Assembly (NCBI RefSeq): GCF_004403395.1
Contig: NZ_SOGN01000063.1
Span: 1 to 64,000, forward strand
Source of the DNA: Cryobacterium cheniae
GTDB taxonomy: Bacteria > Actinomycetota > Actinomycetes > Actinomycetales > Microbacteriaceae
Length of the DNA stretch: 64,000 nt
Reading direction: 5' to 3'
Shown in pieces: positions 1-64,000 of this stretch. The notes beneath the pieces were generated by a model. It was not told where the DNA came from and ran no database searches. It worked only from the letters and a program-made list of their open reading frames with translations. Each line of letters begins with the position of its first letter. Within the stretch, counting starts at the first letter, position 1. The position numbers and the translations under genes are program-made.

Positions 1-3000
1 CACCGTGCAGCCGGGCCCGCGGCGCGGCCCGCCGGGTGCTGTGCGCCGCGCGGCCGCCGGAGAGCAGCGCGCGCACGGGGGCGAAGGTGTCGTTGCCCAC
101 CAGCCCCGCCCAGACCAGGTCCCACAGGGCGGCGGCGAGGGCGGCGTCGTCCTGGCTGCCGACGGCATCCGCGAGCTGGCGGAAAAAGAAGGCTCCGCCG
201 CCGGCCAGGGTGGTCAGGATCTCCTGCTGCAGCGCGGTGGTCTCCAGCGGCGTGGGCAGCGGCAGGGTGAGCGGCGCGGTCTCGCGCAGGTGCAGGCTGA
301 TCCAGCCGTCGTTGCCGGCCAGCGTGCCGGCGCCGGCCCAGAGCACCTCGCCCGTGTTGGTGAGCTCGTCGAGCATACCCGGCCGGTAATCGGCGACCCG
401 GGACGGGAACACGAGGGTCTCCCAGGCCGACGCCGGGATGCGCGCCCCCTCCAACTGTTCGATGACGGATGCGACCCCGTCGATGCCGCGGAGGCGCCCG
501 CCCACGTGCTGCCAGGCGGGCAGGAACCGGCCCATCGTGACCTGGTCGACCGGCTCGACCTCGTGCCGGAGCGCGGCCAGGGAACGGCGGCGGAGGCGGC
601 GGAGCACCTCGGTGTCGCACCATTCGCTGCCGGTGCCGTGCGGGCGGAACTCACCCTCCAGGATGCGGCGGGCCCCGGCGAGCCGGCGGAGGGCGACGAG
701 CGCCACGGCCGGGCCGAGCCCGAACCGCGCGGCCACGTCGGCGAGGGTGAACGGGCCGTGGGTGCGGGCGTACCGGCTGACCAGGTCGCCGAGCGGGTCC
801 GGCACCGGCTCGGTGAACACCGCCGGGACCCCCTGCGGCAGGGGAACTCCGAGCGCGTCGCGGAGCCGGGCGGCGTCTTCGATCGCCGCCCACCACTGCT
901 GCCCGGCGAAACCGACCGGGATGATGCGGCGGGCGTCGAAAAGCACCTGCAGGCCCTCGGCGGCGCCGGGCGGCACGGCGGGGTCGAGGCGGGCGGCCAC
1001 CTCCGCGGTGGTGAGCGGGCCGAGGCCGCGGAGCAGGTCGGCGATGCCCTCGATGCCGCGCGCCTTCCGGTCGGCCGGCAGCCGCTGCAGCTCCAGGTCG
1101 GTCTGCTCGATCACGGCCGGGTCGAGCAACTCCCGCAGCTCGACCCGGCCGAGCAACTCGGCCAGCAGGCTGGAGTCGAGGGAGAGGGCGGTGGCTCGCC
1201 GCTCGGCGAGCGGGGAATCCCCCTCGTACATGAACGCTGCCACGTAGCCGAAGAGAAGCGAGCTCGCGAACGGGCTCGCGGCATCCGTCTGGGTCTCGAC
1301 CAGGCGCAGGGCCCGACTGTCGATGCGGCGGGTGAGGGCCAGGAGGGCGGGCAGGTCGTAGACGTCCTGCAGGCACTCGCGCACGGTTTCCAAGATGATC
1401 GGGAAGGTCGGAAAGGCGCGGGCCACGTCGAGCAGCTGGGCCGCCTTCTGGCGCTGCTGCCACAGCGGCGACCGGCGGCCCGGGTTGTAGCGCGGGAGCA
1501 GCAGGGCCCGCGCAGCGCACTCGCGGAACCGGGCGGCGAACAGGGCCGACCCGCCGACCTCGTCGGTGACCAGCGGTTCGAGCTCGGCCGGGTCGAACAC
1601 GAACAGGGCACTGCCCGGCGGGTCCGATTCGGTGTCGGGGATGCGCACGACGATGCCGTCGTCGCTGGCGACGCAGGCTCCATCGAGCCCGTAGCGCTCG
1701 CGCACCCGGGCGCCCACGGCGAGGGCCCAGGGGGCGTGAACCTGCAGGCCGAACGGGGAGTGCAGCACCAGCCGCCAGTCGCCGAGTTCGTCCCGGAACC
1801 GCTCGACGATCAGGGTGCGGTCGGTCGGCACCTGGCCGGTCGCGACGCGCTGCTCGGAGAGGAAGGCCAGGAGATTGTCGACGGCCCGCTCGTCGAGGCC
1901 GCCGGCCCGGCAGCGCACCCGGGCTTCCGCGGCCGGAAGCGCCGAGACCTCGCGTAGGAAGGCGCCGATCGCCTCGCCGAGCTCGGCGGGCCGGCCGAGG
2001 CCGTCGCCCTTCCAGAACGGCAACCGCCCGGGCTCGCCGTAGGCCGGCAGTACCAGCACCCGGTCGTGGGTGATCTCCTGGATGCGCCAGCTCGTGGTGC
2101 CGAGGGCGAAGACGTCGCCGACCCGGGATTCGTAGACCATCTCCTCGTCGAGCTCCCCCACCCGGCGGCCGGTGGTCTGGTCGCCGCCGACCATGAAGAC
2201 GCCGAACAGTCCGCGGTCGGGGATCGTGCCGCCACTGGTCACTGCGAGCCGTTGGGCGCCCGGGCGGCCGGTGAGGATGCCCGTTTCCCGGTCCCAGACG
2301 ATGCGCGGGCGCAGCTCGGCGAACTGGTCGGACGGGTACCGGCCGGCGAGCAGGTCGAGGGTGGCCTCGTAGGCCGAACGCGGCAACGAGTGGAAGGGGG
2401 CGCTGCGGCGCACGGTGTCGAACCACTCCTCCGCGTGGATGGGTTCGAGGGCGGTCGCCGCCACGGTCTGCTGCGCGAGGATGTCGAGCGGGTTGGACGG
2501 CACCTGGAGGGATTCGATCAGGCCGGCGGCCATGCGCTCGGCCGCGACGGCCGCGTGGATGAGATCGGCCCGGTGCTTGGGGAAGATGACGCCCCGCGAG
2601 ACCTCGCCCACCTGGTGACCGGCCCGGCCGATCCGCTGCAGCCCGCTGGCGACGGACGGCGGCGACTCCACCTGCACGACCAGGTCGACGGCGCCCATGT
2701 CGATGCCGAGCTCGAGGCTGGACGTGGCCACCACGCAGCGCAGCCGACCGGCTTTCAGGTCGTCCTCGATCAGCGCGCGTTGTTCCTTGCTGACGGAGCC
2801 GTGGTGGGCGCGGGCGAGCAGCGGCTCGGCCCCGGCACTCTGGCCGCTGGCCCCCATCAGCGCCGCCGGCGGGCCGGATGCTCCCCCGCCGGCGGGCACC
2901 AGGGCGGGCACCGGCGCGGGCACGAGCTCGTCTTCCAGACGTTCGGCGTAAATCTCGTTGAAGCGCGCGGTCAGCCGTTCGGCCAGCCGGCGCGAGTTCG

Positions 3001-3895
3001 CGAACACGATCGAGGAGGTGTGCGCCAGGACCGCGTCGACGATCGCCTCCTCCACATGCGGCCAGATGGAACCGGTCTGCGGGGCGGTGGCGGCCGTCGA
3101 CCCCTCCCGCACCGGCGCCGGGCCGACCTGGCTCATGTCGTCCACGGGCACGACCACGCTGAGGTCGAACCGTTTGGTCGACACCGGCGCGACGATCTCC
3201 ACCGGTGCGGAACCGCCGAGGAACCGGGCCACCTCGGCGGCCGGGCGCACGGTCGCCGACAGCCCGATGCGCTGCGCCGGGCGGGCGAGCAGGTCGTCGA
3301 GCCGTTCCAGGGAGAGCGCCAGGTGCGCGCCGCGCTTGCTGGACGCGACCGCGTGCACCTCGTCGATGATGACCGTGTCGACGTCGCGCAGCGATTCCCG
3401 CGCGGCCGAGGTGAGCATGAGGAACAACGATTCGGGCGTGGTGATCAGGATGTCCGGCGGCGCTTTGACCATACTGCGGCGCTCGGCGGCCGGGGTGTCC
3501 CCCGACCGCACGCCCACGCTCACCCGGGGCGGGGCGAAACCGAGGCGCTCGGCAGCCTGGACGATGCCCACCAGCGGGGCACGCAGGTTGCGTTCCACGT
3601 CGACACCGAGGGCCTTGAGGGGCGAGATGTAGAGAACGCGGGTTCCCGGGGCGGCGACCCGGTCCGGCGGCGGCGCCGGGGCATCCGCGGCGGCCGCAGT
3701 ATCCGCGGCCAGGCGGTCGATGGCAAAGAGGAACGCGGCGAGGGTCTTGCCCGACCCGGTGGGGGCGACGACCAGCGTGTGGGAGCCGCGGGAGATGGCG
3801 TCCCACGCTCCGAGCTGCGCCTCGGTGGGCGCGGCGAAGGCCTGCGCGAACCAGGCGCGGGTGGCCGGGGTGAATTGGTGCAGAACCTCGTTCAT
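1..3895 (-). CDS. lhr: Lhr-type superfamily 2 DEAD/DEAH helicase, 3' end beyond window
   Basis: Large ATP-dependent helicase of the Lhr family, which acts in DNA repair. The minus frame is open from the ATG at 3895 to the window edge (about 1298 codons). The family is usually near 1500 residues, so the C-terminus is missing. Visible are a Walker A motif (APTGSGKT, residues 44-51), a DEVH box (178-181), SAT and QRIGRAGH motifs, and a long Lhr-specific C-terminal region. A GGGGAGG ribosome site lies about 8 bases before the ATG. The gene follows the his/sseB genes in the same direction, 150 bases downstream, with a long palindrome in the gap. Large open frames on the opposite strand are GC-rich shadows. 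The family assignment is secure; the exact DNA or RNA substrate is not. Confidence 0.93.
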   Translation of the reverse strand, partial: MNEVLHQFTPATRAWFAQAFAAPTEAQLGAWDAISRGSHTLVVAPTGSGKTLAAFLFAIDRLAADTAAAADAPAPPPDRVAAPGTRVLYISPLKALGVDVERNLRAPLVGIVQAAERLGFAPPRVSVGVRSGDTPAAERRSMVKAPPDILITTPESLFLMLTSAARESLRDVDTVIIDEVHAVASSKRGAHLALSLERLDDLLARPAQRIGLSATVRPAAEVARFLGGSAPVEIVAPVSTKRFDLSVVVPVDDMSQVGPAPVREGSTAATAPQTGSIWPHVEEAIVDAVLAHTSSIVFANSRRLAERLTARFNEIYAERLEDELVPAPVPALVPAGGGASGPPAALMGASGQSAGAEPLLARAHHGSVSKEQRALIEDDLKAGRLRCVVATSSLELGIDMGAVDLVVQVESPPSVASGLQRIGRAGHQVGEVSRGVIFPKHRADLIHAAVAAERMAAGLIESLQVPSNPLDILAQQTVAATALEPIHAEEWFDTVRRSAPFHSLPRSAYEATLDLLAGRYPSDQFAELRPRIVWDRETGILTGRPGAQRLAVTSGGTIPDRGLFGVFMVGGDQTTGRRVGELDEEMVYESRVGDVFALGTTSWRIQEITHDRVLVLPAYGEPGRLPFWKGDGLGRPAELGEAIGAFLREVSALPAAEARVRCRAGGLDERAVDNLLAFLSEQRVATGQVPTDRTLIVERFRDELGDWRLVLHSPFGLQVHAPWALAVGARVRERYGLDGACVASDDGIVVRIPDTESDPPGSALFVFDPAELEPLVTDEVGGSALFAARFRECAARALLLPRYNPGRRSPLWQQRQKAAQLLDVARAFPTFPIILETVRECLQDVYDLPALLALTRRIDSRALRLVETQTDAASPFASSLLFGYVAAFMYEGDSPLAERRATALSLDSSLLAELLGRVELRELLDPAVIEQTDLELQRLPADRKARGIEGIADLLRGLGPLTTAEVAARLDPAVPPGAAEGLQVLFDARRIIPVGFAGQQWWAAIEDAARLRDALGVPLPQGVPAVFTEPVPDPLGDLVSRYARTHGPFTLADVAARFGLGPAVALVALRRLAGARRILEGEFRPHGTGSEWCDTEVLRRLRRRSLAALRHEVEPVDQVTMGRFLPAWQHVGGRLRGIDGVASVIEQLEGARIPASAWETLVFPSRVADYRPGMLDELTNTGEVLWAGAGTLAGNDGWISLHLRETAPLTLPLPTPLETTALQQEILTTLAGGGAFFFRQLADAVGSQDDAALAAALWDLVWAGLVGNDTFAPVRALLSGGRAAHSTRRAAPRARLHG

Positions 3896-3938
3896 ACGAC
3901 CATCCTCCCCGATCCGCCTGAGCGCCGCTGCCCGAGCC

Positions 3939-4015
3939 AATTCGACGGAGATTTTGGCCTGAAACCGCTATTCCGGCGGGTTCAGGGCCGATTCGGGCAG
4001 AATCTCCGTCGAATT
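3939..4015. repeat. Long intergenic palindrome upstream of lhr
   Basis: Two perfect 15-base inverted arms, AATTCGACGGAGATT (3939-3953) and AATCTCCGTCGAATT (4001-4015), enclose about 47 bases. Within these a second, imperfect inverted pair (ggcctgaaacc / gggttcagggcc) can be seen. The whole 77 bases could fold into a cruciform or RNA hairpin. It lies between the stop of the SseB-like gene and the start of lhr, both on the minus strand. It could be a terminator, an attenuator or a small palindromic repeat element. There is no T-tract, so an intrinsic terminator is not the best reading. Confidence 0.7.
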
Positions 4016-4046
4016 CGTTAGGGGCGGGGACTGCGGAGCCGGCGGC

Positions 4047-4838
4047 CTACGCGGAGGGAACCAGCTGAACGGTGAGGGAGTCGACCTGGGTGGCGATGAT
4101 GTCGCTCGACGACCAGCGGGCCGCGAGCCGGGCGAGGGTCGCGTCGAGTTCGGTGCGGGTCAGACCGTCCACCAACTCGAGGCGCACCACCAGTTCAGGT
4201 CCGGCGAGGCGGGCGGCCGAGTCGCCGGGGGCCAGCTCCACCCCGAGCACGCTCAGCTCGCTCGCGACCGACTCGGCGAAGGCATCCGCGACCTGCCGGC
4301 TGGCATAACTGGGGGTCCAGGGCAGGGACTGGGCGATCGCCCACAGGGCGGGCCGGCGCACGACGAACTCGGTGGGCGCGGTCGGGTCGAGCACGACGAG
4401 GTCGGTGTCGTCCTGGGCTGCGGCCAGCGCCACCCGGATGCCGTTGGACGGCACCGGCCGGGCCTGGGTGTTCCAGGCCGCCATTGCGGCGACGGAGGAG
4501 AACACCGGCAGCACCGTGCGCCCGTCGGGGCCGGCGACGGTGATGATCGACAGTTCCTGGGTCTTGTCGACGACGAGCCCGGCCTCGGTGGTGCCCGATT
4601 CGCCGAGTTCGGTGACCAGGGGAATGAGCAGGCGGGCACTGCGGATGGCGTCGACCACCGTCTCCTCGCCCGCCTCCCGGGCCTGGAAACGGCGCAGCGC
4701 CTCGAGCAGCGGCTCGGGCGCAAGGCCGTCGTCGTCGGCGTGCAGGCTCGGACCGAACGCGCGCCCGGCCCACGGCTGCCCGGCGGAGTCGCCGCCGCCG
4801 GGCAGGCCGGTGGATCCGAGGTTACGCGCCCGCGACAT
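4047..4838 (-). CDS. SseB family protein
   Basis: Protein of 263 residues with the SseB N-terminal domain fold. The core starts near residue 40 (LLEALRRFQ) and runs through a conserved hydrophobic stretch around ARLLIPLV. A glycine/proline-rich N-terminus precedes it, with no signal peptide or membrane segment. SseB domains are poorly understood; in actinobacteria this protein is commonly encoded just after hisA. Here its start overlaps the end of hisA by 17 bases, so translation is probably coupled and the gene belongs to the his operon. No catalytic residues can be proposed, and its relation to histidine synthesis is unknown. Confidence 0.8.
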
Positions 4839-5568
4839 CCAGCGCCTCGCCCAGGGTGAACGCTCCCGCGTAGAGGGCCTTGCCGACGATGGCGCCCTCG
4901 AGTCCGAGCGGCACCAGTTCGCGCAGCGCGCGGAGGTCGTCGAGGCTGGAGATGCCGCCGGAGGCGACGACCGGGCGGGCGGTGCGCTCCATCACCTGGC
5001 GGAGCAGGTCGATGTTGGGGCCCTGGAGCGTACCGTCCTTGGTCACGTCGGTGACGACGTACCGCGAGCAGCCGGCTTCTTCGAGTCGGGCGAGCACCTG
5101 CCAGAGGTCGCCGCCCTCCTTGGTCCAGCCGCGGGCGGCGAGGGTGGTTCCGCGCACGTCGAGCCCGACGGCGACGGCGTCCCCGTGCCGGGCGATGACC
5201 TGGGCGGCCCACTCCGGGTTCTCCAGGGCTGCGGTGCCGAGGTTGATCCGGCTGACGCCCGCGTTCAGGGCCGCGTCCAGCGACGCGTCGTCGCGGATGC
5301 CGCCGGAGAGCTCGATCTTCACGCCGGTGACCTCGCGGATCACGGTGCGGATGACCTCCGTGTTGTTGCCGCGACCGAATGCCGCGTCGAGGTCGACGAG
5401 GTGGATCCATTCGGCGCCCTGGCGGGCCCAGTCGAGGGCCGCATCCACCGGGTCGCCGTAGTTGGTCTCGGTGCCGGCCTCGCCCTGGGTCAGGCGGACG
5501 GCCTTGCCGTCGGCCACGTCCACGGCGGGCAGCAGAACGAGACGGGGGGAAGGGGTGTTCACAGTCAT
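4822..5568 (-). CDS. hisA: Phosphoribosyl isomerase A (HisA/PriA)
   Basis: TIM-barrel isomerase of 248 residues. It converts ProFAR to PRFAR in histidine synthesis and, in actinobacteria, often also isomerises phosphoribosyl-anthranilate in tryptophan synthesis. The two catalytic aspartates of the family are present: D17 in the PAVD motif and D174 in the VTDVTKDGT motif. The Arg-Gly-Trp triad at 146-148 matches the Arg/Trp pair that gives M. tuberculosis PriA its dual activity, so a bifunctional PriA is likely. The ATG follows a GAGGA ribosome site. The gene sits between hisH and the sseB-like gene on the minus strand. Confidence 0.95.
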
Positions 5569-5626
5569 GGGTGTCCTCGGTTGGGAGCGGTCGCGGTGAC
5601 CAGGTCAGTCAGGGAAGGTGGCGAAG

Positions 5627-6259
5627 CTAGTTCTTGAGCGTGCCGAGCCAGTTGTGCAGCAGACGGATGCCCGCCTCACCGGATTTCTCCGGGTGGAACT
5701 GGGTGGCCGTGAGCGGTCCGTTCTCGATGGCGGCCAGGAACGGCTGCCCGTGCTCGGACCAGGTGAGAATGGGCTTGGGGAACGGCGGCATGACGTCGAG
5801 GGTCCATTCCTGGGCGGCGTACGAGTGCACGAAGTAGAAGCGCTCCTGCTCGATGCCGCGGAACAGTGTCGAACCCTCCCCCGGCGTGACCGTGTCCCAG
5901 CCCATGTGCGGAAGCACCGGTGCCGGCAGTTGCGTCACGGTGCCGGGCCATTCGCCCAGCCCCTCGGTGTCCACTCCGCGTTCGACGCCGTGCTCGAACA
6001 TGATCTGCATGCCCACGCAGATGCCCAGCACCGGGCGGCCGCCCGCGATCCTGCGGTCGATGATCTCGTCGCCGTGCACCGCCTTCAAGGCCGCCATGAC
6101 GGCACTGAACGCGCCCACGCCGGGGACGACGAGCCCGTCGGCCTCGAGCGCCTGGCGGCGGTCGCTGGTCAGCGTCACCTCGGCCCCGGCGAGTTCGAGT
6201 GCCTTGACGGCGGAGTGCACGTTACCGGTGCCGTAGTCGAAGACGACGACGCTGGTCAC
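5627..6259 (-). CDS. hisH: Imidazole glycerol phosphate synthase, glutaminase subunit HisH
   Basis: Class I glutamine amidotransferase of 210 residues. It supplies ammonia to HisF for imidazole ring formation. The catalytic triad is visible: Cys81 in GICVGMQ, and His189 and Glu191 in FHPEKSG. The start is a GTG overlapping the hisB stop by four bases (GTGA), a translational coupling. hisF is not in this window, although hisH and hisF products form one complex; in many actinobacteria hisF is encoded nearby or elsewhere. Length is normal for the family. Confidence 0.96.
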
Positions 6260-6879
6260 AGCGCACCCTTGGTGGAGGGAATGCCGGACACCAGCGGGTC
6301 GAGCGCCTTCGCCTGACGGAACGCGCGGGCGAACGCCTTGAATTCGGCTTCGGCGATGTGGTGCGGGTCGCGGCCACCCTGAACGGTGACGTGCACGGTG
6401 AGGCCGGCGTTGAAGGCGATGGCCTCGAAGACGTGGCGCACCATGGAGCCGGTGAAGTGGCCGCCGATCAGGTGGAACTCGAAACCGGACGGCTCGCCCC
6501 GGTGCACGAGATACGGGCGTCCGGAGATGTCGACGACGGCCTGCACCAGGGCCTCGTCGAGCGGCACGAGGGCGTCGCCGTAGCGGGAGATGCCGGATTT
6601 GTCCCCGAGAGCCTGCTTGATCGCCTGGCCGAGCAGGATGCCGACGTCCTCGACCGTGTGGTGCACATCGATGTCGATGTCGCCGCGGGCGCGCACGGTG
6701 AGGTCGGTGAGCGAGTGCTTCGCGAACGCGGTGAGCAGGTGGTCGTAGAACGGCACCGATGTCTGAATGTCGGATTCACCGGTGCCGTCGAGGTTGAGCG
6801 ACAGGTCGATGCTGGACTCGCTCGTCTCACGCTGCAGGTGGGCGAAACGGGGCGACGTGGACGCTGAAGAGAAGCTCAT
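6256..6879 (-). CDS. hisB: Imidazoleglycerol-phosphate dehydratase HisB
   Basis: Monofunctional IGP dehydratase of 207 residues, without the phosphatase domain found in enterobacterial HisB. It shows the manganese-binding histidine motifs: FYDHLL early, DVHHTVED near residue 72, and [16 protein letters not shown] near the C-terminus. Those residues hold the di-metal centre that dehydrates the substrate to imidazole-acetol phosphate. The gene lies 26 bases after hisC and overlaps hisH by four bases, so hisC-hisB-hisH-hisA form one minus-strand operon. Confidence 0.96.
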
Positions 6880-6905
6880 GCGGCTAGTTTATTGGCCCGA
6901 GCAGG

Positions 6906-7994
6906 TCACGGGCGCCCCAGAGCCTCGAGGGCGTCGAGGAACGAGGTCGTCTCGGCCTCGGTGCCGGCGCTGACCCGCAGGTGGCCCGGGATGCCGACGT
7001 CGCGCACGAGGACGCCGTCCGCCAACAGCGCCTCGAAGGTGGCCCGGGGGTCCTCGACGCCGCCGAACAGCACGAAGTTGCTCGCGCTGCGACGCGGCGA
7101 GTAGCCGAGTCGGGCCAGTTCGCTCACCAGGCGGTCCCGCTGGGATCGGATGTCGTCGACCATGGCGAGCATCGCGGGCGTGTGGGCGAGCGCGGCGACC
7201 GCGGCAGCCTGGGTCAGCGCCGACAGGTGATACGGCAGGCGCACCAGTCGGAGGGCATCCGTCACGGCCGGGTCGGCCGCCAGATAGCCGACCCGGGCAC
7301 CGGCGAAAGCGAATGCCTTGCTCATGGTGCGGGACACCAGCAGGCGTTCCCGACCGGGCAGCAAAGTGAGCGCGCCGGGCTCCTCCGGCGCACCGAACTC
7401 GGCGTAGGCCTCGTCGACGACGACGATTCCGTCGGTCGCGCTGTAAACGGCCGCGATCGTCTCCAAAGACAACGGCGTGCCGGTGGGGTTGTTCGGCGAG
7501 CAGAGGAAGACCAGGTCGGGTGCGACCCGGTCCACCCACTCGACGGCCGTGGCCGGGGAGAGTTCGAACTCGGCGTCGCGCCCGCCCGCGATCCAGCGGG
7601 TGCCGGTGCCGGAGGCGAGCAGCGGGTACATGGAATACGTGGGGGCGAATCCGAGTACCGACCGACCGGGGCCGCCGAAGGCCTGCAGCACCTGCTGGAG
7701 TACTTCGTTGGAGCCGTTGGCCGCCCAGATGTTCTCGCGGGTCAGGCCGTGGCCGAGGTACCGGGACAGAGCAACGCGCAGCTCGGTGAACTCCCGATCC
7801 GGGTACCGGTTCACCGTCGTGACCGCGACCGCCAGCGCCGCCACGATGTCCTGCGCAACCTCCTCCGGGATGCCGTGGGTGTTCTCATTCACGTTAAGAG
7901 CCACCGGCACGTGCAGCTGAGGAGCCCCGTAGGGAGTGAGTCCACGCAGATTGTCGCGGAGAGGCAGGTCGTTGAGACTGGTCACACCCCCCAT
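6906..7994 (-). CDS. hisC: Histidinol-phosphate aminotransferase HisC
   Basis: Fold-type I PLP aminotransferase of 362 residues. It transfers the amino group of glutamate to imidazole-acetol phosphate. The PLP lysine is K226 in the SKAFAFAGAR motif. The cofactor-binding motifs CSPNNPTG (around 165) and DEAYAEF (around 194) are intact. An ATG opens the frame; a GTG three codons downstream is an alternative, and neither has a strong ribosome site. It is the first his gene in the window. hisD, which often precedes hisC, is absent, and the LysM/lexA pair lies directly upstream. Confidence 0.94.
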   Translation of the reverse strand: MGGVTSLNDLPLRDNLRGLTPYGAPQLHVPVALNVNENTHGIPEEVAQDIVAALAVAVTTVNRYPDREFTELRVALSRYLGHGLTRENIWAANGSNEVLQQVLQAFGGPGRSVLGFAPTYSMYPLLASGTGTRWIAGGRDAEFELSPATAVEWVDRVAPDLVFLCSPNNPTGTPLSLETIAAVYSATDGIVVVDEAYAEFGAPEEPGALTLLPGRERLLVSRTMSKAFAFAGARVGYLAADPAVTDALRLVRLPYHLSALTQAAAVAALAHTPAMLAMVDDIRSQRDRLVSELARLGYSPRRSASNFVLFGGVEDPRATFEALLADGVLVRDVGIPGHLRVSAGTEAETTSFLDALEALGRP

Positions 7995-8035
7995 GTTACC
8001 GGGGAGAGGTTCGGCGCGGTCTCGGCGGTGGTGGA

Positions 8036-8392
8036 TCAGAGATCGTTCGGCAGCGCCAGCCGCTGACCGGGCTGCACGCTGTCGGACGGCAGCTGGTTGA
8101 GGTTGACGATCTCCGCGATGACCTCGCGCGGATCGGACGTGGGCGCGATGTCCTCGGCAAGTTGCCAGAGCGACTGCCCCGACTGAATGGTGACGTAGTC
8201 GAAGGCTGTGACCACGCCGCCGACAGTCGAGCTCTCGGCGGCGGCAATGCCCCCGTTGAGGGCGACGGCCAGGGCCGCAGCCACGAGCGGGACGGCAGCC
8301 AGCGAGGTGAAAACGACGCGACCGCGCCGGGTGAGCCGGAGCCGGGTGCGACCGGTTGCCATGGGAGTGTTCAGTTCAAATGCAGTGCTCAT
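8036..8392 (-). CDS. LysM-domain membrane protein, probable SOS cell-division inhibitor
   Basis: Protein of 118 residues with a short cytosolic N-terminus, one membrane segment (about residues 28-50) and an extracytoplasmic LysM domain ending in QPGQRLALP. It is divergent from lexA and has LexA boxes in its promoter. The position and architecture match B. subtilis YneA and mycobacterial Rv2719c (ChiZ), which delay division after DNA damage. Corynebacterial DivS is a functional counterpart. AGGAGG lies six bases before the ATG. The division-inhibitor role is inferred from position, domain and boxes rather than from a close sequence match. Confidence 0.8.
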   Translation of the reverse strand: MSTAFELNTPMATGRTRLRLTRRGRVVFTSLAAVPLVAAALAVALNGGIAAAESSTVGGVVTAFDYVTIQSGQSLWQLAEDIAPTSDPREVIAEIVNLNQLPSDSVQPGQRLALPNDL

Positions 8393-8445
8393 TTCATACC
8401 TCCTGTGAGAAAACGCATCCGGCTCTCGGCCGGGAGAGCCGGATA

Positions 8446-8472
8446 CGAACCTATGTTCCGAATCTATATTCG
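8446..8472. promoter_or_regulatory. Two abutting LexA (SOS) boxes
   Basis: The first box is CGAAC-CTAT-GTTC (8446-8458), a perfect GAAC-N4-GTTC dyad. The second is CGAAT-CTAT-ATTCG (8459-8472), which follows at once and shares the same CTAT spacer. The actinobacterial LexA consensus is close to TCGAAC-N4-GTTCGA. They lie about 55 bases upstream of the LysM gene start and about 205 upstream of lexA, so they probably control the LysM gene most tightly. Confidence 0.8.
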
Positions 8473-8530
8473 ATTATTCGAACAATCAAGCCGTTTCCAG
8501 TTGTTTCTGAAAAGTTTTTTCCGACCCACT

Positions 8531-8544
8531 CGAATACATGTTTG
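8531..8544. promoter_or_regulatory. LexA (SOS) box in the lexA leader region
   Basis: CGAAT-ACAT-GTTTG matches the actinobacterial SOS box with one changed base in each arm. It lies about 130 bases upstream of the lexA start, consistent with lexA autoregulation. A further dyad, TGATTG-gaact-CAATCA (8580-8596), lies closer to lexA. That dyad does not look like a LexA site and its role is unknown. Confidence 0.65.
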
Positions 8545-8675
8545 TTTAATGAGCAAGACGCGGATACAGTTTCGATTGTTGATTGGAACTCAATCAGGCA
8601 CCCCCGACATTCGCGTGAATCGGCGGCATTCGCTGCTTGCCGCCAGCGCATCCATCGAAACGAGGAGCGACGAAC

Positions 8676-9380
8676 GTGGCACACAACACCAGCGGTCCCC
8701 GCGACAAGGGCGGCACCAGACGCCGCAAGAGCCTGAGCGAGAAGCAGCTCGCCATCCTCGACGTCATCCAGCGCTCGGTCAGCCAGCGCGGCTACCCGCC
8801 GAGCATGCGCGAAATCGGCGACGCCGTCGGCTTGTCGTCCCTGTCGAGCGTCACGCACCAGCTCAACCAGCTGGAACTGAGCGGCTACCTTCGCCGGGAC
8901 CCGAACCGTCCCCGTGCCCTCGAGGTGCTCATCGAGATTCCGCAGTCGCCGGAAGACACGACGGCCGGTGCCGCGGAGAGTTTCCACACCGGCGTGCAGG
9001 TCGGCGACGCCGCCATGGTCCCGCTCGTCGGACGCATCGCGGCGGGCATTCCGATCACCGCCGACCAGCAGATCGACGAGATCTTCCCGCTCCCCCGGCA
9101 ACTGGTCGGAAAGGGCGACCTGTTCATGCTCAAGGTTGCCGGCGAATCCATGATCGATGCCGCCATCATGGACGGCGACTGGGTCGTCGTGCGGCAGCAG
9201 AAGACCGCCGAGAACGGTGAGATCGTCGCGGCGATGCTCGACAACGAGGCAACCGTGAAGGTGTTCCGCCAGCGCGACGGCCACACCTGGTTGCTCCCCC
9301 GCAACACGAACTTCGAGCCCATCGTCGGCGACCACGCCGAGATCCTGGGCAAGGTTGTGGCGGTGCTGAGGTCCGTCTAA
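8676..9380 (+). CDS. lexA: LexA repressor, SOS regulator with self-cleavage
   Basis: SOS repressor of 234 residues from a GTG at 8676, which is preceded by GAGGAG eight bases upstream. A TTG 39 bases earlier is also in frame but lacks a ribosome site. It has an N-terminal winged helix ([11 protein letters not shown] through PPSMREIG) that binds SOS boxes. The C-terminal S24 peptidase domain carries the cleavage bond Ala123-Gly124 and the Ser158/Lys195 dyad (GESMID and ATVKVF). RecA filaments trigger self-cleavage; recA lies about 9 kb away in this window with its own LexA box. Length is typical for actinobacterial LexA. Confidence 0.96.
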
Positions 9381-9432
9381 GGGATGGGCTAGTCTCGCCA
9401 GGCTCGATCAGCGTCGTGGAGACTTTGATCTA

Positions 9433-10392
9433 TTAGGTCGCCGACGGGGTCGGGGCGAGCAGACCGGCTCCGTCAAGCACGGCGAGCACGGTCTCGTGCT
9501 GATTGAAGGCGTAGAGGTGCAGCCCGGGGGCGCCGCCGGCGACGAGTTCCCGCGCCAGTTCGGTGGCCTGACGGATGCCGATCTCCCGCTGGCCCTCTTT
9601 CGTCGGCTCCACCTCCAAAGCGATCGCTAGCTCGGACGGAAGCTCCTCGCCGGACAGCTCAAGGATGCGGCGCAGCCGTGCCGGGCTGGTGACCGGCATG
9701 ATCCCCGGCAGGATCGGGAATTCGACCCCCGCTGCCCGGGCCCGCTGGATGAAGCTGAGATAGTGGTCGGCGTGAAAGAAGAGCTGGGTGATCGCCAGGT
9801 TGGCACCGGCGGCCTGCTTGGCCAGCAGCGTGTCGATGTCCTGGGCGGCCGACCGGGACTGCGGGTGGCCGTTCGGGAACGCGGCCACGGCGATGCGCAC
9901 CTTCTCCCGCTCCCTTTTGATCGTGCGGGCGGCGGGGAGCCCCGGGATCACGGCCTCGCGGTACGGCACCCGTTCGGCCTGTACCCGGTGGATCAGCTGC
10001 ACCAGCTCCGCCGCGCTGCCCAGGTCGCCGAGGAAGGCCTCACCCTCCCGTGCGCCCTCCGGCGGGTCCCCGCGCAGGGCCAGGAAGCTCCGCACCCCGG
10101 CGTCCAGGAACTCCCGGATCAGTTGGCTGGCCTCCGCACTGGACGAGCCGACGCAGGTGAGGTGGGCCAGCGGGTCCACGGTGGTGGTGCGCAGGATGTG
10201 GGTGAGCACGTCCAGGGAGGAGCGGCGGGAGGAGCCGCTGGCGCCGTAGGTGACCGAGATGAACTCCGGGCCCGCCGCGGCGAGCCGCTCGATGGTGGCG
10301 TGCAACGCGGAGGTGGCGGCATCCGATTTGGGCGGATACAGCTCGAACGAGAACGGGATGTTCCCACACGCAGGGTCCGAGGTGTCAGGCAT
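9433..10392 (-). CDS. metF: 5,10-methylenetetrahydrofolate reductase MetF
   Basis: Flavin-dependent TIM-barrel reductase of 319 residues. It reduces methylenetetrahydrofolate to 5-methyltetrahydrofolate, the methyl donor for methionine synthase. The family's early FELYPPKSDAA motif with its conserved glutamate is present, as are LALRGDPP and ITQLFFHADHY, which line the FAD/folate site. It converges with lexA, leaving about 50 bases between the stops. No metE or metH is adjacent. The 218 bases upstream hold a short dyad but nothing recognisable as a SAM or cobalamin riboswitch. Confidence 0.93.
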   Translation of the reverse strand: MPDTSDPACGNIPFSFELYPPKSDAATSALHATIERLAAAGPEFISVTYGASGSSRRSSLDVLTHILRTTTVDPLAHLTCVGSSSAEASQLIREFLDAGVRSFLALRGDPPEGAREGEAFLGDLGSAAELVQLIHRVQAERVPYREAVIPGLPAARTIKREREKVRIAVAAFPNGHPQSRSAAQDIDTLLAKQAAGANLAITQLFFHADHYLSFIQRARAAGVEFPILPGIMPVTSPARLRRILELSGEELPSELAIALEVEPTKEGQREIGIRQATELARELVAGGAPGLHLYAFNQHETVLAVLDGAGLLAPTPSAT

Positions 10393-10533
10393 TGCTCCTC
10401 ATTCGACAGGTGCCGGTGGCCGGCTGGGGGCCGGGCGGCCGCGGACCGCCAGACCAGCGAGGCGGGTGTTCGCGGGCGGGTGCCGGGCTCGGCTGTCGCT
10501 CCATGCCAGAGGCCGGAAGGCCCACGGCAACGA

Positions 10534-10548
10534 TTACAAAAAGTGTAA
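10534..10548. promoter_or_regulatory. Small dyad between metF and hflX
   Basis: TTACA-aaaag-TGTAA lies about 145 bases upstream of the metF start and just after the hflX stop. It is in the only AT-rich patch of this gap, so it could be an operator or part of the metF promoter. No protein can be assigned, and chance occurrence of five-base arms is possible. Confidence 0.3.
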
Positions 10549-10610
10549 CAAGCACGCCGTCGCGCGGCCGGTCTGTGTCCGAATGTGTCGGGAGCGAAGG
10601 CCGGCGACTG

Positions 10611-12176
10611 TCAGCCGGCGGCGGCGGGCCGTACGACGAACGGCTCGAACTGGGGCTCGATCTCCGCGGTCACGAGCGCCGTGACCCGCGTCCCGGTCTC
10701 GGCGTACTCGGTGGCGAGCACCGTTCCCTGCTCGTGCAGCACCGCGATCAGGTCACCCCGTTCATAAGGGATCAGCAGTTCGAGCCTGATCGACGGCCGC
10801 GGCAGCAGGTCGGAGATGGTCGCGAGCAGTTCCTCGATGCCTTCGGCGGTGCGGGCCGAGACGAAGATGCCCTTCGGCCAGAGTCCGCGCAGCACGAGCC
10901 GGTCATCTTCGCCGACCAGGTCGCTCTTGTTGAAGACGACGATCTCGGGGATCTCCCGGGCGCCGACCTCGGCGATGACCTCACGCACGGTGGAAAGCTG
11001 GCTTGCCGGGTCGGGGTGCGAGCCGTCGACGACGTGCACGATGACGTCGGCGTCGGCGACCTCCTCCAGGGTCGACCGGAACGCCTCCACCAGCTGGTGG
11101 GGCAGGTTGCGCACGAACCCGACGGTGTCGGTCAGCGTGTAGAGCAGGCCGTCGGCCGTCGTGGACTTGCGCACGGTTGCGTCCAGGGTGGCGAACAGGG
11201 AGTTCTCGACGAGAACGCCGGCTCGGGTTATGCGGTTGAGCAGGCTCGACTTGCCGGCGTTGGTGTAGCCGACGATGGCAACGGATGGCACGGCGTTGCG
11301 CTTGCGGTTGGCCCGCTTGGCTTCGCGGGCGGGTTTCATCTCGAGGATCTGCTTGCGGAGCCGGGACATCCGGGTGTGGATGCGGCGGCGGTCCAGCTCG
11401 ATCTTGGTCTCACCGGGGCCGCGCGAGCCCATGCCGGCGCCGGCGCCACCGACCTGGCCACCGGCCTGGCGGGACATCGAGTCGCCCCAGCCGCGCAGTC
11501 GGGGCAGCAGGTACTCGAGCTGGGCGAGTTCGACCTGCGCCTTGCCCTCGCGGCTTTTGGCGTGCTGGCTGAAGATGTCCAGGATGACGGCGGTGCGGTC
11601 GATGACCTTGACCTTGACGACGTCTTCGAGGGCGCGCCGCTGGCTGGGCGCGAGCTCGGTGTCGGCGATGACGGTGTCGGCGCCCATCGCCTTGACGATG
11701 CCGGCCACCTCCTCGGCCTTGCCCTTGCCGAGGTAGGTGCTGGCGTCGGGCTTGGCCCGGCGCTGCATGAGACCGTCGAGCACGGTGGCGCCGGCGGTCT
11801 CGGCCAGCGCGGCGAGTTCACGCATGGAGTTCTCGGCGTCCGCGACGGTGCCGTGCGTGTACAGGCCGATCAGAACGACGTTCTCCAGCCGGAGCTGGCG
11901 GTATTCGACCTCGGTGACGTCCTCGAGTTCGGTGGAGAGGCTGGGCACGCGCCGCAGCGCGTTGCGGTCCTCGCGGTCCTGCTGCACGCCGTCGTGGTCC
12001 TCGTCGTCGTGTGACGGGCCGGATTCGGCCTGCAGGGCCTGCGCGGAGCCGCTGCGGAACAGCGAGTAGCCGGCAGCTTTGCTGTCGGCGCTGGCCAGAA
12101 CGCGGGCGACCACGTCGTCGGTCTCGTCGGGCAGGTTTGACTCAGTCATTCCTTTAACAATAGTTCCTCGATGCAC
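10611..12176 (-). CDS. hflX: GTPase HflX, ribosome-splitting factor
   Basis: HflX-family GTPase of 521 residues. HflX binds the 50S subunit and splits stalled ribosomes under stress. The N-terminal HflX domain includes the STYLGKGKAEEV region. A glycine-rich GAGAGMGSRGPGETKIE linker follows, and the G domain has GYTNAGKSS (G1), DTVGF (G3) and NKSD (G4). A GTG start at 12176 is preferred because GAGGGA lies seven bases before it. An ATG nine codons inside has GGA only one base away. The start codons of this gene and the divergent methyltransferase are 14 bases apart, so each ribosome site lies at the edge of the other gene. Confidence 0.94.
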   Translation of the reverse strand: MHRGTIVKGMTESNLPDETDDVVARVLASADSKAAGYSLFRSGSAQALQAESGPSHDDEDHDGVQQDREDRNALRRVPSLSTELEDVTEVEYRQLRLENVVLIGLYTHGTVADAENSMRELAALAETAGATVLDGLMQRRAKPDASTYLGKGKAEEVAGIVKAMGADTVIADTELAPSQRRALEDVVKVKVIDRTAVILDIFSQHAKSREGKAQVELAQLEYLLPRLRGWGDSMSRQAGGQVGGAGAGMGSRGPGETKIELDRRRIHTRMSRLRKQILEMKPAREAKRANRKRNAVPSVAIVGYTNAGKSSLLNRITRAGVLVENSLFATLDATVRKSTTADGLLYTLTDTVGFVRNLPHQLVEAFRSTLEEVADADVIVHVVDGSHPDPASQLSTVREVIAEVGAREIPEIVVFNKSDLVGEDDRLVLRGLWPKGIFVSARTAEGIEELLATISDLLPRPSIRLELLIPYERGDLIAVLHEQGTVLATEYAETGTRVTALVTAEIEPQFEPFVVRPAAAG

Positions 12177-12190
12177 GGTAAGTTCCCTCT

Positions 12191-12802
12191 ATGCCTTCCG
12201 ACCATTACTTCACCCCGGCACCCGACAGCACCCTGAAACTCCGCCAGGTGACCGTGCACTTGGGTGGTGCGGACCGTGAGCTGACCACGGCCAATTCGGT
12301 CTTCAGCCCGGACCACATCGACACCGGCACCCAAGTGCTGCTGAACAACGCCCCGACCCCGCCGCCCGGCGGCGACTTTCTCGATCTGGGCTGCGGCTGG
12401 GGTCCGATCAGCCTGCATCTGGCTCTCGCGTCCCCCCACGCCACGATCTGGGCCGTCGACGTGAACGAGCGTGCGCTCGACCTGGTGCGGCTGAACGCGG
12501 AAAAGCTCGGCCTCACCAACGTCACCGCGGTGCTGCCCGAACAGGTGCCCGCCCACGTGACCTTCCGCACGATCTGGTCGAATCCGCCGATCCGGGTGGG
12601 CAAGACCGAACTGCACAACATGCTGCGCACCTGGCTGCCGCGCCTGGAGCCGGGTTCGGATGCCTGGCTCGTCGTGCAGCGCAACCTCGGCTCCGATTCG
12701 CTGCAGCGCTGGCTCGATGGCGACCTGCCCGACGAATTCGGCACGTCGCGGCACGCCATCAGCAAGGGCTTCCGGGTTCTGCGGGTGAAGCGCCAGGGCT
12801 GA
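12191..12802 (+). CDS. RsmC-like class I SAM-dependent methyltransferase
   Basis: Methyltransferase of 203 residues of the MTS (small) family. The SAM-binding motif DLGCGWGP (around residue 65) and the catalytic SNPPIR motif (around 136) are both present. The NPP motif is typical of N-methyltransferases acting on guanine or adenine in RNA; RsmC itself methylates G1207 of 16S rRNA. The protein lacks the extra N-terminal methyltransferase-like domain of E. coli RsmC, as is usual in actinobacteria. It is divergent from hflX and convergent with dapF. The rRNA target is inferred from the family. Confidence 0.85.
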   Translation: MPSDHYFTPAPDSTLKLRQVTVHLGGADRELTTANSVFSPDHIDTGTQVLLNNAPTPPPGGDFLDLGCGWGPISLHLALASPHATIWAVDVNERALDLVRLNAEKLGLTNVTAVLPEQVPAHVTFRTIWSNPPIRVGKTELHNMLRTWLPRLEPGSDAWLVVQRNLGSDSLQRWLDGDLPDEFGTSRHAISKGFRVLRVKRQG

Positions 12803-12808
12803 ACCGTC

Positions 12809-12825
12809 TGGCGGTCCGACCGCCA
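12809..12825. terminator. Hairpin between convergent genes
   Basis: TGGCGGTC-c-GACCGCCA is a perfect eight-base inverted repeat between the stops of the methyltransferase (+) and dapF (-). No U-tract follows on either strand, so it is a weak terminator candidate at best. Confidence 0.4.
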
Positions 12826-12838
12826 CCGGCGGCGCGAC

Positions 12839-13720
12839 TCAGCCGAGGCGGAAAACCCCGTCGAACACGAGTTCCGCCGGGCCGGACAGCGACACATGCT
12901 CGCCGTCCTCGGTCGGGAACATGCGCACGCCCAGTGTGCCGCCGGTGACCTCGACCTGCCACTGGTTCGGGGCACCCGCGCCGGCCCAGTGCCGGGTGGC
13001 GAGGGCGGCGGCGGCGGCGCCGGTGCCGCAGGAGAGGGTCTCGCCGCTGCCGCGCTCGTGCACGCGCATCCGGATGCGGCCGACGCCGTTCACGATCAGT
13101 GGATCGCCCGGAAGCACGAACTCGACGTTCGCGCCGGCCGCCGGGTCCGGGTCGAGCTGGGGTATGAAGGTGAGGTCGACGCCCGCGAGCTCGTCCTCGT
13201 CGGCGAGGGCCACGACCACGTGCGGGTTGCCCACGTTGATGCCGAGGCCGGGGCGGGCCACGGGCAGGTTCTTCGCCCGGACGAGCGGTTCGCCGCCGTC
13301 CAGGCGCCACCGGCCGAGGTCGACCTGGTAGCCGGCAGCGCCGCGCTGCACGTCGCGCACTCCCCCGCGGGTGCCGATGCAGAGCGTGTCGCCCCGATCG
13401 AGCGTGGCCAGGCCCTGCTCCACCAGGAAGCGCGTGTAGACGCGGATGCCGTTGCCGCACATCTCGGACACGGTGCCGTCGGCGTTCCAGTAGTCCATGA
13501 ACCATTCGGCCCCGTCGTCCTCGGCGAGGGCGGCCGCGCCGGCGGGCAGGCTCATCGAGCGCACCGCGCGGATGATGCCGTCGGCACCGATACCGAAGCG
13601 GCGGTCGCAGATCGCCTGGATTTGGCCCGGGCTGAGCTCGATCTGTCCGGCGGGGTCGGAGAAAAGCACGAAGTCGTTCCCGGTGCCGTGGCCCTTGGTG
13701 AAATTCAGATCGATACCCAT
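12839..13720 (-). CDS. dapF: Diaminopimelate epimerase DapF
   Basis: Epimerase of 293 residues. It converts LL- to meso-diaminopimelate for lysine and peptidoglycan. The two catalytic cysteines are visible in the EMCGNGIR and LSCGTGA motifs, one in each half of the pseudo-symmetric fold. It starts 10 bases after the miaA stop, so miaB-miaA-dapF appear co-transcribed. dapA and dapB are in the same window (25393 and 30120), as is common in actinobacteria. Confidence 0.95.
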
Positions 13721-13730
13721 GGCGTCCAGT

Positions 13731-14738
13731 TTAGGAGGCCGGGTGGGGTGCCCAGTGCTCGACCGGCTGATCCGGGTCGGCCAGGCGGGTGAGGGCCTGG
13801 TCGACCCGGTCGGGCGCGTCGGAGTCGATCCAGTGAGTGTGCGGGGAGCGCTTGAACCAGCTGACCTGCCGTCTCGCGTACCGGCGGGTGATCTGCTGTG
13901 TTTCCACGATGGCCTCCGTCTGGCTGAGGGTTCCCGCCAGTTGGCGGAGGGCCTGGGCGTAGCCGATGGCCCGGCCGGCCGTGACGCCGGTCTCGATTCC
14001 GTTCGGGATCAACCCGCGCACCTCCTCGACGAGCCCGTGGGCCCACATGCCCTCCACCCGGGCGTCGAGGCGCGGGGTGAGCTCCGCGCGCTGGGCGCGG
14101 AGGCCCAGGGTGAGCGCGGGCATCCAGTAGACCGGCTCGTCGGGAAGGGCGGCGGTGTGCGGCCGCCCGGTCAGTTCCACGACCTCCAGGGCGCGCACGA
14201 GGCGCCGGCCGTTGCTGGCGCCGATGCGGGCCGCGGCGACCGGGTCCACGGTCTTCAGCCGGGTGTACAGCGCGCCGGGCCCCTGCTCGACCAGTTCCGC
14301 TTCGAGTCGGGCACGCACCGCAGCATCCGTGCCGGGGAACTGAAAGTCGTACACCACGGCGGAGACATAGAGCCCGGAACCGCCGACCAGAATGGGGACA
14401 CGCCCGCGGGACACGATGTCGGTGATGGCCGCGCGGGCCTCCGTCTGGTAGCGGGCGACGGTGGCCTCATCGGTCACCCGGAGCACGTCGAGCATATGGT
14501 GCGGGATGCCGCGGCGGTCGGCCACGCTGAGCTTGGCCGTGCCGATGTCCATGCCGCGGTAGAGCTGCATGGCGTCGGCGTTCACGATCTCGGCCGGGCG
14601 ACCGGCCTCGGCTGAACGTTCCGCAACGTCGAGCGAGAGATCGGACTTGCCCGTGCCGGTCGGGCCGACGATGACGATCAGCGTGGGGTCGGCGCCGGGC
14701 ACCGGGCCGGCGCCGGCCACCGGGTTCGGGCCGGGCAC
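13731..14738 (-). CDS. miaA: tRNA dimethylallyltransferase MiaA
   Basis: Transferase of 335 residues. It adds a dimethylallyl group to A37 of tRNAs reading UNN codons. The P-loop [11 protein letters not shown] starts near residue 25. The substrate motifs [17 protein letters not shown] and GGSGLYV follow. A short glycine/proline-rich N-terminus begins at a GTG four bases after the miaB stop. MiaB, encoded directly upstream, acts next on the same base. Confidence 0.95.
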
Positions 14739-14742
14739 CGGC

Positions 14743-16494
14743 CTAGCGCTCCCCGTCGGTGACGTCGTAGATCGGCGTGGTGCTGGCGCCGCTCACCGCG
14801 AGCGAACCCTCGCGCGGGGTGGGGAGGCCCGGGGTGGGCAGGCGCGGGGTGGGCAGGCGCGGGGTTGGAAGGCGCGGGGTTGGAAGGCGCGGGGTTGGAA
14901 GGCGCAGGGTGGGCAGGCCGAGGGAGACCGAGCCGGGGCCACCGGCTGTCCCGCCGTGGCCGGGCACGCCGCAGGACTCCGCCTCGAGGCGGTCCCAGGC
15001 GTCGCCGGCGATGGTGCGACGGATGCGCAGCGGCGCCCCGTCGACGGAGTCGGCGATCAGGTGGAACGGGGCCGCCTGGGTGACCGTGACGGTGACGAGG
15101 TCGCCCGGGCGGGGCAGGTCGGACCCCTCGGGCACGTCGAAGTGCACGAGGCGGCTGTCGGGGGCGCGGCCGCTGAGCCGGTGGGTGTCGGAGTCCTTGC
15201 GGCCCTCCCCGTTGGCGACGAGCAGTTCGACCTCGCGGCCGATCACGGTCTGGTTCTCTTCCCAGGAGATGCGCTCCTGCAGGGCGGCGAGGCGCTCGTA
15301 GCGGTCCTGAACGACCTGTTTCGGGACCTGGTCGGGCATCGTCGCGGCCGGGGTTCCGGGACGGATCGAGTATTGGAAGGTGAAGGCGGTGGCGAACCGG
15401 GCCAGCTCCACGACCCGCAGGGTCTCCTGGAAGTCCTCCTCGGTCTCGCCGGGGAAGCCGACGATGATGTCGGTGCTGATGGCCGCGTGCGGCATCTGGG
15501 CGCGCACCCGCTCGAGAATGCCGAGGAACCGCCCCGACCGGTAGGAGCGCCGCATGGCCTTGAGGACGCGGTCTGACCCGGACTGCAGGGGCATGTGCAA
15601 CTGCGGCATGACGGACGGCGTCTCGGCCATGGCATCGATCACATCGTCGGTGAAGGCGGCCGGGTGCGGGCTGGTGAAACGGATGCGCTCGAGCCCCTCG
15701 ATCTTGCCCGCCGCACGCAGCAGCTTGCCGAACGCGAGGCGGTCTCCGAACTCGACCCCGTAGGAGTTGACGTTCTGGCCGAGCAGGGTGACCTCGATGG
15801 CCCCGTCGTCGACGAGCGCCTGGATTTCGGCCAGGATCTCACCGGGGCGGCGGTCCTTCTCCTTGCCGCGCAGCGCCGGCACGATGCAGAACGTGCAGGT
15901 GTTGTTGCAGCCGACGGAGATGGAGACCCAGCCGCTGTAGCTCGAGTCGCGTTTGGTGGGCAGGGTCGAGGGGAATGTCTCGAGGGAGTCGAGGATTTCG
16001 AGCTGGGCCTCGCCGTTGTGCCGGGCGCGCTCGAGCATGCTCGGCAGGGAGCCCATGTTGTGCGTTCCGAAGACGACGTCGACCCAGGGCGCCTTCTTGA
16101 GGATGACGTCCTTGTCTTTCTGGGCCAGGCAGCCACCGACGGCGATCTGCATGCCGTCGTGGCGGCGCTTGACCGAGGCCAGGTGCCCCAGATTTCCGTA
16201 GAGCTTGTTGTCGGCGTTCTCCCGCACGGCGCAGGTGTTGAGTACGACGATGTCGGCCTCCGCACCGGCGGCCGGCACGTAACCGGCCGCCTCGAGCGAC
16301 CCGCTGAGGCGCTCGGAGTCGTGCACGTTCATCTGGCAGCCGAAGGTGCGCACCTCGTAGGTGCGGGCCCGACCCTCCGCGTCATGCGCCGCCGAGGACG
16401 GGGCGATCACAGTCGGTGCGCTCAGGCTCGGTTCGCTCAGGGTCGGCGCGCTCACGGGCGACGGGAAGGGGGGCATAGCGGTGCTGCTGGTCAT
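14743..16494 (-). CDS. miaB: tRNA-2-methylthio-N6-dimethylallyladenosine synthase MiaB with repetitive tail
   Basis: Radical-SAM methylthiotransferase of 583 residues. It methylthiolates i6A37 of tRNA. The UPF0004 domain carries three cluster cysteines ([20 protein letters not shown]). The radical-SAM motif is CNNTCTFC, and a TRAM domain follows. The family is usually 450-520 residues. Here a serine/proline-rich N-terminus and an unusual C-terminal tail add length. The tail contains seven tandem copies of an LPTPR-like pentapeptide encoded by a 15-base minisatellite. The tail lies after the TRAM domain and is probably disordered. The enzyme core looks intact. Confidence 0.94.
14816..14920. 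repeat. 15-bp minisatellite, seven copies, in the miaB 3' end
   Basis: Seven tandem 15-base units on the plus strand. The types are GGGGTGGGCAGGCGC (copies 2-3) and GGGGTTGGAAGGCGC (copies 4-6), with diverged end copies. Because 15 is five codons, the array stays in frame and encodes LPTPR-like pentapeptides. Blocks of identical neighbours suggest recent slippage or unequal exchange. Confidence 0.9.
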
Positions 16495-16530
16495 AGTGGA
16501 TACCAGCTTACGCGTGGCACCTCCGAAACC

Positions 16531-16550
16531 GGGCCGGGTCGCCCCGGCCC
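16531..16550 (-). terminator. GC-rich hairpin after recX
   Basis: GGGCCGGG and CCCGGCCC pair perfectly with a four-base loop, just downstream of the recX stop and upstream of miaB on the minus strand. It is followed by GGTTTC rather than a clean U-tract. It could end the recA-recX transcript, in the manner of actinobacterial non-canonical terminators. Confidence 0.45.
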
Positions 16551-16555
16551 GCTCC

Positions 16556-17401
16556 CTACTGGAACCGCACCCGGGACGGCGAACCGCCGCGGGAGGCCAG
16601 GGCGGCCTTGACCGCCACGCGCACGATGGACCAGGAATAGCCCTTACGCATCAGGAACGCGTTGAGGCGACGGTCGATGGTCTGGTCGTCGAGCCGACCG
16701 AGCTGCCCCACCCGCTTCACGGCGATTTCGATGGCCCGTTCCGTTTCGTCGTCGGGCATCTCGTCGAGCTTGGACAGGATCAGGTCCTGATCGAGCCCGC
16801 GGCGGCGCATCTCCGCCTGCACGCCGGAGCGTCCCAGGCCCTTGCGCTCGTGGTGGCTGTGCACGATCTGGTCGGCGAGGCGGCCCTCGTCGATGTATGA
16901 CAGCTCCGTGAATCGCTCGATGATCTTCTCGATCTCGTGCTCGGCGACCTCCGTGCCGGCCAGCACCAGACGGGCCTCGGACGCCGACAGCGACCGGCCG
17001 CGCAGGCGCTGCCGAAGCACCCCCTCGGCATGCTCGCGTTCGACTGCGACGCGGGCCGCCTGGCTCTCGGGGGTCTCGTCCTCTTTGTCGTCGTCGTCGT
17101 CCTCATACTTCTCGACGCCATACGGCGCGTCATCAGCGTCGTCGGAACCTTCAGCACCGTCAACACCGTCAGCGTTGTCGGTGCTGTCGGCGGCGGTGCT
17201 GTCGGCGGCGGTGCTGTCGGCGGCGGCGCCATGCGACGCGGCCGGAACGCCGCCGAGGTACGTGACCGGAGCGAGTCGCTCTTCGACGATGGGCGCCACC
17301 TCTGGCTCGGCTGCCCGGGTCGCGGCGGTGCCGCGTGCCGCATTCTTGCGGCGGGCCGCACTCAGCGACGCGACCTCGTCGGCCGGCTCGAAGTGGACCA
17401 C
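16556..17401 (-). CDS. recX: Regulatory protein RecX with long acidic N-terminus
   Basis: RecX modulates RecA filament growth. The three-helix repeats lie in the C-terminal 160 residues, with [15 protein letters not shown] and [21 protein letters not shown] as characteristic stretches. The protein is 281 residues, whereas many RecX proteins are 150-200. The extra N-terminal 110 or so residues are of low complexity, with AADST repeats and a run of aspartates, and are probably disordered. The GTG start is three bases after the recA stop, so the two genes are co-transcribed and probably translationally coupled. Confidence 0.9.
17181..17225. repeat. 15-bp tandem repeat, three perfect copies, in recX
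   Basis: GTGCTGTCGGCGGCG occurs three times in tandem without a mismatch. On the coding strand it gives repeated AADST units in the disordered N-terminal part of RecX. Perfect identity suggests a recent or actively changing array. Confidence 0.9.
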
Positions 17402-17404
17402 GCG

Positions 17405-18538
<1,134 letters not shown>

Positions 18539-18747
18539 GAGTGGTCTCCTTCGGTCGTGCGTTTCGGCGCCTATAGGCTGTCGCGTTTGGCTACCGGGAA
18601 GACCCCGACACCCGCTCTCAACAAGGCATGTGCTCTCTGTCGCTGACAAAAACCGACTGTACGCGGCACGTCCGACACAGGCCGGAACGGGCAACGGCAG
18701 TGGATAAGCCTTCTTCGACTCCTGCTGTGGAGGAGTCTATCAAAATG

Positions 18748-18761
18748 CGAACACGCATTCG
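18748..18761. promoter_or_regulatory. LexA (SOS) box of recA
   Basis: CGAAC-ACGC-ATTCG fits the actinobacterial LexA consensus with one altered base in the right arm. It is about 210 bases upstream of recA and about 35 bases beyond the stop of the DUF3046 gene. The recA promoter therefore probably sits here and the transcript has a leader near 200 bases. Confidence 0.75.
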
Positions 18762-18796
18762 ATGATTTGCGGAATGCGAGGCGTGTCGGGCGAAGG

Positions 18797-19018
18797 CTAG
18801 TTGCAGGCGGCGGGGAGTCCTGCGCCGTACCAGCGGGCTTTCGGCACATCCGTCTCGGCGCAGAGCGCCAGCCAGACGTCACGCGCCGAAGCACCGCCGG
18901 CCAGAGCCTGGTCGGCGGTGCTTCCGAACGCGGTCAGGATGAGATCGCGAGTGAGGACGCGGCCGTAGCCGTCGCCGAACTCGTCGCTCAAAGCCTGACG
19001 GAACTCACTGAGTCGCAT
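18797..19018 (-). CDS. DUF3046 family protein
   Basis: Small protein of 73 residues that begins MRLSEFRQALSDEFG and has a tryptophan-containing centre (DVWLALC). It matches the DUF3046 family, which is confined to actinobacteria and typically sits immediately upstream of recA. The start is nine bases after the clgR stop on the same strand. The function is unknown. The fixed position next to recA hints at a link to DNA repair or simply shared transcription. No membrane segment or metal-binding motif is evident. Confidence 0.85.
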   Translation of the reverse strand: MRLSEFRQALSDEFGDGYGRVLTRDLILTAFGSTADQALAGGASARDVWLALCAETDVPKARWYGAGLPAACN

Positions 19019-19027
19019 GGAGGGGAG

Positions 19028-19333
19028 CTAGCGCACCATCATGCCGTCGTAGGTGGCTACGAGTTCGTCGGGCACGGTGTCGGGGAACCTGTCGAGTCCC
19101 TCGATGACGGCAAGGCGGTCGCCGACCTCCCGCATGATGACCGAGATCGGGGTTTCCAACGCCTCAGCAACGGACGCCAAAATCTCGGAAGACGCTTCCT
19201 TCTGGCCACGCTCCACCTCGCTCAGATATCCGAGGGCCACGCTGGCCCTGCTCGCTACCTGACGGAGTGTGCGCCCTTTCTGCAGGCGGAAGTCCCTGAG
19301 TACATCGCCGATTTCCTGTCGAACAAGAATCAT
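19028..19333 (-). CDS. clgR: XRE-family regulator ClgR
   Basis: Regulator of 101 residues. It has an N-terminal Cro/C1-type helix-turn-helix (GRTLRQVASRASVALGYLSE) and a short C-terminal tail. ClgR activates clp protease and other protein-quality genes in actinobacteria and is itself degraded by ClpP. The neighbourhood, cinA upstream and DUF3046/recA downstream, is the usual one. AAGGAGG lies five bases before the ATG. A candidate dyad lies about 35 bases upstream, possibly for autoregulation. The tail ends DGMMVR rather than the Ala-Ala degron described for some ClgR proteins, so its turnover signal may differ. Confidence 0.88.
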   Translation of the reverse strand: MILVRQEIGDVLRDFRLQKGRTLRQVASRASVALGYLSEVERGQKEASSEILASVAEALETPISVIMREVGDRLAVIEGLDRFPDTVPDELVATYDGMMVR

Positions 19334-19367
19334 CGGAACCTCCTTCTCGTACTGATTAAGGATTGCT

Positions 19368-19386
19368 TATCAAGTACTGCTTGATA
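19368..19386. promoter_or_regulatory. Dyad upstream of clgR
   Basis: TATCAAG-tactg-CTTGATA is a perfect seven-base inverted repeat with a five-base centre, 35 bases upstream of the clgR start. It is in an AT-richer stretch of the 188-base gap between cinA and clgR. It does not match the published CGC-N5-GCG type ClgR motif, so either another regulator binds here or the motif differs in this lineage. Confidence 0.5.
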
Positions 19387-19522
19387 CTTCTGGCGCCCAC
19401 TCAACCGGGAGGTTTCGTGTGTTGGATCGCAAGAGTACTACAACCTTCAACACCCTGACACTACCGACCACGACTGGGCTTTTCTTGTGAATACGCTCGT
19501 TGTAACCGAGGCTTTCGGGGAA

Positions 19523-20038
19523 CTATTCCACCCGATCCCGGGCTAACAGCTGCCACACAGCTTCGACGGCCGCGGCCACCGAGGCCGCTCGGATGCCGGC
19601 CCGATCCCCCTGCAGCCGGAGCGGGATGACCGACGTCTCTGCCCCGCGGGCCAGCCCGAGGAAGACGGTTCCCGGCTCCTGGCCGCCCTGGCCGTCGGGA
19701 CCGGCCACCCCCGTCGTGGCGACGCCGATGTCCGCGGGGCGGCCGTCGACGGCGAGGCGTGTGCGCACCCCCTCGGCCATCTGGACGGCGACCCGCGGAT
19801 GCACCGGGCCGTGCTCCTCGAGGAGAGCCGCGTCCACGCCGAGGAGGGTGTGCTTCAGCGCGCTCTGGTAGGCCACCACTCCCCCGTTGACGACGACGGA
19901 TGCGCCCGGGATGCGGATGAGTTCGGCCGTCAGGGCGCCGCCGGTGAGGGACTCGGCCACGGCGATGGTGAGGCCGCGGCGGGCGAGCTCGCCGACGAGG
20001 CGCGCCGTGGCATCCGTCGTTCGGGGCAGGTCAGCCAC
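19523..20038 (-). CDS. pncC: CinA C-terminal family nicotinamide-nucleotide amidase
   Basis: Stand-alone CinA C-terminal domain protein of 171 residues. Family members hydrolyse NMN to nicotinate mononucleotide in NAD salvage. The AESLTGG motif near the start, VVAYQSALK and TTGVAGPDG are all present. The GTG start overlaps the pgsA stop by eight bases. The position between pgsA and clgR is conserved in actinobacteria. The amidase activity is inferred from the family. Confidence 0.9.
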   Translation of the reverse strand: MADLPRTTDATARLVGELARRGLTIAVAESLTGGALTAELIRIPGASVVVNGGVVAYQSALKHTLLGVDAALLEEHGPVHPRVAVQMAEGVRTRLAVDGRPADIGVATTGVAGPDGQGGQEPGTVFLGLARGAETSVIPLRLQGDRAGIRAASVAAAVEAVWQLLARDRVE

Positions 20039-20630
20039 GGTCGTGCTGGTGCCGGTTGTCGCGGCGCGCGGCCACGAGGTAGTCGATGCCGGTGACGACG
20101 GTGACGATGAGGGCGAGGGCCATGGCAGTCCAGTTGACCCAGTAGATCCAGTCGCCCAGCACCAGCCAGAGCGGCACGAGGGCGAGGGAGATCGCCACGG
20201 ACTGCAGCAGGGTCTTCAGCTTGCCGCCCCGCGACGCCGGGATGACCCGGTCCTTCAGCATGACGAACCGGAACACCGTGATGCCGATTTCGCGCACGAG
20301 GATGACGATGGTCACCCACCACCACAGCTCGCCCAGGATGGAGAGGCAGACCAGGGCGCCACCGGTGAGCACCTTGTCGGCGATCGGATCGAGGATCTTG
20401 CCGAGGTCGGTGACCAGGTTGTGCCGGCGGGCGATGGCCCCGTCGATTCCGTCGGTTGCGATCGCCACGATGAACAGGGCGGCCGCCCACCAGCGCAGCG
20501 CGCCGTCCTGGCCGGCGTCGGTCAGGAGCATCCAGATGAACAGGGGTGCCAGCAGGATGCGCACGACCGTGATCAGGTTCGGGAGGTTCCAGTTGCTGGG
20601 CCGGGCGACCGGCGTGGATGATGTGGCCAT
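20031..20630 (-). CDS. pgsA: CDP-diacylglycerol-glycerol-3-phosphate 3-phosphatidyltransferase
   Basis: Integral membrane CDP-alcohol phosphatidyltransferase of 199 residues. It makes phosphatidylglycerol phosphate. The catalytic DG-x2-A-R-x8-G-x3-D-x3-D signature is complete, beginning DGIDGAIARR and ending LGKILDPIADK. Several hydrophobic segments surround it. It starts three bases after the ftsK stop and overlaps cinA, so ftsK-pgsA-cinA read as one operon. The family includes closely related enzymes, but position and motif favour PgsA. Confidence 0.92.
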   Translation of the reverse strand: MATSSTPVARPSNWNLPNLITVVRILLAPLFIWMLLTDAGQDGALRWWAAALFIVAIATDGIDGAIARRHNLVTDLGKILDPIADKVLTGGALVCLSILGELWWWVTIVILVREIGITVFRFVMLKDRVIPASRGGKLKTLLQSVAISLALVPLWLVLGDWIYWVNWTAMALALIVTVVTGIDYLVAARRDNRHQHDRG

Positions 20631-20633
20631 GGG

Positions 20634-23564
20634 TCAGTCCCTGTCGGTCAGTTGCCAGGCGTCTTCATCGGGGGATGCGTCTTCTTCCGCGTACCCCTCC
20701 GACATTTTGGCGACCGGGTCGTCGGCGTAGCGCGGATCGGGTGGGCCGGGCGTGGGCTGGTGGGCAGCGGATGCCTGCGCGCTGGCGGCGTGGTGCTCGG
20801 CGTCGGAGCCGCGCAGCAGGGCCAGCACGCCGGGCAGCTGCTCCGCGGAGACGAGCACATCGCGCGCCTTCGACCCCTCGGAGGGACCGACGATTTCGCG
20901 GGACTCGAGCAGGTCCATCAGGCGCCCGGCCTTGGCGAAGCCGACCCGGAGTTTGCGCTGCAGCATCGAGGTCGACCCGAACTGGGTCGACACCACCAGT
21001 TCCGCCGCGGCGAGGAGCACCTCGAGGTCGTCTCCGATGTCGGAGTCGATCTCTTTGCGGGGGGCGACCATGGAGACATCCGGCCGGTAATCGGGTCGGG
21101 CCTGCAGGGTGACGTGCTTGACGACCCGTTCGATCTCGGCCTCGTTCACCCAGGCGCCCTGCACGCGGATGGCCTTGGAGGCCCCCATGGGCAGGAACAG
21201 GGCGTCGCCCTGTCCGATCAGCTTGTCGGCGCCCGGCTGGTCGAGGATGACCCGGGAGTCGGTGACGCTGGTCACCGCGAACGCGAGGCGGGAGGGCACG
21301 TTGGCCTTGATCAGGCCCGTGACGACGTCGACGCTGGGGCGCTGGGTGGCGAGCACGAGGTGGATGCCCGAGGCTCGGGCCAGCTGCGTGATGCGCACAA
21401 TCGAGTCTTCGACGTCGCGCGGGGCCACCATCATCAGGTCGGCGAGCTCGTCGACGACGACCAGGAGGTAGGGGTACGGCTTGAGGCTGCGCAGGCTGCC
21501 GGCCGGGAGAACGATCTCGTTGTTGACGACGGCCTTGTTGAAGTCGTCGATGTGGCGGAACCCGAAGCTGGCCAGGTCGTCGTAACGCATGTCCATCTCC
21601 TTCACCACCCACTGCAGCGCTTCGGCGGCCTTTTTCGGGCTGGTGATGATGGGCGTGATCAGGTGAGGGACCCCGGCGTAGGCGGCCAGCTCGACCCGCT
21701 TCGGGTCGATCAGCACCATGCGCACGTCGCTCGGCTTGGCCCGCATGAGCAGGCTGGTGATCATGGAGTTGACGAAGCTGGACTTGCCGGACCCGGTCGA
21801 ACCGGCGACCAGGAGGTGAGGCATTTTGGCGAGGTTGGCGAGCACGAAGCCGCCGCCGACGTCTTTTCCGACGCCGATGGTCATCGGGTGGGTGCTGTTC
21901 GAGGCCGCCGGGGAGCGGAGCACGTCACCGAGGGTGACGATTTCCCGGTCGGTGTTCGGGATCTCGATGCCGATCGCGCTCTTGCCCGGAATGGGCGACA
22001 GGATGCGCACCTCGTTGGACGCGACGGCGTAGGACAGGTTCTTGCTCAGCGCGGTGACCCGCTCCACCTTGACGCCGGGGCCGAGCTGGATTTCGTACTG
22101 CGTCACGGTGGGGCCGCGGGAGAACCCGGTGACTTTCGCGTCGACCTGGAACTGGTTCAGCACCTCGGTGATGGACTTGACGATCTCGTCGTTGGCCGCC
22201 GAGCGGGCCTTGGCCGGCGGACCCTTGGTGAGGGTCGTGTCCGAGGGCAGCAGGTAGGGGGCGGCGGGCTGGTCTGCAGCCGGGGAAACGGTCGACGGCT
22301 TCAGGGACAGTGGGGTGTCCATGACCCCGCCGGCGGCGGCCGCGTCGATGCCGTCGAAACCGGGGAGGACCTCGGTCAGTCCGGTCTGGTCGTCGGCCAG
22401 GAGGCCGGTCGAGGAGCCGTGCGGCAGGTCGATCGCGCCCGTGAAGCGTTTGAGGGCGTCTTCGGCCCGGAGCAGGTCTTCGAGCACCTCGGTGCCGTAG
22501 TGGTCTTTGCTGTGGTCTGCAGGCGGCGGTGTCGTCTCCAGCGCGGTGGCGAAGCTCCCTCGTTTGTCCCCGCCGAGCAGGGTGCTGAGGGGGTCGGCGC
22601 CGGGCGCGCCGGCGGTGTTCGGCCCGGCGGCGCTCGGCCCGGCGGTGTTCGGGCTGGAGCCGGTACCGGCGCCGTGCGCGGTGAGCGGCCCGCCGAAGTC
22701 GGGGTCTTCCTCGCGTTTGCTGGTGTTGCGCCGCCACCAGGGCAGCGCCCCCGCGTCCTCGTCGACGTCGTCGACCCCGTCCAGTTCGACCTGAACGGCT
22801 TTCTCGTGCTTCGCCTCCCGCGCGGCGGCGCGCTGCTCGGGATCGGGGAGCTGGGCGCCGAACAGCCAGGCGTAGAGTTCGCGGCTGCGCTGGCCGATGC
22901 GGTTGGGCGGGGTCTTGGTGATGATGAACAGGCTCAGGGCGAGCAGCAGGATGACGACGATGGTGGCGCCGATCGACGTCGTCAGGTAGATCAGGGGCGC
23001 GGCGATCATCCAGCCGATGACGCCGCCGGCCAGCGCGAGGGTCTCCATGCCGTCGCTGGGAGCGGGCTGGCCGCCGAAGATGTGGCAGAGACCCGACACC
23101 GAGACGAGCAGCACGGAGAGTCCGATGCCGATGCGGCCGTTGTCGTGCACCGAGCTGGGCTTGCGGAACAGCCAGAGGGAGAAAAGCAGCATGATCACGG
23201 GCAGGGCGAACGCGACCCGCCCGAACCAGCCACCGAAGGACCAGGCGTCGAGGGTCTGGGCGACCGTGTTGTTGATCAGGAACCACTCGATCACGGCGCC
23301 GGCGATCGAGAGGAGCACGAGGAAGAAGGGCAGGCCGTCGCGGCGTTCCTCCTTGGAGAGCTGCTCCGGGCCGAGCGCCCGGGCGGCGCCGCCGGTGACG
23401 TGGGCCAGGGCCATCCAGGAACGCACGAGCAGGCTCGGCTTGACCTCCACCGCGGTGAACTTGACCGTTTTCTGGGCGGCGGTGCGGGCTGCGGGCTTCC
23501 GCGCCGGGGTGCCGCGCGCAGGCGTGCTGCGGGCGCGACCGTTCGACTTAGTGCTCGTAGCCAT
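20634..23564 (-). CDS. ftsK: DNA translocase FtsK
   Basis: Septal DNA translocase of 976 residues that moves the chromosome terminus during division. Several N-terminal membrane segments lie between about residues 80 and 240. A low-complexity linker follows and contains a 15-base tandem repeat. The motor has a Walker [14 protein letters not shown] and the Walker [14 protein letters not shown]. The C-terminal gamma winged helix reads [20 protein letters not shown]. An ATG at 23564 is chosen; a GTG 16 codons upstream is in frame, but its added residues look non-conserved. It follows rnj by about 120 bases. Confidence 0.94.
22612..22656. repeat. 15-bp tandem repeat, three copies, in the ftsK linker
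   Basis: GCGGTGTTCGGCCCG and two diverged copies (GCGGCGCTCGGCCCG, GCGGTGTTCGGGCTG) lie in tandem. On the coding strand they give glycine/proline/asparagine-rich units in the disordered linker between the membrane and motor domains. Confidence 0.75.
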
Positions 23565-23657
23565 GCACCTACGGTACTTCGAACCCCCGACATTGGGGTG
23601 CAGGCACGCCACAACGCCTGCGGGCGACGATCACCGACCGTGAGATCGGGAGCAGGC

Positions 23658-23672
23658 GGATGCCCGGCATCC
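23658..23672 (-). terminator. Small hairpin after rnj
   Basis: GGATGCC-c-GGCATCC is a perfect seven-base inverted repeat about 15 bases beyond the stop of the RNase J gene, in the 123-base gap before ftsK. No U-tract follows. GGATGC is a very frequent hexamer in this sequence, so part of the symmetry may be coincidental. Confidence 0.35.
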
Positions 23673-23687
23673 GTCGCCTCGACCGGA

Positions 23688-25364
23688 TCAGGCCTCGATC
23701 ACCAGGGGGACGATCATCGGGCGGCGGCGGAAGGCGGTGTTCACCCAACGACCGACCGTGCGGCGCACGATCTGCTGCAGCGCGAACGGGTCGCGAACCC
23801 CGTGCTCGGCGGCCTCGGCCAGGGCGGCCGCGATTTTCGGCCGCACGGCGTCGAACACGGAGTCGTCCTCGGCGAAGCCTTTCGCGTGGATCTCCGGCCC
23901 GACGATCACCTTGCCGGTGGCGGCGTCGACCACGACGATGATCGAGATGAAGCCCTCCTCGGCGAGGGTGCGGCGGTCCTTGAGGTCGGCCTCGGTGATC
24001 TCGCCGACGGTGGACCCGTCGACGTAGACATAACCGAGATCGAGTTGGCCGACCGTGGTGGCCACGCCGTCCTTGAGGTCGATGACCGTGCCGTCCTCGG
24101 CGAGGATCACGTTCGCCTCCGGCACGCCGGTCTCCATCGCGAGCTTCGCGTTGGCGACCAGGTGCCGGTATTCGCCGTGCACGGGCAGCACGTTCTTCGG
24201 CTTCAGGATGTTGTAGCAGTAGGTCAGCTCCCCGGCGGCGGCATGCCCGGAGACGTGCACCTTCGCGTTGCCCTTGTGCACCACCGCGGCGCCCAGCTTC
24301 GTCAGGCCGTCGATGATGCGGTAGACCGCGTTCTCGTTGCCGGGGATGAGGCTGGATGCCAGGATGACGGTGTCGCCGTGGCCGACCTCGATCTGGTGGT
24401 CCTGGTTGACCATCCGGCTGAGCACGGCCATCGGCTCGCCCTGCGAGCCCGTGGACATGTAGACGATCTTGTCGCCGGGGATGTTGCCGGCCTTCTTGAA
24501 GTCGACCAGCACTCCCTCCGGCACCCGCAGGTGGCCGAGGTCGGCGGCGATGGTCATGTTGCGCACCATCGACCGGCCCAGGAGGGCGACCCGGCGCCCG
24601 TTCGCGTGGGCGGCGTCGAGCACCTGCTGCACCCGGTGCACATGGCTGGAAAAGCTGGCCACGATCACCCGGCGCGGAGCCCGGGCGATGACGTCGTCGA
24701 GCACGGGGCCGATGGAGCGTTCCGTGGGTGTGAAGCCCGGGACATCCGCGTTGGTGGAATCGACCAGGAACAGGTCGACGCCCTCGGTGCCGAGGCGTGC
24801 GAATTCGCGCAGGTCGGTGAGGCGGCCATCCAGCGGCAGCTGATCCATTTTGAAGTCGCCGGTGTGCAGCACGGTTCCGCCGGCGGTCTTGATGGCCACG
24901 GCCAGGGCGTCGGGGATGGAGTGGTTGACGGCGACGAATTCGAGGTTGAACGGGCCGAGCCGTTCCGTCTGCCCCTCTTTGACCTGCAGCGTGTACGGCG
25001 TGATCCGGTGTTCCTTGAGCTTCGCCTCGATGAACGCGAGGGTCAGTCCGGAACCGATCAGGGGGATGTCCGCGCGGAGCTTCAAGAGGTAGGGGACGGC
25101 GCCGATGTGGTCCTCGTGGCCGTGGGTGAGCACGACCGCGAGGATGTCGTCGAGGCGGTCCCTGATGGGGCTGAAGTCGGGCAGGATCAGGTCCACGCCG
25201 GGCTGGTGCTCCTCGGGGAACAGCACCCCGCAGTCGACGATCAGCAGCTTCCCGTCGATCTCGAACGTGGTCATGTTGCGGCCGATTTCGCCCAGGCCGC
25301 CGATCGGCGTGATGCGGAGGGTTCCCGCCTTGAGCGGGGCCGGGTCGTACACGTCGATGGGCAC
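23688..25364 (-). CDS. rnj: Ribonuclease J (first copy)
   Basis: Metallo-beta-lactamase ribonuclease of 558 residues with 5'-3' exo- and endonuclease activity in RNA decay and rRNA maturation. The zinc motif HGHEDHIG (81-88) is intact, as are NHSIPD, GDFKMDQ and the beta-CASP motifs SSFSSHVHRVQQ and HVSGHA. Gene order dapA-rnj-ftsK is the standard actinobacterial arrangement, so this is the ancestral copy. The start ATG lies 28 bases after the dapA stop. A second full-length RNase J occurs at 38851-40539. Confidence 0.95.
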   Translation of the reverse strand: MPIDVYDPAPLKAGTLRITPIGGLGEIGRNMTTFEIDGKLLIVDCGVLFPEEHQPGVDLILPDFSPIRDRLDDILAVVLTHGHEDHIGAVPYLLKLRADIPLIGSGLTLAFIEAKLKEHRITPYTLQVKEGQTERLGPFNLEFVAVNHSIPDALAVAIKTAGGTVLHTGDFKMDQLPLDGRLTDLREFARLGTEGVDLFLVDSTNADVPGFTPTERSIGPVLDDVIARAPRRVIVASFSSHVHRVQQVLDAAHANGRRVALLGRSMVRNMTIAADLGHLRVPEGVLVDFKKAGNIPGDKIVYMSTGSQGEPMAVLSRMVNQDHQIEVGHGDTVILASSLIPGNENAVYRIIDGLTKLGAAVVHKGNAKVHVSGHAAAGELTYCYNILKPKNVLPVHGEYRHLVANAKLAMETGVPEANVILAEDGTVIDLKDGVATTVGQLDLGYVYVDGSTVGEITEADLKDRRTLAEEGFISIIVVVDAATGKVIVGPEIHAKGFAEDDSVFDAVRPKIAAALAEAAEHGVRDPFALQQIVRRTVGRWVNTAFRRRPMIVPLVIEA

Positions 25365-25392
25365 AGGTCCTCCTCGGGGTTCGGTGGGACGG

Positions 25393-26364
25393 TTAGCGTG
25401 TCGTTCCGGCGACCCTCGGCAGGGCGCCGCCGGCCGCGGCGTTGCGGTCCGGCCGGAAATTGGAGAAGTCGACCCCGGGAATGTTCTTGACCAGGTCGAT
25501 TTCGTCTTCGATATGGGCAGCTTCCCACTCTTCCGGACCGACCAGGGGAAGGCGCACGCGCGGGCTGTTGATGCGGCCGAGGCCGTGCAGGATGTATTTG
25601 ACCGCGACCGTGCCGGGAACGTGCGTCATGCAGGCCCGCACCAGCGGTTCGAGCTGCTGGTGCGCGAAGGTGGCCGCCTTCAGGTCGCCCGCGTTCACGG
25701 CGTCGACCATCTGGCGGTACGGGGTGGCGGCGATGTTCGCGGTGACCCCGATCAGGCCGGTCGCCCCGATCGAGAGGTGCGGCAGAACGTTGGGGTCGTC
25801 GCCGGAGAAGTACATCAGGTCGGTCTGGTTGAGCACGCGGCTGACCTGGGCCAGGTCACCCTTGGCGTCTTTGACGGCGAGGATGTTCGGGTGCTTCGCG
25901 GCCCGCAGGATCGTCTTGTATTCGATCGGGATGCCGGTGCGACCGGGGATGTCGTACAGGATCACCGGCAGGTCGGTGGCATCCGCGATCATCCGGAAGT
26001 GGGTGAGCACGCCGGCCTGGGTGGGCTTGTTGTAGTACGGGGTGACGATCATGTTGCCATCGGCGCCCGCCTTCTCGCTCTGCTTGGCCAGCTGCATGGC
26101 GTGCGCGGTCTCGTTGGACCCGCCGCCGGTGATGATCTTCGCGCGGCCGCCTGAGACGTCCTTGCCGACCTCGACCAGGCGGATCTTCTCGGCGTCGGTG
26201 AGGGTGGACGTCTCCCCGGTGGTGCCGGTGACGACGATGCCGTCGGCGCCGGCCTTGATGACATCGTCGATGTGCTGGGCGACGCCCGCCCAGTCGACTT
26301 CGCCGTCAGCGGTGAACGGAGTCACCAGGGCGACGAGGACCTGGCCGAAGGGGTTCTGAGACAT
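25393..26364 (-). CDS. dapA: 4-hydroxy-tetrahydrodipicolinate synthase DapA
   Basis: Class I aldolase of 323 residues. It condenses pyruvate and aspartate semialdehyde at the start of the diaminopimelate pathway. The Schiff-base lysine is in the AVKDAKGDL motif. The catalytic tyrosine is in YDIPGRTG, and the GTTGETSTL substrate loop is present. The ATG at 26364 (MSQNPFGQV) is taken as the start; an upstream extension is possible but unlike the family. It lies between thyX and rnj, the usual order. Confidence 0.94.
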   Translation of the reverse strand: MSQNPFGQVLVALVTPFTADGEVDWAGVAQHIDDVIKAGADGIVVTGTTGETSTLTDAEKIRLVEVGKDVSGGRAKIITGGGSNETAHAMQLAKQSEKAGADGNMIVTPYYNKPTQAGVLTHFRMIADATDLPVILYDIPGRTGIPIEYKTILRAAKHPNILAVKDAKGDLAQVSRVLNQTDLMYFSGDDPNVLPHLSIGATGLIGVTANIAATPYRQMVDAVNAGDLKAATFAHQQLEPLVRACMTHVPGTVAVKYILHGLGRINSPRVRLPLVGPEEWEAAHIEDEIDLVKNIPGVDFSNFRPDRNAAAGGALPRVAGTTR

Positions 26365-26421
26365 AGACACGAGAGACAGGTTACCGGTCAGCGTGGGGCC
26401 GTGCACCGCCGCGGCGTCACG

Positions 26422-27159
26422 TTACGGGGCGACGCGACCGTTCTTGTTGAAGGCGGCGTAGGTGAGCGGCATCAGGAGCGCGAACTGGTCTTCCATCTTC
26501 TCGGCGCACATCTCGATCTCGCGCTGCGGGAACGACGGGAAATGGGTTCCCTCGCGCTTGGTGCGCAGGCTGAGGAAGTTCATCAGCGACCGGGCGTTCA
26601 TGGTCACGTACATCGAGGAGAAGATGTTCAGCGGCAACACGATGCGGGCGACCTCGCGGGCCACGCCGGCTTCGAGCATCCGCTGGTATGACGCGTAGGC
26701 GTGCGCGGAGGCCTCACGGGTCAGCTGGTCGACCAGCGCGGCCTGCTCGGCGGTGCCGGGCAGGAAGTCGTAAGCGCCGGGCTTGCCGACCTGCACGAGG
26801 TTGCGGGTGGCGGACGGAACGTAGAAGACCGGGTTCAGCTCGCGGTAGCGGCCCGATTCCTCGTTGTAGGAGGCGATCCGGTGCCGCATGAACTCGCGGA
26901 ACACGAAGATCGGCGCCTGCACGTAGAAGGTCATCGAGTTGTGCTCGAACGGCGAGCCGTGGCGGTCGCGCATGAGGTAATTGATCAGCCCGGCGTCGCC
27001 CTTGCCCGCGGCTTCGGCATCCGACTCCTCGAGCAGGGCCTTGGTCAGGGTCTGCTCCCCCTGCGTGGACACCCGTGCGGCGAACAACACATCGGAGTCG
27101 TGGGCGCTGGCGCGAACCAGCTCAACGGTCACATCGGAGCGGAACTCGATTTCAGGCAC
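26422..27159 (-). CDS. thyX: Flavin-dependent thymidylate synthase ThyX
   Basis: FAD-dependent thymidylate synthase of 245 residues. It makes dTMP from dUMP with reduced flavin and methylenetetrahydrofolate. The signature RHRIASYNEESGRY carries the ThyX motif RHR-x7-S. The GTG at 27159 (MPEIEFRSD) is chosen as start. The open frame continues far upstream, but that part lacks family similarity and runs antisense to the thioredoxin gene. It is divergent from the thioredoxin-like gene and 57 bases upstream of dapA. Confidence 0.95.
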   Translation of the reverse strand: MPEIEFRSDVTVELVRASAHDSDVLFAARVSTQGEQTLTKALLEESDAEAAGKGDAGLINYLMRDRHGSPFEHNSMTFYVQAPIFVFREFMRHRIASYNEESGRYRELNPVFYVPSATRNLVQVGKPGAYDFLPGTAEQAALVDQLTREASAHAYASYQRMLEAGVAREVARIVLPLNIFSSMYVTMNARSLMNFLSLRTKREGTHFPSFPQREIEMCAEKMEDQFALLMPLTYAAFNKNGRVAP

Positions 27160-27237
27160 GGCTAAACGATACCTGCTGGATGCGTAACCTGTCGTCACAC
27201 AGGCCGGCCCGGCCCGGGATCCTTGTAACGTCGCAGC

Positions 27238-27711
27238 ATGAATCCGATCTCGGCCCTGAGCCTCGTGCTGGTGCTCGTGGCGGTCGCCACCGTTCTGGGC
27301 TTGCTGTGGCGGTCCCGTCAGGGGCGCGCCGCCGTGGTCGCCCCGGGTACCCCGGACGCGCCCGGTCGGCCGGACGCGCTCACGCCGGCGGATGTCGGCA
27401 GCCGGGGTCCGTTCGGCGCGAACGCCACTCTCGTGCAGTTCTCCACCCGTCAGTGCGCCCGCTGCCCCGGCACCCGGGTGCTCCTCGCCGGACTGGCCCG
27501 GTCCCGTCCCGGCGTCGCGCACCTGGACGTCGACCTCACCCACCGGCGCGACCTCGCGAACCGGTTCGGAATCCTGCAGACCCCGACCACGCTCATCCTG
27601 GACGGCACGGGACGGGTGCGGGCCAGAATCGGCGGCGTTCCGAGCCGGGACGTTGTCCTCCAGCAACTCGACGATCTCTCCGGGAGCACCCATGACCAAC
27701 TCGCCCGCTGA
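27238..27711 (+). CDS. Membrane-anchored thioredoxin-like protein
   Basis: Protein of 157 residues with an N-terminal membrane anchor (about 5-24) followed by a thioredoxin-like domain. The active site is C-A-R-C-P around residue 76, and the cis-proline region QTPTTLILDG is typical. The redox domain should face outside the cytoplasm. The stop overlaps the start of the DUF4395 gene by 20 bases, a pairing common in Microbacteriaceae and related groups. It may serve thiol-disulphide exchange on exported proteins; its partner is unknown. Confidence 0.82.
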   Translation: MNPISALSLVLVLVAVATVLGLLWRSRQGRAAVVAPGTPDAPGRPDALTPADVGSRGPFGANATLVQFSTRQCARCPGTRVLLAGLARSRPGVAHLDVDLTHRRDLANRFGILQTPTTLILDGTGRVRARIGGVPSRDVVLQQLDDLSGSTHDQLAR

Positions 27712-28216
27712 TTCCCGGCCGCAGCCCGCGGCGCGCCGGCGACGCCCGGAGCGCCCGGACCTCGACCCGCGCGGACCACGCTTCGGCGCCGCGATCACGG
27801 CCGTTCTGCTCCTGGTGGTGGTGTTCCTGGCGCTGACCGGGGCATCCGTCGCCGCCCTCGTTCTGCTGAGCGTTCTCGCGGCCCTCTTCGCCTGGGGTGC
27901 GTTCGCCGGCGCCGGGCGCCACCCCTACGGCGCACTGTTCAAGGCGTACGTGCGGCCGCGGCTCGGACCGCCCGACGCCCTCGAGAACGCGGCCCCGCCG
28001 ACGTTCGCCCAGGGTATCGGCCTGCTGGTCACGGTGACCGGCGTGGTGCTCGGCCTGGCCGGCCTGGAGTCCGCCGTCGGCGTCTCCGCCGCCGTCGCGT
28101 TCGTCGCGGCGTTCCTCAACGCCGTGTTCGACTACTGCCTCGGCTGCCAGCTGTACCTGCTGCTGGTGCGAGCGGGAATCCTCGGCCGCGGACAGACGGC
28201 GGTGGCCGGGGGCTGA
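27692..28216 (+). CDS. DUF4395 family membrane protein
   Basis: Protein of 174 residues starting at the ATG at 27692. It has a basic, arginine-rich N-terminus and about four hydrophobic segments, and belongs to DUF4395. A conserved pair of cysteines lies in the DYCLGCQLYLL motif near the C-terminus. Such a C-x2-C at a membrane face suggests redox exchange with the thioredoxin-like protein encoded just upstream with overlapping ends. The function is not established. It resembles a membrane electron-relay partner by context only. Confidence 0.8.
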   Translation: MTNSPADSRPQPAARRRRPERPDLDPRGPRFGAAITAVLLLVVVFLALTGASVAALVLLSVLAALFAWGAFAGAGRHPYGALFKAYVRPRLGPPDALENAAPPTFAQGIGLLVTVTGVVLGLAGLESAVGVSAAVAFVAAFLNAVFDYCLGCQLYLLLVRAGILGRGQTAVAGG

Positions 28217-28315
28217 CCGGGGCCGCGGCGCCTTCCCTGATCATCAGCTGGGAGTGAACCCTATGTGGGTCGAGGCGACAGTTAGGCTGAAGCTCCACTT
28301 TCAGGAGGCAACACC

Positions 28316-28741
28316 ATGGCACTGACCAGCGAAGCGACCACCGTCTGGACCGGCGATCTGAAGTCCGGCAGCGGTACCGTCACCCTCGACTCCTCCAAGA
28401 CCGCCGAGTTCCCGGTCACCTGGCAGGCGCGGTCCGCCGGCACCCCGGATACGACCAACCCGGAGGAACTCCTCGGCGCCGCTCACGCGGCCTGCTTCTC
28501 GATGGCGCTGGCCAACGGCCTCAGCGCCGGCGGGCACACCCCGGACAACATCCAGACCACCGCGGCCGTCACCTTCGAAGCCGGCGTCGGCGTCGTGGGC
28601 AGCCACCTCCTGGTCAGCGCCAAGGTTCCCGGTCTGACCGAAGACGAGTTCGCGGTCTACGCCGAGGACGCCAAGGCCAACTGCCCGATCTCGAAGGCGC
28701 TCGCGGGCATCCCGATCACCATCGAAGCCGAGCTGGCCTAG
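28316..28741 (+). CDS. osmC: OsmC-type peroxiredoxin
   Basis: Protein of 141 residues in the OsmC branch of the OsmC/Ohr family. These enzymes reduce organic and inorganic hydroperoxides. The two redox cysteines are in AHAACFSMAL and NCPISKALAG. GGAGG lies before the ATG. The gene stands 99 bases after the DUF4395 gene and directly upstream of an epimerase gene in the same direction. OsmC rather than Ohr is chosen from the HAACFSMAL and NCPISK context. Confidence 0.92.
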   Translation: MALTSEATTVWTGDLKSGSGTVTLDSSKTAEFPVTWQARSAGTPDTTNPEELLGAAHAACFSMALANGLSAGGHTPDNIQTTAAVTFEAGVGVVGSHLLVSAKVPGLTEDEFAVYAEDAKANCPISKALAGIPITIEAELA

Positions 28742-28757
28742 GCCCGGCCCGCAGACG

Positions 28758-29648
28758 ATGCGAGTTCTCGTCTCCGGTGCGTCCGGACTGATCGGCACCG
28801 AGCTCTGCGCGCAGCTGCGCGCGGCCGGCCACACCGTTGCCCGGCTGGTGCGCCGCGATCCGCGCGGTGCCGACGAATTCCGCTGGAATCCGGCCACGTT
28901 GAGCATGGACGAGAGCGCCCTCGCCGGCGTCGACGCCGTGATCAACCTGTCGGGGGCATCCATTGCCCGTCTGCCGTGGACGAAGGCCTACCGCCGGGAG
29001 ATCCTCGATTCGCGCGTGCAGGCCACGCGCACGCTGACGGATGCGATGGGCCGGCAGGCGACCCCGCCGGCCGTGCTGCTCAATGCGTCGGCCGTGGGCA
29101 TCTACGGCGACCGCCCGAACGAGGTGCTCACCGAGAACTCCCCCGCCGGCACCGATTTCCTGGCCAAGGTCACCAGCGCCTGGGAGGCCGAGGCGGGACG
29201 CGCGCCCCAGTCGACCCGGGTCGTGACTCTCCGCACCGGACTGGTCATCGCCCGGGGCGGCGCCTTGAAACCGCTCCTGCCGATCGTCAAGCTCGGCCTG
29301 GGCGGCCCGCTGGGCCACGGCACCCAGCACTGGCCGTGGATCAGCCTGCACGATGAGGCCGCGGCCTTCGTGCACCTGCTCACCTCGACGCTGTCCGGCC
29401 CGGTCAACCTGGTCGGCCCCACGCCGGCCACCGCCAACGACGTCATCCGCGCGGTCTCGGCCGGGCTGCACCGCCCGTTCCTGGTGCCGGTGCCGGAATT
29501 CGTGTTGACGCTCGCACTGCAGGACGCCGCCCGCGCGCTGCTGCTCGCCGACCAGCAGATCGTGCCGGACCGCCTGCAGAAGGACGGTTTCGTCTTCACG
29601 CACAAGACCGCGGCCGAGGCCGTGACCTGGATGCTCAGCCACCCGTAG
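28758..29648 (+). CDS. TIGR01777 family NAD-dependent epimerase (SDR39U1-like)
   Basis: Short-chain dehydrogenase/epimerase-like protein of 296 residues. The Rossmann motif GASGLIG is near the N-terminus, and NLSGASI and SAVGIYGDR follow. The C-terminal DUF1731 part begins around GPVNLVGPTPATANDV. It is related to SulA-type and SDR39U1 proteins; substrates are unknown. It starts 16 bases after osmC and probably shares its transcript. It converges with the TPR-like gene at 29686. Confidence 0.88.
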   Translation: MRVLVSGASGLIGTELCAQLRAAGHTVARLVRRDPRGADEFRWNPATLSMDESALAGVDAVINLSGASIARLPWTKAYRREILDSRVQATRTLTDAMGRQATPPAVLLNASAVGIYGDRPNEVLTENSPAGTDFLAKVTSAWEAEAGRAPQSTRVVTLRTGLVIARGGALKPLLPIVKLGLGGPLGHGTQHWPWISLHDEAAAFVHLLTSTLSGPVNLVGPTPATANDVIRAVSAGLHRPFLVPVPEFVLTLALQDAARALLLADQQIVPDRLQKDGFVFTHKTAAEAVTWMLSHP

Positions 29649-29685
29649 GACTGCGCGTTCGGTGCCTGTTGGGATCTACCGGGAT

Positions 29686-30123
29686 CTAGGAGCGCTCGAG
29701 GGTGATCGCGGTGCGGATGGCGCCGCGGGCACGCCGGCGGTCCCCCGAGGAGTTGTAGGCCAGGCCGAGCCTGAACCAGGCGCGCCAGTCGTCGGGGGCG
29801 GCATCGACGGCCGCCCGATAGATCGGGAATTCGGCGTCGGCCGAATCCCGCAGGGGGCGCCCACTCGGCCGGATCGGCAGATTTTCGACCGGCAGCCCGC
29901 CCTCGGCCTCGAGCCGACGCACGAGCCGTGCGGAGTTGCGCCCGAATCGGAGCTCGGCGACCAGCGCCCAGACTCCGACCAGCGGGAGCACGAGCAGCGC
30001 CACCCCGATCACGATGCCGACGATTTCGCCGCTCTGCAGGAACAACACCGCCCGCCAGCCGACCAGGACCAGGTAGAACACCAGCAGCAGGGCCATCAGG
30101 CCCGCTGCGACGCGGCCCTTCAT
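29686..30123 (-). CDS. Membrane protein with TPR-like C-terminus
   Basis: Protein of 145 residues with two N-terminal membrane segments (about 7-28 and 33-58). The C-terminal cytosolic part resembles one tetratricopeptide unit (DWRAWFRLGLAYNSSGDRRRA). The ATG overlaps the dapB stop by four bases, so the two are translationally coupled. Proteins like this follow dapB in several actinobacteria. No enzymatic motif is present, and the function is unknown; a scaffold or interaction role is possible. Confidence 0.7.
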   Translation of the reverse strand: MKGRVAAGLMALLLVFYLVLVGWRAVLFLQSGEIVGIVIGVALLVLPLVGVWALVAELRFGRNSARLVRRLEAEGGLPVENLPIRPSGRPLRDSADAEFPIYRAAVDAAPDDWRAWFRLGLAYNSSGDRRRARGAIRTAITLERS

Positions 30124-30869
30124 TTGGACGCCTCGCCCAGTCCGAGGTCGATGATCTGGTCCAGTCCCACGGTCACGCCGACGGCCGTGCGGGTGGCGGC
30201 CAGCGCCAGCAGGATGCCGCGCTCGTAGGACGCGGCCGACAGGGTGTTGTGGCTGATGGTGAGGGTTTCCCCCGCGCCGCCGAAGATCACGTCCTGGCGG
30301 GCGAGCATGCCGTCGAGGCGCAGACTGTGAACGGGGATGCTCGACACCTGCTGGCCGCGGGCGCGCTGGTCGGTGTGCGACGCCGAAACCGGCCCGATCT
30401 CGGCCCGGGCCCGCCCGATCAGCTCGGCGGTGCGCACGGCCGTGCCGGACGGGGAGTCGACCTTGCCGGCCCGGTGGGCCTCGACGATCTCGATCGAGTC
30501 GAAGAAGCGGGCGACGAGCACCGAGAGGCCGGTCGCGATGACCGATCCGATCGAGAAGTTGGGGATGATGACGACGCCGATCTCGTTCTGCCCGGCGAGG
30601 CGGGCGGACAGGGCGTCGATGCGGTTCTGCGACCAGCCGGAGGTGCCCACGAGCACCCGCAGGCCGTGGTCGACGGCGAAGTCGACCACGCTCTGGCTGA
30701 CCCCGGGCAGGGTCAGGTCGATCACGATCTCCGCCGCGAGCATCTCGGACAGGTCGCTCTTCGAGTTCAGCCCGGCGACGAGTTCGTACTCATCGGACCG
30801 CTCGACGAGACCCGAGACCAGGCGGCCCATCGTTCCCGATACGCCGACGATGGCCACCCGTGTTTTCAT
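30120..30869 (-). CDS. dapB: 4-hydroxy-tetrahydrodipicolinate reductase DapB
   Basis: Reductase of 249 residues in lysine/peptidoglycan precursor synthesis. The nucleotide-binding motif VGVSGTMGR is at the N-terminus. The catalytic motif reads EAHRAGKVDSPSGTA. The conserved His and Lys of E-x-H-H-x2-K are retained, but the second His is Arg here. The ATG gene start is 44 bases from the divergent acetyltransferase. Together with dapA and dapF nearby, much of the pathway is in this region. Confidence 0.93.
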   Translation of the reverse strand: MKTRVAIVGVSGTMGRLVSGLVERSDEYELVAGLNSKSDLSEMLAAEIVIDLTLPGVSQSVVDFAVDHGLRVLVGTSGWSQNRIDALSARLAGQNEIGVVIIPNFSIGSVIATGLSVLVARFFDSIEIVEAHRAGKVDSPSGTAVRTAELIGRARAEIGPVSASHTDQRARGQQVSSIPVHSLRLDGMLARQDVIFGGAGETLTISHNTLSAASYERGILLALAATRTAVGVTVGLDQIIDLGLGEASK

Positions 30870-30913
30870 GAATCCAATCTATCAATCCCGGGGCATCGAG
30901 TTAGCCTTGGGCC

Positions 30914-31447
30914 ATGCCTGACACTCCCACCCTTGCCTTCAGCGAAGTGTCGGTGACGGATGCCGGCTCCATCGTGCTGCTCACCCAGTACTTCAGCGAT
31001 CGGGAGTCCAGCTTCCCGTCCGCGCAGGGCCGGTACCGCACCACGTTCCCCGATCCGGCCCAGTTCCTGCCGCCATCCGGAGTGTTCCTGCTGGTCAGCG
31101 AGAAGAAGGGACCGGCCGAACGGGCGTTTGTGGGGTGCGGCGGCATCCGTCGGCTCGAGGATTCCCCGGCCGGTCGGCCGCGATTCGAGATCAAGCACCT
31201 GTGGCTGCAGCCGCAGGTGCGGGGGCGCGGCTGGGGCCAGGCGCTGCTCGCCGAGCTCGAACGACGCGCCCGGTCCTTCGGCGCGGACGAGGTCGTGCTG
31301 GACACCAACGCGAGCCTGACCGCGGCCGGGGCGCTGTACGCGCGGTCGGGCTACGAGTCGTGCCCGCCGTACAACGACAACCCGAACGCCACGAACTGGT
31401 ACCGGAAGAGCCTCACCCCGGCGACGGCAGGGGCCGAGTCGAGCTAG
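30914..31447 (+). CDS. GNAT family N-acetyltransferase
   Basis: Protein of 177 residues with a GNAT core. The acetyl-CoA pyrophosphate loop is seen in LQPQVRGRGWGQALL (Q/R-x2-G-x-G/A), followed by the ELERRARS helix and a LYARSGYESCPPYND ending typical of this fold. The acceptor substrate cannot be told. It is divergent from dapB, and its stop overlaps that of the convergent phosphatase gene by four bases. Confidence 0.87.
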   Translation: MPDTPTLAFSEVSVTDAGSIVLLTQYFSDRESSFPSAQGRYRTTFPDPAQFLPPSGVFLLVSEKKGPAERAFVGCGGIRRLEDSPAGRPRFEIKHLWLQPQVRGRGWGQALLAELERRARSFGADEVVLDTNASLTAAGALYARSGYESCPPYNDNPNATNWYRKSLTPATAGAESS

Positions 31448-32046
31448 AACAGGAGCGGGTCCGGCAGGCCGGTGCGCAGCTCCACCGGAAGGTGGCCGGT
31501 GTCGTTGTGGGTCAGCAGGGTCCACGGGCGGCCCGGCTTCTGGTGCAGCACGGTGAGGCCGCAGTTGGCCTGGTTGATGCTGATCCAGCGCCAGTCCGGG
31601 GCGCCGAGCACCTCGCGCACGAACCAGGCGATGACGAAGTTGTGGGTGATCAGCAGGTCGTGGCGTTCGCCACGGCGCGGCTGGAGGAACTCGGCCACTG
31701 CGTCGCCCATCTGCGCGCTGCCGGCCTCGATATCGGCCTCGCTGACACCGCCGAAGAAGGGGGCGTAGGCCGACGGTGTCTCCGGCGCCCGCCCGGAGGG
31801 GATGCAGTCGAAGAGCAGCGGGCTCGGCTTCGAGGTCAGCGCCGGCAGGCGCTGCGCGATGATCTTCGCCGTCTCGGCGGCGCGCTGCAGCGGCGAGTGC
31901 CAGGCGTCCGTGAACGGCACGCCGCCGAGCCGCTCCGCGATCAGTTGCGCCTGCCGGGTGCCGCGCGCCGACAGCGGCCCGTCGGGCATGCCGTGCTCGG
32001 CATCCTGCTGCTCACCGTGTCGAACGAGGTAAATGTAGTGGTGCAA
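31444..32046 (-). CDS. Histidine phosphatase (phosphoglycerate mutase-like) family protein
   Basis: Protein of about 200 residues with the branch-1 histidine phosphatase fold. The phospho-acceptor motif is LVRHGE at the N-terminus, and the second histidine is in LLITHNFVIAW. The LSARGTRQAQL and SPLQRAAETA motifs of the family are present. The start is uncertain. The TTG at 32046 is favoured because GAGAGA lies five bases before it, but a TTG ten codons upstream is also open. The substrate is unknown. The gene follows the M16 peptidase gene. Confidence 0.83.
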   Translation of the reverse strand: MHHYIYLVRHGEQQDAEHGMPDGPLSARGTRQAQLIAERLGGVPFTDAWHSPLQRAAETAKIIAQRLPALTSKPSPLLFDCIPSGRAPETPSAYAPFFGGVSEADIEAGSAQMGDAVAEFLQPRRGERHDLLITHNFVIAWFVREVLGAPDWRWISINQANCGLTVLHQKPGRPWTLLTHNDTGHLPVELRTGLPDPLLF

Positions 32047-32106
32047 GGTGATCTCTCTCAGTCCGACGCCACACAACGGTGGGTGGCCTCGGCACTAGGT
32101 TTCGGT

Positions 32107-32166
32107 GGTTCTGGTCTCGAAGGTTCGGGTGTCGAACGTGCTGGTCTCGAACGTGCTGGTCAGGAT
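32107..32166. repeat. 15-bp tandem repeat, four imperfect copies, at the M16 gene 3' end
   Basis: Four tandem units lie across the M16 stop codon and into the gap before the phosphatase gene: GGTTCTGGTCTCGAA, GGTTCGGGTGTCGAA, CGTGCTGGTCTCGAA and CGTGCTGGTCAGGAT. The period is exactly 15 and the units differ by 2-5 bases. The part beyond the stop is untranslated in this frame. Confidence 0.8.
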
Positions 32167-33515
32167 CGCGCGGAAGTCGGCACGATCGCGGCGAAGACGT
32201 CGTCGTCGAGCGCGCCGACGGCGGAGATGGAGAGCGGCCCGGCCGCCAGTTCACAGGCGAGGTTCCGAACGTCCTCGGCCGTGACGCGTGCGAGCCGGCG
32301 GAGGGCCTCGTCAAGGTCGATGAACTCACCGAGGGTGATCTCGGAGCGGCCGAGCCGGGACATCCGGGTGTCGGAATCTTCGAGGGCGAGAGCGGATGCC
32401 CCGGACAGCTGGCCCCCGGCCCGCTTCATCTCGTCGGCCGTCACGCCGTGCTCGGCGAGCCGGTGCAGCTCGCCCAGCATCAGCTCGGCCACCTGGCCGG
32501 CCTTCGCCGGCGTGCAGCCCGCATACATGCCGAACAGGCCCGCATCGGAGTAGCCGGGCGCGAAGGAATAGACCGAGTAGGCCAGACCGCGCTTCTCGCG
32601 GACCTCCTGGAACAGGCGCGAGGACATTCCCCCGCCGAAGATCGAGGTGAGCACGCTCATGGTGACGCGCCGGTCGTCGGTGGCCAGCAGGCCGGGGAAG
32701 CCCATCAGCATGTTCGCCTGCTCGAGCGGCCGGCGCACGATGGTGACCGGAGCCCCCTGGCTGAGGGCGACCGGCGCGCCGGACCGCCGGCCGACCGGGG
32801 ATGCGGAGACGCTGAGGTCCCAGCCGGCGAGGGCGAGGGACCGGGTGACGGCGGCGACCAGCACGTCGTGGTCGACCGCGCCGGCCACGGTGACGACCAG
32901 GTCTTGCGGGCGGTAGTTCGCCCGGTAGTGCTCCAGCACGGCGGCGTGGGAGGCCGCGCGGATCGTGTCGGGGCTGCCGCCGATCGGCCGCCCGAGCGCA
33001 TGTTCGCCCATGACGGCTTCGAAGAAGCGCTCGTTGGCGACGTCGGCCGGGTCGTCGTCGGCCATGGCGAGCTCTTCGAGGATGACGGCGCGCTCGTTCT
33101 CGAACTCGACCGGGTCGAGCAGCGATGAGGTGAGCATGTCGGTGAGCACCTCGACCGCCATCGGCAGGTCCCGGTCCTGCACCTTGGCGTAGTAGCAGGT
33201 GTATTCCTTGGCGGTCATCGCGTTGTGCTCGCCGCCGACCGAGTCGAAGGCGATCGCGATGTCGAGTGCGGTGCGCTTGGCTGTGCCTTTGAAGAGAAGG
33301 TGTTCCAGAAAGTGCGTTGACCCGAAGTGGCCGGGCTCCTCATCGCGGGAGCCGACCGCGACCCAGTAGCCGATGGTCAGGCTGCGGCTGCCGGGAACAT
33401 GCTCCGACACGATGCGCACACCGCTCGGCAACACGCTGCGGCGCACCAAAGATTCACCTGCCGCTCGGAACGAGAGTTCGGGCAAGTCCAGAGGGAATTC
33501 GACGGCACCGTTCAT
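32160..33515 (-). CDS. M16 family zinc metallopeptidase (pitrilysin type)
   Basis: Protein of 451 residues with the inverted zinc motif HFLEH in STHFLEHLLFKGT, the distal glutamate in the ERAVILEELAMADDD region, and the R/Y-containing GLAYSVYSF stretch of the second half. These processing peptidases cleave peptides in a clamshell chamber. In Streptomyces and many actinobacteria the gene sits directly between pnp and dapB. Here dapB is close by, but pnp is 28 kb away. The 3' end carries a 15-base tandem repeat. Confidence 0.93.
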   Translation of the reverse strand: MNGAVEFPLDLPELSFRAAGESLVRRSVLPSGVRIVSEHVPGSRSLTIGYWVAVGSRDEEPGHFGSTHFLEHLLFKGTAKRTALDIAIAFDSVGGEHNAMTAKEYTCYYAKVQDRDLPMAVEVLTDMLTSSLLDPVEFENERAVILEELAMADDDPADVANERFFEAVMGEHALGRPIGGSPDTIRAASHAAVLEHYRANYRPQDLVVTVAGAVDHDVLVAAVTRSLALAGWDLSVSASPVGRRSGAPVALSQGAPVTIVRRPLEQANMLMGFPGLLATDDRRVTMSVLTSIFGGGMSSRLFQEVREKRGLAYSVYSFAPGYSDAGLFGMYAGCTPAKAGQVAELMLGELHRLAEHGVTADEMKRAGGQLSGASALALEDSDTRMSRLGRSEITLGEFIDLDEALRRLARVTAEDVRNLACELAAGPLSISAVGALDDDVFAAIVPTSARS

Positions 33516-33572
33516 GACTCCTCCACCTTACGTCACACCCCCGGCGCAGCCCGGGTGCCGGCGCCGGTCGTC

Positions 33573-33591
33573 GGCCGACCCCGGGTCGGCC
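33573..33591 (-). terminator. GC-rich hairpin after the aldo/keto reductase gene
   Basis: GGCCGACC and GGTCGGCC form an inverted repeat immediately after the stop of the reductase gene, upstream of the M16 gene. It lacks a U-tract. It may slow or end transcription into the M16 gene. Confidence 0.4.
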
Positions 33592-33592
33592 T

Positions 33593-34717
33593 TCAGGCCG
33601 AGATTCGGTCGAGGTCCACCATGTCGCTGCGGGTCAGCCGGACGCCGGCCGCCGCCACGAGGGCGTCGACCTGCTCGGGCCTGCTGGCGCTGGCCACCGG
33701 CGCCACGACCGGGCCGCGTGCGAGCAGCCACGCGATCGCGATCGCCGCCGGCGCCGCCGAGTGTTCCTCGGCGATGCGGTCCAGCACGGCGAGCACGCGC
33801 AACCCGCCGCGGTTGAGGTATTTGGCTCCGCGGGCGCTGCGGGTGGTTTTCTCCAGGTCGGCCTTCGACCGGTACCGGCCGGCCAGGAATCCGTGGGCGA
33901 GCGCGAAATAGGGCAGCACGGCCATTCCCTGAGCCCGGGTGACGAGAGCCAGCGATGATTCGAACGACGTGCGGTGCAGGAGGCTGTACTGCGTTTGCAG
34001 GGCCACGAAGCGGGGCAATCCGTTGGCCGCGAGCACCCGGGCCTCCATCATGCGTTCGGCGGAGAAATTGGAGGCGGCGAGGTAACGCACCTGGCCGCGC
34101 CGCATGAGCACGTCGACGGCACCCAGGCTCTCTTCCAGCGGCACGGTCGGGTCGTCGAAGTGGAAGTGCAGCAGGTCGATGTAGTCCGTTCCCAGCCGTT
34201 CGAGGGAGGCGTGCACGGCGCCGATGATGCTGCGGGAGGAGAGCCCCGGGTTGTCGAGGTTCTTGCCGATCTTGGTGGCGATGACGGTGCTGTCGCGGGT
34301 TCTCCGGGAGCGCAGCCACGACCCGATGATCACCTCGCTGCGGCCGGAGGTGTAGCTGTCGGCCGTGTCGAGGAAGTTGCCGGCCAGGTCGCGGTGACGA
34401 TCGAGGATGCGGTGGCTCGTGGCGCCGTCGGCCGTCCACCCGAACACACTCGTGCCGAGGGCCAGCGGGTGCACGGTGAGGTCGGTGTCGGCGATCGTGC
34501 GGCGGAGCGCGAGAGGGGAAGCGCCGGTCGCGGGCGGTGTCGCCGCGCCGGGGAGCGTGGGCAGAATCGGCAACCCTGACGGGGGCGCCGACGGGAGCGC
34601 CACCGGGAGATCAGCCAGCGGTGCGGCGGGCCGGTCGGTCGTCTCGATGGAGTGGGAGAGCGGTGACGGGGCGTGCGACGTCACTCGGTGGGAACCGTGC
34701 ATGGTCGGACGCGGCAT
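33593..34717 (-). CDS. Aldo/keto reductase with proline/alanine-rich N-terminus
   Basis: Protein of up to 374 residues. The (beta/alpha)8 aldo/keto reductase domain begins near residue 70. It shows the family aspartate/tyrosine region (NFLDTADSYTSGRSE), the lysine in VIATKIGKN and the histidine in LLHFHFDD. NADPH-dependent carbonyl reduction is expected; the substrate is unknown. About 70 residues before the domain are of low complexity and proline/alanine rich. The true start might lie inside, although no clear ribosome site marks one. It is divergent from prfC. Confidence 0.85.
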   Translation of the reverse strand: MPRPTMHGSHRVTSHAPSPLSHSIETTDRPAAPLADLPVALPSAPPSGLPILPTLPGAATPPATGASPLALRRTIADTDLTVHPLALGTSVFGWTADGATSHRILDRHRDLAGNFLDTADSYTSGRSEVIIGSWLRSRRTRDSTVIATKIGKNLDNPGLSSRSIIGAVHASLERLGTDYIDLLHFHFDDPTVPLEESLGAVDVLMRRGQVRYLAASNFSAERMMEARVLAANGLPRFVALQTQYSLLHRTSFESSLALVTRAQGMAVLPYFALAHGFLAGRYRSKADLEKTTRSARGAKYLNRGGLRVLAVLDRIAEEHSAAPAAIAIAWLLARGPVVAPVASASRPEQVDALVAAAGVRLTRSDMVDLDRISA

Positions 34718-34860
34718 CCGTTCTCTCCCTCCGGTCGGTTTGAGGGTATCCCCGGCGCGGATGGTTGCAAAGGACGCGCCTGGACCGTTACCAAACCGTT
34801 CCTGCGTCGGGTTCGCACCTGGCCACCGGATGGGTAGAAACAGTTCCCAGAGTGTGAAGT

Positions 34861-34866
34861 TACAAT
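34861..34866 (+). promoter_or_regulatory. Possible -10 element of prfC
   Basis: TACAAT matches the sigma-A -10 consensus at five of six positions. It lies in an AT-richer spot about 80 bases upstream of the prfC start. No convincing -35 hexamer is seen at the expected distance. Confidence 0.35.
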
Positions 34867-34945
34867 TGGAGGGAACCGATTCTTGAGTAGCGGCCGCCCA
34901 GGCAACGCCCCCCGCCTGCCCGAATCATCCGCGAAAGAAGGATCC

Positions 34946-36565
34946 ATGACGCAGCTCGCCGGCGTGTCCACGCCCGAGGTACTGACCGAAGCGCGCAGGC
35001 GACGCACCTTCGCCGTGATTTCGCACCCCGACGCGGGGAAGTCGACGCTCACCGAGGCGCTGCTGCTGCACGCGCGGGCCATCACCACGGCCGGCGCCAC
35101 GCACGGCAAGGCCGGCCGGCGCGGCACGGTCTCCGACTGGATGGCGATGGAGCAGGCCCGCGGGATCTCCGTGACCAGCGCGGCGATCCAGTTCGAGTAC
35201 CGCGACGCGGTGATCAACCTGGTGGACACCCCCGGGCACGCCGACTTCTCCGAGGACACGTTCCGCGTGCTCTCCGCCGTCGACGCCGCGGTCATGCTCG
35301 TGGACGCCAGCAAGGGTCTCGAGGTGCAGACCATGAAGCTCTTTGCGGTGTGCAAGCAGCGCGGCCTGCCGGTGATCACGGTCATCAACAAGTGGGACCG
35401 ACCCGGCGCCGAGGCGCTGGACCTGATGGACGAGATCCGGGAACGCACGGGCCTCCTGCCCACTCCCCTGACCTGGCCGGTCGGGGTGGCCGGGGACTTC
35501 CGCGGCGTGATCGACCGCTCGTCCAACGAGTTCATCCGCTTCCACCGCACCGCCGGCGGCGCGAAGACCGCGGAGCCCGAGCGCCTGAGCGTGGCCGTCG
35601 CGGCAGCCGAAGAGGGCGCCGCCTGGGTCACCGCCACCGAGGAATCCGAGTTGCTCGCCGAGGAGAGCCAGGACCACGACGAGGCCCGCTTCCTCGCGAA
35701 CGAGACCACGCCGGTGCTTTTCGCCGCGGCCGTGCTCAACTTCGGTGTTCAGCACATTCTGGACACCCTCGTGGACTTCGCGCCGGCCGCGGAAGCCCGG
35801 GAGGACGCATCCGGTGGCCACCGCCCCGTGGACAGCGCCTTCTCCGGTTTCGTGTTCAAGGTGCAGTCCGGGATGAACGCCTCGCACCGCGACCACGTCG
35901 CGTTCGTGCGGGTCTGCTCGGGCCAGTTCCGACGCGGGATGATCGTGACCCATGCGGCCAGCGGGCGCCCGTTCGCCACCAAGTACGCGCAGCACCTGTT
36001 CGGGCGCGAGCGCGAGGTGGCCGACGAGGCCTGGCCCGGCGACATCGTCGGTCTGGTCAACGCGTCCGCCCTGCGGGTGGGCGACTCGATCTTCGAGCTC
36101 GAACCGGTCGAATACCCGCCGCTGCCGATGTTCGCACCGGAGCACTTCCGGGTGGTCCGGTCCGCCGACTCCAGCAAGCACAAGCAGTTCCGCCGCGGAA
36201 TCGACCAACTCGACCACGAAGGCGTCATCCAGGTGCTCCGGTCGGAGTTGCGCGGTGACCAGGCACCGGTGCTCGGCGCGGTCGGCCCGATGCAGTTCGA
36301 GGTGGTGGAGGAACGGATGACGCACGACTTCGGCGCCGCCATCCGCACCGAGGCCTTGCCCTACCAGCTGGCCCGCCGCACCGACCGGGCGAGCGCCGAG
36401 ATCCTCGGCCACGACCGCCAGGTGGAGGTGCTGATGCGCTCCGACGGCACACTGCTCGCCCTGTTCAGCACCCCGTGGAGGCTGCGCAACACCGTGCGCG
36501 ACCACCCGGAGCTGATGCTGGAAGACCTCGCCACGGGCAGCAACGAGGTTCCCGCCGCGTACTAG
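34946..36565 (+). CDS. prfC: Peptide chain release factor 3
   Basis: Translational GTPase of 539 residues from the ATG at 34946 (MTQLAGVST), which has GAAGGA five bases upstream. RF3 recycles RF1/RF2 after termination. The G domain shows SHPDAGKSTLTEA (G1), DTPGHADF (G3) and NKWDRPG (G4). The RF3-specific lysine/arginine-rich ATHGKAGRRGTVSDWM loop is present. An in-frame TTG 63 bases earlier is less likely. prfC is patchily distributed in bacteria. Here it stands alone, between the divergent reductase and the convergent penicillin-binding protein gene. Confidence 0.94.
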   Translation: MTQLAGVSTPEVLTEARRRRTFAVISHPDAGKSTLTEALLLHARAITTAGATHGKAGRRGTVSDWMAMEQARGISVTSAAIQFEYRDAVINLVDTPGHADFSEDTFRVLSAVDAAVMLVDASKGLEVQTMKLFAVCKQRGLPVITVINKWDRPGAEALDLMDEIRERTGLLPTPLTWPVGVAGDFRGVIDRSSNEFIRFHRTAGGAKTAEPERLSVAVAAAEEGAAWVTATEESELLAEESQDHDEARFLANETTPVLFAAAVLNFGVQHILDTLVDFAPAAEAREDASGGHRPVDSAFSGFVFKVQSGMNASHRDHVAFVRVCSGQFRRGMIVTHAASGRPFATKYAQHLFGREREVADEAWPGDIVGLVNASALRVGDSIFELEPVEYPPLPMFAPEHFRVVRSADSSKHKQFRRGIDQLDHEGVIQVLRSELRGDQAPVLGAVGPMQFEVVEERMTHDFGAAIRTEALPYQLARRTDRASAEILGHDRQVEVLMRSDGTLLALFSTPWRLRNTVRDHPELMLEDLATGSNEVPAAY

Positions 36566-36574
36566 CGCCCCCGA

Positions 36575-36654
36575 CACCGGCGAGTGTTGCCCAATCGGAC
36601 AACTGTCGCCGGTGTGGCGGCAACAGTTGTCCGATTCGGGAACTTTTGCGGGTG
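36575..36654. repeat. Intergenic palindromic repeat element, copy A
   Basis: An 80-base hairpin element lies between the convergent prfC and penicillin-binding protein genes. Its perfect core arms are AATCGGACAACTGT (36593-36606) and ACAGTTGTCCGATT (36623-36636). Outer imperfect pairing (GCGAGTGTTGCCC / GGGAACTTTTGC) and CACC/GGTG ends extend it. A nested CGCC-ggtgt-GGCG lies in the loop. The core reappears in copy B at 61799-61862 (CAACAGTTGTCCGAATCGG). It could end transcription from both sides. Confidence 0.8.
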
Positions 36655-36665
36655 GACCGGGAGGG

Positions 36666-38777
36666 TCAGCGGATCAGGCTGCGCGGCGGCTCCATGAACT
36701 CGTCCCCGCCGTACTTCTCGTTGGCGGCGCTCATCATCGCGGGCCACATCCGGTGCCGGGCCGTGGCCGCCTTCCCGCTGTCGAAGTACGTCTCCCGCTG
36801 GTCCTCGGGCTCCCCCGACACGTTCACGACGCCCACAACGGTGGCGACCTTCGTGCTCGCGCCGGCCATCCAGGTGTCCGTGTTCTCGTCCGTGGTGCCG
36901 GTCTTTCCGATCATCGGCACCCGCGGGTCAGTGTCGTAGTAGGAGGAGGCGCCCGAGCCGTCGGTCATCACCCGCTCCATGGCGTAGCTCATCGCCGCGG
37001 CGACCTCCGGGCTGACGGACTGCGTGCAGCTCGACTGCGGCACCGGGAGTTCGGCCCCGTCCGGTCCGGTGATCCGGTCGATCACGACCGGGGTGCAGGT
37101 GACGCCGTTGTTCGCGATCCCCGCGTAGGCGGCCGCCATCGTCAGCGGTGCGATTTCGTTGGTGCCCAGCACCGAAGACGCGCCCTGTTCCAGCGCGCCC
37201 CCATCGGCGCGGTGCACACCGAAGGCTTCGGCCGTCTTCCGGATGTCGCACAGGTCTAGTTCCTTGGCCATCCCGATGAAGCCGGTATTGATCGAGTCGA
37301 TGGTCGATTCCAGCGGGGTGTAATACGAGTCGTCGTCCGAGGACCTGTCGTTGCCGGGCGCGAAGGCTTCGCCGTAGTCCTGGGGCCCGTTGCAACTGTC
37401 CTCGAAGGTGCCCCAGTCGTCGCGTTCCCGGGAGTTGACCGAGTCGGCGAGCGAGTTGCCCCGGGAGAGCCATTCGGCGAGGGTGAACACCTTGTAGGTC
37501 GACCCGGTCTGGAATCCGTTGGAACCGCCCTGATCGAGGTCGGTGTTGTAGTTGATGCCGGTGAAGTTGGGAGCGGTGTCGGCCGGGTCCTGGCTGTAGT
37601 CCTTGTTCTGGGTCATCGCCAGCACCCGCCCGGTGCCGACGCCCACGCTCGTGATGACGCCGCCGACATCCCATTCCTCGAAGGTCTGGGGGACGTTCTC
37701 GGCCATGGTTTCCTCGGCGACCCTCTGCAGGTCCGGGTCGAGGGTCGTGTACACGTTGTAGCCGCCGAGCCGGAAGTTGGCCAGCCGCTCATCGGCATCC
37801 GCGCCGAAGGCCGGGTCGTTCCGGAGGGTCTGGAGGACCAGGTCGCAGAAGTAGGCGCTGCCGCCCGCGGTGCGGCAACCCGTGCTGGGTTCGGTGATGG
37901 TCGGCTCAACGGGAACGCTGATCGCGGCGTCGTGATCGGCGGTACTGATCTTCTCGCGCTTCAGCATCTCGTCGAGGATGTAGTCGCGGCGTTCCTTGTT
38001 GGCCGCGTACCCGTTGGCGGCGCCGTTGGTCGTGCTCTCGGGTTCGTCGAGCTGGAACTTGACCGGGTTGTTCACGATGGCGACGAGGCTCGCGGCCTGC
38101 GGCAGCGTCAACCCCGCCGCGGTCGTGTTGAAGTAGTAGCTCGCGGCCGCCTCGATGCCGTAGACGGATCCCCCGAAGCCGGTGATGTTCAGGTACTGCC
38201 GGAGGATGTCGTCCTTGGAGTATTTCTTCTCCAGCCCGACGGCGAGGCTCATCTCCTTGAGCTTGCGCCAGGGGCTGGTCTCCGTGGCCGCGTCGTAACA
38301 GGTCATCCGTTCGTCATCGTCGGCCAGTGCCTCGCACTTCTGCACGAGCACGTTTTTCACATACTGCTGAGTGATCGAGGATCCTCCGCGGACCTCTCCG
38401 GTGAACAGGGTCGTGACCGCGCCGGTGAGGCTGCCCCAGATGTTGACGCCGCCGTGCGTGAAAAAGCCGGGGTCCTCTCCGGAGGTCGCCGCATCCTTCA
38501 CAAACGGGCTGATCGCATCCGAACCCACTTCGACCCGGTTCTGGTCGTAGAACGAGGCGAGCAGATAGGACGAACCATCACTCGAGGTGGCGTAGATGTT
38601 GCTCTTCTGCGACAACCGGCCGATCGACAGGTCGTCGGGCAGATTGACCACGACCACGATCGCCGTCGTCGCCAGCAGTGCCACGACGACACCGAGCGCG
38701 ATCAGCACGCGCGCCCGCACCCGCCGTCGGGAACGACGAGCGGTCTTTCTACCGGACAATTCAGTGGTCATGGGCAC
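36666..38777 (-). CDS. Class A penicillin-binding protein (transglycosylase/transpeptidase)
   Basis: Bifunctional peptidoglycan synthase of 703 residues. The basic cytosolic N-terminus is followed by one membrane segment (about 22-45). The GT51 transglycosylase has catalytic Glu101 in EDPGFFTHGG, with GGSSITQQYVKN and KKYSKDDILRQYLN following. The transpeptidase has S-x2-K (STYK), S-x-N (SIN) and KTGT motifs. The length suits PonA-type proteins without a long C-terminal tail. It converges with prfC and lies upstream of the second RNase J gene. It is a beta-lactam target at the cell surface. Confidence 0.94.
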   Translation of the reverse strand: MPMTTELSGRKTARRSRRRVRARVLIALGVVVALLATTAIVVVVNLPDDLSIGRLSQKSNIYATSSDGSSYLLASFYDQNRVEVGSDAISPFVKDAATSGEDPGFFTHGGVNIWGSLTGAVTTLFTGEVRGGSSITQQYVKNVLVQKCEALADDDERMTCYDAATETSPWRKLKEMSLAVGLEKKYSKDDILRQYLNITGFGGSVYGIEAAASYYFNTTAAGLTLPQAASLVAIVNNPVKFQLDEPESTTNGAANGYAANKERRDYILDEMLKREKISTADHDAAISVPVEPTITEPSTGCRTAGGSAYFCDLVLQTLRNDPAFGADADERLANFRLGGYNVYTTLDPDLQRVAEETMAENVPQTFEEWDVGGVITSVGVGTGRVLAMTQNKDYSQDPADTAPNFTGINYNTDLDQGGSNGFQTGSTYKVFTLAEWLSRGNSLADSVNSRERDDWGTFEDSCNGPQDYGEAFAPGNDRSSDDDSYYTPLESTIDSINTGFIGMAKELDLCDIRKTAEAFGVHRADGGALEQGASSVLGTNEIAPLTMAAAYAGIANNGVTCTPVVIDRITGPDGAELPVPQSSCTQSVSPEVAAAMSYAMERVMTDGSGASSYYDTDPRVPMIGKTGTTDENTDTWMAGASTKVATVVGVVNVSGEPEDQRETYFDSGKAATARHRMWPAMMSAANEKYGGDEFMEPPRSLIR

Positions 38778-38810
38778 GCCGAGTCGTTTCTGGTCGAGGG
38801 AAAGCGGGAA

Positions 38811-38838
38811 GGCCGCCGGGCCGTACGGCCCGACGGCC
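38811..38838 (-). terminator. Strong GC-rich hairpin after the second RNase J gene
   Basis: GGGCCGTACGGCCC (38818-38831) is a perfect 14-base palindrome, extended outward by GGCCG/CGGCC with small mismatches. It follows the stop of the RNase J gene by about a dozen bases and precedes the penicillin-binding protein gene reading away. Only a short pyrimidine stretch follows, so termination is probable but not certain. Confidence 0.5.
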
Positions 38839-38850
38839 CGGCGACACCGA

Positions 38851-40539
38851 TCAGGCGTCGACGACGACCGAGGTGATGACCGGGATGCGACGGTACTTGC
38901 GCTGCATCCAGCGGGTCAGGCTCTGAGTGAAGATTTCCTCGAGCTCAGCGCCGCTGACGATCTTGACCTTGTTCGCGGCGCGCAGGCCGTCATCGATGGA
39001 CTTGGTCGCGCCCTGGATCCACTCGTTGTCCTGCACGAAGCCGCGGGCGATGAACTCGACCGGTTCGGTGAGAAGGCCGGTGCGGGTGTCCAGGATGCCG
39101 AGGATCGTGACGGCGCCGTCGTTGGAGAGCTGCACACGGTCGGCGAGTGCCTCTTCGGATCCGCCGCCACCGACGGTCATGCCGTGCACGAAGACGAGCT
39201 CGGCGGCCACGCGGCCGGTGACCTTCGCGACGCCGTCGACGAGGTCGACGACCACGCCGTCTTCGACGACGAGGACCTGGTCTTCGGGGACGCCGGTGCG
39301 AATGGCGAGATCCGCGTTCGACTTGAGGTGGCGCCATTCGCCGTGGTACGGCAGTACGTTCTTGGGCTTGACGATGTTGTAGCAGTACACGAGTTCGCCG
39401 GCCGACGCGTGGCCGGAGACGTGCACCTTGGCGTTGCCCTTGTGTACGACGTTGGCACCCCAGCGGGTGAGGCCGTTGATGACCCGGTAGATCGAGTTCT
39501 CGTTGCCGGGGATCAGCGAGCTGGCGAGAAGAACGGTGTCGCCCTCGCCGATCTTGATGGTGTGCTCGCGGTTGGCCATGCGGGCCAGTGCGGCCATGGG
39601 CTCCCCCTGAGAACCGGTGCAGATGAGGACGACCTTGTCGTCCTTCATCCGGTCGAAGGCCTTGACGTCGACCAGGAGGCCCTTGGGCACCTGGAGGAAG
39701 CCCAGCTTCTCGGCGATGCCCATATTGCGCACCATCGATCGGCCCACGAAGGCCACCTTGCGGTTGTGGCGGGCGGCAGCGTCGATGACCTGCTGGATGC
39801 GGTGCACGTGGCTGGCGAAGCTGGAGACGATGATGCGGCGCGGCGCGGTGCGGAAGACGGCGTCGATGGCGGGGCGGATGTCTTCCTCGGTCACCGTGAA
39901 CCCGGGGACCTCGGCGTTGGTCGAGTCGGTCAGGAACAGGTCGACGCCCTCTTCACCGAGCCGGGCGAAGCCGGGGAGGTCGGTGAGGCGGTTGTCGAGG
40001 GGGAACTGGTCCATCTTGAAGTCGCCGGTGACGAGCACGAGGCCGGCCTCGGTGCGGATCGCCACGGCGAGTCCGTCGGGGATCGAGTGGTTCACGGCGA
40101 GGAATTCGAGGTCGAACGGGCCGGCCTTGCGGCGCTGCCCTTCCTTGACCTCGATCAGGCGCGGCGTGATGCGGTGCTCTTCGAGCTTGGCGGTGACGAA
40201 GGCAAGGGTGAGCTGCGACCCGATGACGGGGATGTCCTTGCGTTCGCGCAGCAGGTACGGCACCCCGCCGATGTGGTCCTCGTGGCCGTGGGTGAGAACG
40301 ATGGCCTCGATGTCCTGGAGGCGGTCGCGCAGCGACGAGAAGTCGGGCAGGATCACGTTGATGCCGGGCTGGGTCTCTTCGGGGAAGAGGACGCCGCAGT
40401 CCACGATCAGGAGCTTGCCCTTGTGTTCGAAGACGGTCATGTTGCGGCCGATCTCGCCGAGACCGCCGAGCGGGGTGACGCGGAGGCCACGGCTGGGCAG
40501 TTTCGGCGGCGTGGACAGGTCGAGCGGGTGCTTGGTCAA
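38851..40539 (-). CDS. Ribonuclease J (second copy)
   Basis: Second full-length RNase J, 562 residues from a TTG at 40539. Residues before this are antisense to a control region and unlike the family. The metal site THGHEDHIG (H84, H86, D88, H89), NHSIPD, GDFKMDQ, SSFASHVHRIQQ and HVSGHA are all intact. Both copies should therefore be catalytically competent. The N-terminus resembles mycobacterial RNase J more closely (GLRVTPLGGLGEIGRNMTVFEH). Copies often pair as heteromers in Firmicutes. It is preceded by a 330-base leader region. Confidence 0.93.
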   Translation of the reverse strand: MTKHPLDLSTPPKLPSRGLRVTPLGGLGEIGRNMTVFEHKGKLLIVDCGVLFPEETQPGINVILPDFSSLRDRLQDIEAIVLTHGHEDHIGGVPYLLRERKDIPVIGSQLTLAFVTAKLEEHRITPRLIEVKEGQRRKAGPFDLEFLAVNHSIPDGLAVAIRTEAGLVLVTGDFKMDQFPLDNRLTDLPGFARLGEEGVDLFLTDSTNAEVPGFTVTEEDIRPAIDAVFRTAPRRIIVSSFASHVHRIQQVIDAAARHNRKVAFVGRSMVRNMGIAEKLGFLQVPKGLLVDVKAFDRMKDDKVVLICTGSQGEPMAALARMANREHTIKIGEGDTVLLASSLIPGNENSIYRVINGLTRWGANVVHKGNAKVHVSGHASAGELVYCYNIVKPKNVLPYHGEWRHLKSNADLAIRTGVPEDQVLVVEDGVVVDLVDGVAKVTGRVAAELVFVHGMTVGGGGSEEALADRVQLSNDGAVTILGILDTRTGLLTEPVEFIARGFVQDNEWIQGATKSIDDGLRAANKVKIVSGAELEEIFTQSLTRWMQRKYRRIPVITSVVVDA

Positions 40540-40872
40540 AGAAAACTCATTTCTCAGTGTGAAAACGCGCGCGTGGCGGGCGTGTCTCGCGTAATGGACC
40601 GTGTCGGGTCCGGGTGAACGGATGTTCTGGTGAACAGATCGTGCAAAGTCTGGATTCGGGCGGCCTCTCCCGGGGCGGACGCTGGTGTCCGATCGGGTCG
40701 GAGTCGAGGGTGAGTCCGAAGGCGGGGGCGGCAGGTCCGCGGTGTCATCGACACGGCGGTCGAGACGGCACGGATGATGCTCATGACTTTTCATTCTACC
40801 GCAGCCCGGTCCGTCGCTCCGCCGCTCCCCCTCCCCAGCCTTCTCGAAGGCGGCAGCGGTAGCGTCAGACCC
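40540..40872. other. 333-base intergenic region between the second rnj and gpx
   Basis: No gene is supported in this gap between two divergent genes. It holds a dyad TGTTC-tggt-GAACA (40624-40637) and an overlapping direct repeat GGTGAAC-n-GAT (40613-40623 and 40629-40639). The half-sites are in the opposite order to a LexA box, so an SOS site is not claimed. A pyrimidine-rich stretch lies near 40830. Promoters for both genes must be here, but none is clear. Confidence 0.5.
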
Positions 40873-41376
40873 ATGTCAGCGTCAGTGCTCTACTCGACCC
40901 CGCTCACCCTCATCGACGGCACGGAAACGACCTTCGGCCAGTTCGCCGGCAAGGCTGTCCTGGTCGTCAACGTCGCCTCCAAATGCGGCTTCACCCCGCA
41001 GTACGCCGGCCTGGAAGCGCTCCACCAGAAGTACCAGGACGAGGGTCTCGTCGTGCTCGGCCTCCCCTGCAACCAGTTCATGGGGCAGGAGCCCGGGGCC
41101 GAGGCGGAGATCGAGTCGTTCTGCCAGATGAACTACGGCGTCACTTTCCCGCTGAGCGTCAAGGTCGACGTGCGCGGCAAGCACCAGCACCCGCTCTACG
41201 CCCAGCTGACCAAGTTCAAATCAGGCCTGCTGCCCGGCCTGATCAAGTGGAACTTCGAGAAGTTCCTGGTGAGCCCCGACGGCGAGATCGTCGACCGTTT
41301 CGCCTCGACGGTCGAGCCGGAGTCCGGCGAGATCGTGCAGGCGATCGAGAAGACCCTCGCGGCCGACGCGGCCTAG
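40873..41376 (+). CDS. Glutathione peroxidase family thiol peroxidase
   Basis: Protein of 167 residues. The peroxidatic residue is a cysteine in NVASKCGFTPQY, with LPCNQFMGQEP and WNFEKFLV completing the catalytic tetrad motifs. The cysteine form usually works with thioredoxin rather than glutathione. Actinobacteria lack glutathione, so thioredoxin or mycothiol-linked reduction is likely. The ATG at 40873 is chosen over upstream codons, which have no support. Its stop overlaps the convergent citE-like gene by four bases. Confidence 0.92.
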   Translation: MSASVLYSTPLTLIDGTETTFGQFAGKAVLVVNVASKCGFTPQYAGLEALHQKYQDEGLVVLGLPCNQFMGQEPGAEAEIESFCQMNYGVTFPLSVKVDVRGKHQHPLYAQLTKFKSGLLPGLIKWNFEKFLVSPDGEIVDRFASTVEPESGEIVQAIEKTLAADAA

Positions 41377-42251
41377 TAGTCCACCGCGTCGGGTGGAGCC
41401 GAGTGCGTCGGGGCCGAACCGGTCGGCCAGCGGGGCTCCGGCGGGACGGCCTCCGCCCGCCGCAGCACGGCCTCGGCATGACGCAGCAGGGGCGCGTCGA
41501 TCATGCGTCCCTGATAGGCGAACACACCCTCCTCGCCGGCCGCCGCCTCCAGGATCTGCCACGCCGCCGCGACCTCGGCGGGCGCGGGCCGGTACGCGGC
41601 CCGGATGACGGGCACCTGGCTGGGGTGGATGCAGGCGGTGGCGCGGAATCCGCTCGCGACGGCATCCACCACCTCCTCTTCCAGACCCTCGAGGTCGGGG
41701 ATGGCCAGGAAGACGCCGTCCACGGCGGCCTTGTCGTTGGCCCCGGCCGCGAGGAGTACCGCGGAACGGGCGTAGCGGGCGATGGCGCGGTACCTGCCGT
41801 CGGGGAACCGGCTCGAGCTGCCGCCGAGCGAGGCCACCAGATCGTCGGCGCCCCACATCAGTGCCACCACATTGGGCTCGGCCGCGATCGCCGGGGCGGC
41901 GAGCACCCCTGCTGCGGTCTCGCAGAGCGCGATCACCTCGAACCGGGCGAGAGCGGCGAGATGGGCGGCGCTCACGGCCTTCGGCAGCATCACATAGCGG
42001 TACAGGGTGTCGTCGAGGGCGGCGAGGTCGCGCTCGAAGTCGGGCGTGCCGGCCGGGTTGACGCGCACGATGGTGCGCTCGGGGTCGAGTGGATGGCTGA
42101 CCAGCAGGCCGCGGGCCCTCGCCCGGTTGCCGGGCAGGAGCGCGTCTTCCAGGTCGAGGATCACGGCATCCGCGCGCTCAGCCGCCTTCCGGTACCGGTC
42201 GGAGCGGTCGGCCGGGCAGAACAGCAGTGCGGGCCCGAGATCGAAGCTCAC
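41373..42251 (-). CDS. HpcH/HpaI (CitE-like) acyl-CoA lyase
   Basis: Protein of 292 residues of the CitE/HpcH family. It has the N-terminal LLFCPADRSDRY motif, acidic metal-binding residues in VILDLEDAL, and the ACIHPSQV motif. Its M. tuberculosis counterpart by position, Rv2498c, cleaves C5-C6 hydroxyacyl-CoAs and links leucine and itaconate breakdown. The GTG start overlaps the maoC stop by four bases. It is the last gene of the mcc-type operon. An HMG-CoA or citramalyl-CoA lyase role is likely but not proven. Confidence 0.88.
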   Translation of the reverse strand: MSFDLGPALLFCPADRSDRYRKAAERADAVILDLEDALLPGNRARARGLLVSHPLDPERTIVRVNPAGTPDFERDLAALDDTLYRYVMLPKAVSAAHLAALARFEVIALCETAAGVLAAPAIAAEPNVVALMWGADDLVASLGGSSSRFPDGRYRAIARYARSAVLLAAGANDKAAVDGVFLAIPDLEGLEEEVVDAVASGFRATACIHPSQVPVIRAAYRPAPAEVAAAWQILEAAAGEEGVFAYQGRMIDAPLLRHAEAVLRRAEAVPPEPRWPTGSAPTHSAPPDAVDY

Positions 42252-42733
42252 CTGTCGGCCTCCTGGCACCAGACCAGCACCGTACGCTCGGCCGTGGCCA
42301 CCACGTCGCCGTGCTGGTTCCGTCCGGTGTGCCGGAGCGTGACCAGACCCTGCCCCGGCCGGGACGCCGACAGCCGGCGGTTGGTGACAACCGTGTCGGA
42401 GTACAGGGTGTCGCCGTGGAAGAGCGGATGCGGGAACGTCACCTCCCCGAAGCCGAGATTCGCCACGATCGTGCCCTGGGTCAGCTGCGCGACCGAGCTG
42501 CCCACCAGGGTGGACAGGGTGAACATCGAGTTGACCAGGCGTTGCCCGAACGGCTGGGTGGCCGCCCACGCCGCGTCGAGGTGCAGCGCCTGCGAGTTCA
42601 TGGTCAGCGTGCTGAAGAGCACGTTGTCGGCCTCGGTGACCGTGCGGCCGGGGCTGTGCCGGTAGCGGACGCCCTGGTCGAACTCCTCGTAGTACAGTCC
42701 GCGCTGCTCGATGGTTCGTCGTTCGTCGTTCAT
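42248..42733 (-). CDS. MaoC family dehydratase
   Basis: Hot-dog-fold protein of 161 residues with MaoC-type hydratase features (TVTEADNVLFSTLTMNSQALHLD). The aspartate and histidine typical of R-specific enoyl-CoA hydratases are in that segment. GGAGGAAC precedes the ATG. It overlaps the lyase gene and follows the acyl-CoA dehydrogenase gene by 11 bases. By position it corresponds to M. tuberculosis Rv2499c. It probably hydrates an enoyl-CoA intermediate of leucine breakdown. Confidence 0.87.
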   Translation of the reverse strand: MNDERRTIEQRGLYYEEFDQGVRYRHSPGRTVTEADNVLFSTLTMNSQALHLDAAWAATQPFGQRLVNSMFTLSTLVGSSVAQLTQGTIVANLGFGEVTFPHPLFHGDTLYSDTVVTNRRLSASRPGQGLVTLRHTGRNQHGDVVATAERTVLVWCQEADR

Positions 42734-42744
42734 GTTCCTCCTGC

Positions 42745-43911
42745 CTAACCGGTGAACCCGAGCGCCCGCGAGATGACCATCAGCTGAACCTCGGTGGTGC
42801 CTTCGCCGAGCTCGAGCACCTTCGAGTCGCGGTAGTGCCTCGCCACCGGGTTCTCGTTCAGGAACCCGTAGCCGCCGAAGATCTGGGTGGCGTCGCGGGC
42901 GTTGTCCATGGCCGCTTCGCTCCCCACCATTTTGGCAATCGAGGCCTCCATTTTGAAGGGGCGGCCGTGCACCATTTTCTGGGCCGCGTCGTAGTAGGCG
43001 AGGCGGGCCGTGTGCACGCGCGCCTGCATCCGGGCGATCTTGAAGGCGATGTGCTGGTTGGAGCCGATCGACCGGCCGAACACGTTGCGGCTGTTGGCGT
43101 AGCGGATGGCCTCCTCGAGGCAACCCTGCGCCGCGCCCGTGCAGAGCGCGGCGAAGGCGATGCGCCCCTCGTCGAGGGTCTGCACGAAGTTGGCGAAGCC
43201 GCGGCCGCGGTCGCCGAGCAGGTTGGCCTCCGGCACGCGCACGTTCTCGAAGAGCAGCGGATGCGTGTCGGAGGTGTGCCAGCCCACCTTGTCGTAGGCC
43301 GGCAACGCCGTGAATCCCGGGGTCGGGGTGGGCACCAGGATGGCCGTGAGCTCCTTCTTCACCGAGCCGTCGGGGCGCGGGGACTCCCCCGTGACGGCGG
43401 TCACCGTGACCAGTCGGGTGATCTCGGAACCGGAGTTGGTGATGAACTGCTTCGTGCCGTTGATCACCCATTCGCCGCCGGACAGCTCCGCCGTGGTCTT
43501 GGTGCCGGCGGCGTCGGAGCCGGCGTCCGCCTCGGTCAGCCCGAACGCGGCGAGCGCGCGCCCGCTGGTCAGCAGCGGCACCCATTCCTGCTTCTGCGCC
43601 TCGGTGCCGCGCCGGTACACGGGCATGATGCCGAGCCCCACACCGGCCTCCAGGGTGACGGCGATGGACTGGTCGACCCGGGCGAGCTGCTCGACCGCGA
43701 GGCAGAGCGCGAAGTAGTCCTGGCCCTGGCCGCCGTACTCCGTGGGGAACGGCAGGCCGAACAGTCCCATCTCGCCCATCTGGGCGATGATGTCGTACGG
43801 CAGGCTCCGTTTGGTGTCGTACTCGTACGCGGCCGGCGCCACCACCGTGTCGGCGAAGTCGCGCACGGTGTCGCTGAGGTGCTGCTGCTGCTCGGTCAGT
43901 TCCTGTTTCAC
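42745..43911 (-). CDS. Acyl-CoA dehydrogenase (isovaleryl-CoA dehydrogenase-like)
   Basis: FAD-dependent dehydrogenase of 388 residues. Family motifs include [19 protein letters not shown], a VGWHTSDT segment and the C-terminal [20 protein letters not shown]. The GTG start overlaps the carboxylase alpha stop by four bases. By operon context, next to a methylcrotonyl-CoA carboxylase, the substrate is probably isovaleryl-CoA or a related branched chain. Its positional counterpart is M. tuberculosis FadE19. Substrate choice cannot be read with certainty from the sequence. Confidence 0.92.
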
Positions 43912-45998
43912 GTTGGGTCTCCCTTGACTGGCGTGGCTGGTGTTGAGGCTTCCGTGACGGTGGCGACGATCTGGTCGAGGCGCACGAGGTCGCCCGGACG
44001 CACGCTCACGCTGAGCCGGCCATCCGTTTCGGCCACCAGATGGTGCTCCATCTTCATGGCCTCCACGGTGAGGATGCGCTGGCCGGCGACGATCAGGTCG
44101 CCCGTGGCCAGGTGCACGGCGACAACGGTGCCGGGCATCGGCGAGCGCACCTCGGGCCGGGCCGCACCGGCCTCTCCGCCGGCGCGGTCCAGGCCGGCGA
44201 GGCGGTCGGCGAGCTGCTCGGCGCGGGAGCGGTGCACCAGGTCCGCGCTGAAACCGTTCTGGCCGAGCCAGAGGCGCGGTCCGTCGGCAACGAGCTGCAG
44301 CACCTCGAGGCGGCCGTCCAGCTCACAGGCGAAGGTGCCCGAATGATCGGTGACGGGCGCGAGTCGGGCGGGAACGGGCATCCGGTCATCGACGGCCACG
44401 CGGAGGCCGTCCGGTCCGGCCAGCACGGCGACGTCGACCGTTTCGGTGGCGCTGACCCGCAGGCTGTAGCGCACCGGCCGGTCGGGGCCGAGCCGCCAGC
44501 CGCTCGGCTGCGCCCAGAGGCCGGGGCCGGTGGCTCCGCTGGTGTGGGCGGAGGCGCGGGCGGTCGCCTGGGCGTGCAGGAACAGGGCGGCGGCGACGGG
44601 AAGGTGGTCGGGCAGCGGCTGCCCGGGCATCCCCCGCAGTCCGAGGCCGGGCAGGCTGCGCTCGATCAGCCCGGTGTCGAGGCGGCCGGCGAGCACGTCG
44701 GGGTTCCGGAGCAGCAGCCGGAGGAACTCCAGATTGGTGTGCACCCCGAGCACCACGGTATCGGCGAGCGCCCGGTCGAGCCGGGCGAGGGCCTCGGCGC
44801 GGTCGGCTCCCCAGGCGATCACCTTGGCGAGCATCGGGTCGTAGACCCCGGAGATCGGCAGGCCCGACCGCAGGGAACTGTCGACCCGGATGCCCGCACC
44901 GGCCGGTTCGGACAGGCTCAGCACGGTGCCCTGGCTGGGCAGAAAACCGCGGGCCGGGTTCTCGGCGTAGACGCGGGCCTCGATCGCGTGACCGGTGAGC
45001 ACCACCTCGTCCTGGGTCAGCGGCAGCGGCTCCCCCGCGGCGATCCGCAGCTGCCACTCCACCAGGTCGAGGCCGGTGACCAGCTCCGTGACCGGGTGCT
45101 CCACCTGCAACCGGGTGTTCATCTCCATGAAGAAGAACTCGTCCGGGGCCGCGTCGGAGACCAGGAATTCCACCGTGCCGGCGCCCGTGTAGCCCACGCT
45201 CTGCGCCGCCCGGCAGGCCGCCTCGCCGATGCGAGCGCGGGTCGCCGGGTCGAGCAGCGGCGAGGGGGCTTCCTCGATCACCTTCTGGTGGCGGCGCTGC
45301 AGGGAGCACTCGCGCTCGCCGAGGTGGATGACGGCGCCCGTTGCGTCCGCGAGCACCTGCACCTCGATGTGCCGGGGCCGGTCGATGAAACGCTCGAGCA
45401 GCAGCGTGTCGTCGCCGAATGCGCCCAGCGCCACGCGCCGGGCCGTGACGAGCGCGGCGGCGAGCTCGCCCGCTGAGTCGACCCGCAGCATCCCCTTGCC
45501 GCCGCCGCCCGCTGACGGTTTGATCAAAAGCGGGTAGCCCACCGTTTCCGCGGCGGTGACGAGCTGCGCGTCGCTCTGGCCGGGCCGGGAGAACCCGGGG
45601 ATGACGGGCACCCCGCTGTCGGCGACGTGGTTCTTGCCGCGGATCTTGTCGCCCATCACGGCGAGGGCGGTGAGGCCGGGCCCGACGAAGACCAGGCCGG
45701 CGGCGGCAGAGGCGCGGGCGAAGGCCTCGTTCTCGCTCAGGAACCCGTAGCCGGGGTGCACGGCGTCGGCGCCGGTGGCGGCAGCGGCGGCCAGGATCGC
45801 GTCGATGTTCAGGTAGCTCGCCTGCGGGGCGGCCGGGCCGAGGCGCACCGCGGCGTCCGCGAGGCTCACGTGCAGCGCGTCCCGGTCGGCGTCGCTGTAG
45901 ACGGCGACCGAACGGATGCCCATGGCGCGCAGGGTGCGGATGATGCGGCAGGCGATCTCGCCGCGGTTGGCGACCAGCACGGTCTCGAAGGGTTTCAT
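43908..45998 (-). CDS. accA1: Biotin-dependent acyl-CoA carboxylase alpha subunit (MCC type)
   Basis: Protein of 696 residues from the ATG at 45998. It carries biotin carboxylase ([19 protein letters not shown] start, GGGGKGM ATP loop, [14 protein letters not shown]) and a C-terminal biotin carboxyl carrier domain with EAMKMEH. It carboxylates biotin for transfer by the beta subunit encoded just upstream. Domain size and partner match 3-methylcrotonyl-CoA carboxylase, as for M. tuberculosis AccA1. Propionyl-CoA carboxylase is the alternative but less supported by context. Confidence 0.93.
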
Positions 45999-46006
45999 GG
46001 TGCGCC

Positions 46007-47614
46007 TCACATCCGGAAGAGGCCGAAGGCGGTCTCGGGCAGGGGCGGCAGGGCGACGACGTCGAGGGCCAGGCCCAGCACGGTGCGGGTGTCGGCCGGG
46101 TCGATCACCCCGTCGTCCCAGAGCCGGGCGGTCGAATAGTAGGGGCTGCCCTGCCGCTCGTACTGGGCGGTGACGGGCGCGGTGACCTCGGCCTCGGCAT
46201 CCGTCGACCAGGGCAGGCCGGCCTTCTCCCGCTGCTCGCGTTTGACGGTGGCGAGAACGGATGCGGCCTGCGGGCCGCCCATCACGGAGATGCGGCTGTT
46301 CGGCCACATCCAGAGGAAGCGCGGCGAGTAGGCGCGCCCGCACATCGAGTAGTTGCCGGCGCCGAAGGACCCGCCGATCACGACGGTGAGCTTGGGCACG
46401 CGGGCGGTGGCGACGGCGGTGACCATTTTCGCGCCGTGCTTGGCGATGCCGCCGGCCTCATAGTCGCGGCCGACCATGAAGCCGGAGATGTTCTGCAGGA
46501 AGATCAGCGGGATGCCGCGCTGGTCGCACAGCTCGATGAAATGCGCGCCCTTGAGGGCGGATTCGGAGAACAGCACGCCGTTGTTGGCGATGATGCCGAC
46601 CGGGTGGCCGTGCAGGTGCGCGAAGCCGGTGACCAGCGTCGTGCCGTACTCCTGCTTGAACTCGTGGAACTCGCTGCCGTCGACCAGCCGCATGATCACC
46701 TCGTGCACGTCGTAGCGGCCCTGCGGGTCGGTGGGCACCGCGCCGTAGAGCTCGGCCGGGTCGGCGACCGGGTCGACGGCCGGCAGCCGCGGCCAGGCCG
46801 GCGGCGGGGGCGCCGGCAGGTAGCGCACGATGTCGCGCACGATCTGCAGGGCGTGCTCGTCGTCCTCCGCGAGGTGGTCGGTCACCCCGGAGGTGCGGGC
46901 GTGCAGGTCGCCGCCGCCGAGTTCCTCGGCCGTGACGATCTCCCCGATCGCGGCCTTCACCAGCGGCGGGCCGCCGAGGAAGATGGTGCCCTGGTTCCGC
47001 ACGATGACGGTCTCGTCGCTCATCGCCGGCACGTAGGCCCCGCCGGCGGTGCAGGAGCCCAGGACGGCCGCGATCTGCGGGATCTTGGCCGCCGACATCC
47101 GGGCCTGGTTGTAGAAGATGCGGCCGAAGTGGTCTTTGTCGGGGAACACCTCGTCCTGCAGCGGCAGGAACGCCCCGCCCGAGTCGACCAGGTAGACGCA
47201 CGGCAGCCGGTTCTCGAACGCGATCTCCTGGGCCCGGAGATGCTTCTTGACCGTCATCGGATAATACGTGCCGCCCTTGACGGTGGCGTCGTTGGAGATG
47301 ACGAGCACGTGGCGGCCGTGGATCAGCCCGATCCCGGCGATCAGGCCGGCCCCGGGGCTGTCGTCGCCGTAGAGGCCGGTGGCGGCCAGGGCCGCGATCT
47401 CGAGGAAGGGGCTGCCGGCATCCAGCAACCGGTCGATGCGTTCGCGCGGCAGCAGCTTGCCGCGGGCGAGGTGGCGCTGGCGGGAGGCGTCGGGACCGCC
47501 GAGGGCGACGACGGCGAGGCGGCGGTGCAGGTCGGCGACGAGCTCCCGGTGGGCTGCGGCGTTCGCGTCGAAGCCCGGACTGGTCGAGTCGATCAGACTC
47601 GCGAGTGTCTCCAT
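46007..47614 (-). CDS. accD1: Acyl-CoA carboxylase beta (carboxyltransferase) subunit, MCC type
   Basis: Carboxyltransferase of 535 residues of the methylcrotonyl-CoA carboxylase beta group. It shows [48 protein letters not shown] and [16 protein letters not shown]. It is the first gene of the minus-strand operon accD1-accA1-acd-maoC-citE. The intergenic region to the divergent tetR holds a candidate operator. The AccD1 name follows M. tuberculosis, where this pair acts in leucine breakdown. Confidence 0.94.
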
Positions 47615-47656
47615 CGACGACTTCCCGCTTTCCCGCTTGAGTGCTCAGCCGGTACA

Positions 47657-47687
47657 GTTAGCATGTACTAACCGAAATTCAGGTTAG
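47657..47687. promoter_or_regulatory. Candidate operator between accD1 and tetR
   Basis: Alternating half-sites GTTAG (47657-47661), CTAACC (47668-47673) and GGTTAG (47682-47687) form two overlapping dyads, one with a six-base and one with an eight-base centre. They lie in the only AT-rich part of the 121-base divergent promoter region. A TetR-family regulator encoded 50 bases away is the natural ligand, with control of both the operon and itself. Confidence 0.6.
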
Positions 47688-47735
47688 CGGTTCATAACTG
47701 GGTTGTCCAGACTTTCGGATGGGACGGGGCGCTTC

Positions 47736-48386
47736 ATGGCTGACCGAACTCCCCCGCCGGGTGCGCCTGTCGCGCCGACGCCGCGGAGCCTGGCCAAGGC
47801 CGACCGGCGGCAGGCGTTGCTGGGGGCCGCGGCGGCGCTATTCGCCCGGTCGGGGTATAACGGGGTCTCGATCGAGGACCTCGGCGCGGCCGTCGGCGTG
47901 AGCGGGCCGGCCGTCTACCGGCACTTCAGCGGCAAGTCGGCCGTGCTCGCCGCGCTGCTGGTGGAGGTCAGCGAGACGCTCGTGGCGGGCGGGCAGGCCG
48001 TGATCGAGGGCGCTCCGGATGCCGCGGGCGCACTCCGCGGGCTGGTGCGGTTCCACACGGACTTCGCCCTGTCGCATCCGAACGTCATCCGCGTGCAGGA
48101 CCGGGACCTGGACAGCCTCGCGGCACCGGACCGGCACCGGGTGCGCACCCTGCAGCGCACCTATGTGGAGCTGTGGGTGCGCGTGCTCGGGCAGGTGCAC
48201 CCCGAGGTGGAGGCGCAACTGCTGCGCATCCGTGCCCAGGCGACGTTCGGACTGCTGAACTCGACCCCGCACACGCTGCCGGCGTCGTCGAGCGGCGCGG
48301 TGCGACCGCTGCTGGAGGAGATGGCGCTCGCGGCGCTCGGGGCGGGTTCAGAGGGAACGGGGATGGGTCGGGCGATGGCTCAGTAG
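47736..48386 (+). CDS. TetR family regulator of the carboxylase operon
   Basis: Protein of 216 residues from the ATG at 47736. The N-terminal helix-turn-helix is typical: YNGVSIEDLGAAVGVSGPAVYRHFSGK. The ligand-binding C-terminal half follows. It is divergent from the accD1 operon, as M. tuberculosis Rv2506 is from its equivalent. The effector is probably an acyl-CoA of the pathway. A TTG 33 bases upstream is in frame and cannot be excluded. The stop overlaps the convergent gene by seven bases. Confidence 0.9.
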   Translation: MADRTPPPGAPVAPTPRSLAKADRRQALLGAAAALFARSGYNGVSIEDLGAAVGVSGPAVYRHFSGKSAVLAALLVEVSETLVAGGQAVIEGAPDAAGALRGLVRFHTDFALSHPNVIRVQDRDLDSLAAPDRHRVRTLQRTYVELWVRVLGQVHPEVEAQLLRIRAQATFGLLNSTPHTLPASSSGAVRPLLEEMALAALGAGSEGTGMGRAMAQ

Positions 48387-49042
48387 ACGGTGGTGCAGAC
48401 GCAGAGCTCGTTGCCCTCGGGGTCGGCCAGCACCCACCACTCGGGGGCGTGCTCGTCGGTGAGGACGTCGCCCCCTGCGGCGATGATGTCCTGCACCCGG
48501 GACTCGGCGTCGATGGTGGGCACGTACACGTCGAGGTGGATGCGGTTGCGCTCGGTGCGCACGATGTCCATGCTCTGGAACCAGATCCGCGGGCCCTGGC
48601 CGGATGGATCGACGAGTTCGGTCTCGCCCTCGCTGTCGACCTCCACATAGCCGAGGCCCACCCGCCAGAACGGCCGGATCGCCTCGGCGTCGGTGCAGTC
48701 GATCGCCACGTCGTAGCGGGCCGGTTGCACCGGCGCACGGTCGGCGCCCTGCGCATCCGCCAGCTCCTGGATGCGCAGCGCGAGCCGAAGGTCGCGGTCG
48801 GTCACGCCGCCGGCATCGTGGGACGAGAGGCGGAAGCCGACCCGGCCGTAGCCGATCCGCACGTCGGGGTGGTGATTCATCGCATCCGCCGCCTCGGCCG
48901 CCTGGTCGACCAGGCGCACCGCCGACGCGAAATCCCGGGTCGTGAACGAGCCGTGCAGGGTGCCGTCGAGGTGCACGAAGGCGCCGCCGGCAAGCACGGA
49001 TTCGGTGTCGATCGGGGTGAGGAGGGTGCCGGGTGATTTCAT
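48380..49042 (-). CDS. Pterin-4a-carbinolamine dehydratase-VOC domain fusion
   Basis: Protein of 220 residues with two domains. Residues 1-100 resemble pterin-4a-carbinolamine dehydratase, with the histidine-containing ADAMNHHPDVRIGYGRVGFRL signature followed by SHD and an acidic residue. Residues 110-220 form a glyoxalase/VOC-like domain (YDVAIDCTDAEAIRPFWR, WWVLADPEGNELCVCT). Fusions of this kind occur in actinobacteria, but the substrate is not known. It sits between the mcc-type operon and the bkd operon, on the same strand as bkd. No pterin-dependent hydroxylase gene is in the window, so a pterin recycling role is doubtful. Confidence 0.83.
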   Translation of the reverse strand: MKSPGTLLTPIDTESVLAGGAFVHLDGTLHGSFTTRDFASAVRLVDQAAEAADAMNHHPDVRIGYGRVGFRLSSHDAGGVTDRDLRLALRIQELADAQGADRAPVQPARYDVAIDCTDAEAIRPFWRVGLGYVEVDSEGETELVDPSGQGPRIWFQSMDIVRTERNRIHLDVYVPTIDAESRVQDIIAAGGDVLTDEHAPEWWVLADPEGNELCVCTTVY

Positions 49043-49106
49043 CCCCTCACTCTGCTGCGTGTCCGAAACGCCGTCAAGGCGCGCGCGGCAGTGGACTGGC
49101 GGCGGA

Positions 49107-50459
49107 CTAGAGGAGGGCGAGGGCGCGCGCCGGGTTGGCGAGGATGCCGGCGACGTCGGTCAGGAACCGGGCCGCCTGCTCGCCGTCGACGAGCCGGTGA
49201 TCGAAGGCGACGCTGAGGGTGACCACCTGCCGGAGTGCGATCTCGCCGCGATACTCCCACGGCCGCGGCGCGATCGCCCCCAGCGCGAGGATCACGGCCT
49301 CCCCCGGGGGCAGGATCGGCGTGCCCGCATCGATTCCGAAGGAGCCGATGTTGGTGATCGAGATCGTGCCGCCGCCGAGGGCGGCCGGGCTGGTCGCGCC
49401 CGCCCGCGCTGCACGGGTCAGCTCGGCGAGCGCCGCGGCGAGGTCGGCGAGGCCCAGCCGTTCGGCATCCGGGATGCCGGGCACGAGCAGCCCCCGCGGC
49501 GTGGCGGCGGCGATGCCGAGGTTCACGTAGTGGAACTGCACGATCTCTCCGGCCGCCTCGTCCCAGCGGGTGTTCACCTCGGGGGTGCGGGCGACGGCGA
49601 GGCAGAGCGCCTTCGCGACGACGGCCAGGATGCCGATGCGCGCGTCGGCGAACTCCCGGTCGCGTTTGAGCGCGTCGATCAGCTCGATCGTCGGCGTCAC
49701 GTCCACGGTCAGGAACTCCGTGGCGTGCGGCGCGGTGAAGGCGCTTCGCACCATGGCGGCGGCGGTGTGCTTGCGCACGCTCCGGATCGGGCTGCGGGTC
49801 TCCCGTGGGCCGGTCACGGATGCCGGGGGCCGAGCGGCCGGTTCGACGCGCCCGGGGTCGGCACCGCGGTCGGCACCGGGGTCGGCACCGGGGGAAGCCG
49901 GGGCAGCGGACGCCGCGGAGGCCTCCACGTCCTCCCGGGTGATGAGGCCGGTCGGACCGGTCCCGGTCACCTCGGCCAGGGCGACACCCAGGGTGCGGGC
50001 CAGTGCGCGCACCGGCGGCGTGGATCGAGGCCGCTCCCCGGCTGCCGGGGCCGGGGCCGGGGCAATGACCCGGCTCAGCGCATCCGTCGCCCCCGCCCGG
50101 GCCCGTCGCTGCGGCCGTCCGCTCCGCTCGGCCGCGGCGCCGTACCCCACGAGCACGGCCTCCCGTTCCGGCTCGCGAGAAGGGGCAGCACCAACGGAGG
50201 GGGCAGCACCAGGGGCAGGGGCGTCGACCTCGAAGGAGACGATCGGGTCACCCACGCGCACGGTGGTGCCGGGCTGCTGGTGCAGTTCGGCGACCACACC
50301 CGCGAAGGGCGACGGCAGCTCCACGACCGCCTTGGCCGTCTCGACCTCGGCGATGAGCTGGTTGAGTGTCACCGTGTCGCCCGGCGCGACCCGCCAGGCC
50401 ACGATCTCCGATTCGGTCAGTCCCTCGCCAAGGTCGGGCAGTTTGAAGACCTTGATCAT
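49107..50459 (-). CDS. bkdC: Branched-chain 2-oxoacid dehydrogenase E2 (dihydrolipoamide acyltransferase)
   Basis: E2 subunit of 450 residues. It has one lipoyl domain (lipoylated Lys43 in ETAKAVVE), a peripheral-subunit-binding domain (PVRALARTLGVALAEVTGTGPTGLI region) and a catalytic domain with His421 in DHRLVDGE. A 12-base tandem repeat (49854-49889) in the linker encodes GAD-P/R units. The ATG overlaps the E1-beta stop by four bases. No E3 gene is in the window, so dihydrolipoamide dehydrogenase must come from elsewhere. The BKD rather than PDH assignment rests on context. Confidence 0.92.
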   Translation of the reverse strand: MIKVFKLPDLGEGLTESEIVAWRVAPGDTVTLNQLIAEVETAKAVVELPSPFAGVVAELHQQPGTTVRVGDPIVSFEVDAPAPGAAPSVGAAPSREPEREAVLVGYGAAAERSGRPQRRARAGATDALSRVIAPAPAPAAGERPRSTPPVRALARTLGVALAEVTGTGPTGLITREDVEASAASAAPASPGADPGADRGADPGRVEPAARPPASVTGPRETRSPIRSVRKHTAAAMVRSAFTAPHATEFLTVDVTPTIELIDALKRDREFADARIGILAVVAKALCLAVARTPEVNTRWDEAAGEIVQFHYVNLGIAAATPRGLLVPGIPDAERLGLADLAAALAELTRAARAGATSPAALGGGTISITNIGSFGIDAGTPILPPGEAVILALGAIAPRPWEYRGEIALRQVVTLSVAFDHRLVDGEQAARFLTDVAGILANPARALALL

Positions 50460-51505
50460 CGTCGTCTCCCCAGCACGCGGTCGACGCCGTCGAGCATGCG
50501 GTCGAGGTCGGGCAGGTGGTGGCTCTCCAGCTTCGCCGGCGGGTAGGGGATGTCGAACCCGGTGACCCGCACCGGAGCGGCCTCGAGGTAGTCGAAACAG
50601 CGCTCGGTGACCTCGGCGATGATCTCGCCGCCCAGCCCGCCCGAGCGGGCGGCCTCGTGCGTCACCACGAGCCGACCGGTTTTCCGAACGGATGCCTCGA
50701 CGGTGCCGTAGTCGATGGGCGAGAGCGAGCGCAGGTCGATGACCTCGATCGAAATGCCCTCGTCGGCGGCGGCGAGCGCGGCATCCGTCGCCGTGGACAC
50801 CAGCGCTCCGTAGGCGAGGAGCGTGACATCGGTGCCGGCGGCCACCACCCGGGCGCTCTCGAGCGCGGCGCCGGGCTGCGGGGACACCGGGCCGGCGACG
50901 TGGTACCGGCGCTTGGGCTCGAAGTAGAGCACCGGGTCGTCGGAGGCGATCGCCTTCTGGATCAGGCTGTAGGCGTCCTGCGGGTTGGAGACCGCGACCA
51001 CCCGGAGGCCCGACGTGTGCGTGAAGTAGGCCTCGGGCGATTCGGAGTGGTGTTCGGCGGCGCCGATGCCGCCGCCGAACGGCACCCGGATGGTGATGGG
51101 CATGCGCACGGCCCCTTGGGTGCGGTAGTGGAACCGGGCCACCTGGCTGACGATCTGGTCGAAGCCGGGGAAGATGAAGCCGTCGAACTGGATCTCGCAG
51201 ACCGGGCGGTAGCCGCGGTAGGCGAGCCCCACGGCGGTGCCGATGATCGCGGACTCGGCCAGCGGGGTGTCGACGACCCGGTTGGGCCCGAACTCGGCGA
51301 GCAGGTCGCTGGTGACCCGGAACACTCCGCCGAGGGCGCCGATGTCTTCGCCGAGGAGCACCACCTTCGGATCGTCGAGCATCGCCTGCCGCAGCCCGGC
51401 GTTGATCGCCTTGGCCAGGGTCAGGGTCGTCGTCTCGGTGAGCGGCACGGGCGTGGCGCCGTTCGCGCTGGGAGCCGGGGAACTCCGGACGGTTTCGATG
51501 GTCAT
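50456..51505 (-). CDS. bkdB: 2-oxoacid dehydrogenase E1 beta subunit
   Basis: E1-beta of 349 residues from the ATG at 51505. It has the usual beta-subunit features: LLGEDIGALGGVFRVT, DTPLAESAIIGTAVG, and FGGGIGAAEHHSESPEAYF. It forms the thiamine-diphosphate site with E1-alpha, whose stop overlaps the start by one base (TGATG). The three-gene order alpha-beta-E2 matches M. tuberculosis bkdABC. The complex decarboxylates branched-chain 2-oxoacids to acyl-CoAs, feeding the neighbouring dehydrogenase and carboxylase. Confidence 0.93.
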   Translation of the reverse strand: MTIETVRSSPAPSANGATPVPLTETTTLTLAKAINAGLRQAMLDDPKVVLLGEDIGALGGVFRVTSDLLAEFGPNRVVDTPLAESAIIGTAVGLAYRGYRPVCEIQFDGFIFPGFDQIVSQVARFHYRTQGAVRMPITIRVPFGGGIGAAEHHSESPEAYFTHTSGLRVVAVSNPQDAYSLIQKAIASDDPVLYFEPKRRYHVAGPVSPQPGAALESARVVAAGTDVTLLAYGALVSTATDAALAAADEGISIEVIDLRSLSPIDYGTVEASVRKTGRLVVTHEAARSGGLGGEIIAEVTERCFDYLEAAPVRVTGFDIPYPPAKLESHHLPDLDRMLDGVDRVLGRRR

Positions 51506-52614
51506 CAGGCCTTTCCTCCGGTCAGGTCGTAGCTCGCCAGATAGGCCGCGTACTCCGCCCGTTGGCGGTCGACGCCGGCGTGCGGGGTGGCGTAGACGTT
51601 GGCGAGCACGGTCAACGGCTCCGGGTCCGGCAGGCCGATGCAGCCGGCGCGCAGCTCCGCGGCCGTGGCGTCGGCTCGGGCCTGCGCCTCGGACTCCAGC
51701 TCGGGCGTGAACAGGCCGAGGGAGTCGAGCAGCCGCCCCAGGCGCAGGATCGGGTCCTTCGTCGCCCACTCCTCGAGCTCGGCCGCCGGCCGGTAACGGG
51801 TGGGGTCGTCCGCCGTCGTGTGCGGGCCCATCCGGTAGGTGACGGCCTCGATGAAGGTGGGCCCTCCCCCGGTGCGGGCCCGGTGCAGGGCCTGCCGGGT
51901 CGCGGCCGTCACGGCCAGGATGTCGTTGCCGTCGATGCGGAGGCTGGGGATGCCGAACCCGGGGGCGCGGCCGGCGATGCTGGCCCGGGCCTGCAGCCCG
52001 ACCGGCTCGGAGATGGCCCAGTGGTTGTTCTGGCAGAAGAAGACCACCGGCGCCTGGAAGCTGGCCGCGAACACGAGCGCCTCGTTGACGTCGCCCTCGC
52101 TGGTCGCGCCGTCGCCGAAGTAGGCCACGGCCACCGAGTCCGCGCCGTCGAACCGGGCTCCCATCGCCCAGCCCGTGGCGTGCAGGGTCTGCGCCCCGAT
52201 GATGATGCTGGGCGTCGCCATCTTGTGCACCAGCGGGTCCCAGCCGGATTGCGCGGTGCCGCGCCACACCCGGAGGATGTCCGTGGGCGCCACGCCACGG
52301 CACCAGGCGACCGCGTTCTCGCGGTAGCTGGAGAAGACGAAGTCGTCGGCGCGGAGAGCGCGGGCCGAGCCGATCTGCGCCGCCTCCTGACCGAGCAGCG
52401 GCGGCCAGAGTCCCAGCTCGCCCTGGCGCTGCAGCGCCGTGGCCTCGGCATCGATCCGGCGCACCACGACCATGTCCTGGTAGAGCGCCGCGAGGTCGGC
52501 CCCGGTCACATCCGCCACCCACGGATCGAGATCGGCGTCGGCCAGCCGCACCCCCTCGGGGCTCAGCAGCTGCAAAAGAACGTCGGGGGTCTCCCCGGTG
52601 TGGACAGTGTGCAT
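51505..52614 (-). CDS. bkdA: 2-oxoacid dehydrogenase E1 alpha subunit
   Basis: E1-alpha of 369 residues from an ATG at 52614 with GGGAG seven bases upstream. The thiamine diphosphate motif GDGATSEGDVNEALVFAAS is intact, as are the upstream GQEAAQIG and the TYRMGPHTTADDP loop typical of branched-chain enzymes. The open frame continues 29 codons upstream across the control region and is not used. It is the first gene of the bkd operon and divergent from an Lrp/AsnC regulator. Confidence 0.93.
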   Translation of the reverse strand: MHTVHTGETPDVLLQLLSPEGVRLADADLDPWVADVTGADLAALYQDMVVVRRIDAEATALQRQGELGLWPPLLGQEAAQIGSARALRADDFVFSSYRENAVAWCRGVAPTDILRVWRGTAQSGWDPLVHKMATPSIIIGAQTLHATGWAMGARFDGADSVAVAYFGDGATSEGDVNEALVFAASFQAPVVFFCQNNHWAISEPVGLQARASIAGRAPGFGIPSLRIDGNDILAVTAATRQALHRARTGGGPTFIEAVTYRMGPHTTADDPTRYRPAAELEEWATKDPILRLGRLLDSLGLFTPELESEAQARADATAAELRAGCIGLPDPEPLTVLANVYATPHAGVDRQRAEYAAYLASYDLTGGKA

Positions 52615-52688
52615 CAAACGCTCCCAGCGTCGTTGCCGAAGTTGTTGAGAGCGTACGATTCCGCGACACGCAGCACAACCATGACGAA

Positions 52689-52713
52689 GAATATTGAGCA
52701 TTTTGCCCTATTC
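52689..52713. promoter_or_regulatory. Possible Lrp-type site between bkdA and lrp
   Basis: An AT-rich stretch with GAATA and TATTC as inverted halves 15 bases apart lies in the divergent promoter region. Lrp/AsnC proteins favour AT-rich dyads of this size. The arms are only five bases, so support is weak. Confidence 0.35.
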
Positions 52714-52745
52714 ATGGGGCACCCTGCATGCTACCGTCGGGCATT

Positions 52746-53279
52746 ATGCACAGTCTGGACAAAGTCGACCTGCAGTTGCTCAACGCCCTGTGCGCCGACC
52801 CGCGGAGCACGTTCGTCGCGCTCGCCCAGCAGCTGCACCTCTCCCGCAACACGGTTCAGGCGCGCATGGCCAGGCTCGAGGAATCGAACGCGTTCCTCTC
52901 CTTCGACCGCCGCATCAACCCGGTCGCACTGGGCTACCCGCTGACGGCCTTCATCGAGGTGCACGTGCAGCAGAAACGCCTCGCCCAGATCGTGGCCGAG
53001 CTCGCCCGCATCCCGGAGATCGTGCAGGCGCACGGCATGAGCGGGGCGACCGACATCCTGGTGCGCGTGGTGTGCGCGGATGCCGACGACCTGTTCCGCA
53101 TCGACGGCACCATCCTCGCCTGCGAGGGTGTGGATCGCACCGAGACGTCCCTGGCCATGGGCGAGCTGATCCCCTACCGGGTCACCCCCCTGCTGGAGCG
53201 CACCGGGCGCCGGCAGGGCTCCGCCCCCGGCCTGTCCGACCCCGGCTCCTCCCCCTTCCCCGACGCGATGATCCCGTGA
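52746..53279 (+). CDS. Lrp/AsnC family transcriptional regulator
   Basis: Protein of 177 residues with an N-terminal AsnC-type helix-turn-helix (STFVALAQQLHLSRNTVQARMARLEE) and a C-terminal RAM ligand-binding domain. It is divergent from bkdA, so branched-chain amino acid or 2-oxoacid control of that operon is likely. This matches BkdR regulators in other bacteria. An ATG at 52746 is preferred; one six codons upstream is also possible. The C-terminus has an extra proline/serine-rich tail of about 25 residues. Confidence 0.88.
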   Translation: MHSLDKVDLQLLNALCADPRSTFVALAQQLHLSRNTVQARMARLEESNAFLSFDRRINPVALGYPLTAFIEVHVQQKRLAQIVAELARIPEIVQAHGMSGATDILVRVVCADADDLFRIDGTILACEGVDRTETSLAMGELIPYRVTPLLERTGRRQGSAPGLSDPGSSPFPDAMIP

Positions 53280-53295
53280 TGCGGGCGGCCCGCCG

Positions 53296-53928
53296 ATGAC
53301 CCCGCCGTCGTTGACGCCCCTGCCGATGTTCCCGCTGGGCTCGGTCCTGTTCCCCTATATGCCGCTGCAGCTGCGGGTGTTCGAGGACCGCTACCTGGTC
53401 ATGCTGTCGCGCATCCTCAAAGACGAGCCGGCCGAGTTCGGCGTGGTGCTGATCGAACGCGGCCAGGAGGTCGGCGGCGGCGAGCGGCGGTTCCGGTACG
53501 GGACCGTGGCCCAGATCACCGAGCTCGAGGCCTCCGAGGGCTTCATCGGGGTGACCGCCCAGGGAGAACGCCGGATCGAGGTCATCGACTGGCTGGCCGA
53601 AGACCCGCACCCCCAGGCCACGGTGCGCGACCTCGCCGTGCTCGACTGGGACGACGACCTGCTGCCGCTGCGGGAACGGGCCGAACAGGCGGTGCGACGG
53701 GCCCTGGCCCTGGCGAGCGAATTCGCCGACCAGCTCTGGCCGTCGACGGTGGAGCTGTCCCGGGATCCGACGGCGGCCGCCTGGCAGATCGCCGGCATCG
53801 CTCCACTGGGCCCACTGGACCAGATCGAACTGCTGCGGTCGACCTCGATGGAACGACTCCTGACCGCGGTGATCGATTACACCCAGGACGCCGTGGACTC
53901 CCTGAGCACACCCTGGCCCGAAGAATGA
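53296..53928 (+). CDS. Lon-like N-terminal (substrate-binding) domain protein
   Basis: Protein of 210 residues made only of the LON N-terminal domain. It starts PLPMFPLGSVLFPYMPLQLRVFEDRY, which is typical, and has a helical C-terminal half. There is no AAA+ or protease domain. Stand-alone proteins of this kind are widespread in actinobacteria with no settled function; a role as a protein-binding adaptor is a guess. It follows lrp by 16 bases, and the AT-rich promoter of the next operon begins just after its stop. Confidence 0.88.
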   Translation: MTPPSLTPLPMFPLGSVLFPYMPLQLRVFEDRYLVMLSRILKDEPAEFGVVLIERGQEVGGGERRFRYGTVAQITELEASEGFIGVTAQGERRIEVIDWLAEDPHPQATVRDLAVLDWDDDLLPLRERAEQAVRRALALASEFADQLWPSTVELSRDPTAAAWQIAGIAPLGPLDQIELLRSTSMERLLTAVIDYTQDAVDSLSTPWPEE

Positions 53929-53939
53929 CCCGAATCTAT

Positions 53940-53968
53940 TTGATAAATTTATTATATAGGTATATAAA
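53940..53968 (+). promoter_or_regulatory. Near-consensus promoter of the hydrogenase-related operon
   Basis: TTGATA (53940-53945) and TATAAA (53963-53968) are separated by exactly 17 bases, close to the ideal housekeeping promoter. The start site should be near 53975, giving a leader of about 29 bases. GGAG lies seven bases before the TTG start of the first gene. The AT content over 53935-53978 is far above that of the surrounding sequence. Confidence 0.75.
53952..53967. promoter_or_regulatory. Dyad overlapping the -10 of the hydrogenase-related operon
   Basis: TTATATA-gg-TATATAA is a perfect seven-base inverted repeat covering the spacer and -10. An ArsR-type dimer bound here would block RNA polymerase. 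The neighbouring Rv0081-like regulator is a candidate. Symmetry in AT-rich sequence is easier to get by chance. Confidence 0.45.
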
Positions 53969-54003
53969 GAAGTAATGATGTTTCGTGTCCCCTGGAGCCT
54001 GAG

Positions 54004-54489
54004 TTGAGCGTCAAACGACTCACGAATCTCATCCGCACCAGTGGGCGCATCGCCGAACCGGCCCCGCCGGCCCCGGCCCTGCTCCCCGGCGCCGAGGTCT
54101 TCGGCGGCAGCGTGCAGGTGCGCTTCATCAACGCCGGCAGCTGCAACGACTGCGCGATGGAGGTGCAGAGCGCCTTCGGCCCGGTCTACGACGTCGAGCG
54201 CTATGGCATCCGTCTGGTCGCGTCCCCCCGTCACGCCGACGTGCTCGTGATCACGGGCGCCGTCACCCGCAACCTGATCGAACCGCTGCGCCGCACCATC
54301 GACGCCACGCCGACCCCCCGCTTCGTGATCGCCGTCGGCGACTGCGCCATCACCGGCGGTGTCTTCGCCGGCGGCTACGGCGTCGCCGGGCCCGTGTCCG
54401 ACTTCGTGCACGTCGACCTGTCCGTGCCGGGCAACCCGCCCGAGCCGGCCGTCATCGTGGCGGCCCTGCGCCGGATGACCGGCCGATGA
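54004..54489 (+). CDS. NuoB/HycG-like iron-sulfur subunit with altered cluster site
   Basis: Small subunit of 161 residues, homologous to NuoB and HycG. These bind the proximal 4Fe-4S cluster. Cys47 and Cys50 (GSCNDCAMEV) and Cys114 (VGDCAITGG) are kept. The fourth ligand, in the PGCPP motif of relatives, is Asn144 here (VPGNPPEP). The cluster may have Asn or another ligand, or be a 3Fe type or absent. The TTG start has GGAG seven bases upstream. Its size matches M. tuberculosis Rv0082. It overlaps the next gene by four bases. It starts the six-gene operon. Confidence 0.88.
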   Translation: MSVKRLTNLIRTSGRIAEPAPPAPALLPGAEVFGGSVQVRFINAGSCNDCAMEVQSAFGPVYDVERYGIRLVASPRHADVLVITGAVTRNLIEPLRRTIDATPTPRFVIAVGDCAITGGVFAGGYGVAGPVSDFVHVDLSVPGNPPEPAVIVAALRRMTGR

Positions 54490-56504
54490 CCGCCCTCGAA
54501 GCCGGGATGCTCGGCCAGACGCTGCTGCTCGTGCTCGCCGTCGCCGCGGCCCTGCTCACCCCGACTCCCTGGCGCTCCCGGGTCAGCGGAACCTTCTGCA
54601 CCCTGCTCGCCGCGGCCGGCATCGTCACCGGCGCGCTCGCCCTCTCCGGCGGAACCGGGTCTCTGAGCATCCCCACCGCCCTTCCGCTGGACCCGCTCGT
54701 GCTCTCCCCCGACCGCCTCGGCGGCCTGGTCATGGTGGTCGTCTCCTCGGTCGGCGTGCTCGCCTCCCTGTTCGGGATCGGCTCGGCCCGCGTGGCCTCG
54801 GCCTCCCGCACCGCGTGGCTGTCGATGGCCGTGTTCCTCTGCGGAATGCAGCTGGTGCCGGCCGCCACCGACGTCGTGACGTTCCTGCTGTTCTGGGAGA
54901 TCATGACGCTCGGCTCGACGGCGCTGCTGCTGGCCCACCACGCCACCCGCGGCACGGTCGCCTCCGCCCTGGTCTGGTACTCGGCGATGTCGCAGCTGAG
55001 CTTCTTCTTCGTGCTGGCCGGCTTCGCGATGCTCGCCGGCCAGGCCGGCGGCACCGGGTTCGCCGACCTCGCCACGATCGATCCCTACTCCTGGCAGGCG
55101 AGCGTGGCCTTCCTGCTGCTGCTGCTCGGCTTCGGCGGCAAGGCGGAACTCGTTCCCCTGCACGTCTGGGTTCCCCGGGTGCTGCCCGAGGCTCCGGGCC
55201 ACGTCGCCGCCGCGATGAGCGGCGCGATGGTCAACATCGGCGTCTACGGCGCCCTCCTCGTTCTCGTCCGGTTGCTGCCGAACGGCCCGGCCTGGTGGGG
55301 CGTGCTGATCATGGTTGTCGGCGGGGTCTCCGCGCTCTACGGGATCCTGCAGGCCTCGGTGGCGAGCAATCTCAAGGTGCTGCTGGCCTACTCCACGACC
55401 GAGAACATGGGGCTGGTGTTCCTGGGGCTCGGGGCATCCGTTCTGCTGCGCGCCGACAACGCCACGGCCGCGGCCGACGCCGCCCTGGTCGCCGCCCTGC
55501 TGCTGATGCTCAGCCACGCCGCCTTCAAGTCCACCCTGTTCCTCGGCGCCGGAGCCGTGGCCCGCGCGGCCGGCGAGATGAACCTCGACCGGCTCGGGGG
55601 GCTCGGCAGCCGGATGCCGTGGACCGCCGCCGCGTTCGGCGCGGCCGCGATGGGCGCCGCGGCCCTGCCCGTCACGAGCGGGTTCGTCGCCGAGTGGATG
55701 CTGCTGCAGTCCCTGATCCACGGATCCCGGGTCGACGGGGAGGTCGTCTCCGTCACGGCATCCGTGGCCATGCCGCTCGCGGTCGCCGTGATCGCCCTGA
55801 CCGCCGGGCTGGCCCTGCTCACCTTCGTCAAGGCCTACGGGATCGCCTTCCTGGCCCGCCCCCGCTCCCCGGAAGCCAAACTGGCGGTCGAGGTGCCCGT
55901 CATCATGCGCATCCCGCTCGTGCTCGGCGCCCTCCTCGTGGTCGGGCTCGGCCTGCTGCCCGGCCCCCTCGCCGTGGCCGTCGGCGGGGCCGTGGGCCCG
56001 GAGTTCACCCCCGACGTGCGCACCATCGGCCTCGCGGGCGTCGACGCCCGCGGCATCGACGCCGTGCTCGACCCCACCACTTTCGTGGTGCTGGCCGGCC
56101 TGCTGCTCGTGCCCGTGCTGATCGCGCTGTTCGTCTCCGCCCGCCGCCACCCCACCCGCACCTCGCCGCTCCCCTGGGCCGGCGGCGGGTCCCGGCTGCG
56201 GCCCCGGATGCAGTACACCGCCACCTCGTATGCCGAACCGCTGGTGCGCGTCTTCGACGACGTGCTCCGGCCCTCCCGCGACGTGGAGGTCACCCATGTG
56301 GGCGAATCCCGCTACCTGGTGGAACGCGTACATGTGGAACAGACGGTGTCCGACGTGGTCGAAACCCGGCTCTACCGCCCGGTGCTGAACCTGATGCAAC
56401 GAGCAGGCATTCTGGCCCGACGCGCGCAGAACGGCAGCATCCATCGCTACCTGTCCTATTCCTTCGTCGCCCTGTTGCTGGTTCTGATCGTGGTGTCCCT
56501 GTGA
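54486..56504 (+). CDS. HyfB/NuoL-like proton-translocating membrane subunit
   Basis: Multi-pass membrane protein of 672 residues of the antiporter-like family. The ion-channel residues are preserved: Glu138 (LLFWEIMTLG), Lys219 (GGKAELVPLHVWVPR) and Lys297 (ASNLKVLLAYSTTENMG). The C-terminal region resembles HyfB/HycC rather than NuoL, ending in a last membrane helix. The size is close to Rv0083. It overlaps its neighbours by four bases on each side. It should couple redox change to ion movement in the complex. Confidence 0.88.
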   Translation: MTALEAGMLGQTLLLVLAVAAALLTPTPWRSRVSGTFCTLLAAAGIVTGALALSGGTGSLSIPTALPLDPLVLSPDRLGGLVMVVVSSVGVLASLFGIGSARVASASRTAWLSMAVFLCGMQLVPAATDVVTFLLFWEIMTLGSTALLLAHHATRGTVASALVWYSAMSQLSFFFVLAGFAMLAGQAGGTGFADLATIDPYSWQASVAFLLLLLGFGGKAELVPLHVWVPRVLPEAPGHVAAAMSGAMVNIGVYGALLVLVRLLPNGPAWWGVLIMVVGGVSALYGILQASVASNLKVLLAYSTTENMGLVFLGLGASVLLRADNATAAADAALVAALLLMLSHAAFKSTLFLGAGAVARAAGEMNLDRLGGLGSRMPWTAAAFGAAAMGAAALPVTSGFVAEWMLLQSLIHGSRVDGEVVSVTASVAMPLAVAVIALTAGLALLTFVKAYGIAFLARPRSPEAKLAVEVPVIMRIPLVLGALLVVGLGLLPGPLAVAVGGAVGPEFTPDVRTIGLAGVDARGIDAVLDPTTFVVLAGLLLVPVLIALFVSARRHPTRTSPLPWAGGGSRLRPRMQYTATSYAEPLVRVFDDVLRPSRDVEVTHVGESRYLVERVHVEQTVSDVVETRLYRPVLNLMQRAGILARRAQNGSIHRYLSYSFVALLLVLIVVSL

Positions 56505-57451
56505 CCGGCGCCGCGGCGATCATCATCGCCCTCGTCCAGCTGGTGCTGTTCGTGCTGCTCGCCCCCGTGCTGATCGGCGTGATCCGCCAGGTGCGGGCCC
56601 GCCTCGAGGGCCGGGCCGGCTCCGGCATCTGGCAGCCGTGGCTTGATGTGCGCAAGCTCCTGTCGAAGAACCCGGTGCGCGCCGCCGACAGCAGCTGGAT
56701 GCTCGCGGCCGGCCCGGTCACCCTCCTGGTCTCCAGCCTGCTGCTCTGCGCCCTGCTGCCGCTGGTCGGCACCCTGCCGCTGCCGCTGATCCCCAGCGAC
56801 CTGTTCGTGATCGTCTCCGTCATGCTGATCGGCGTGGTCGCCCTGGCCCTGGTCGGCCTCGACGCCGGCACCGCGTTCGGCGGGATGGGGTCCAGCCGGC
56901 ACATGACCGTCGCCGCCCTGGTCGAACCGACGCTGCTGCTCGCGGTCTACGCCCTCTCCATCCCGGCCGGCACCTCCACCCTCTCGCTGATCGTGGAGAC
57001 CCGCCTCGCCAACCCGGCCGTGATCATCTCCCCGGTCAGCCTGCTGGCCATGGTCGCGCTGGCCATCGCCATCATGGCGGAGACCAGCCGGCTGCCGGTC
57101 GACAACCCGTCGACCCACCTCGAACTGACCATGCTGCACGAGGCCATGGTGCTGGAAGCCTCCGGCCGCGACCTGGCCTGGCTCGAACTCGGTTCCTGGC
57201 TCAAGCTGGCCGCCCTGCTCGGCCTGCTCAGCAACCTGATCGTGCCGTGGGGCATTGCGACGGACTTCTCGGTACTCGGCGTGCTGGTCGGCGTGGGCAC
57301 CGTCACCGTGAAGATCCTGCTGCTGGGCGTCGTGCTCAGCGCGGGGGAGGTCTTCCTGGCCAAGGCGCGGCTGTTCCGCGTTCCCGAGCTGCTGGCGGGG
57401 TCGTTCGCCCTGGGCCTGCTGGCCGTCACCGCTTCCTACCTGGTCGCTTAG
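56501..57451 (+). CDS. HycD/NuoH-like membrane subunit
   Basis: Multi-pass membrane protein of 316 residues from a GTG that overlaps the preceding stop (GTGA). It shows the NuoH/HycD landmarks: a DVRKLLSKNPV loop, AETSRLPVDNPSTHLELTMLHEAMVLE, and charged residues inside membrane helices. This subunit holds the quinone- or cluster-adjacent chamber joining the hydrophilic and membrane arms. It is the same length as M. tuberculosis HycD (Rv0084). Nine bases separate its stop from the next gene. Confidence 0.9.
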   Translation: MTGAAAIIIALVQLVLFVLLAPVLIGVIRQVRARLEGRAGSGIWQPWLDVRKLLSKNPVRAADSSWMLAAGPVTLLVSSLLLCALLPLVGTLPLPLIPSDLFVIVSVMLIGVVALALVGLDAGTAFGGMGSSRHMTVAALVEPTLLLAVYALSIPAGTSTLSLIVETRLANPAVIISPVSLLAMVALAIAIMAETSRLPVDNPSTHLELTMLHEAMVLEASGRDLAWLELGSWLKLAALLGLLSNLIVPWGIATDFSVLGVLVGVGTVTVKILLLGVVLSAGEVFLAKARLFRVPELLAGSFALGLLAVTASYLVA

Positions 57452-57459
57452 GAGCATCC

Positions 57460-58116
57460 GTGTTCACCACCATTTACCCGCAGCTGATCGGCCTCTGCAC
57501 CGGAACCCTGCTGCTCACCAGCGCCCTGATGGTCTGGCGGCACTCGCTGCTGGCGTCGATCCGACTGCTCAGCGTGCAGGGCTTCGCGCTCGCCGCGCTG
57601 GTCGCCGTGATCGGTGTGGAGGAGGGCGAGGTCGAGGTGATCCTCGTCGCCGTGCTCGTATTGCTGGTCAAGGGCGTGGCCTTGCCCTGGGTGCTCGCCC
57701 GCGAGACCCACGCCACCACGCGAACGGATGAGGCGCCGCGCCTCAACCCGACGGCGGCCCTCCTGACCGTGGCGCTTCTGACCATCCTCAGCTACGTCGT
57801 CGCCAGCCGGCTCCTCGCCGGCATCGACGGCGTCTCGGCCCACGCGGCCCCGATCGGCCTCGCGATGGTGCTGATCGGCTTTCTGCTGCTGGTCACCCGC
57901 CGGCAGGCCGGATCGCAGCTGATCGGCTTCCTCGTGCTCGACAACGGGATCGCCACGGTCGCGTTCCTGACCTCCGGCGGAGTGCCGCTGTTCCTCGAGC
58001 TCGGCATCTCCCTGGACGTGCTCCTGGTCGTCGTGATCCTCTACGTCTTCGCCGGCCGTATGCGCAGCAAGTTCGGCAACACCGAGATCGATCAGCTCAG
58101 AAAGTTGCACGACTGA
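57460..58116 (+). CDS. HyfE/HycP-like membrane subunit
   Basis: Membrane protein of 218 residues from a GTG with AGGAG six bases upstream. About six hydrophobic helices are seen and no cofactor motif. A C-terminal hydrophilic tail (NTEIDQLRKLHD) is typical of the HyfE group, whose N-terminal part relates to NuoK. Its counterpart by order is HycP (Rv0085). The stop overlaps the next start by one base. Confidence 0.85.
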   Translation: MFTTIYPQLIGLCTGTLLLTSALMVWRHSLLASIRLLSVQGFALAALVAVIGVEEGEVEVILVAVLVLLVKGVALPWVLARETHATTRTDEAPRLNPTAALLTVALLTILSYVVASRLLAGIDGVSAHAAPIGLAMVLIGFLLLVTRRQAGSQLIGFLVLDNGIATVAFLTSGGVPLFLELGISLDVLLVVVILYVFAGRMRSKFGNTEIDQLRKLHD

Positions 58117-59681
58117 TGTCCTTCGCCCTCTGGATTCCGCTGGCCATCCCGGCCCTCCTCGCCCTGCTCAGCCTGCTGAGCCGCTCCCCCGCGCTGCGCC
58201 GGCTCAGCCCGGTCGCCTCCAGCGTCGCCGTGCTCGGCTCCGGGCTGCTCCTGGTGAGCGCCGCACTCGCGGACCAGGTGCCGACTCTGGGCGGCGGGCT
58301 GCTCCGCGCAGACGCGCTGAGCGCCTACATGCTCACCGTGGTCGGCGCCGTCGGCCTGGTCTCGACCTGGGGCGGGCTCGGCCACGACAGCACCGTACCC
58401 GCCCGGTTCGCCGGCTCCTACGACGCCCTGATCTCGGTGTTCCTGGCCGCGATGAGCCTCGCGGTGCTCGCCGACAACATCGGCCTGATGTGGGCCGCGG
58501 TCGAGGCCACCACCATCGCCACGGCCTTCCTGGTGGGCCACCACCGCACCCCCCGATCGTTGGAGGCCGCCTGGAAGTACGTCATCCTCGGCTCCGTCGG
58601 CGTGGCCATCGCGCTGCTCGGTATCGTGCTGATCTATGCCGCGTCGCGCGGCACGGGCGCGGCGACCCTGTCCTGGCTGGTGCTCAGCCAGGCCGACCTG
58701 CCCCTCGATCCCGCGCTGATCCGCGCCGGCGGCGCCCTCGCCGTGCTCGGCTTCGCCACCAAGGCCGGACTCGCCCCGATGCACAGCTGGCTGCCCGACG
58801 CGCACAGCCAGGCCCCCGCCCCCGTCTCCGGCCTCATGTCGGGGGTGCTGCTCGCGGTCGCCCTCTACGCCATCCTGCGCATCCAGACCATCACCGACGC
58901 CGTGATCGGGCCGGACTTCCTGCGCATCATGCTCAGCGTCGGCGGGCTGCTCTCCCTGTTCGTGGCGGCGGCGCTGCTGATCCGCCAACGTGACTTCAAA
59001 CGGATGCTGGCCTACTCCAGCATCGAGCACATGGGCATGATGGCCGTCGGCGCGGCCATCGGCGCGGCGGCACTGCCGGCCGTGCTGCTGTACGTGCTCG
59101 GCCACGGGCTGACCAAGGCGACGCTGTTCGTGCTCTCCGGCCGCATCCTCGAGGTCGAGGGCACCCCGAAGATCGACGCCGTGCGCGCCCTGCTCGTGCG
59201 GCGGCCGGGACTGGCCGTGCCGTGGCTGATCGCCATGGCCGCCCTGATCGGGTTCCCCCCGTTCAGTATCTTCTTCTCCGAGGTCGGCATCATCGTGGCC
59301 GGCTTTTCGGCCGGCATGGGCGCGGTGGTCGGCATCGCGCTGGTGCTGCTGCTCGTCATCTTCGCCAGCCTCACCCGGCTGACGGTGGCCATGACGATCG
59401 GGGCGCCTGGGGCCGCCGCCCCGGCGGCGGTCGCCCCGGCGGCGGTCGCGCCCGCTGCGGCCCCGACCGGAGTCGTCCCCGTGGTCGACGCCGGCGCATC
59501 CGTCACCCTGGCCGACGCCGAGCCGCACCCGGACGTGCCGCTCGTGCCGGACCGGTCGGCGCACGGGCCGATGCTGCCGCTCATCCTGGCCCTCGCCACC
59601 ACCGCGGTGGTGGCCTTTATCGCCGAGCCGGTCGGCACGCTCCTGACGCGTGCGGCCGAGGTTCTGGGAGGAATCCAATGA
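58116..59681 (+). CDS. HyfF/HycQ-like proton-translocating membrane subunit
   Basis: Second antiporter-like subunit, 521 residues. Glu130 (AAVEATTIATAF), Lys216 (FATKAGLAPMHSWLPDAHSQAP) and Lys295 (RDFKRMLAYSSIEHMG) are preserved. A long non-conserved loop rich in alanine and proline lies near residues 430-490, partly from a 15-base repeat. Its counterpart is HycQ (Rv0086). The last bases overlap the next start (ATGA). With the HyfB-like protein it makes two predicted ion channels. Confidence 0.88.
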   Translation: MSFALWIPLAIPALLALLSLLSRSPALRRLSPVASSVAVLGSGLLLVSAALADQVPTLGGGLLRADALSAYMLTVVGAVGLVSTWGGLGHDSTVPARFAGSYDALISVFLAAMSLAVLADNIGLMWAAVEATTIATAFLVGHHRTPRSLEAAWKYVILGSVGVAIALLGIVLIYAASRGTGAATLSWLVLSQADLPLDPALIRAGGALAVLGFATKAGLAPMHSWLPDAHSQAPAPVSGLMSGVLLAVALYAILRIQTITDAVIGPDFLRIMLSVGGLLSLFVAAALLIRQRDFKRMLAYSSIEHMGMMAVGAAIGAAALPAVLLYVLGHGLTKATLFVLSGRILEVEGTPKIDAVRALLVRRPGLAVPWLIAMAALIGFPPFSIFFSEVGIIVAGFSAGMGAVVGIALVLLLVIFASLTRLTVAMTIGAPGAAAPAAVAPAAVAPAAAPTGVVPVVDAGASVTLADAEPHPDVPLVPDRSAHGPMLPLILALATTAVVAFIAEPVGTLLTRAAEVLGGIQ

Positions 59682-61228
59682 CGAACGCGAACCCGGTCCC
59701 GGCCGCCGCCCCCGAGGTGCGCACGCTCACGCGCGAGGAGCTGCGGGGCGAAGCCGCCACGCTGCTGACCGAGGGCAACCGGCTCGCGCTGGTGGCCGGC
59801 CACGACGACGGTGACGGGCTGCGCGTGGTCTACTCCTTCGCGGCCGTGTTCCCCCGGCGCCAGGTCGACCTCGTCGTGCCTGTTCCCTACGACGATGCCT
59901 GGGTTCCGAGCCTGGCCGACCTCTCGTTCCCGGCCGGCAATTTCGAGCGCGGCACCCGGGACCTGTTCGGCGTGCGGCCGGCGAACCACCCCCAGCCCTA
60001 CCGGCTGGTGCGCCACGGGCACTGGCCCCGCGGCTGGTACCCGATGCGCAAGGATGCGCGGGTCACCCCCGAATTCGAACCCGACGTCGAGTCGTTCCCG
60101 TTCGTGGAGGTCGAGGGCCCCGGAGTCTACGAGATCGCGGTCGGCCCCATCCACGCCGGCATCATCGACCCCGGTCATTTCCGTTTCTCCGTGGTCGGCG
60201 AGACCATCGTGCGGATGGAAGCCCGCCAGTGGTACATGCACCGCGGCGTCGAGCGGCTGTTCGAGGGTCGCCGGCCCGGTGACGGCATCGAGCTGGCCGA
60301 GCAGATCGCCGGCGACACCGTCATCGGCCACACGCTGGCCTACACGATGGCGATCGAGGCGGCCTCCGGCATCTTGGTCCCCGAACCCGACCGGATGCTG
60401 CGTGCTCTGCTCCTCGAACTCGAACGCATCTACAACCACGTTTCCGATCTCGGTTCGCTGGCCAACGACGTGGGGTTCAGTGTCGTGAATTCGCACGCCC
60501 AGCGGGTGCGCGAAACGCTGCTGCGCATCAACAAGACCGTCACCGGCCACCGGTTCCTGCGCGGGGCCCTGTCGGTGGGCGGGGTGAGCGTGCTCGCTGT
60601 GCCCGATCCCGGCGATCTCCGGCGCGTGGCCGCCGACGTGCAGGAGATCATCGCCATCACCCTCGGGCACGCGATCGTGCGGGACCGGTTTACCGGCACC
60701 GCCCCGCTGCCCACCGGCCTGGCCGAGGCCATGGGCACGCTGGGCTACGTGGCGCGGGCATCCGGTATCGATGCCGACGCCCGTCGCGACCACCCCTTCG
60801 TCGATCTGGGCGCGCACTTCCACGTGGTCACCGACACCGGCGGCGACGTGCTCAGCCGCTACCGGGTACGCGCGGGCGAATTCGAGGTGTCCATAGCGGT
60901 GGCGATCGACCTGATCGGCCGGCTCGGCGCGCACCGCGGCGACGCGGCCGCGCTGCCTTCTGGGGTGTCGGCTCGGGCCATGACGGCGACGGCGGCCGCT
61001 GCGTCCACGGCTGCCCGGAGCGGCCTCGCCCTCGTGGAGGGCTGGCGCGGAACCATCTGCCACCGGGTGGAACTGGGGGCCGACGGCGCCATCACCCGGC
61101 TCAAGGTCGTCGACCCGTCCTACTTCAACTGGCCGGCGCTGCCGGTGGCCCTGGCGGAGACGATCGTGCCGGACTTCCCGCTCGTGAACAAGAGCTTCAA
61201 CCAGTCCTACGCCGGCAACGACCTGTAG
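59678..61228 (+). CDS. HycE/NuoCD-like large subunit lacking nickel ligands
   Basis: Protein of 516 residues from an ATG with GGGAGGAA upstream. A NuoC-like N-terminal domain (about 1-120) is fused to a NuoD/HycE-like domain. In [NiFe] hydrogenases two C-x2-C motifs hold nickel. Here the first is A-G-D-T (211-214, before GHTLAYTMAIE) and the second is S-Y-F-N (481-484, in VDPSYFNW). Hydrogenase activity is therefore not expected. NuoC fusion and length match M. tuberculosis HycE (Rv0087). The reaction is unknown; electron transfer to or from a quinone-like or other acceptor is possible. Confidence 0.9.
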   Translation: MTNANPVPAAAPEVRTLTREELRGEAATLLTEGNRLALVAGHDDGDGLRVVYSFAAVFPRRQVDLVVPVPYDDAWVPSLADLSFPAGNFERGTRDLFGVRPANHPQPYRLVRHGHWPRGWYPMRKDARVTPEFEPDVESFPFVEVEGPGVYEIAVGPIHAGIIDPGHFRFSVVGETIVRMEARQWYMHRGVERLFEGRRPGDGIELAEQIAGDTVIGHTLAYTMAIEAASGILVPEPDRMLRALLLELERIYNHVSDLGSLANDVGFSVVNSHAQRVRETLLRINKTVTGHRFLRGALSVGGVSVLAVPDPGDLRRVAADVQEIIAITLGHAIVRDRFTGTAPLPTGLAEAMGTLGYVARASGIDADARRDHPFVDLGAHFHVVTDTGGDVLSRYRVRAGEFEVSIAVAIDLIGRLGAHRGDAAALPSGVSARAMTATAAAASTAARSGLALVEGWRGTICHRVELGADGAITRLKVVDPSYFNWPALPVALAETIVPDFPLVNKSFNQSYAGNDL

Positions 61229-61381
61229 GGCGCTGCCGCGCGCGGCTGGAGTCGCGGCATCCGTCACCCGGCAACATCCGTCGCGGCGCAGGTTGTGGAC
61301 GCCGGCGCACGCTAGAACATGCGCCCGCTTCCACAGGGTGCGCCGCGAGGCGGGCCGACGGATGTGAGACGGTGGCCGAGG

Positions 61382-61723
61382 CTACGGCGTGTCCTGCTCG
61401 ATGGTGCGGAGCAGGGCGTTCGAGTCCTCGAGGCTGGTCACGAGCATCCGTTTGGAGATGGCCAGAAGCTCGGCGACGTCCGGGTCCCGCAGGGCGTAGA
61501 AGATGGTGTTGCCGTCGCGCCGGGTGATGACCACGCCGGCACGGCGAAGGACCCCCAGCTGCTGGGACAGATTCGACAGTTCGGCGCCGAGCACCTCGGC
61601 AAGGCTGCCGACCGAGCGCTCCCCGCCGACCAGCTGCTCCAGAACCTGCACCCGCAACGGATGCCCGAGAGCCTTGAACAGGTCAGACTTCAATTGGGCC
61701 ATGGGTAGTCCGGTCGCTGACAC
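61382..61723 (-). CDS. ArsR family regulator, Rv0081-like
   Basis: Winged-helix regulator of 113 residues. The recognition helix region reads SNLSQQLGVLRRAGVV, near-identical to the same stretch in M. tuberculosis Rv0081 as recalled. That gene precedes the Rv0082-Rv0087 operon and is a hypoxia-responsive hub. No metal-binding cysteine motif of classical ArsR (CVC) is seen. A GTG at 61723 lies seven bases after the -10, so translation may be leaderless; an ATG at 61702 is the alternative. It converges with the hydrogenase-related operon. Confidence 0.9.
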   Translation of the reverse strand: MSATGLPMAQLKSDLFKALGHPLRVQVLEQLVGGERSVGSLAEVLGAELSNLSQQLGVLRRAGVVITRRDGNTIFYALRDPDVAELLAISKRMLVTSLEDSNALLRTIEQDTP

Positions 61724-61729
61724 CGTCTG

Positions 61730-61758
61730 ATCATATCGCTAACTTGTAATACTTTCAA
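61730..61758 (-). promoter_or_regulatory. Consensus promoter of the ArsR-type gene
   Basis: On the minus strand TTGAAA (61758-61753) and TATGAT (61735-61730) are 17 bases apart. The expected transcription start falls on or next to the GTG start codon at 61723, suggesting a leaderless mRNA, a common form in actinobacteria. Confidence 0.75.
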
Positions 61759-61798
61759 CTAGGTGCGGGCCGCGACCTCGCCCTCGGGCGACGGCGTG

Positions 61799-61862
61799 AC
61801 TGTTGCCGTTCCGGACAAGTGTTGCCGGCGTGCGGGCAACAGTTGTCCGAATCGGCAACAGT
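61799..61862. repeat. Intergenic palindromic repeat element, copy B
   Basis: A 64-base hairpin with arms of about 28 bases and three mismatches lies between the ArsR gene promoter and the pnp terminator. Its right arm contains CAACAGTTGTCCGAATCGG, the core of copy A at 36575-36654. A second CAACAGTTGT begins the arm end, so the motif occurs twice in tandem within this arm. Confidence 0.8.
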
Positions 61863-61881
61863 TGTCGCCACCGGCATGCAA

Positions 61882-61913
61882 AAAGCCCGCCCTGCCGTAG
61901 CAGAACGGGCTTT
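61882..61913 (-). terminator. Intrinsic terminator of pnp
   Basis: On the minus strand, AAAGCCCG and CGGGCTTT form an eight-base stem (61913-61906 with 61889-61882) followed by a run of Us. It lies about 50 bases after the pnp stop. It is the clearest intrinsic terminator in the window. Confidence 0.85.
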
Positions 61914-61961
61914 CCGTCTAGCCGACTAACCTGGCGAGAGGTTGTCGGTAGATCTAGCGGA

Positions 61962-64000
61962 CTACGCCTCGGTCGAAACCGGTGCGTCCTCGGTGCCGGC
62001 CTCGGCCGACTCGTCGAGGACCGGGGCGAGCGACAGCTTGCCACGGTCGTCAATCTTGGTGATCTCTACGAGGACCTTCTGGCCCACGCCGAGCACGTCT
62101 TCGACGTTCTCGACCCGCTTGCCACCGGCGAGCTTGCGCACCTCGCTGATGTGCAGCAGTCCGTCCTTGCCCGGGAGCAGGGAAACGAAGGCGCCGAACG
62201 CGGCGATCTTGACGACGGTTCCGAGGAACTGCTCGCCGATCTCCGGGTTGGTCGGGTTCGCGATGGCGTTGACCTGGGCGCGAGCGGCCTCGGCCGACGG
62301 TCCGTCGACGGCGCCGATGTAAACCGTGCCGTCTTCCTCGATCGAGATGTCGGCACCGGTCGTGTCCTGGATCGCGTTGATCGTCTTGCCCTTCGGGCCG
62401 ATCAGCTCGCCGATCTTGTCGACGGGGATCTGCACGCTGATCACGCGGGGCGCGGTCGGTGCCATCTCGTCGGGACGGTCGATGGCGGCGTTCAGCACGG
62501 CCAGGATGGTCGCGCGGGCGTCCTTGGCCTGGGTGAGCGCGCCGGCGAGAACGGATGCCGGGATGCCGTCGAGCTTTGTGTCGAGCTGGATCGCGGTGAC
62601 GAACTCGCTCGTGCCGGCGACCTTGAAGTCCATGTCGCCGAGGGCGTCTTCGGCGCCGAGGATGTCGGTGAGAGCCGCGTAGCGGGTCTGGCCGTCAACG
62701 GTGTCGGAGATGAGGCCCATGGCGATGCCGGCAACGGGTGCGCGCAGCGGCACCCCGGCGTTGAGCAGCGACAGGGTCGAGGCGCAGACGGAACCCATCG
62801 AGGTGGATCCGTTGGAGCTGAGCGCTTCGGAGACCTGACGGATGGCGTAGGGGAACTCCTCCCGCGTCGGCAGCACGGGGACCAGGGCACGCTCAGCGAG
62901 CGCTCCGTGGCCGATCTCGCGGCGCTTCGGCGTTCCGACCCGGCCGGTTTCACCGGTCGAGTAGGGCGGGAAGTTGTAGTTGTGCATGTAGCGCTTCTTG
63001 GTGACCGGGCTCAGGGAGTCGATCGTCTGCTCGAGCTTGAGCATGTTCAGCGTGGTGACACCCAGGATCTGGGTCTCGCCGCGCTGGAAGATCGCCGAAC
63101 CGTGGACGCGCGGGATGATGGCGACCTCGGCGTCGAGCGGGCGGATGTCCGCGAGCCCCCGACCGTCGATGCGGATGCCCTCGTTGAGGACGCGTGAGCG
63201 CACGACGAGCTTGGTGACCGACTTGTACGCGGCGGACACCTGGTTGTTCGCGCCGGCGTCGAGCCGGCCGGCGTCGACCTGGGCAGCGATGGCTTCCTTG
63301 ACGGATGCCTTGAGTGCGTCATCCGCATTCTGGCGTTCGATCTTGTCGGCGATCTGGTAGACACCCTTGAGCTGGTCGTACGCGAGAGCGGCGACGGCGT
63401 CGTAGGTGGCCGGCTGGTAGGACGGGAACACCGGGTAGGCGCCGGTCGGCTTGGCGGCCGAGGCGGCAACCTTCTGCTGCGCTTCGATGAGCTGCTTGAT
63501 GAAGGGCTTCGAGGCTTCGATGCCCTCGGCGATGACCTCTTCGTTCGGCTTGATGGCGCCGCCCTTGATCAGGTCCCAGGCGTTGTCGGTGGCTTCGGCT
63601 TCGATCATCATGATCGCGACATCCTGCGCGCCGTTGGCGTCGGTCACCACGCGGCCGGCGACGACCATGCTGAAGACGGCGTCAACGATCTGCGAGTGCT
63701 TCGGGAAGGCAACCCACTGGCCGGAGCCGTTCTCGTCGGGGATCAGGGCGACGCGAACGCCACCGATCGGGCCCGAGAAGGGGAGGCCGGCGAGCTGGGT
63801 CGACATCGACGCCGCGTTGATCGCGAGCACGTCGTAGTACTCGTCGGGCGCGATGGCCAGAACGGTGACGACGACCTGGATCTCGTTGCGGAGTCCGTCG
63901 ACGAACGACGGGCGCAGCGGCCGGTCGATCAGACGGCAGGTGAGGATCGCCTCGGTCGACGGGCGGCCTTCGCGACGGAAGAAGCTGCCCGGGATACGTC
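61962..64000 (-). CDS. pnp: Polynucleotide phosphorylase, 5' end beyond window
   Basis: 3'-5' exoribonuclease/polymerase; the visible 679 codons lack the N-terminus. The RNase PH domain segments [20 protein letters not shown] and [15 protein letters not shown] are present. The second core domain, a KH domain ([12 protein letters not shown]) and a C-terminal S1 domain ([19 protein letters not shown]) follow in order. In Streptomyces this gene lies next to the M16 peptidase gene, which here is 28 kb to the left on the same strand. Its 3' side has a strong terminator. Confidence 0.96.

Follow-up and report, generated by a model that had tools for sequence, protein, structure and literature searches.

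Just how complex I and related enzymes use the transfer of electrons to pump ions is not yet settled, and a locus in the 64,000-nucleotide stretch of Cryobacterium cheniae DNA analysed here (the window) turns this question around: what does such a complex do when the one site that should hold its cofactor is degenerate? A sequence-only reading had taken the locus for an Ehr-type membrane complex that keeps both antiporter-like channels and probably pumps ions together with some redox partner yet to be named.

Gene content and identity of the complex

Six genes follow each other uninterrupted on the plus strand, and their products have exactly the lengths first given: a nuoB-like small subunit (54004..54489; 161 aa, TTG start preceded by GGAG), a hyfB-like antiporter-type membrane subunit (54486..56504; 672 aa), a hycD/nuoH-like membrane subunit (56501..57451; 316 aa, GTG start), a hyfE-like membrane subunit (57460..58116; 218 aa, GTG start), a hyfF-like antiporter-type membrane subunit (58116..59681; 521 aa) and a fused nuoC-nuoD-like large subunit (59678..61228; 516 aa). 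All six genes had been described as overlapping, which is true of four of the five junctions (by 1-4 nt) but not of hycD-hyfE, where a gap of 8 nt separates the two frames. Pfam matches above cut-off comprise Oxidored_q6, Proton_antipo_M (in the HyfB- and HyfF-like proteins), NADHdh, and Complex1_30kDa together with Complex1_49kDa; the HyfE-like protein has no Pfam match above cut-off and takes its name from NCBIfam only, whose names for the set (hydrogenase-4 subunits B, E and F plus Nuo subunits) all come from matches below the curated cut-offs.

NuoB-, NuoCD-, HycD- and antiporter-like subunits stand together in one operon, as in Ehr complexes, the definition of which includes the absence of nickel cysteines from both large-subunit motifs (PMC6349859). 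Here neither motif (LAEQIAGDTVIGH and SFNQSYAGNDL, in short LAEQIAGDT and SFNQSYAG) contains a cysteine that might have been overlooked, and the two CxxC nickel motifs of group 4 [NiFe] hydrogenases are missing; the Pfam NiFeSe_Hases profile passes its cut-off on residues 189-255 of the large subunit (30.8 vs 25.8 bits). In the large-subunit tree, whose only named references are the E. coli proteins HycE, HyfG and NuoCD (L110-L112), the protein is nested among Ehr-type actinobacterial rows, apart from all three. Judged by subunit set, nickel motifs and this tree, the operon encodes, as proposed, a hydrogenase-related complex of the Ehr type, here carried by a Cryobacterium. Its NuoB-like and NuoCD-like subunits make up a cytoplasmic cap, and the membrane arm that bears this cap includes two antiporter-like subunits.

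A true hydrogenase is rejected by the missing nickel cysteines and by a search of the genome that returned no match to HypA or HypD, the only hyp genes covered, which agrees with the claimed lack of nickel maturation genes. Complex I is rejected because the genome has no NuoB or NuoD match beyond those of this locus, which account for its one Complex1_49kDa (PF00346) and its one Oxidored_q6 (PF01058) match. The operon was also correctly said to lack a formate dehydrogenase (NarG and three FdhF/YdeP-family proteins are encoded elsewhere in the genome, unlinked to it) and an electron-input ferredoxin subunit, NuoB being its only Fe-S subunit.

A degenerate cluster site in the NuoB-like subunit

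The NuoB-like subunit should hold the operon's sole predicted cofactor, an N2-type cluster. A four-cysteine site for it is usual in relatives and is not among the defining Ehr features cited above. In the window, its site has three of the four cluster cysteines (Cys47, Cys50 and Cys114), and the position of the fourth, in the PGCPP of relatives, is taken by Asn144 (codon AAC, 54433..54435, plus strand). A sequencing error is rejected by the genus at large, where the fourth cysteine is missing from all 39 gene-carrying genomes, with Ser, Asn or Thr instead, and the other three are kept in all 39 copies. Across the clade to which the window belongs it is absent from 23 of 23 distinct NuoB rows, 20 with three cysteines and 3 with one, the latter forming a sister branch with Agromyces in which two further cluster cysteines are gone. 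Outside the clade, four cysteines are found in 83 of the 90 other distinct rows, the seven exceptions being six rows of another lineage without any and E. coli NuoB with its tandem pair. None of the four is present at the site in a D-type lineage behind fluoride riboswitches, nor in a second operon of one Cryobacterium. The idea that all Microbacteriaceae lack the fourth cysteine is rejected by the four-cysteine NuoB of MAG G1084 (84% complete, 5.3-kb contig, 55.6% NuoB identity, outside the tree).

Could a cysteine elsewhere stand in for the missing ligand? A scan of cysteine columns in the five other subunits rejects this: in the window these have five scattered cysteines and no pair, and, of the columns in which cysteine is common across the clade, all but one belong to membrane subunits; the exception, NuoCD column 57, has another residue in the window. 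Among columns conserved in 95% or more of the four-cysteine rows, retention is lowest in NuoB (42/57), compared with 129/142 in NuoCD, 103/118 in HyfB, 76/84 in HycD, 22/24 in HyfE and 85/90 in HyfF. Five NuoB columns have been replaced outright, four of them within 4 residues of a ligand site (4/18 near ligands vs 1/39 elsewhere; one-sided Fisher p 0.03), an enrichment that is weak and partly circular, with p 0.08 once the fourth-ligand column itself is left out. Because 84 of the 161 NuoB columns are invariant in the 20 three-cysteine rows, retention of the three cysteines by chance has p ~0.14.

The clade forms a single well-supported branch (22 rows, 100/99) within the four-cysteine Ehr complexes. 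One common cysteine loss in the clade, the D-type lineage and the second Cryobacterium operon is rejected (p-AU 3.9e-16), the exact places of the lineages in the trees being unsure owing to long branches. Within Cryobacterium, a cold-soil genus, the gene is present in 39 of 57 searched genomes, with 18 lacking a match. Frameshifted copies occur in L036 and G1038.

Large subunit, membrane arm and selection

The large subunit has changed as well. The NuoCD Arg209 column, which aligns with Arg84 of T. thermophilus Nqo4, is Arg in four-cysteine relatives, whereas all 23 clade rows have Gln or Ala there (Gln209 in the window). Tyr87 and His38 of the same Nqo4, residues with a role at the quinone, align with Gly and Ile of the large subunit. 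The membrane arm is largely intact, with most of its ion-path residues conserved and the Glu and Lys that match ion-path residues of E. coli HyfB and HyfF kept in 96-100%. To this extent both antiporter-like channels have indeed been retained, but four other positions have not: HyfF His326 is Tyr (Tyr326 in the window) and HyfB Arg298 is Val in all 23 clade rows, and His233 and Asp295 of HyfB, kept in only 17% and 65% of them, are both replaced in the window. All seven genes, regulator included, are under purifying selection, with dN/dS of 0.006-0.23 across 9 pairs x 7 genes (63 values, all well under 1), and NuoB itself gives 0.10-0.11 in one-cysteine pairs.

Regulator and flanking DNA

Behind the operon, and convergent with it, lies the gene for an arsR-type regulator (61382..61723, minus strand; 113 aa, no cysteine) with a promoter-like site at 61758-61730 on the same minus strand; its nearest solved relative is Rv0081 (6jmi, E 6.8e-29), in keeping with the resemblance first noted. 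The same convergent arrangement occurs in 19 of 20 three-cysteine loci. Of 78 four-cysteine loci, by contrast, 55 have the regulator gene ahead of the operon and in its orientation (no regulator was found in 16 of the 78), as do all three one-cysteine loci. Ahead of the operon, an AT-rich stretch with imperfect inverted repeats (53940..53976; repeats at 53943-53976 and 53936-53959) may be a promoter or operator; a simple promoter scan returned nothing there. An Rfam scan of positions 44000-64000 gave nothing over thresholds; its two weak matches include no riboswitch next to the operon. As an operon partner, a SulP transporter was rejected: it stands beside the operon in no more than 6 of 129 loci, a count that takes in duplicates and short contigs, and in the window's genome, SulP matches lie on contigs other than the operon's.

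An ion translocator leaving its redox step?

How are these observations to be reconciled? We lean, with moderate confidence, towards an ion-translocating complex that is moving away from, or is already free of, its redox step. The complex would be made upon release of the cysteine-free ArsR repressor and would still move ions (H+ and/or Na+) via the HyfB/HyfF/HycD arm, its cap probably no longer passing electrons via a normal [4Fe-4S] N2 cluster. With the operon's one cofactor site degenerate, one may doubt that electrons are delivered through N2 in the ordinary way. The cap could most plausibly now act as a gate or sensor, responsive to a ligand, a metal or a redox state, on an Mrp-like ion translocator, which we offer as conjecture. 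In the Agromyces sister branch the cluster is probably gone; in Cryobacterium, the three remaining cysteines may still hold a reduced or altered one. The altered residues of the membrane arm count against this reading. The genome also encodes two further Proton_antipo_M proteins, together on contig C63 (985 and 587 aa as open frames), which we read as Mrp; a plain Mrp-like role of the complex would therefore be partly redundant. As for the earlier view that the complex pumps ions with a redox partner, its redox half is weakened by a site with three of four cysteines here and one of four in the sister branch, and the movement of ions may well stand.

The strongest competitor, to which we give appreciable though lesser weight, is that in Cryobacterium the cluster is altered rather than lost. 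It would be either a [3Fe-4S] cluster or a [4Fe-4S] one whose fourth iron is bound by Asn/Ser/Thr or water; its potential would differ or an iron site would stand open, and redox chemistry with an unknown partner would persist. Retention of the three cysteines in all 39 copies is just what a persisting three-cysteine cluster would lead one to expect and counts against cluster loss, as does the fact that Asn, Ser and Thr can in principle ligate iron; the NuoB fold is confidently predicted (mean pLDDT 89.1), and the unlinked NarG and FdhF/YdeP proteins are possible partners. However, the residue at the fourth position is not constant (N, S or T), two more cysteines have gone from the sister branch with NuoB still under constraint, the aligned Arg of NuoCD went too, and the operon has no donor subunit. 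Far less probable is an ordinary Ehr complex pumping ions with a standard N2 cluster and an unknown redox partner, for although subunits and regulator match the four-cysteine actinobacterial complexes, the fourth ligand is absent in every clade member seen. A relic decaying on its way to loss, suggested by the patchy presence in the genus and the frameshifted copies, is the least credible, given that all six operon genes are open in the window and every dN/dS value is well under 1.

Returning to the ion translocator that is leaving its redox step, a wider reading is that, within the superfamily of complex I and hydrogenases, three actinobacterial lineages, one of them under fluoride-riboswitch control, independently gave up the last redox cofactor and kept the cap-plus-antiporter frame, which would make these complexes redox-free ion transporters gated by the cap. 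We advance it tentatively, at somewhat less than even weight, the third lineage being one genome and the loss in Cryobacterium perhaps partial. The pattern suggests that ion pumps of this kind can move away from electron chemistry in the course of evolution. The natural series, in which an otherwise conserved frame bears four, three, one or none of the cluster cysteines, offers a test of what a membrane arm does without a redox step. Titles and abstract beginnings yielded no report of an Ehr complex without an N2 site or in Cryobacterium, and an earlier remark may exist.

Comparison with known systems

With the Mrp antiporter the complex shares two Proton_antipo_M subunits in which most key Glu/Lys are kept, but it bears a NuoB/NuoCD cap and its operon lacks MrpA-G content. 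Respiratory complex I has homologues of its NuoB, NuoC, NuoD, NuoH and NuoL/M/N here, but the operon has no NuoE/F/G/I-like gene. E. coli hydrogenase 4 and formate hydrogenlyase (Hyf, Hyc; FHL structure in PMC9474812) correspond in their HyfB-, HycD-, HyfE-, HyfF-, HycE- and HycG-like subunits, HycE being the best solved relative of the large subunit (7z0s, E 2.2e-54). Unlike them, the window operon has no nickel ligands, ferredoxin-type subunit or formate dehydrogenase, and its HycG-type cluster site is degenerate, a caution to annotators who would label operons of this kind hydrogenase or formate hydrogenlyase.

Another close counterpart is the actinobacterial Ehr complex of the M. tuberculosis Rv0082-Rv0087 type (gene names from PMC6901956; on Ehr complexes, see also PMC5037454), with the same six subunit kinds, an Rv0081-type ArsR regulator and no nickel cysteines. 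The sequences compared were those of the mycobacterial relatives L078, L101 and L103 rather than of M. tuberculosis; the window's gene order recurs in L078, and L101 and L103 have the order nuoB-hycD-nuoCD. All three keep four cluster cysteines. Members of the window's clade keep three or one and, compared with four-cysteine Ehr complexes, have lost NuoCD Arg209 and HyfF His326. The Cryobacterium operon thereby provides a comparison point for the poorly understood mycobacterial complex.

A cluster site short of one ligand

The six genes of the operon occupy 54004-61228 with all frames open, and the six subunit lengths proposed in the sequence-only reading are matched exactly. Pfam cut-offs are exceeded for Oxidored_q6, Proton_antipo_M (two genes), NADHdh and Complex1_30kDa plus 49kDa, residues 189-255 of the large subunit also matching NiFeSe_Hases over cut-off; matches to the NCBIfam models for hydrogenase-4 subunits B, E and F score under their curated cut-offs in every case. 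That reading had the subunits right but overlooked the degenerate fourth ligand position of the N2-type cluster in NuoB, where the motifs SCNDC, GDC and PGNPP provide Cys47, Cys50, Cys114 and Asn144 (codon AAC at 54433). MbhJ and HycG, aligned to this protein, have four cluster cysteines, PGCPP holding the last. The AlphaFold model of NuoB has a confident fold (mean pLDDT 89.1). Because neither nickel motif of the large subunit contains a cysteine, and the other five subunits hold only five scattered cysteines in total, the NuoB site is the only recognisable cofactor site of the operon.

Downstream and convergent lies an ArsR-type gene; its product is free of cysteine and, among solved structures, comes closest to Rv0081 (6jmi, E 6.8e-29). 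An inverted repeat at 61799-61862 (31-nt arms, 87% complementary), with a terminator-like hairpin nearby at 61886-61904, separates this regulator gene from a polynucleotide phosphorylase-like gene. The genome comprises 3.2 Mb on 71 contigs, at completeness 100; in it Complex1_49kDa and Oxidored_q6 each match once, both within the operon, and searches for HypA and HypD returned nothing. NarG and three FdhF/YdeP-family oxidoreductases occur unlinked to the operon on contigs C42, C63 and C68 (L258-L261), and a fifth Proton_antipo_M match at C47:9630-10286 (L109, L188; open frame of 527 aa) stands apart from the C63 pair and from the operon.

Distribution of the altered site

HycD is 94% to C. breve, and the closest named relatives are Cryobacterium (family Microbacteriaceae). 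A family survey with NuoCD matched 11 of 299 genomes (eight close, three distant), and a named scan with HycD contributed 80 loci, the best 80 of 443. In surveys of the order (396 genomes) and the class (394 genomes), Ehr-type matches scored >600 bits, a few fell at 177-444 bits and complex I-like ones at ~150 bits and less; 7 of 8 and 20 of 27 high-scoring matches outside the family, respectively, were taken, together with eleven weaker ones. With loci lacking NuoB on the contig left out, 120 NuoB rows minus seven duplicates gave 113, among which 83 (including E. coli HycG and HyfI) have four cysteines, 20 have three plus Ser, Asn or Thr, three have one, and six, here called D-type, have an Asp-rich or mixed site without any; the last is E. 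coli NuoB, whose tandem cysteines fall opposite a gap in the alignment.

Within the genus, nuoB is present in 39 of 57 genomes (L216 and L247, from a single genome, counted once), the fourth position being Ser in 23, Asn in 12 and Thr in three, plus Thr in a frameshifted copy read as two pieces. Frameshifts affect nuoCD of Cryobacterium sp. MLB-32 (L036, near 7625) and nuoB of genome G1038 (L257), reflecting either sequencing error or decay. Another sample of the family gave NuoB-profile matches in 15 of 398 genomes, of which 11 belong to the window's clade and three are D-type; the remaining one, a MAG (G1084), has a four-Cys NuoB at 55.6% identity. The four-Cys Ehr operon of this MAG of the same family (L271) has an upstream ArsR gene and sits on a short contig; it is either a separate acquisition or contamination. 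A SulP-family anion transporter gene lies near the operon in 6/129 loci (L020:1664-3352; L097:14210-15895; L072, L077, L094 and L099), in L097 directly behind a second Rv0081-like ArsR gene. Two long-branch NuoCD-like genes (L185, L186) have an ArsR match nearby and no NuoB within 18 kb.

The first tree was built on NuoCD, leaving NuoB, the bearer of the trait, outside it; it took 71 of 119 usable rows, the four-Cys rows being subsampled and eleven rows that were short or broken, including L036 of the window's clade, being listed for exclusion. There the window's clade (22 rows) forms a single branch (100/99) nested among four-Cys rows, the one-Cys branch (100/100) lying inside it. A 41-row tree requires three steps between four cysteines and fewer. 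Uniting its 13 reduced-Cys rows in one group was rejected (p-AU 3.9e-16). Both runs gave long-branch warnings, and the positions of the D-type rows and of a second copy in Cryobacterium sp. Y50 are unsure, nearby support being 89-94 or lower in part.

Other lineages without the cluster cysteines

The D-type loci (L022, L023, L024, L182, L183 and L184) come from the same family in three cases and from other families of the class in three. All six keep CP plus CxxCxxC at the NuoB N-terminus, motifs that could bind one other cluster. Gene order in L022-L024 is hycD-hyfE-hyfF-nuoCD-nuoB-hyfB. Fluoride riboswitches can precede formate-hydrogenlyase-like genes. A match to this riboswitch lies ahead of hycD in all four D-type operons with upstream sequence: over the gathering score in L022, L182 and L024 (there overlapping the predicted start of the ORF), and at 33.3 bits versus a gathering score of 34 in L023, where enolase, CrcB, pyrophosphatase, two MutS_V genes and a Usp gene are among the genes nearby. 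The second, divergent Ehr-like operon of Y50 (L247:13469-19892 and L248:4105-4656) is convergent to the first kind, ~4.2 kb away (nuoCD end to nuoCD end); in this one genome the four ligand positions of its NuoB read D/T/D/D, and Rfam gave no match on the operon.

Constraint on the complex

Alignment columns conserved in ≥95% of the four-Cys rows served as reference; of the 74 such rows, 71-74 could be used for each gene except HyfF (41). In the 23 clade rows each column was scored as kept (≥90%) or replaced (≤10%). Kept were 42/57 in NuoB, 103/118 in HyfB, 76/84 in HycD, 22/24 in HyfE, 85/90 in HyfF and 129/142 in NuoCD. NuoB has five replaced columns (Ser46, Gly49, Glu51, Val83 and the ligand itself), HyfB and NuoCD three each, HycD and HyfF one each and HyfE none. 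Near the ligands of NuoB 4/18 columns are replaced versus 1/39 elsewhere (one-sided p 0.03); without the ligand column this becomes 3/17 versus 1/39 (p 0.08), so the enrichment is only a hint. NuoCD Arg209, replaced by Gln or Ala, aligns with Arg84 of T. thermophilus Nqo4, an arginine next to N2 in complex I. HyfF His326 is Tyr and HyfB Arg298 is Val in 23/23 rows; HyfB His233 and Asp295, both altered in the window, are kept in 17% and 65%. The counterparts of E. coli HyfF E144, K233, K312, K352 and E407, and of HyfB E140, K219, K299, K350 and E405, are kept in 96-100%.

Across nine pairs and seven genes dN/dS (NG86) is 0.006 to 0.23; for NuoB of one-Cys pairs it is 0.10-0.11. In one of these pairs the synonymous distances, at ~1 or above, are uncertain. 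The cap is thus being preserved even though its four-Cys site is no longer intact.

What the complex may do

Architecture, ligand loss and constraint are established at the level of sequence. What they add up to is less firm, and we lean towards an ion translocator that works largely without redox chemistry or is redox-gated, in which the membrane arm would move ions, the redox step would be lost or changed and the cap might serve in a gate-like role. Alternatively, with three cysteines in place and the fourth gone, the cluster may be altered yet redox-active, a tentative reading that we hold the less probable. We give little weight to a normal Ehr complex, given the lost ligand, or to a relic, given the selection. 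The weaker near-ligand statistic does not shift this weighing, because the ligand loss and its spread are unaffected.

Comparison with known systems

A literature search by titles and abstract openings found no report of an Ehr complex without the N2 site, or of Ehr in Cryobacterium. The Rv0082-Rv0087 operon under Rv0081 control has been described (PMC6901956), and the proximal cluster of HycG sits where complex I has N2 (PMC9474812). HydDB treats Ehr as a separate group that does not metabolise H2 (PMC5037454). Ehr complexes have no nickel and iron ligands and are suspected of coupling redox to charge transport (PMC6349859).
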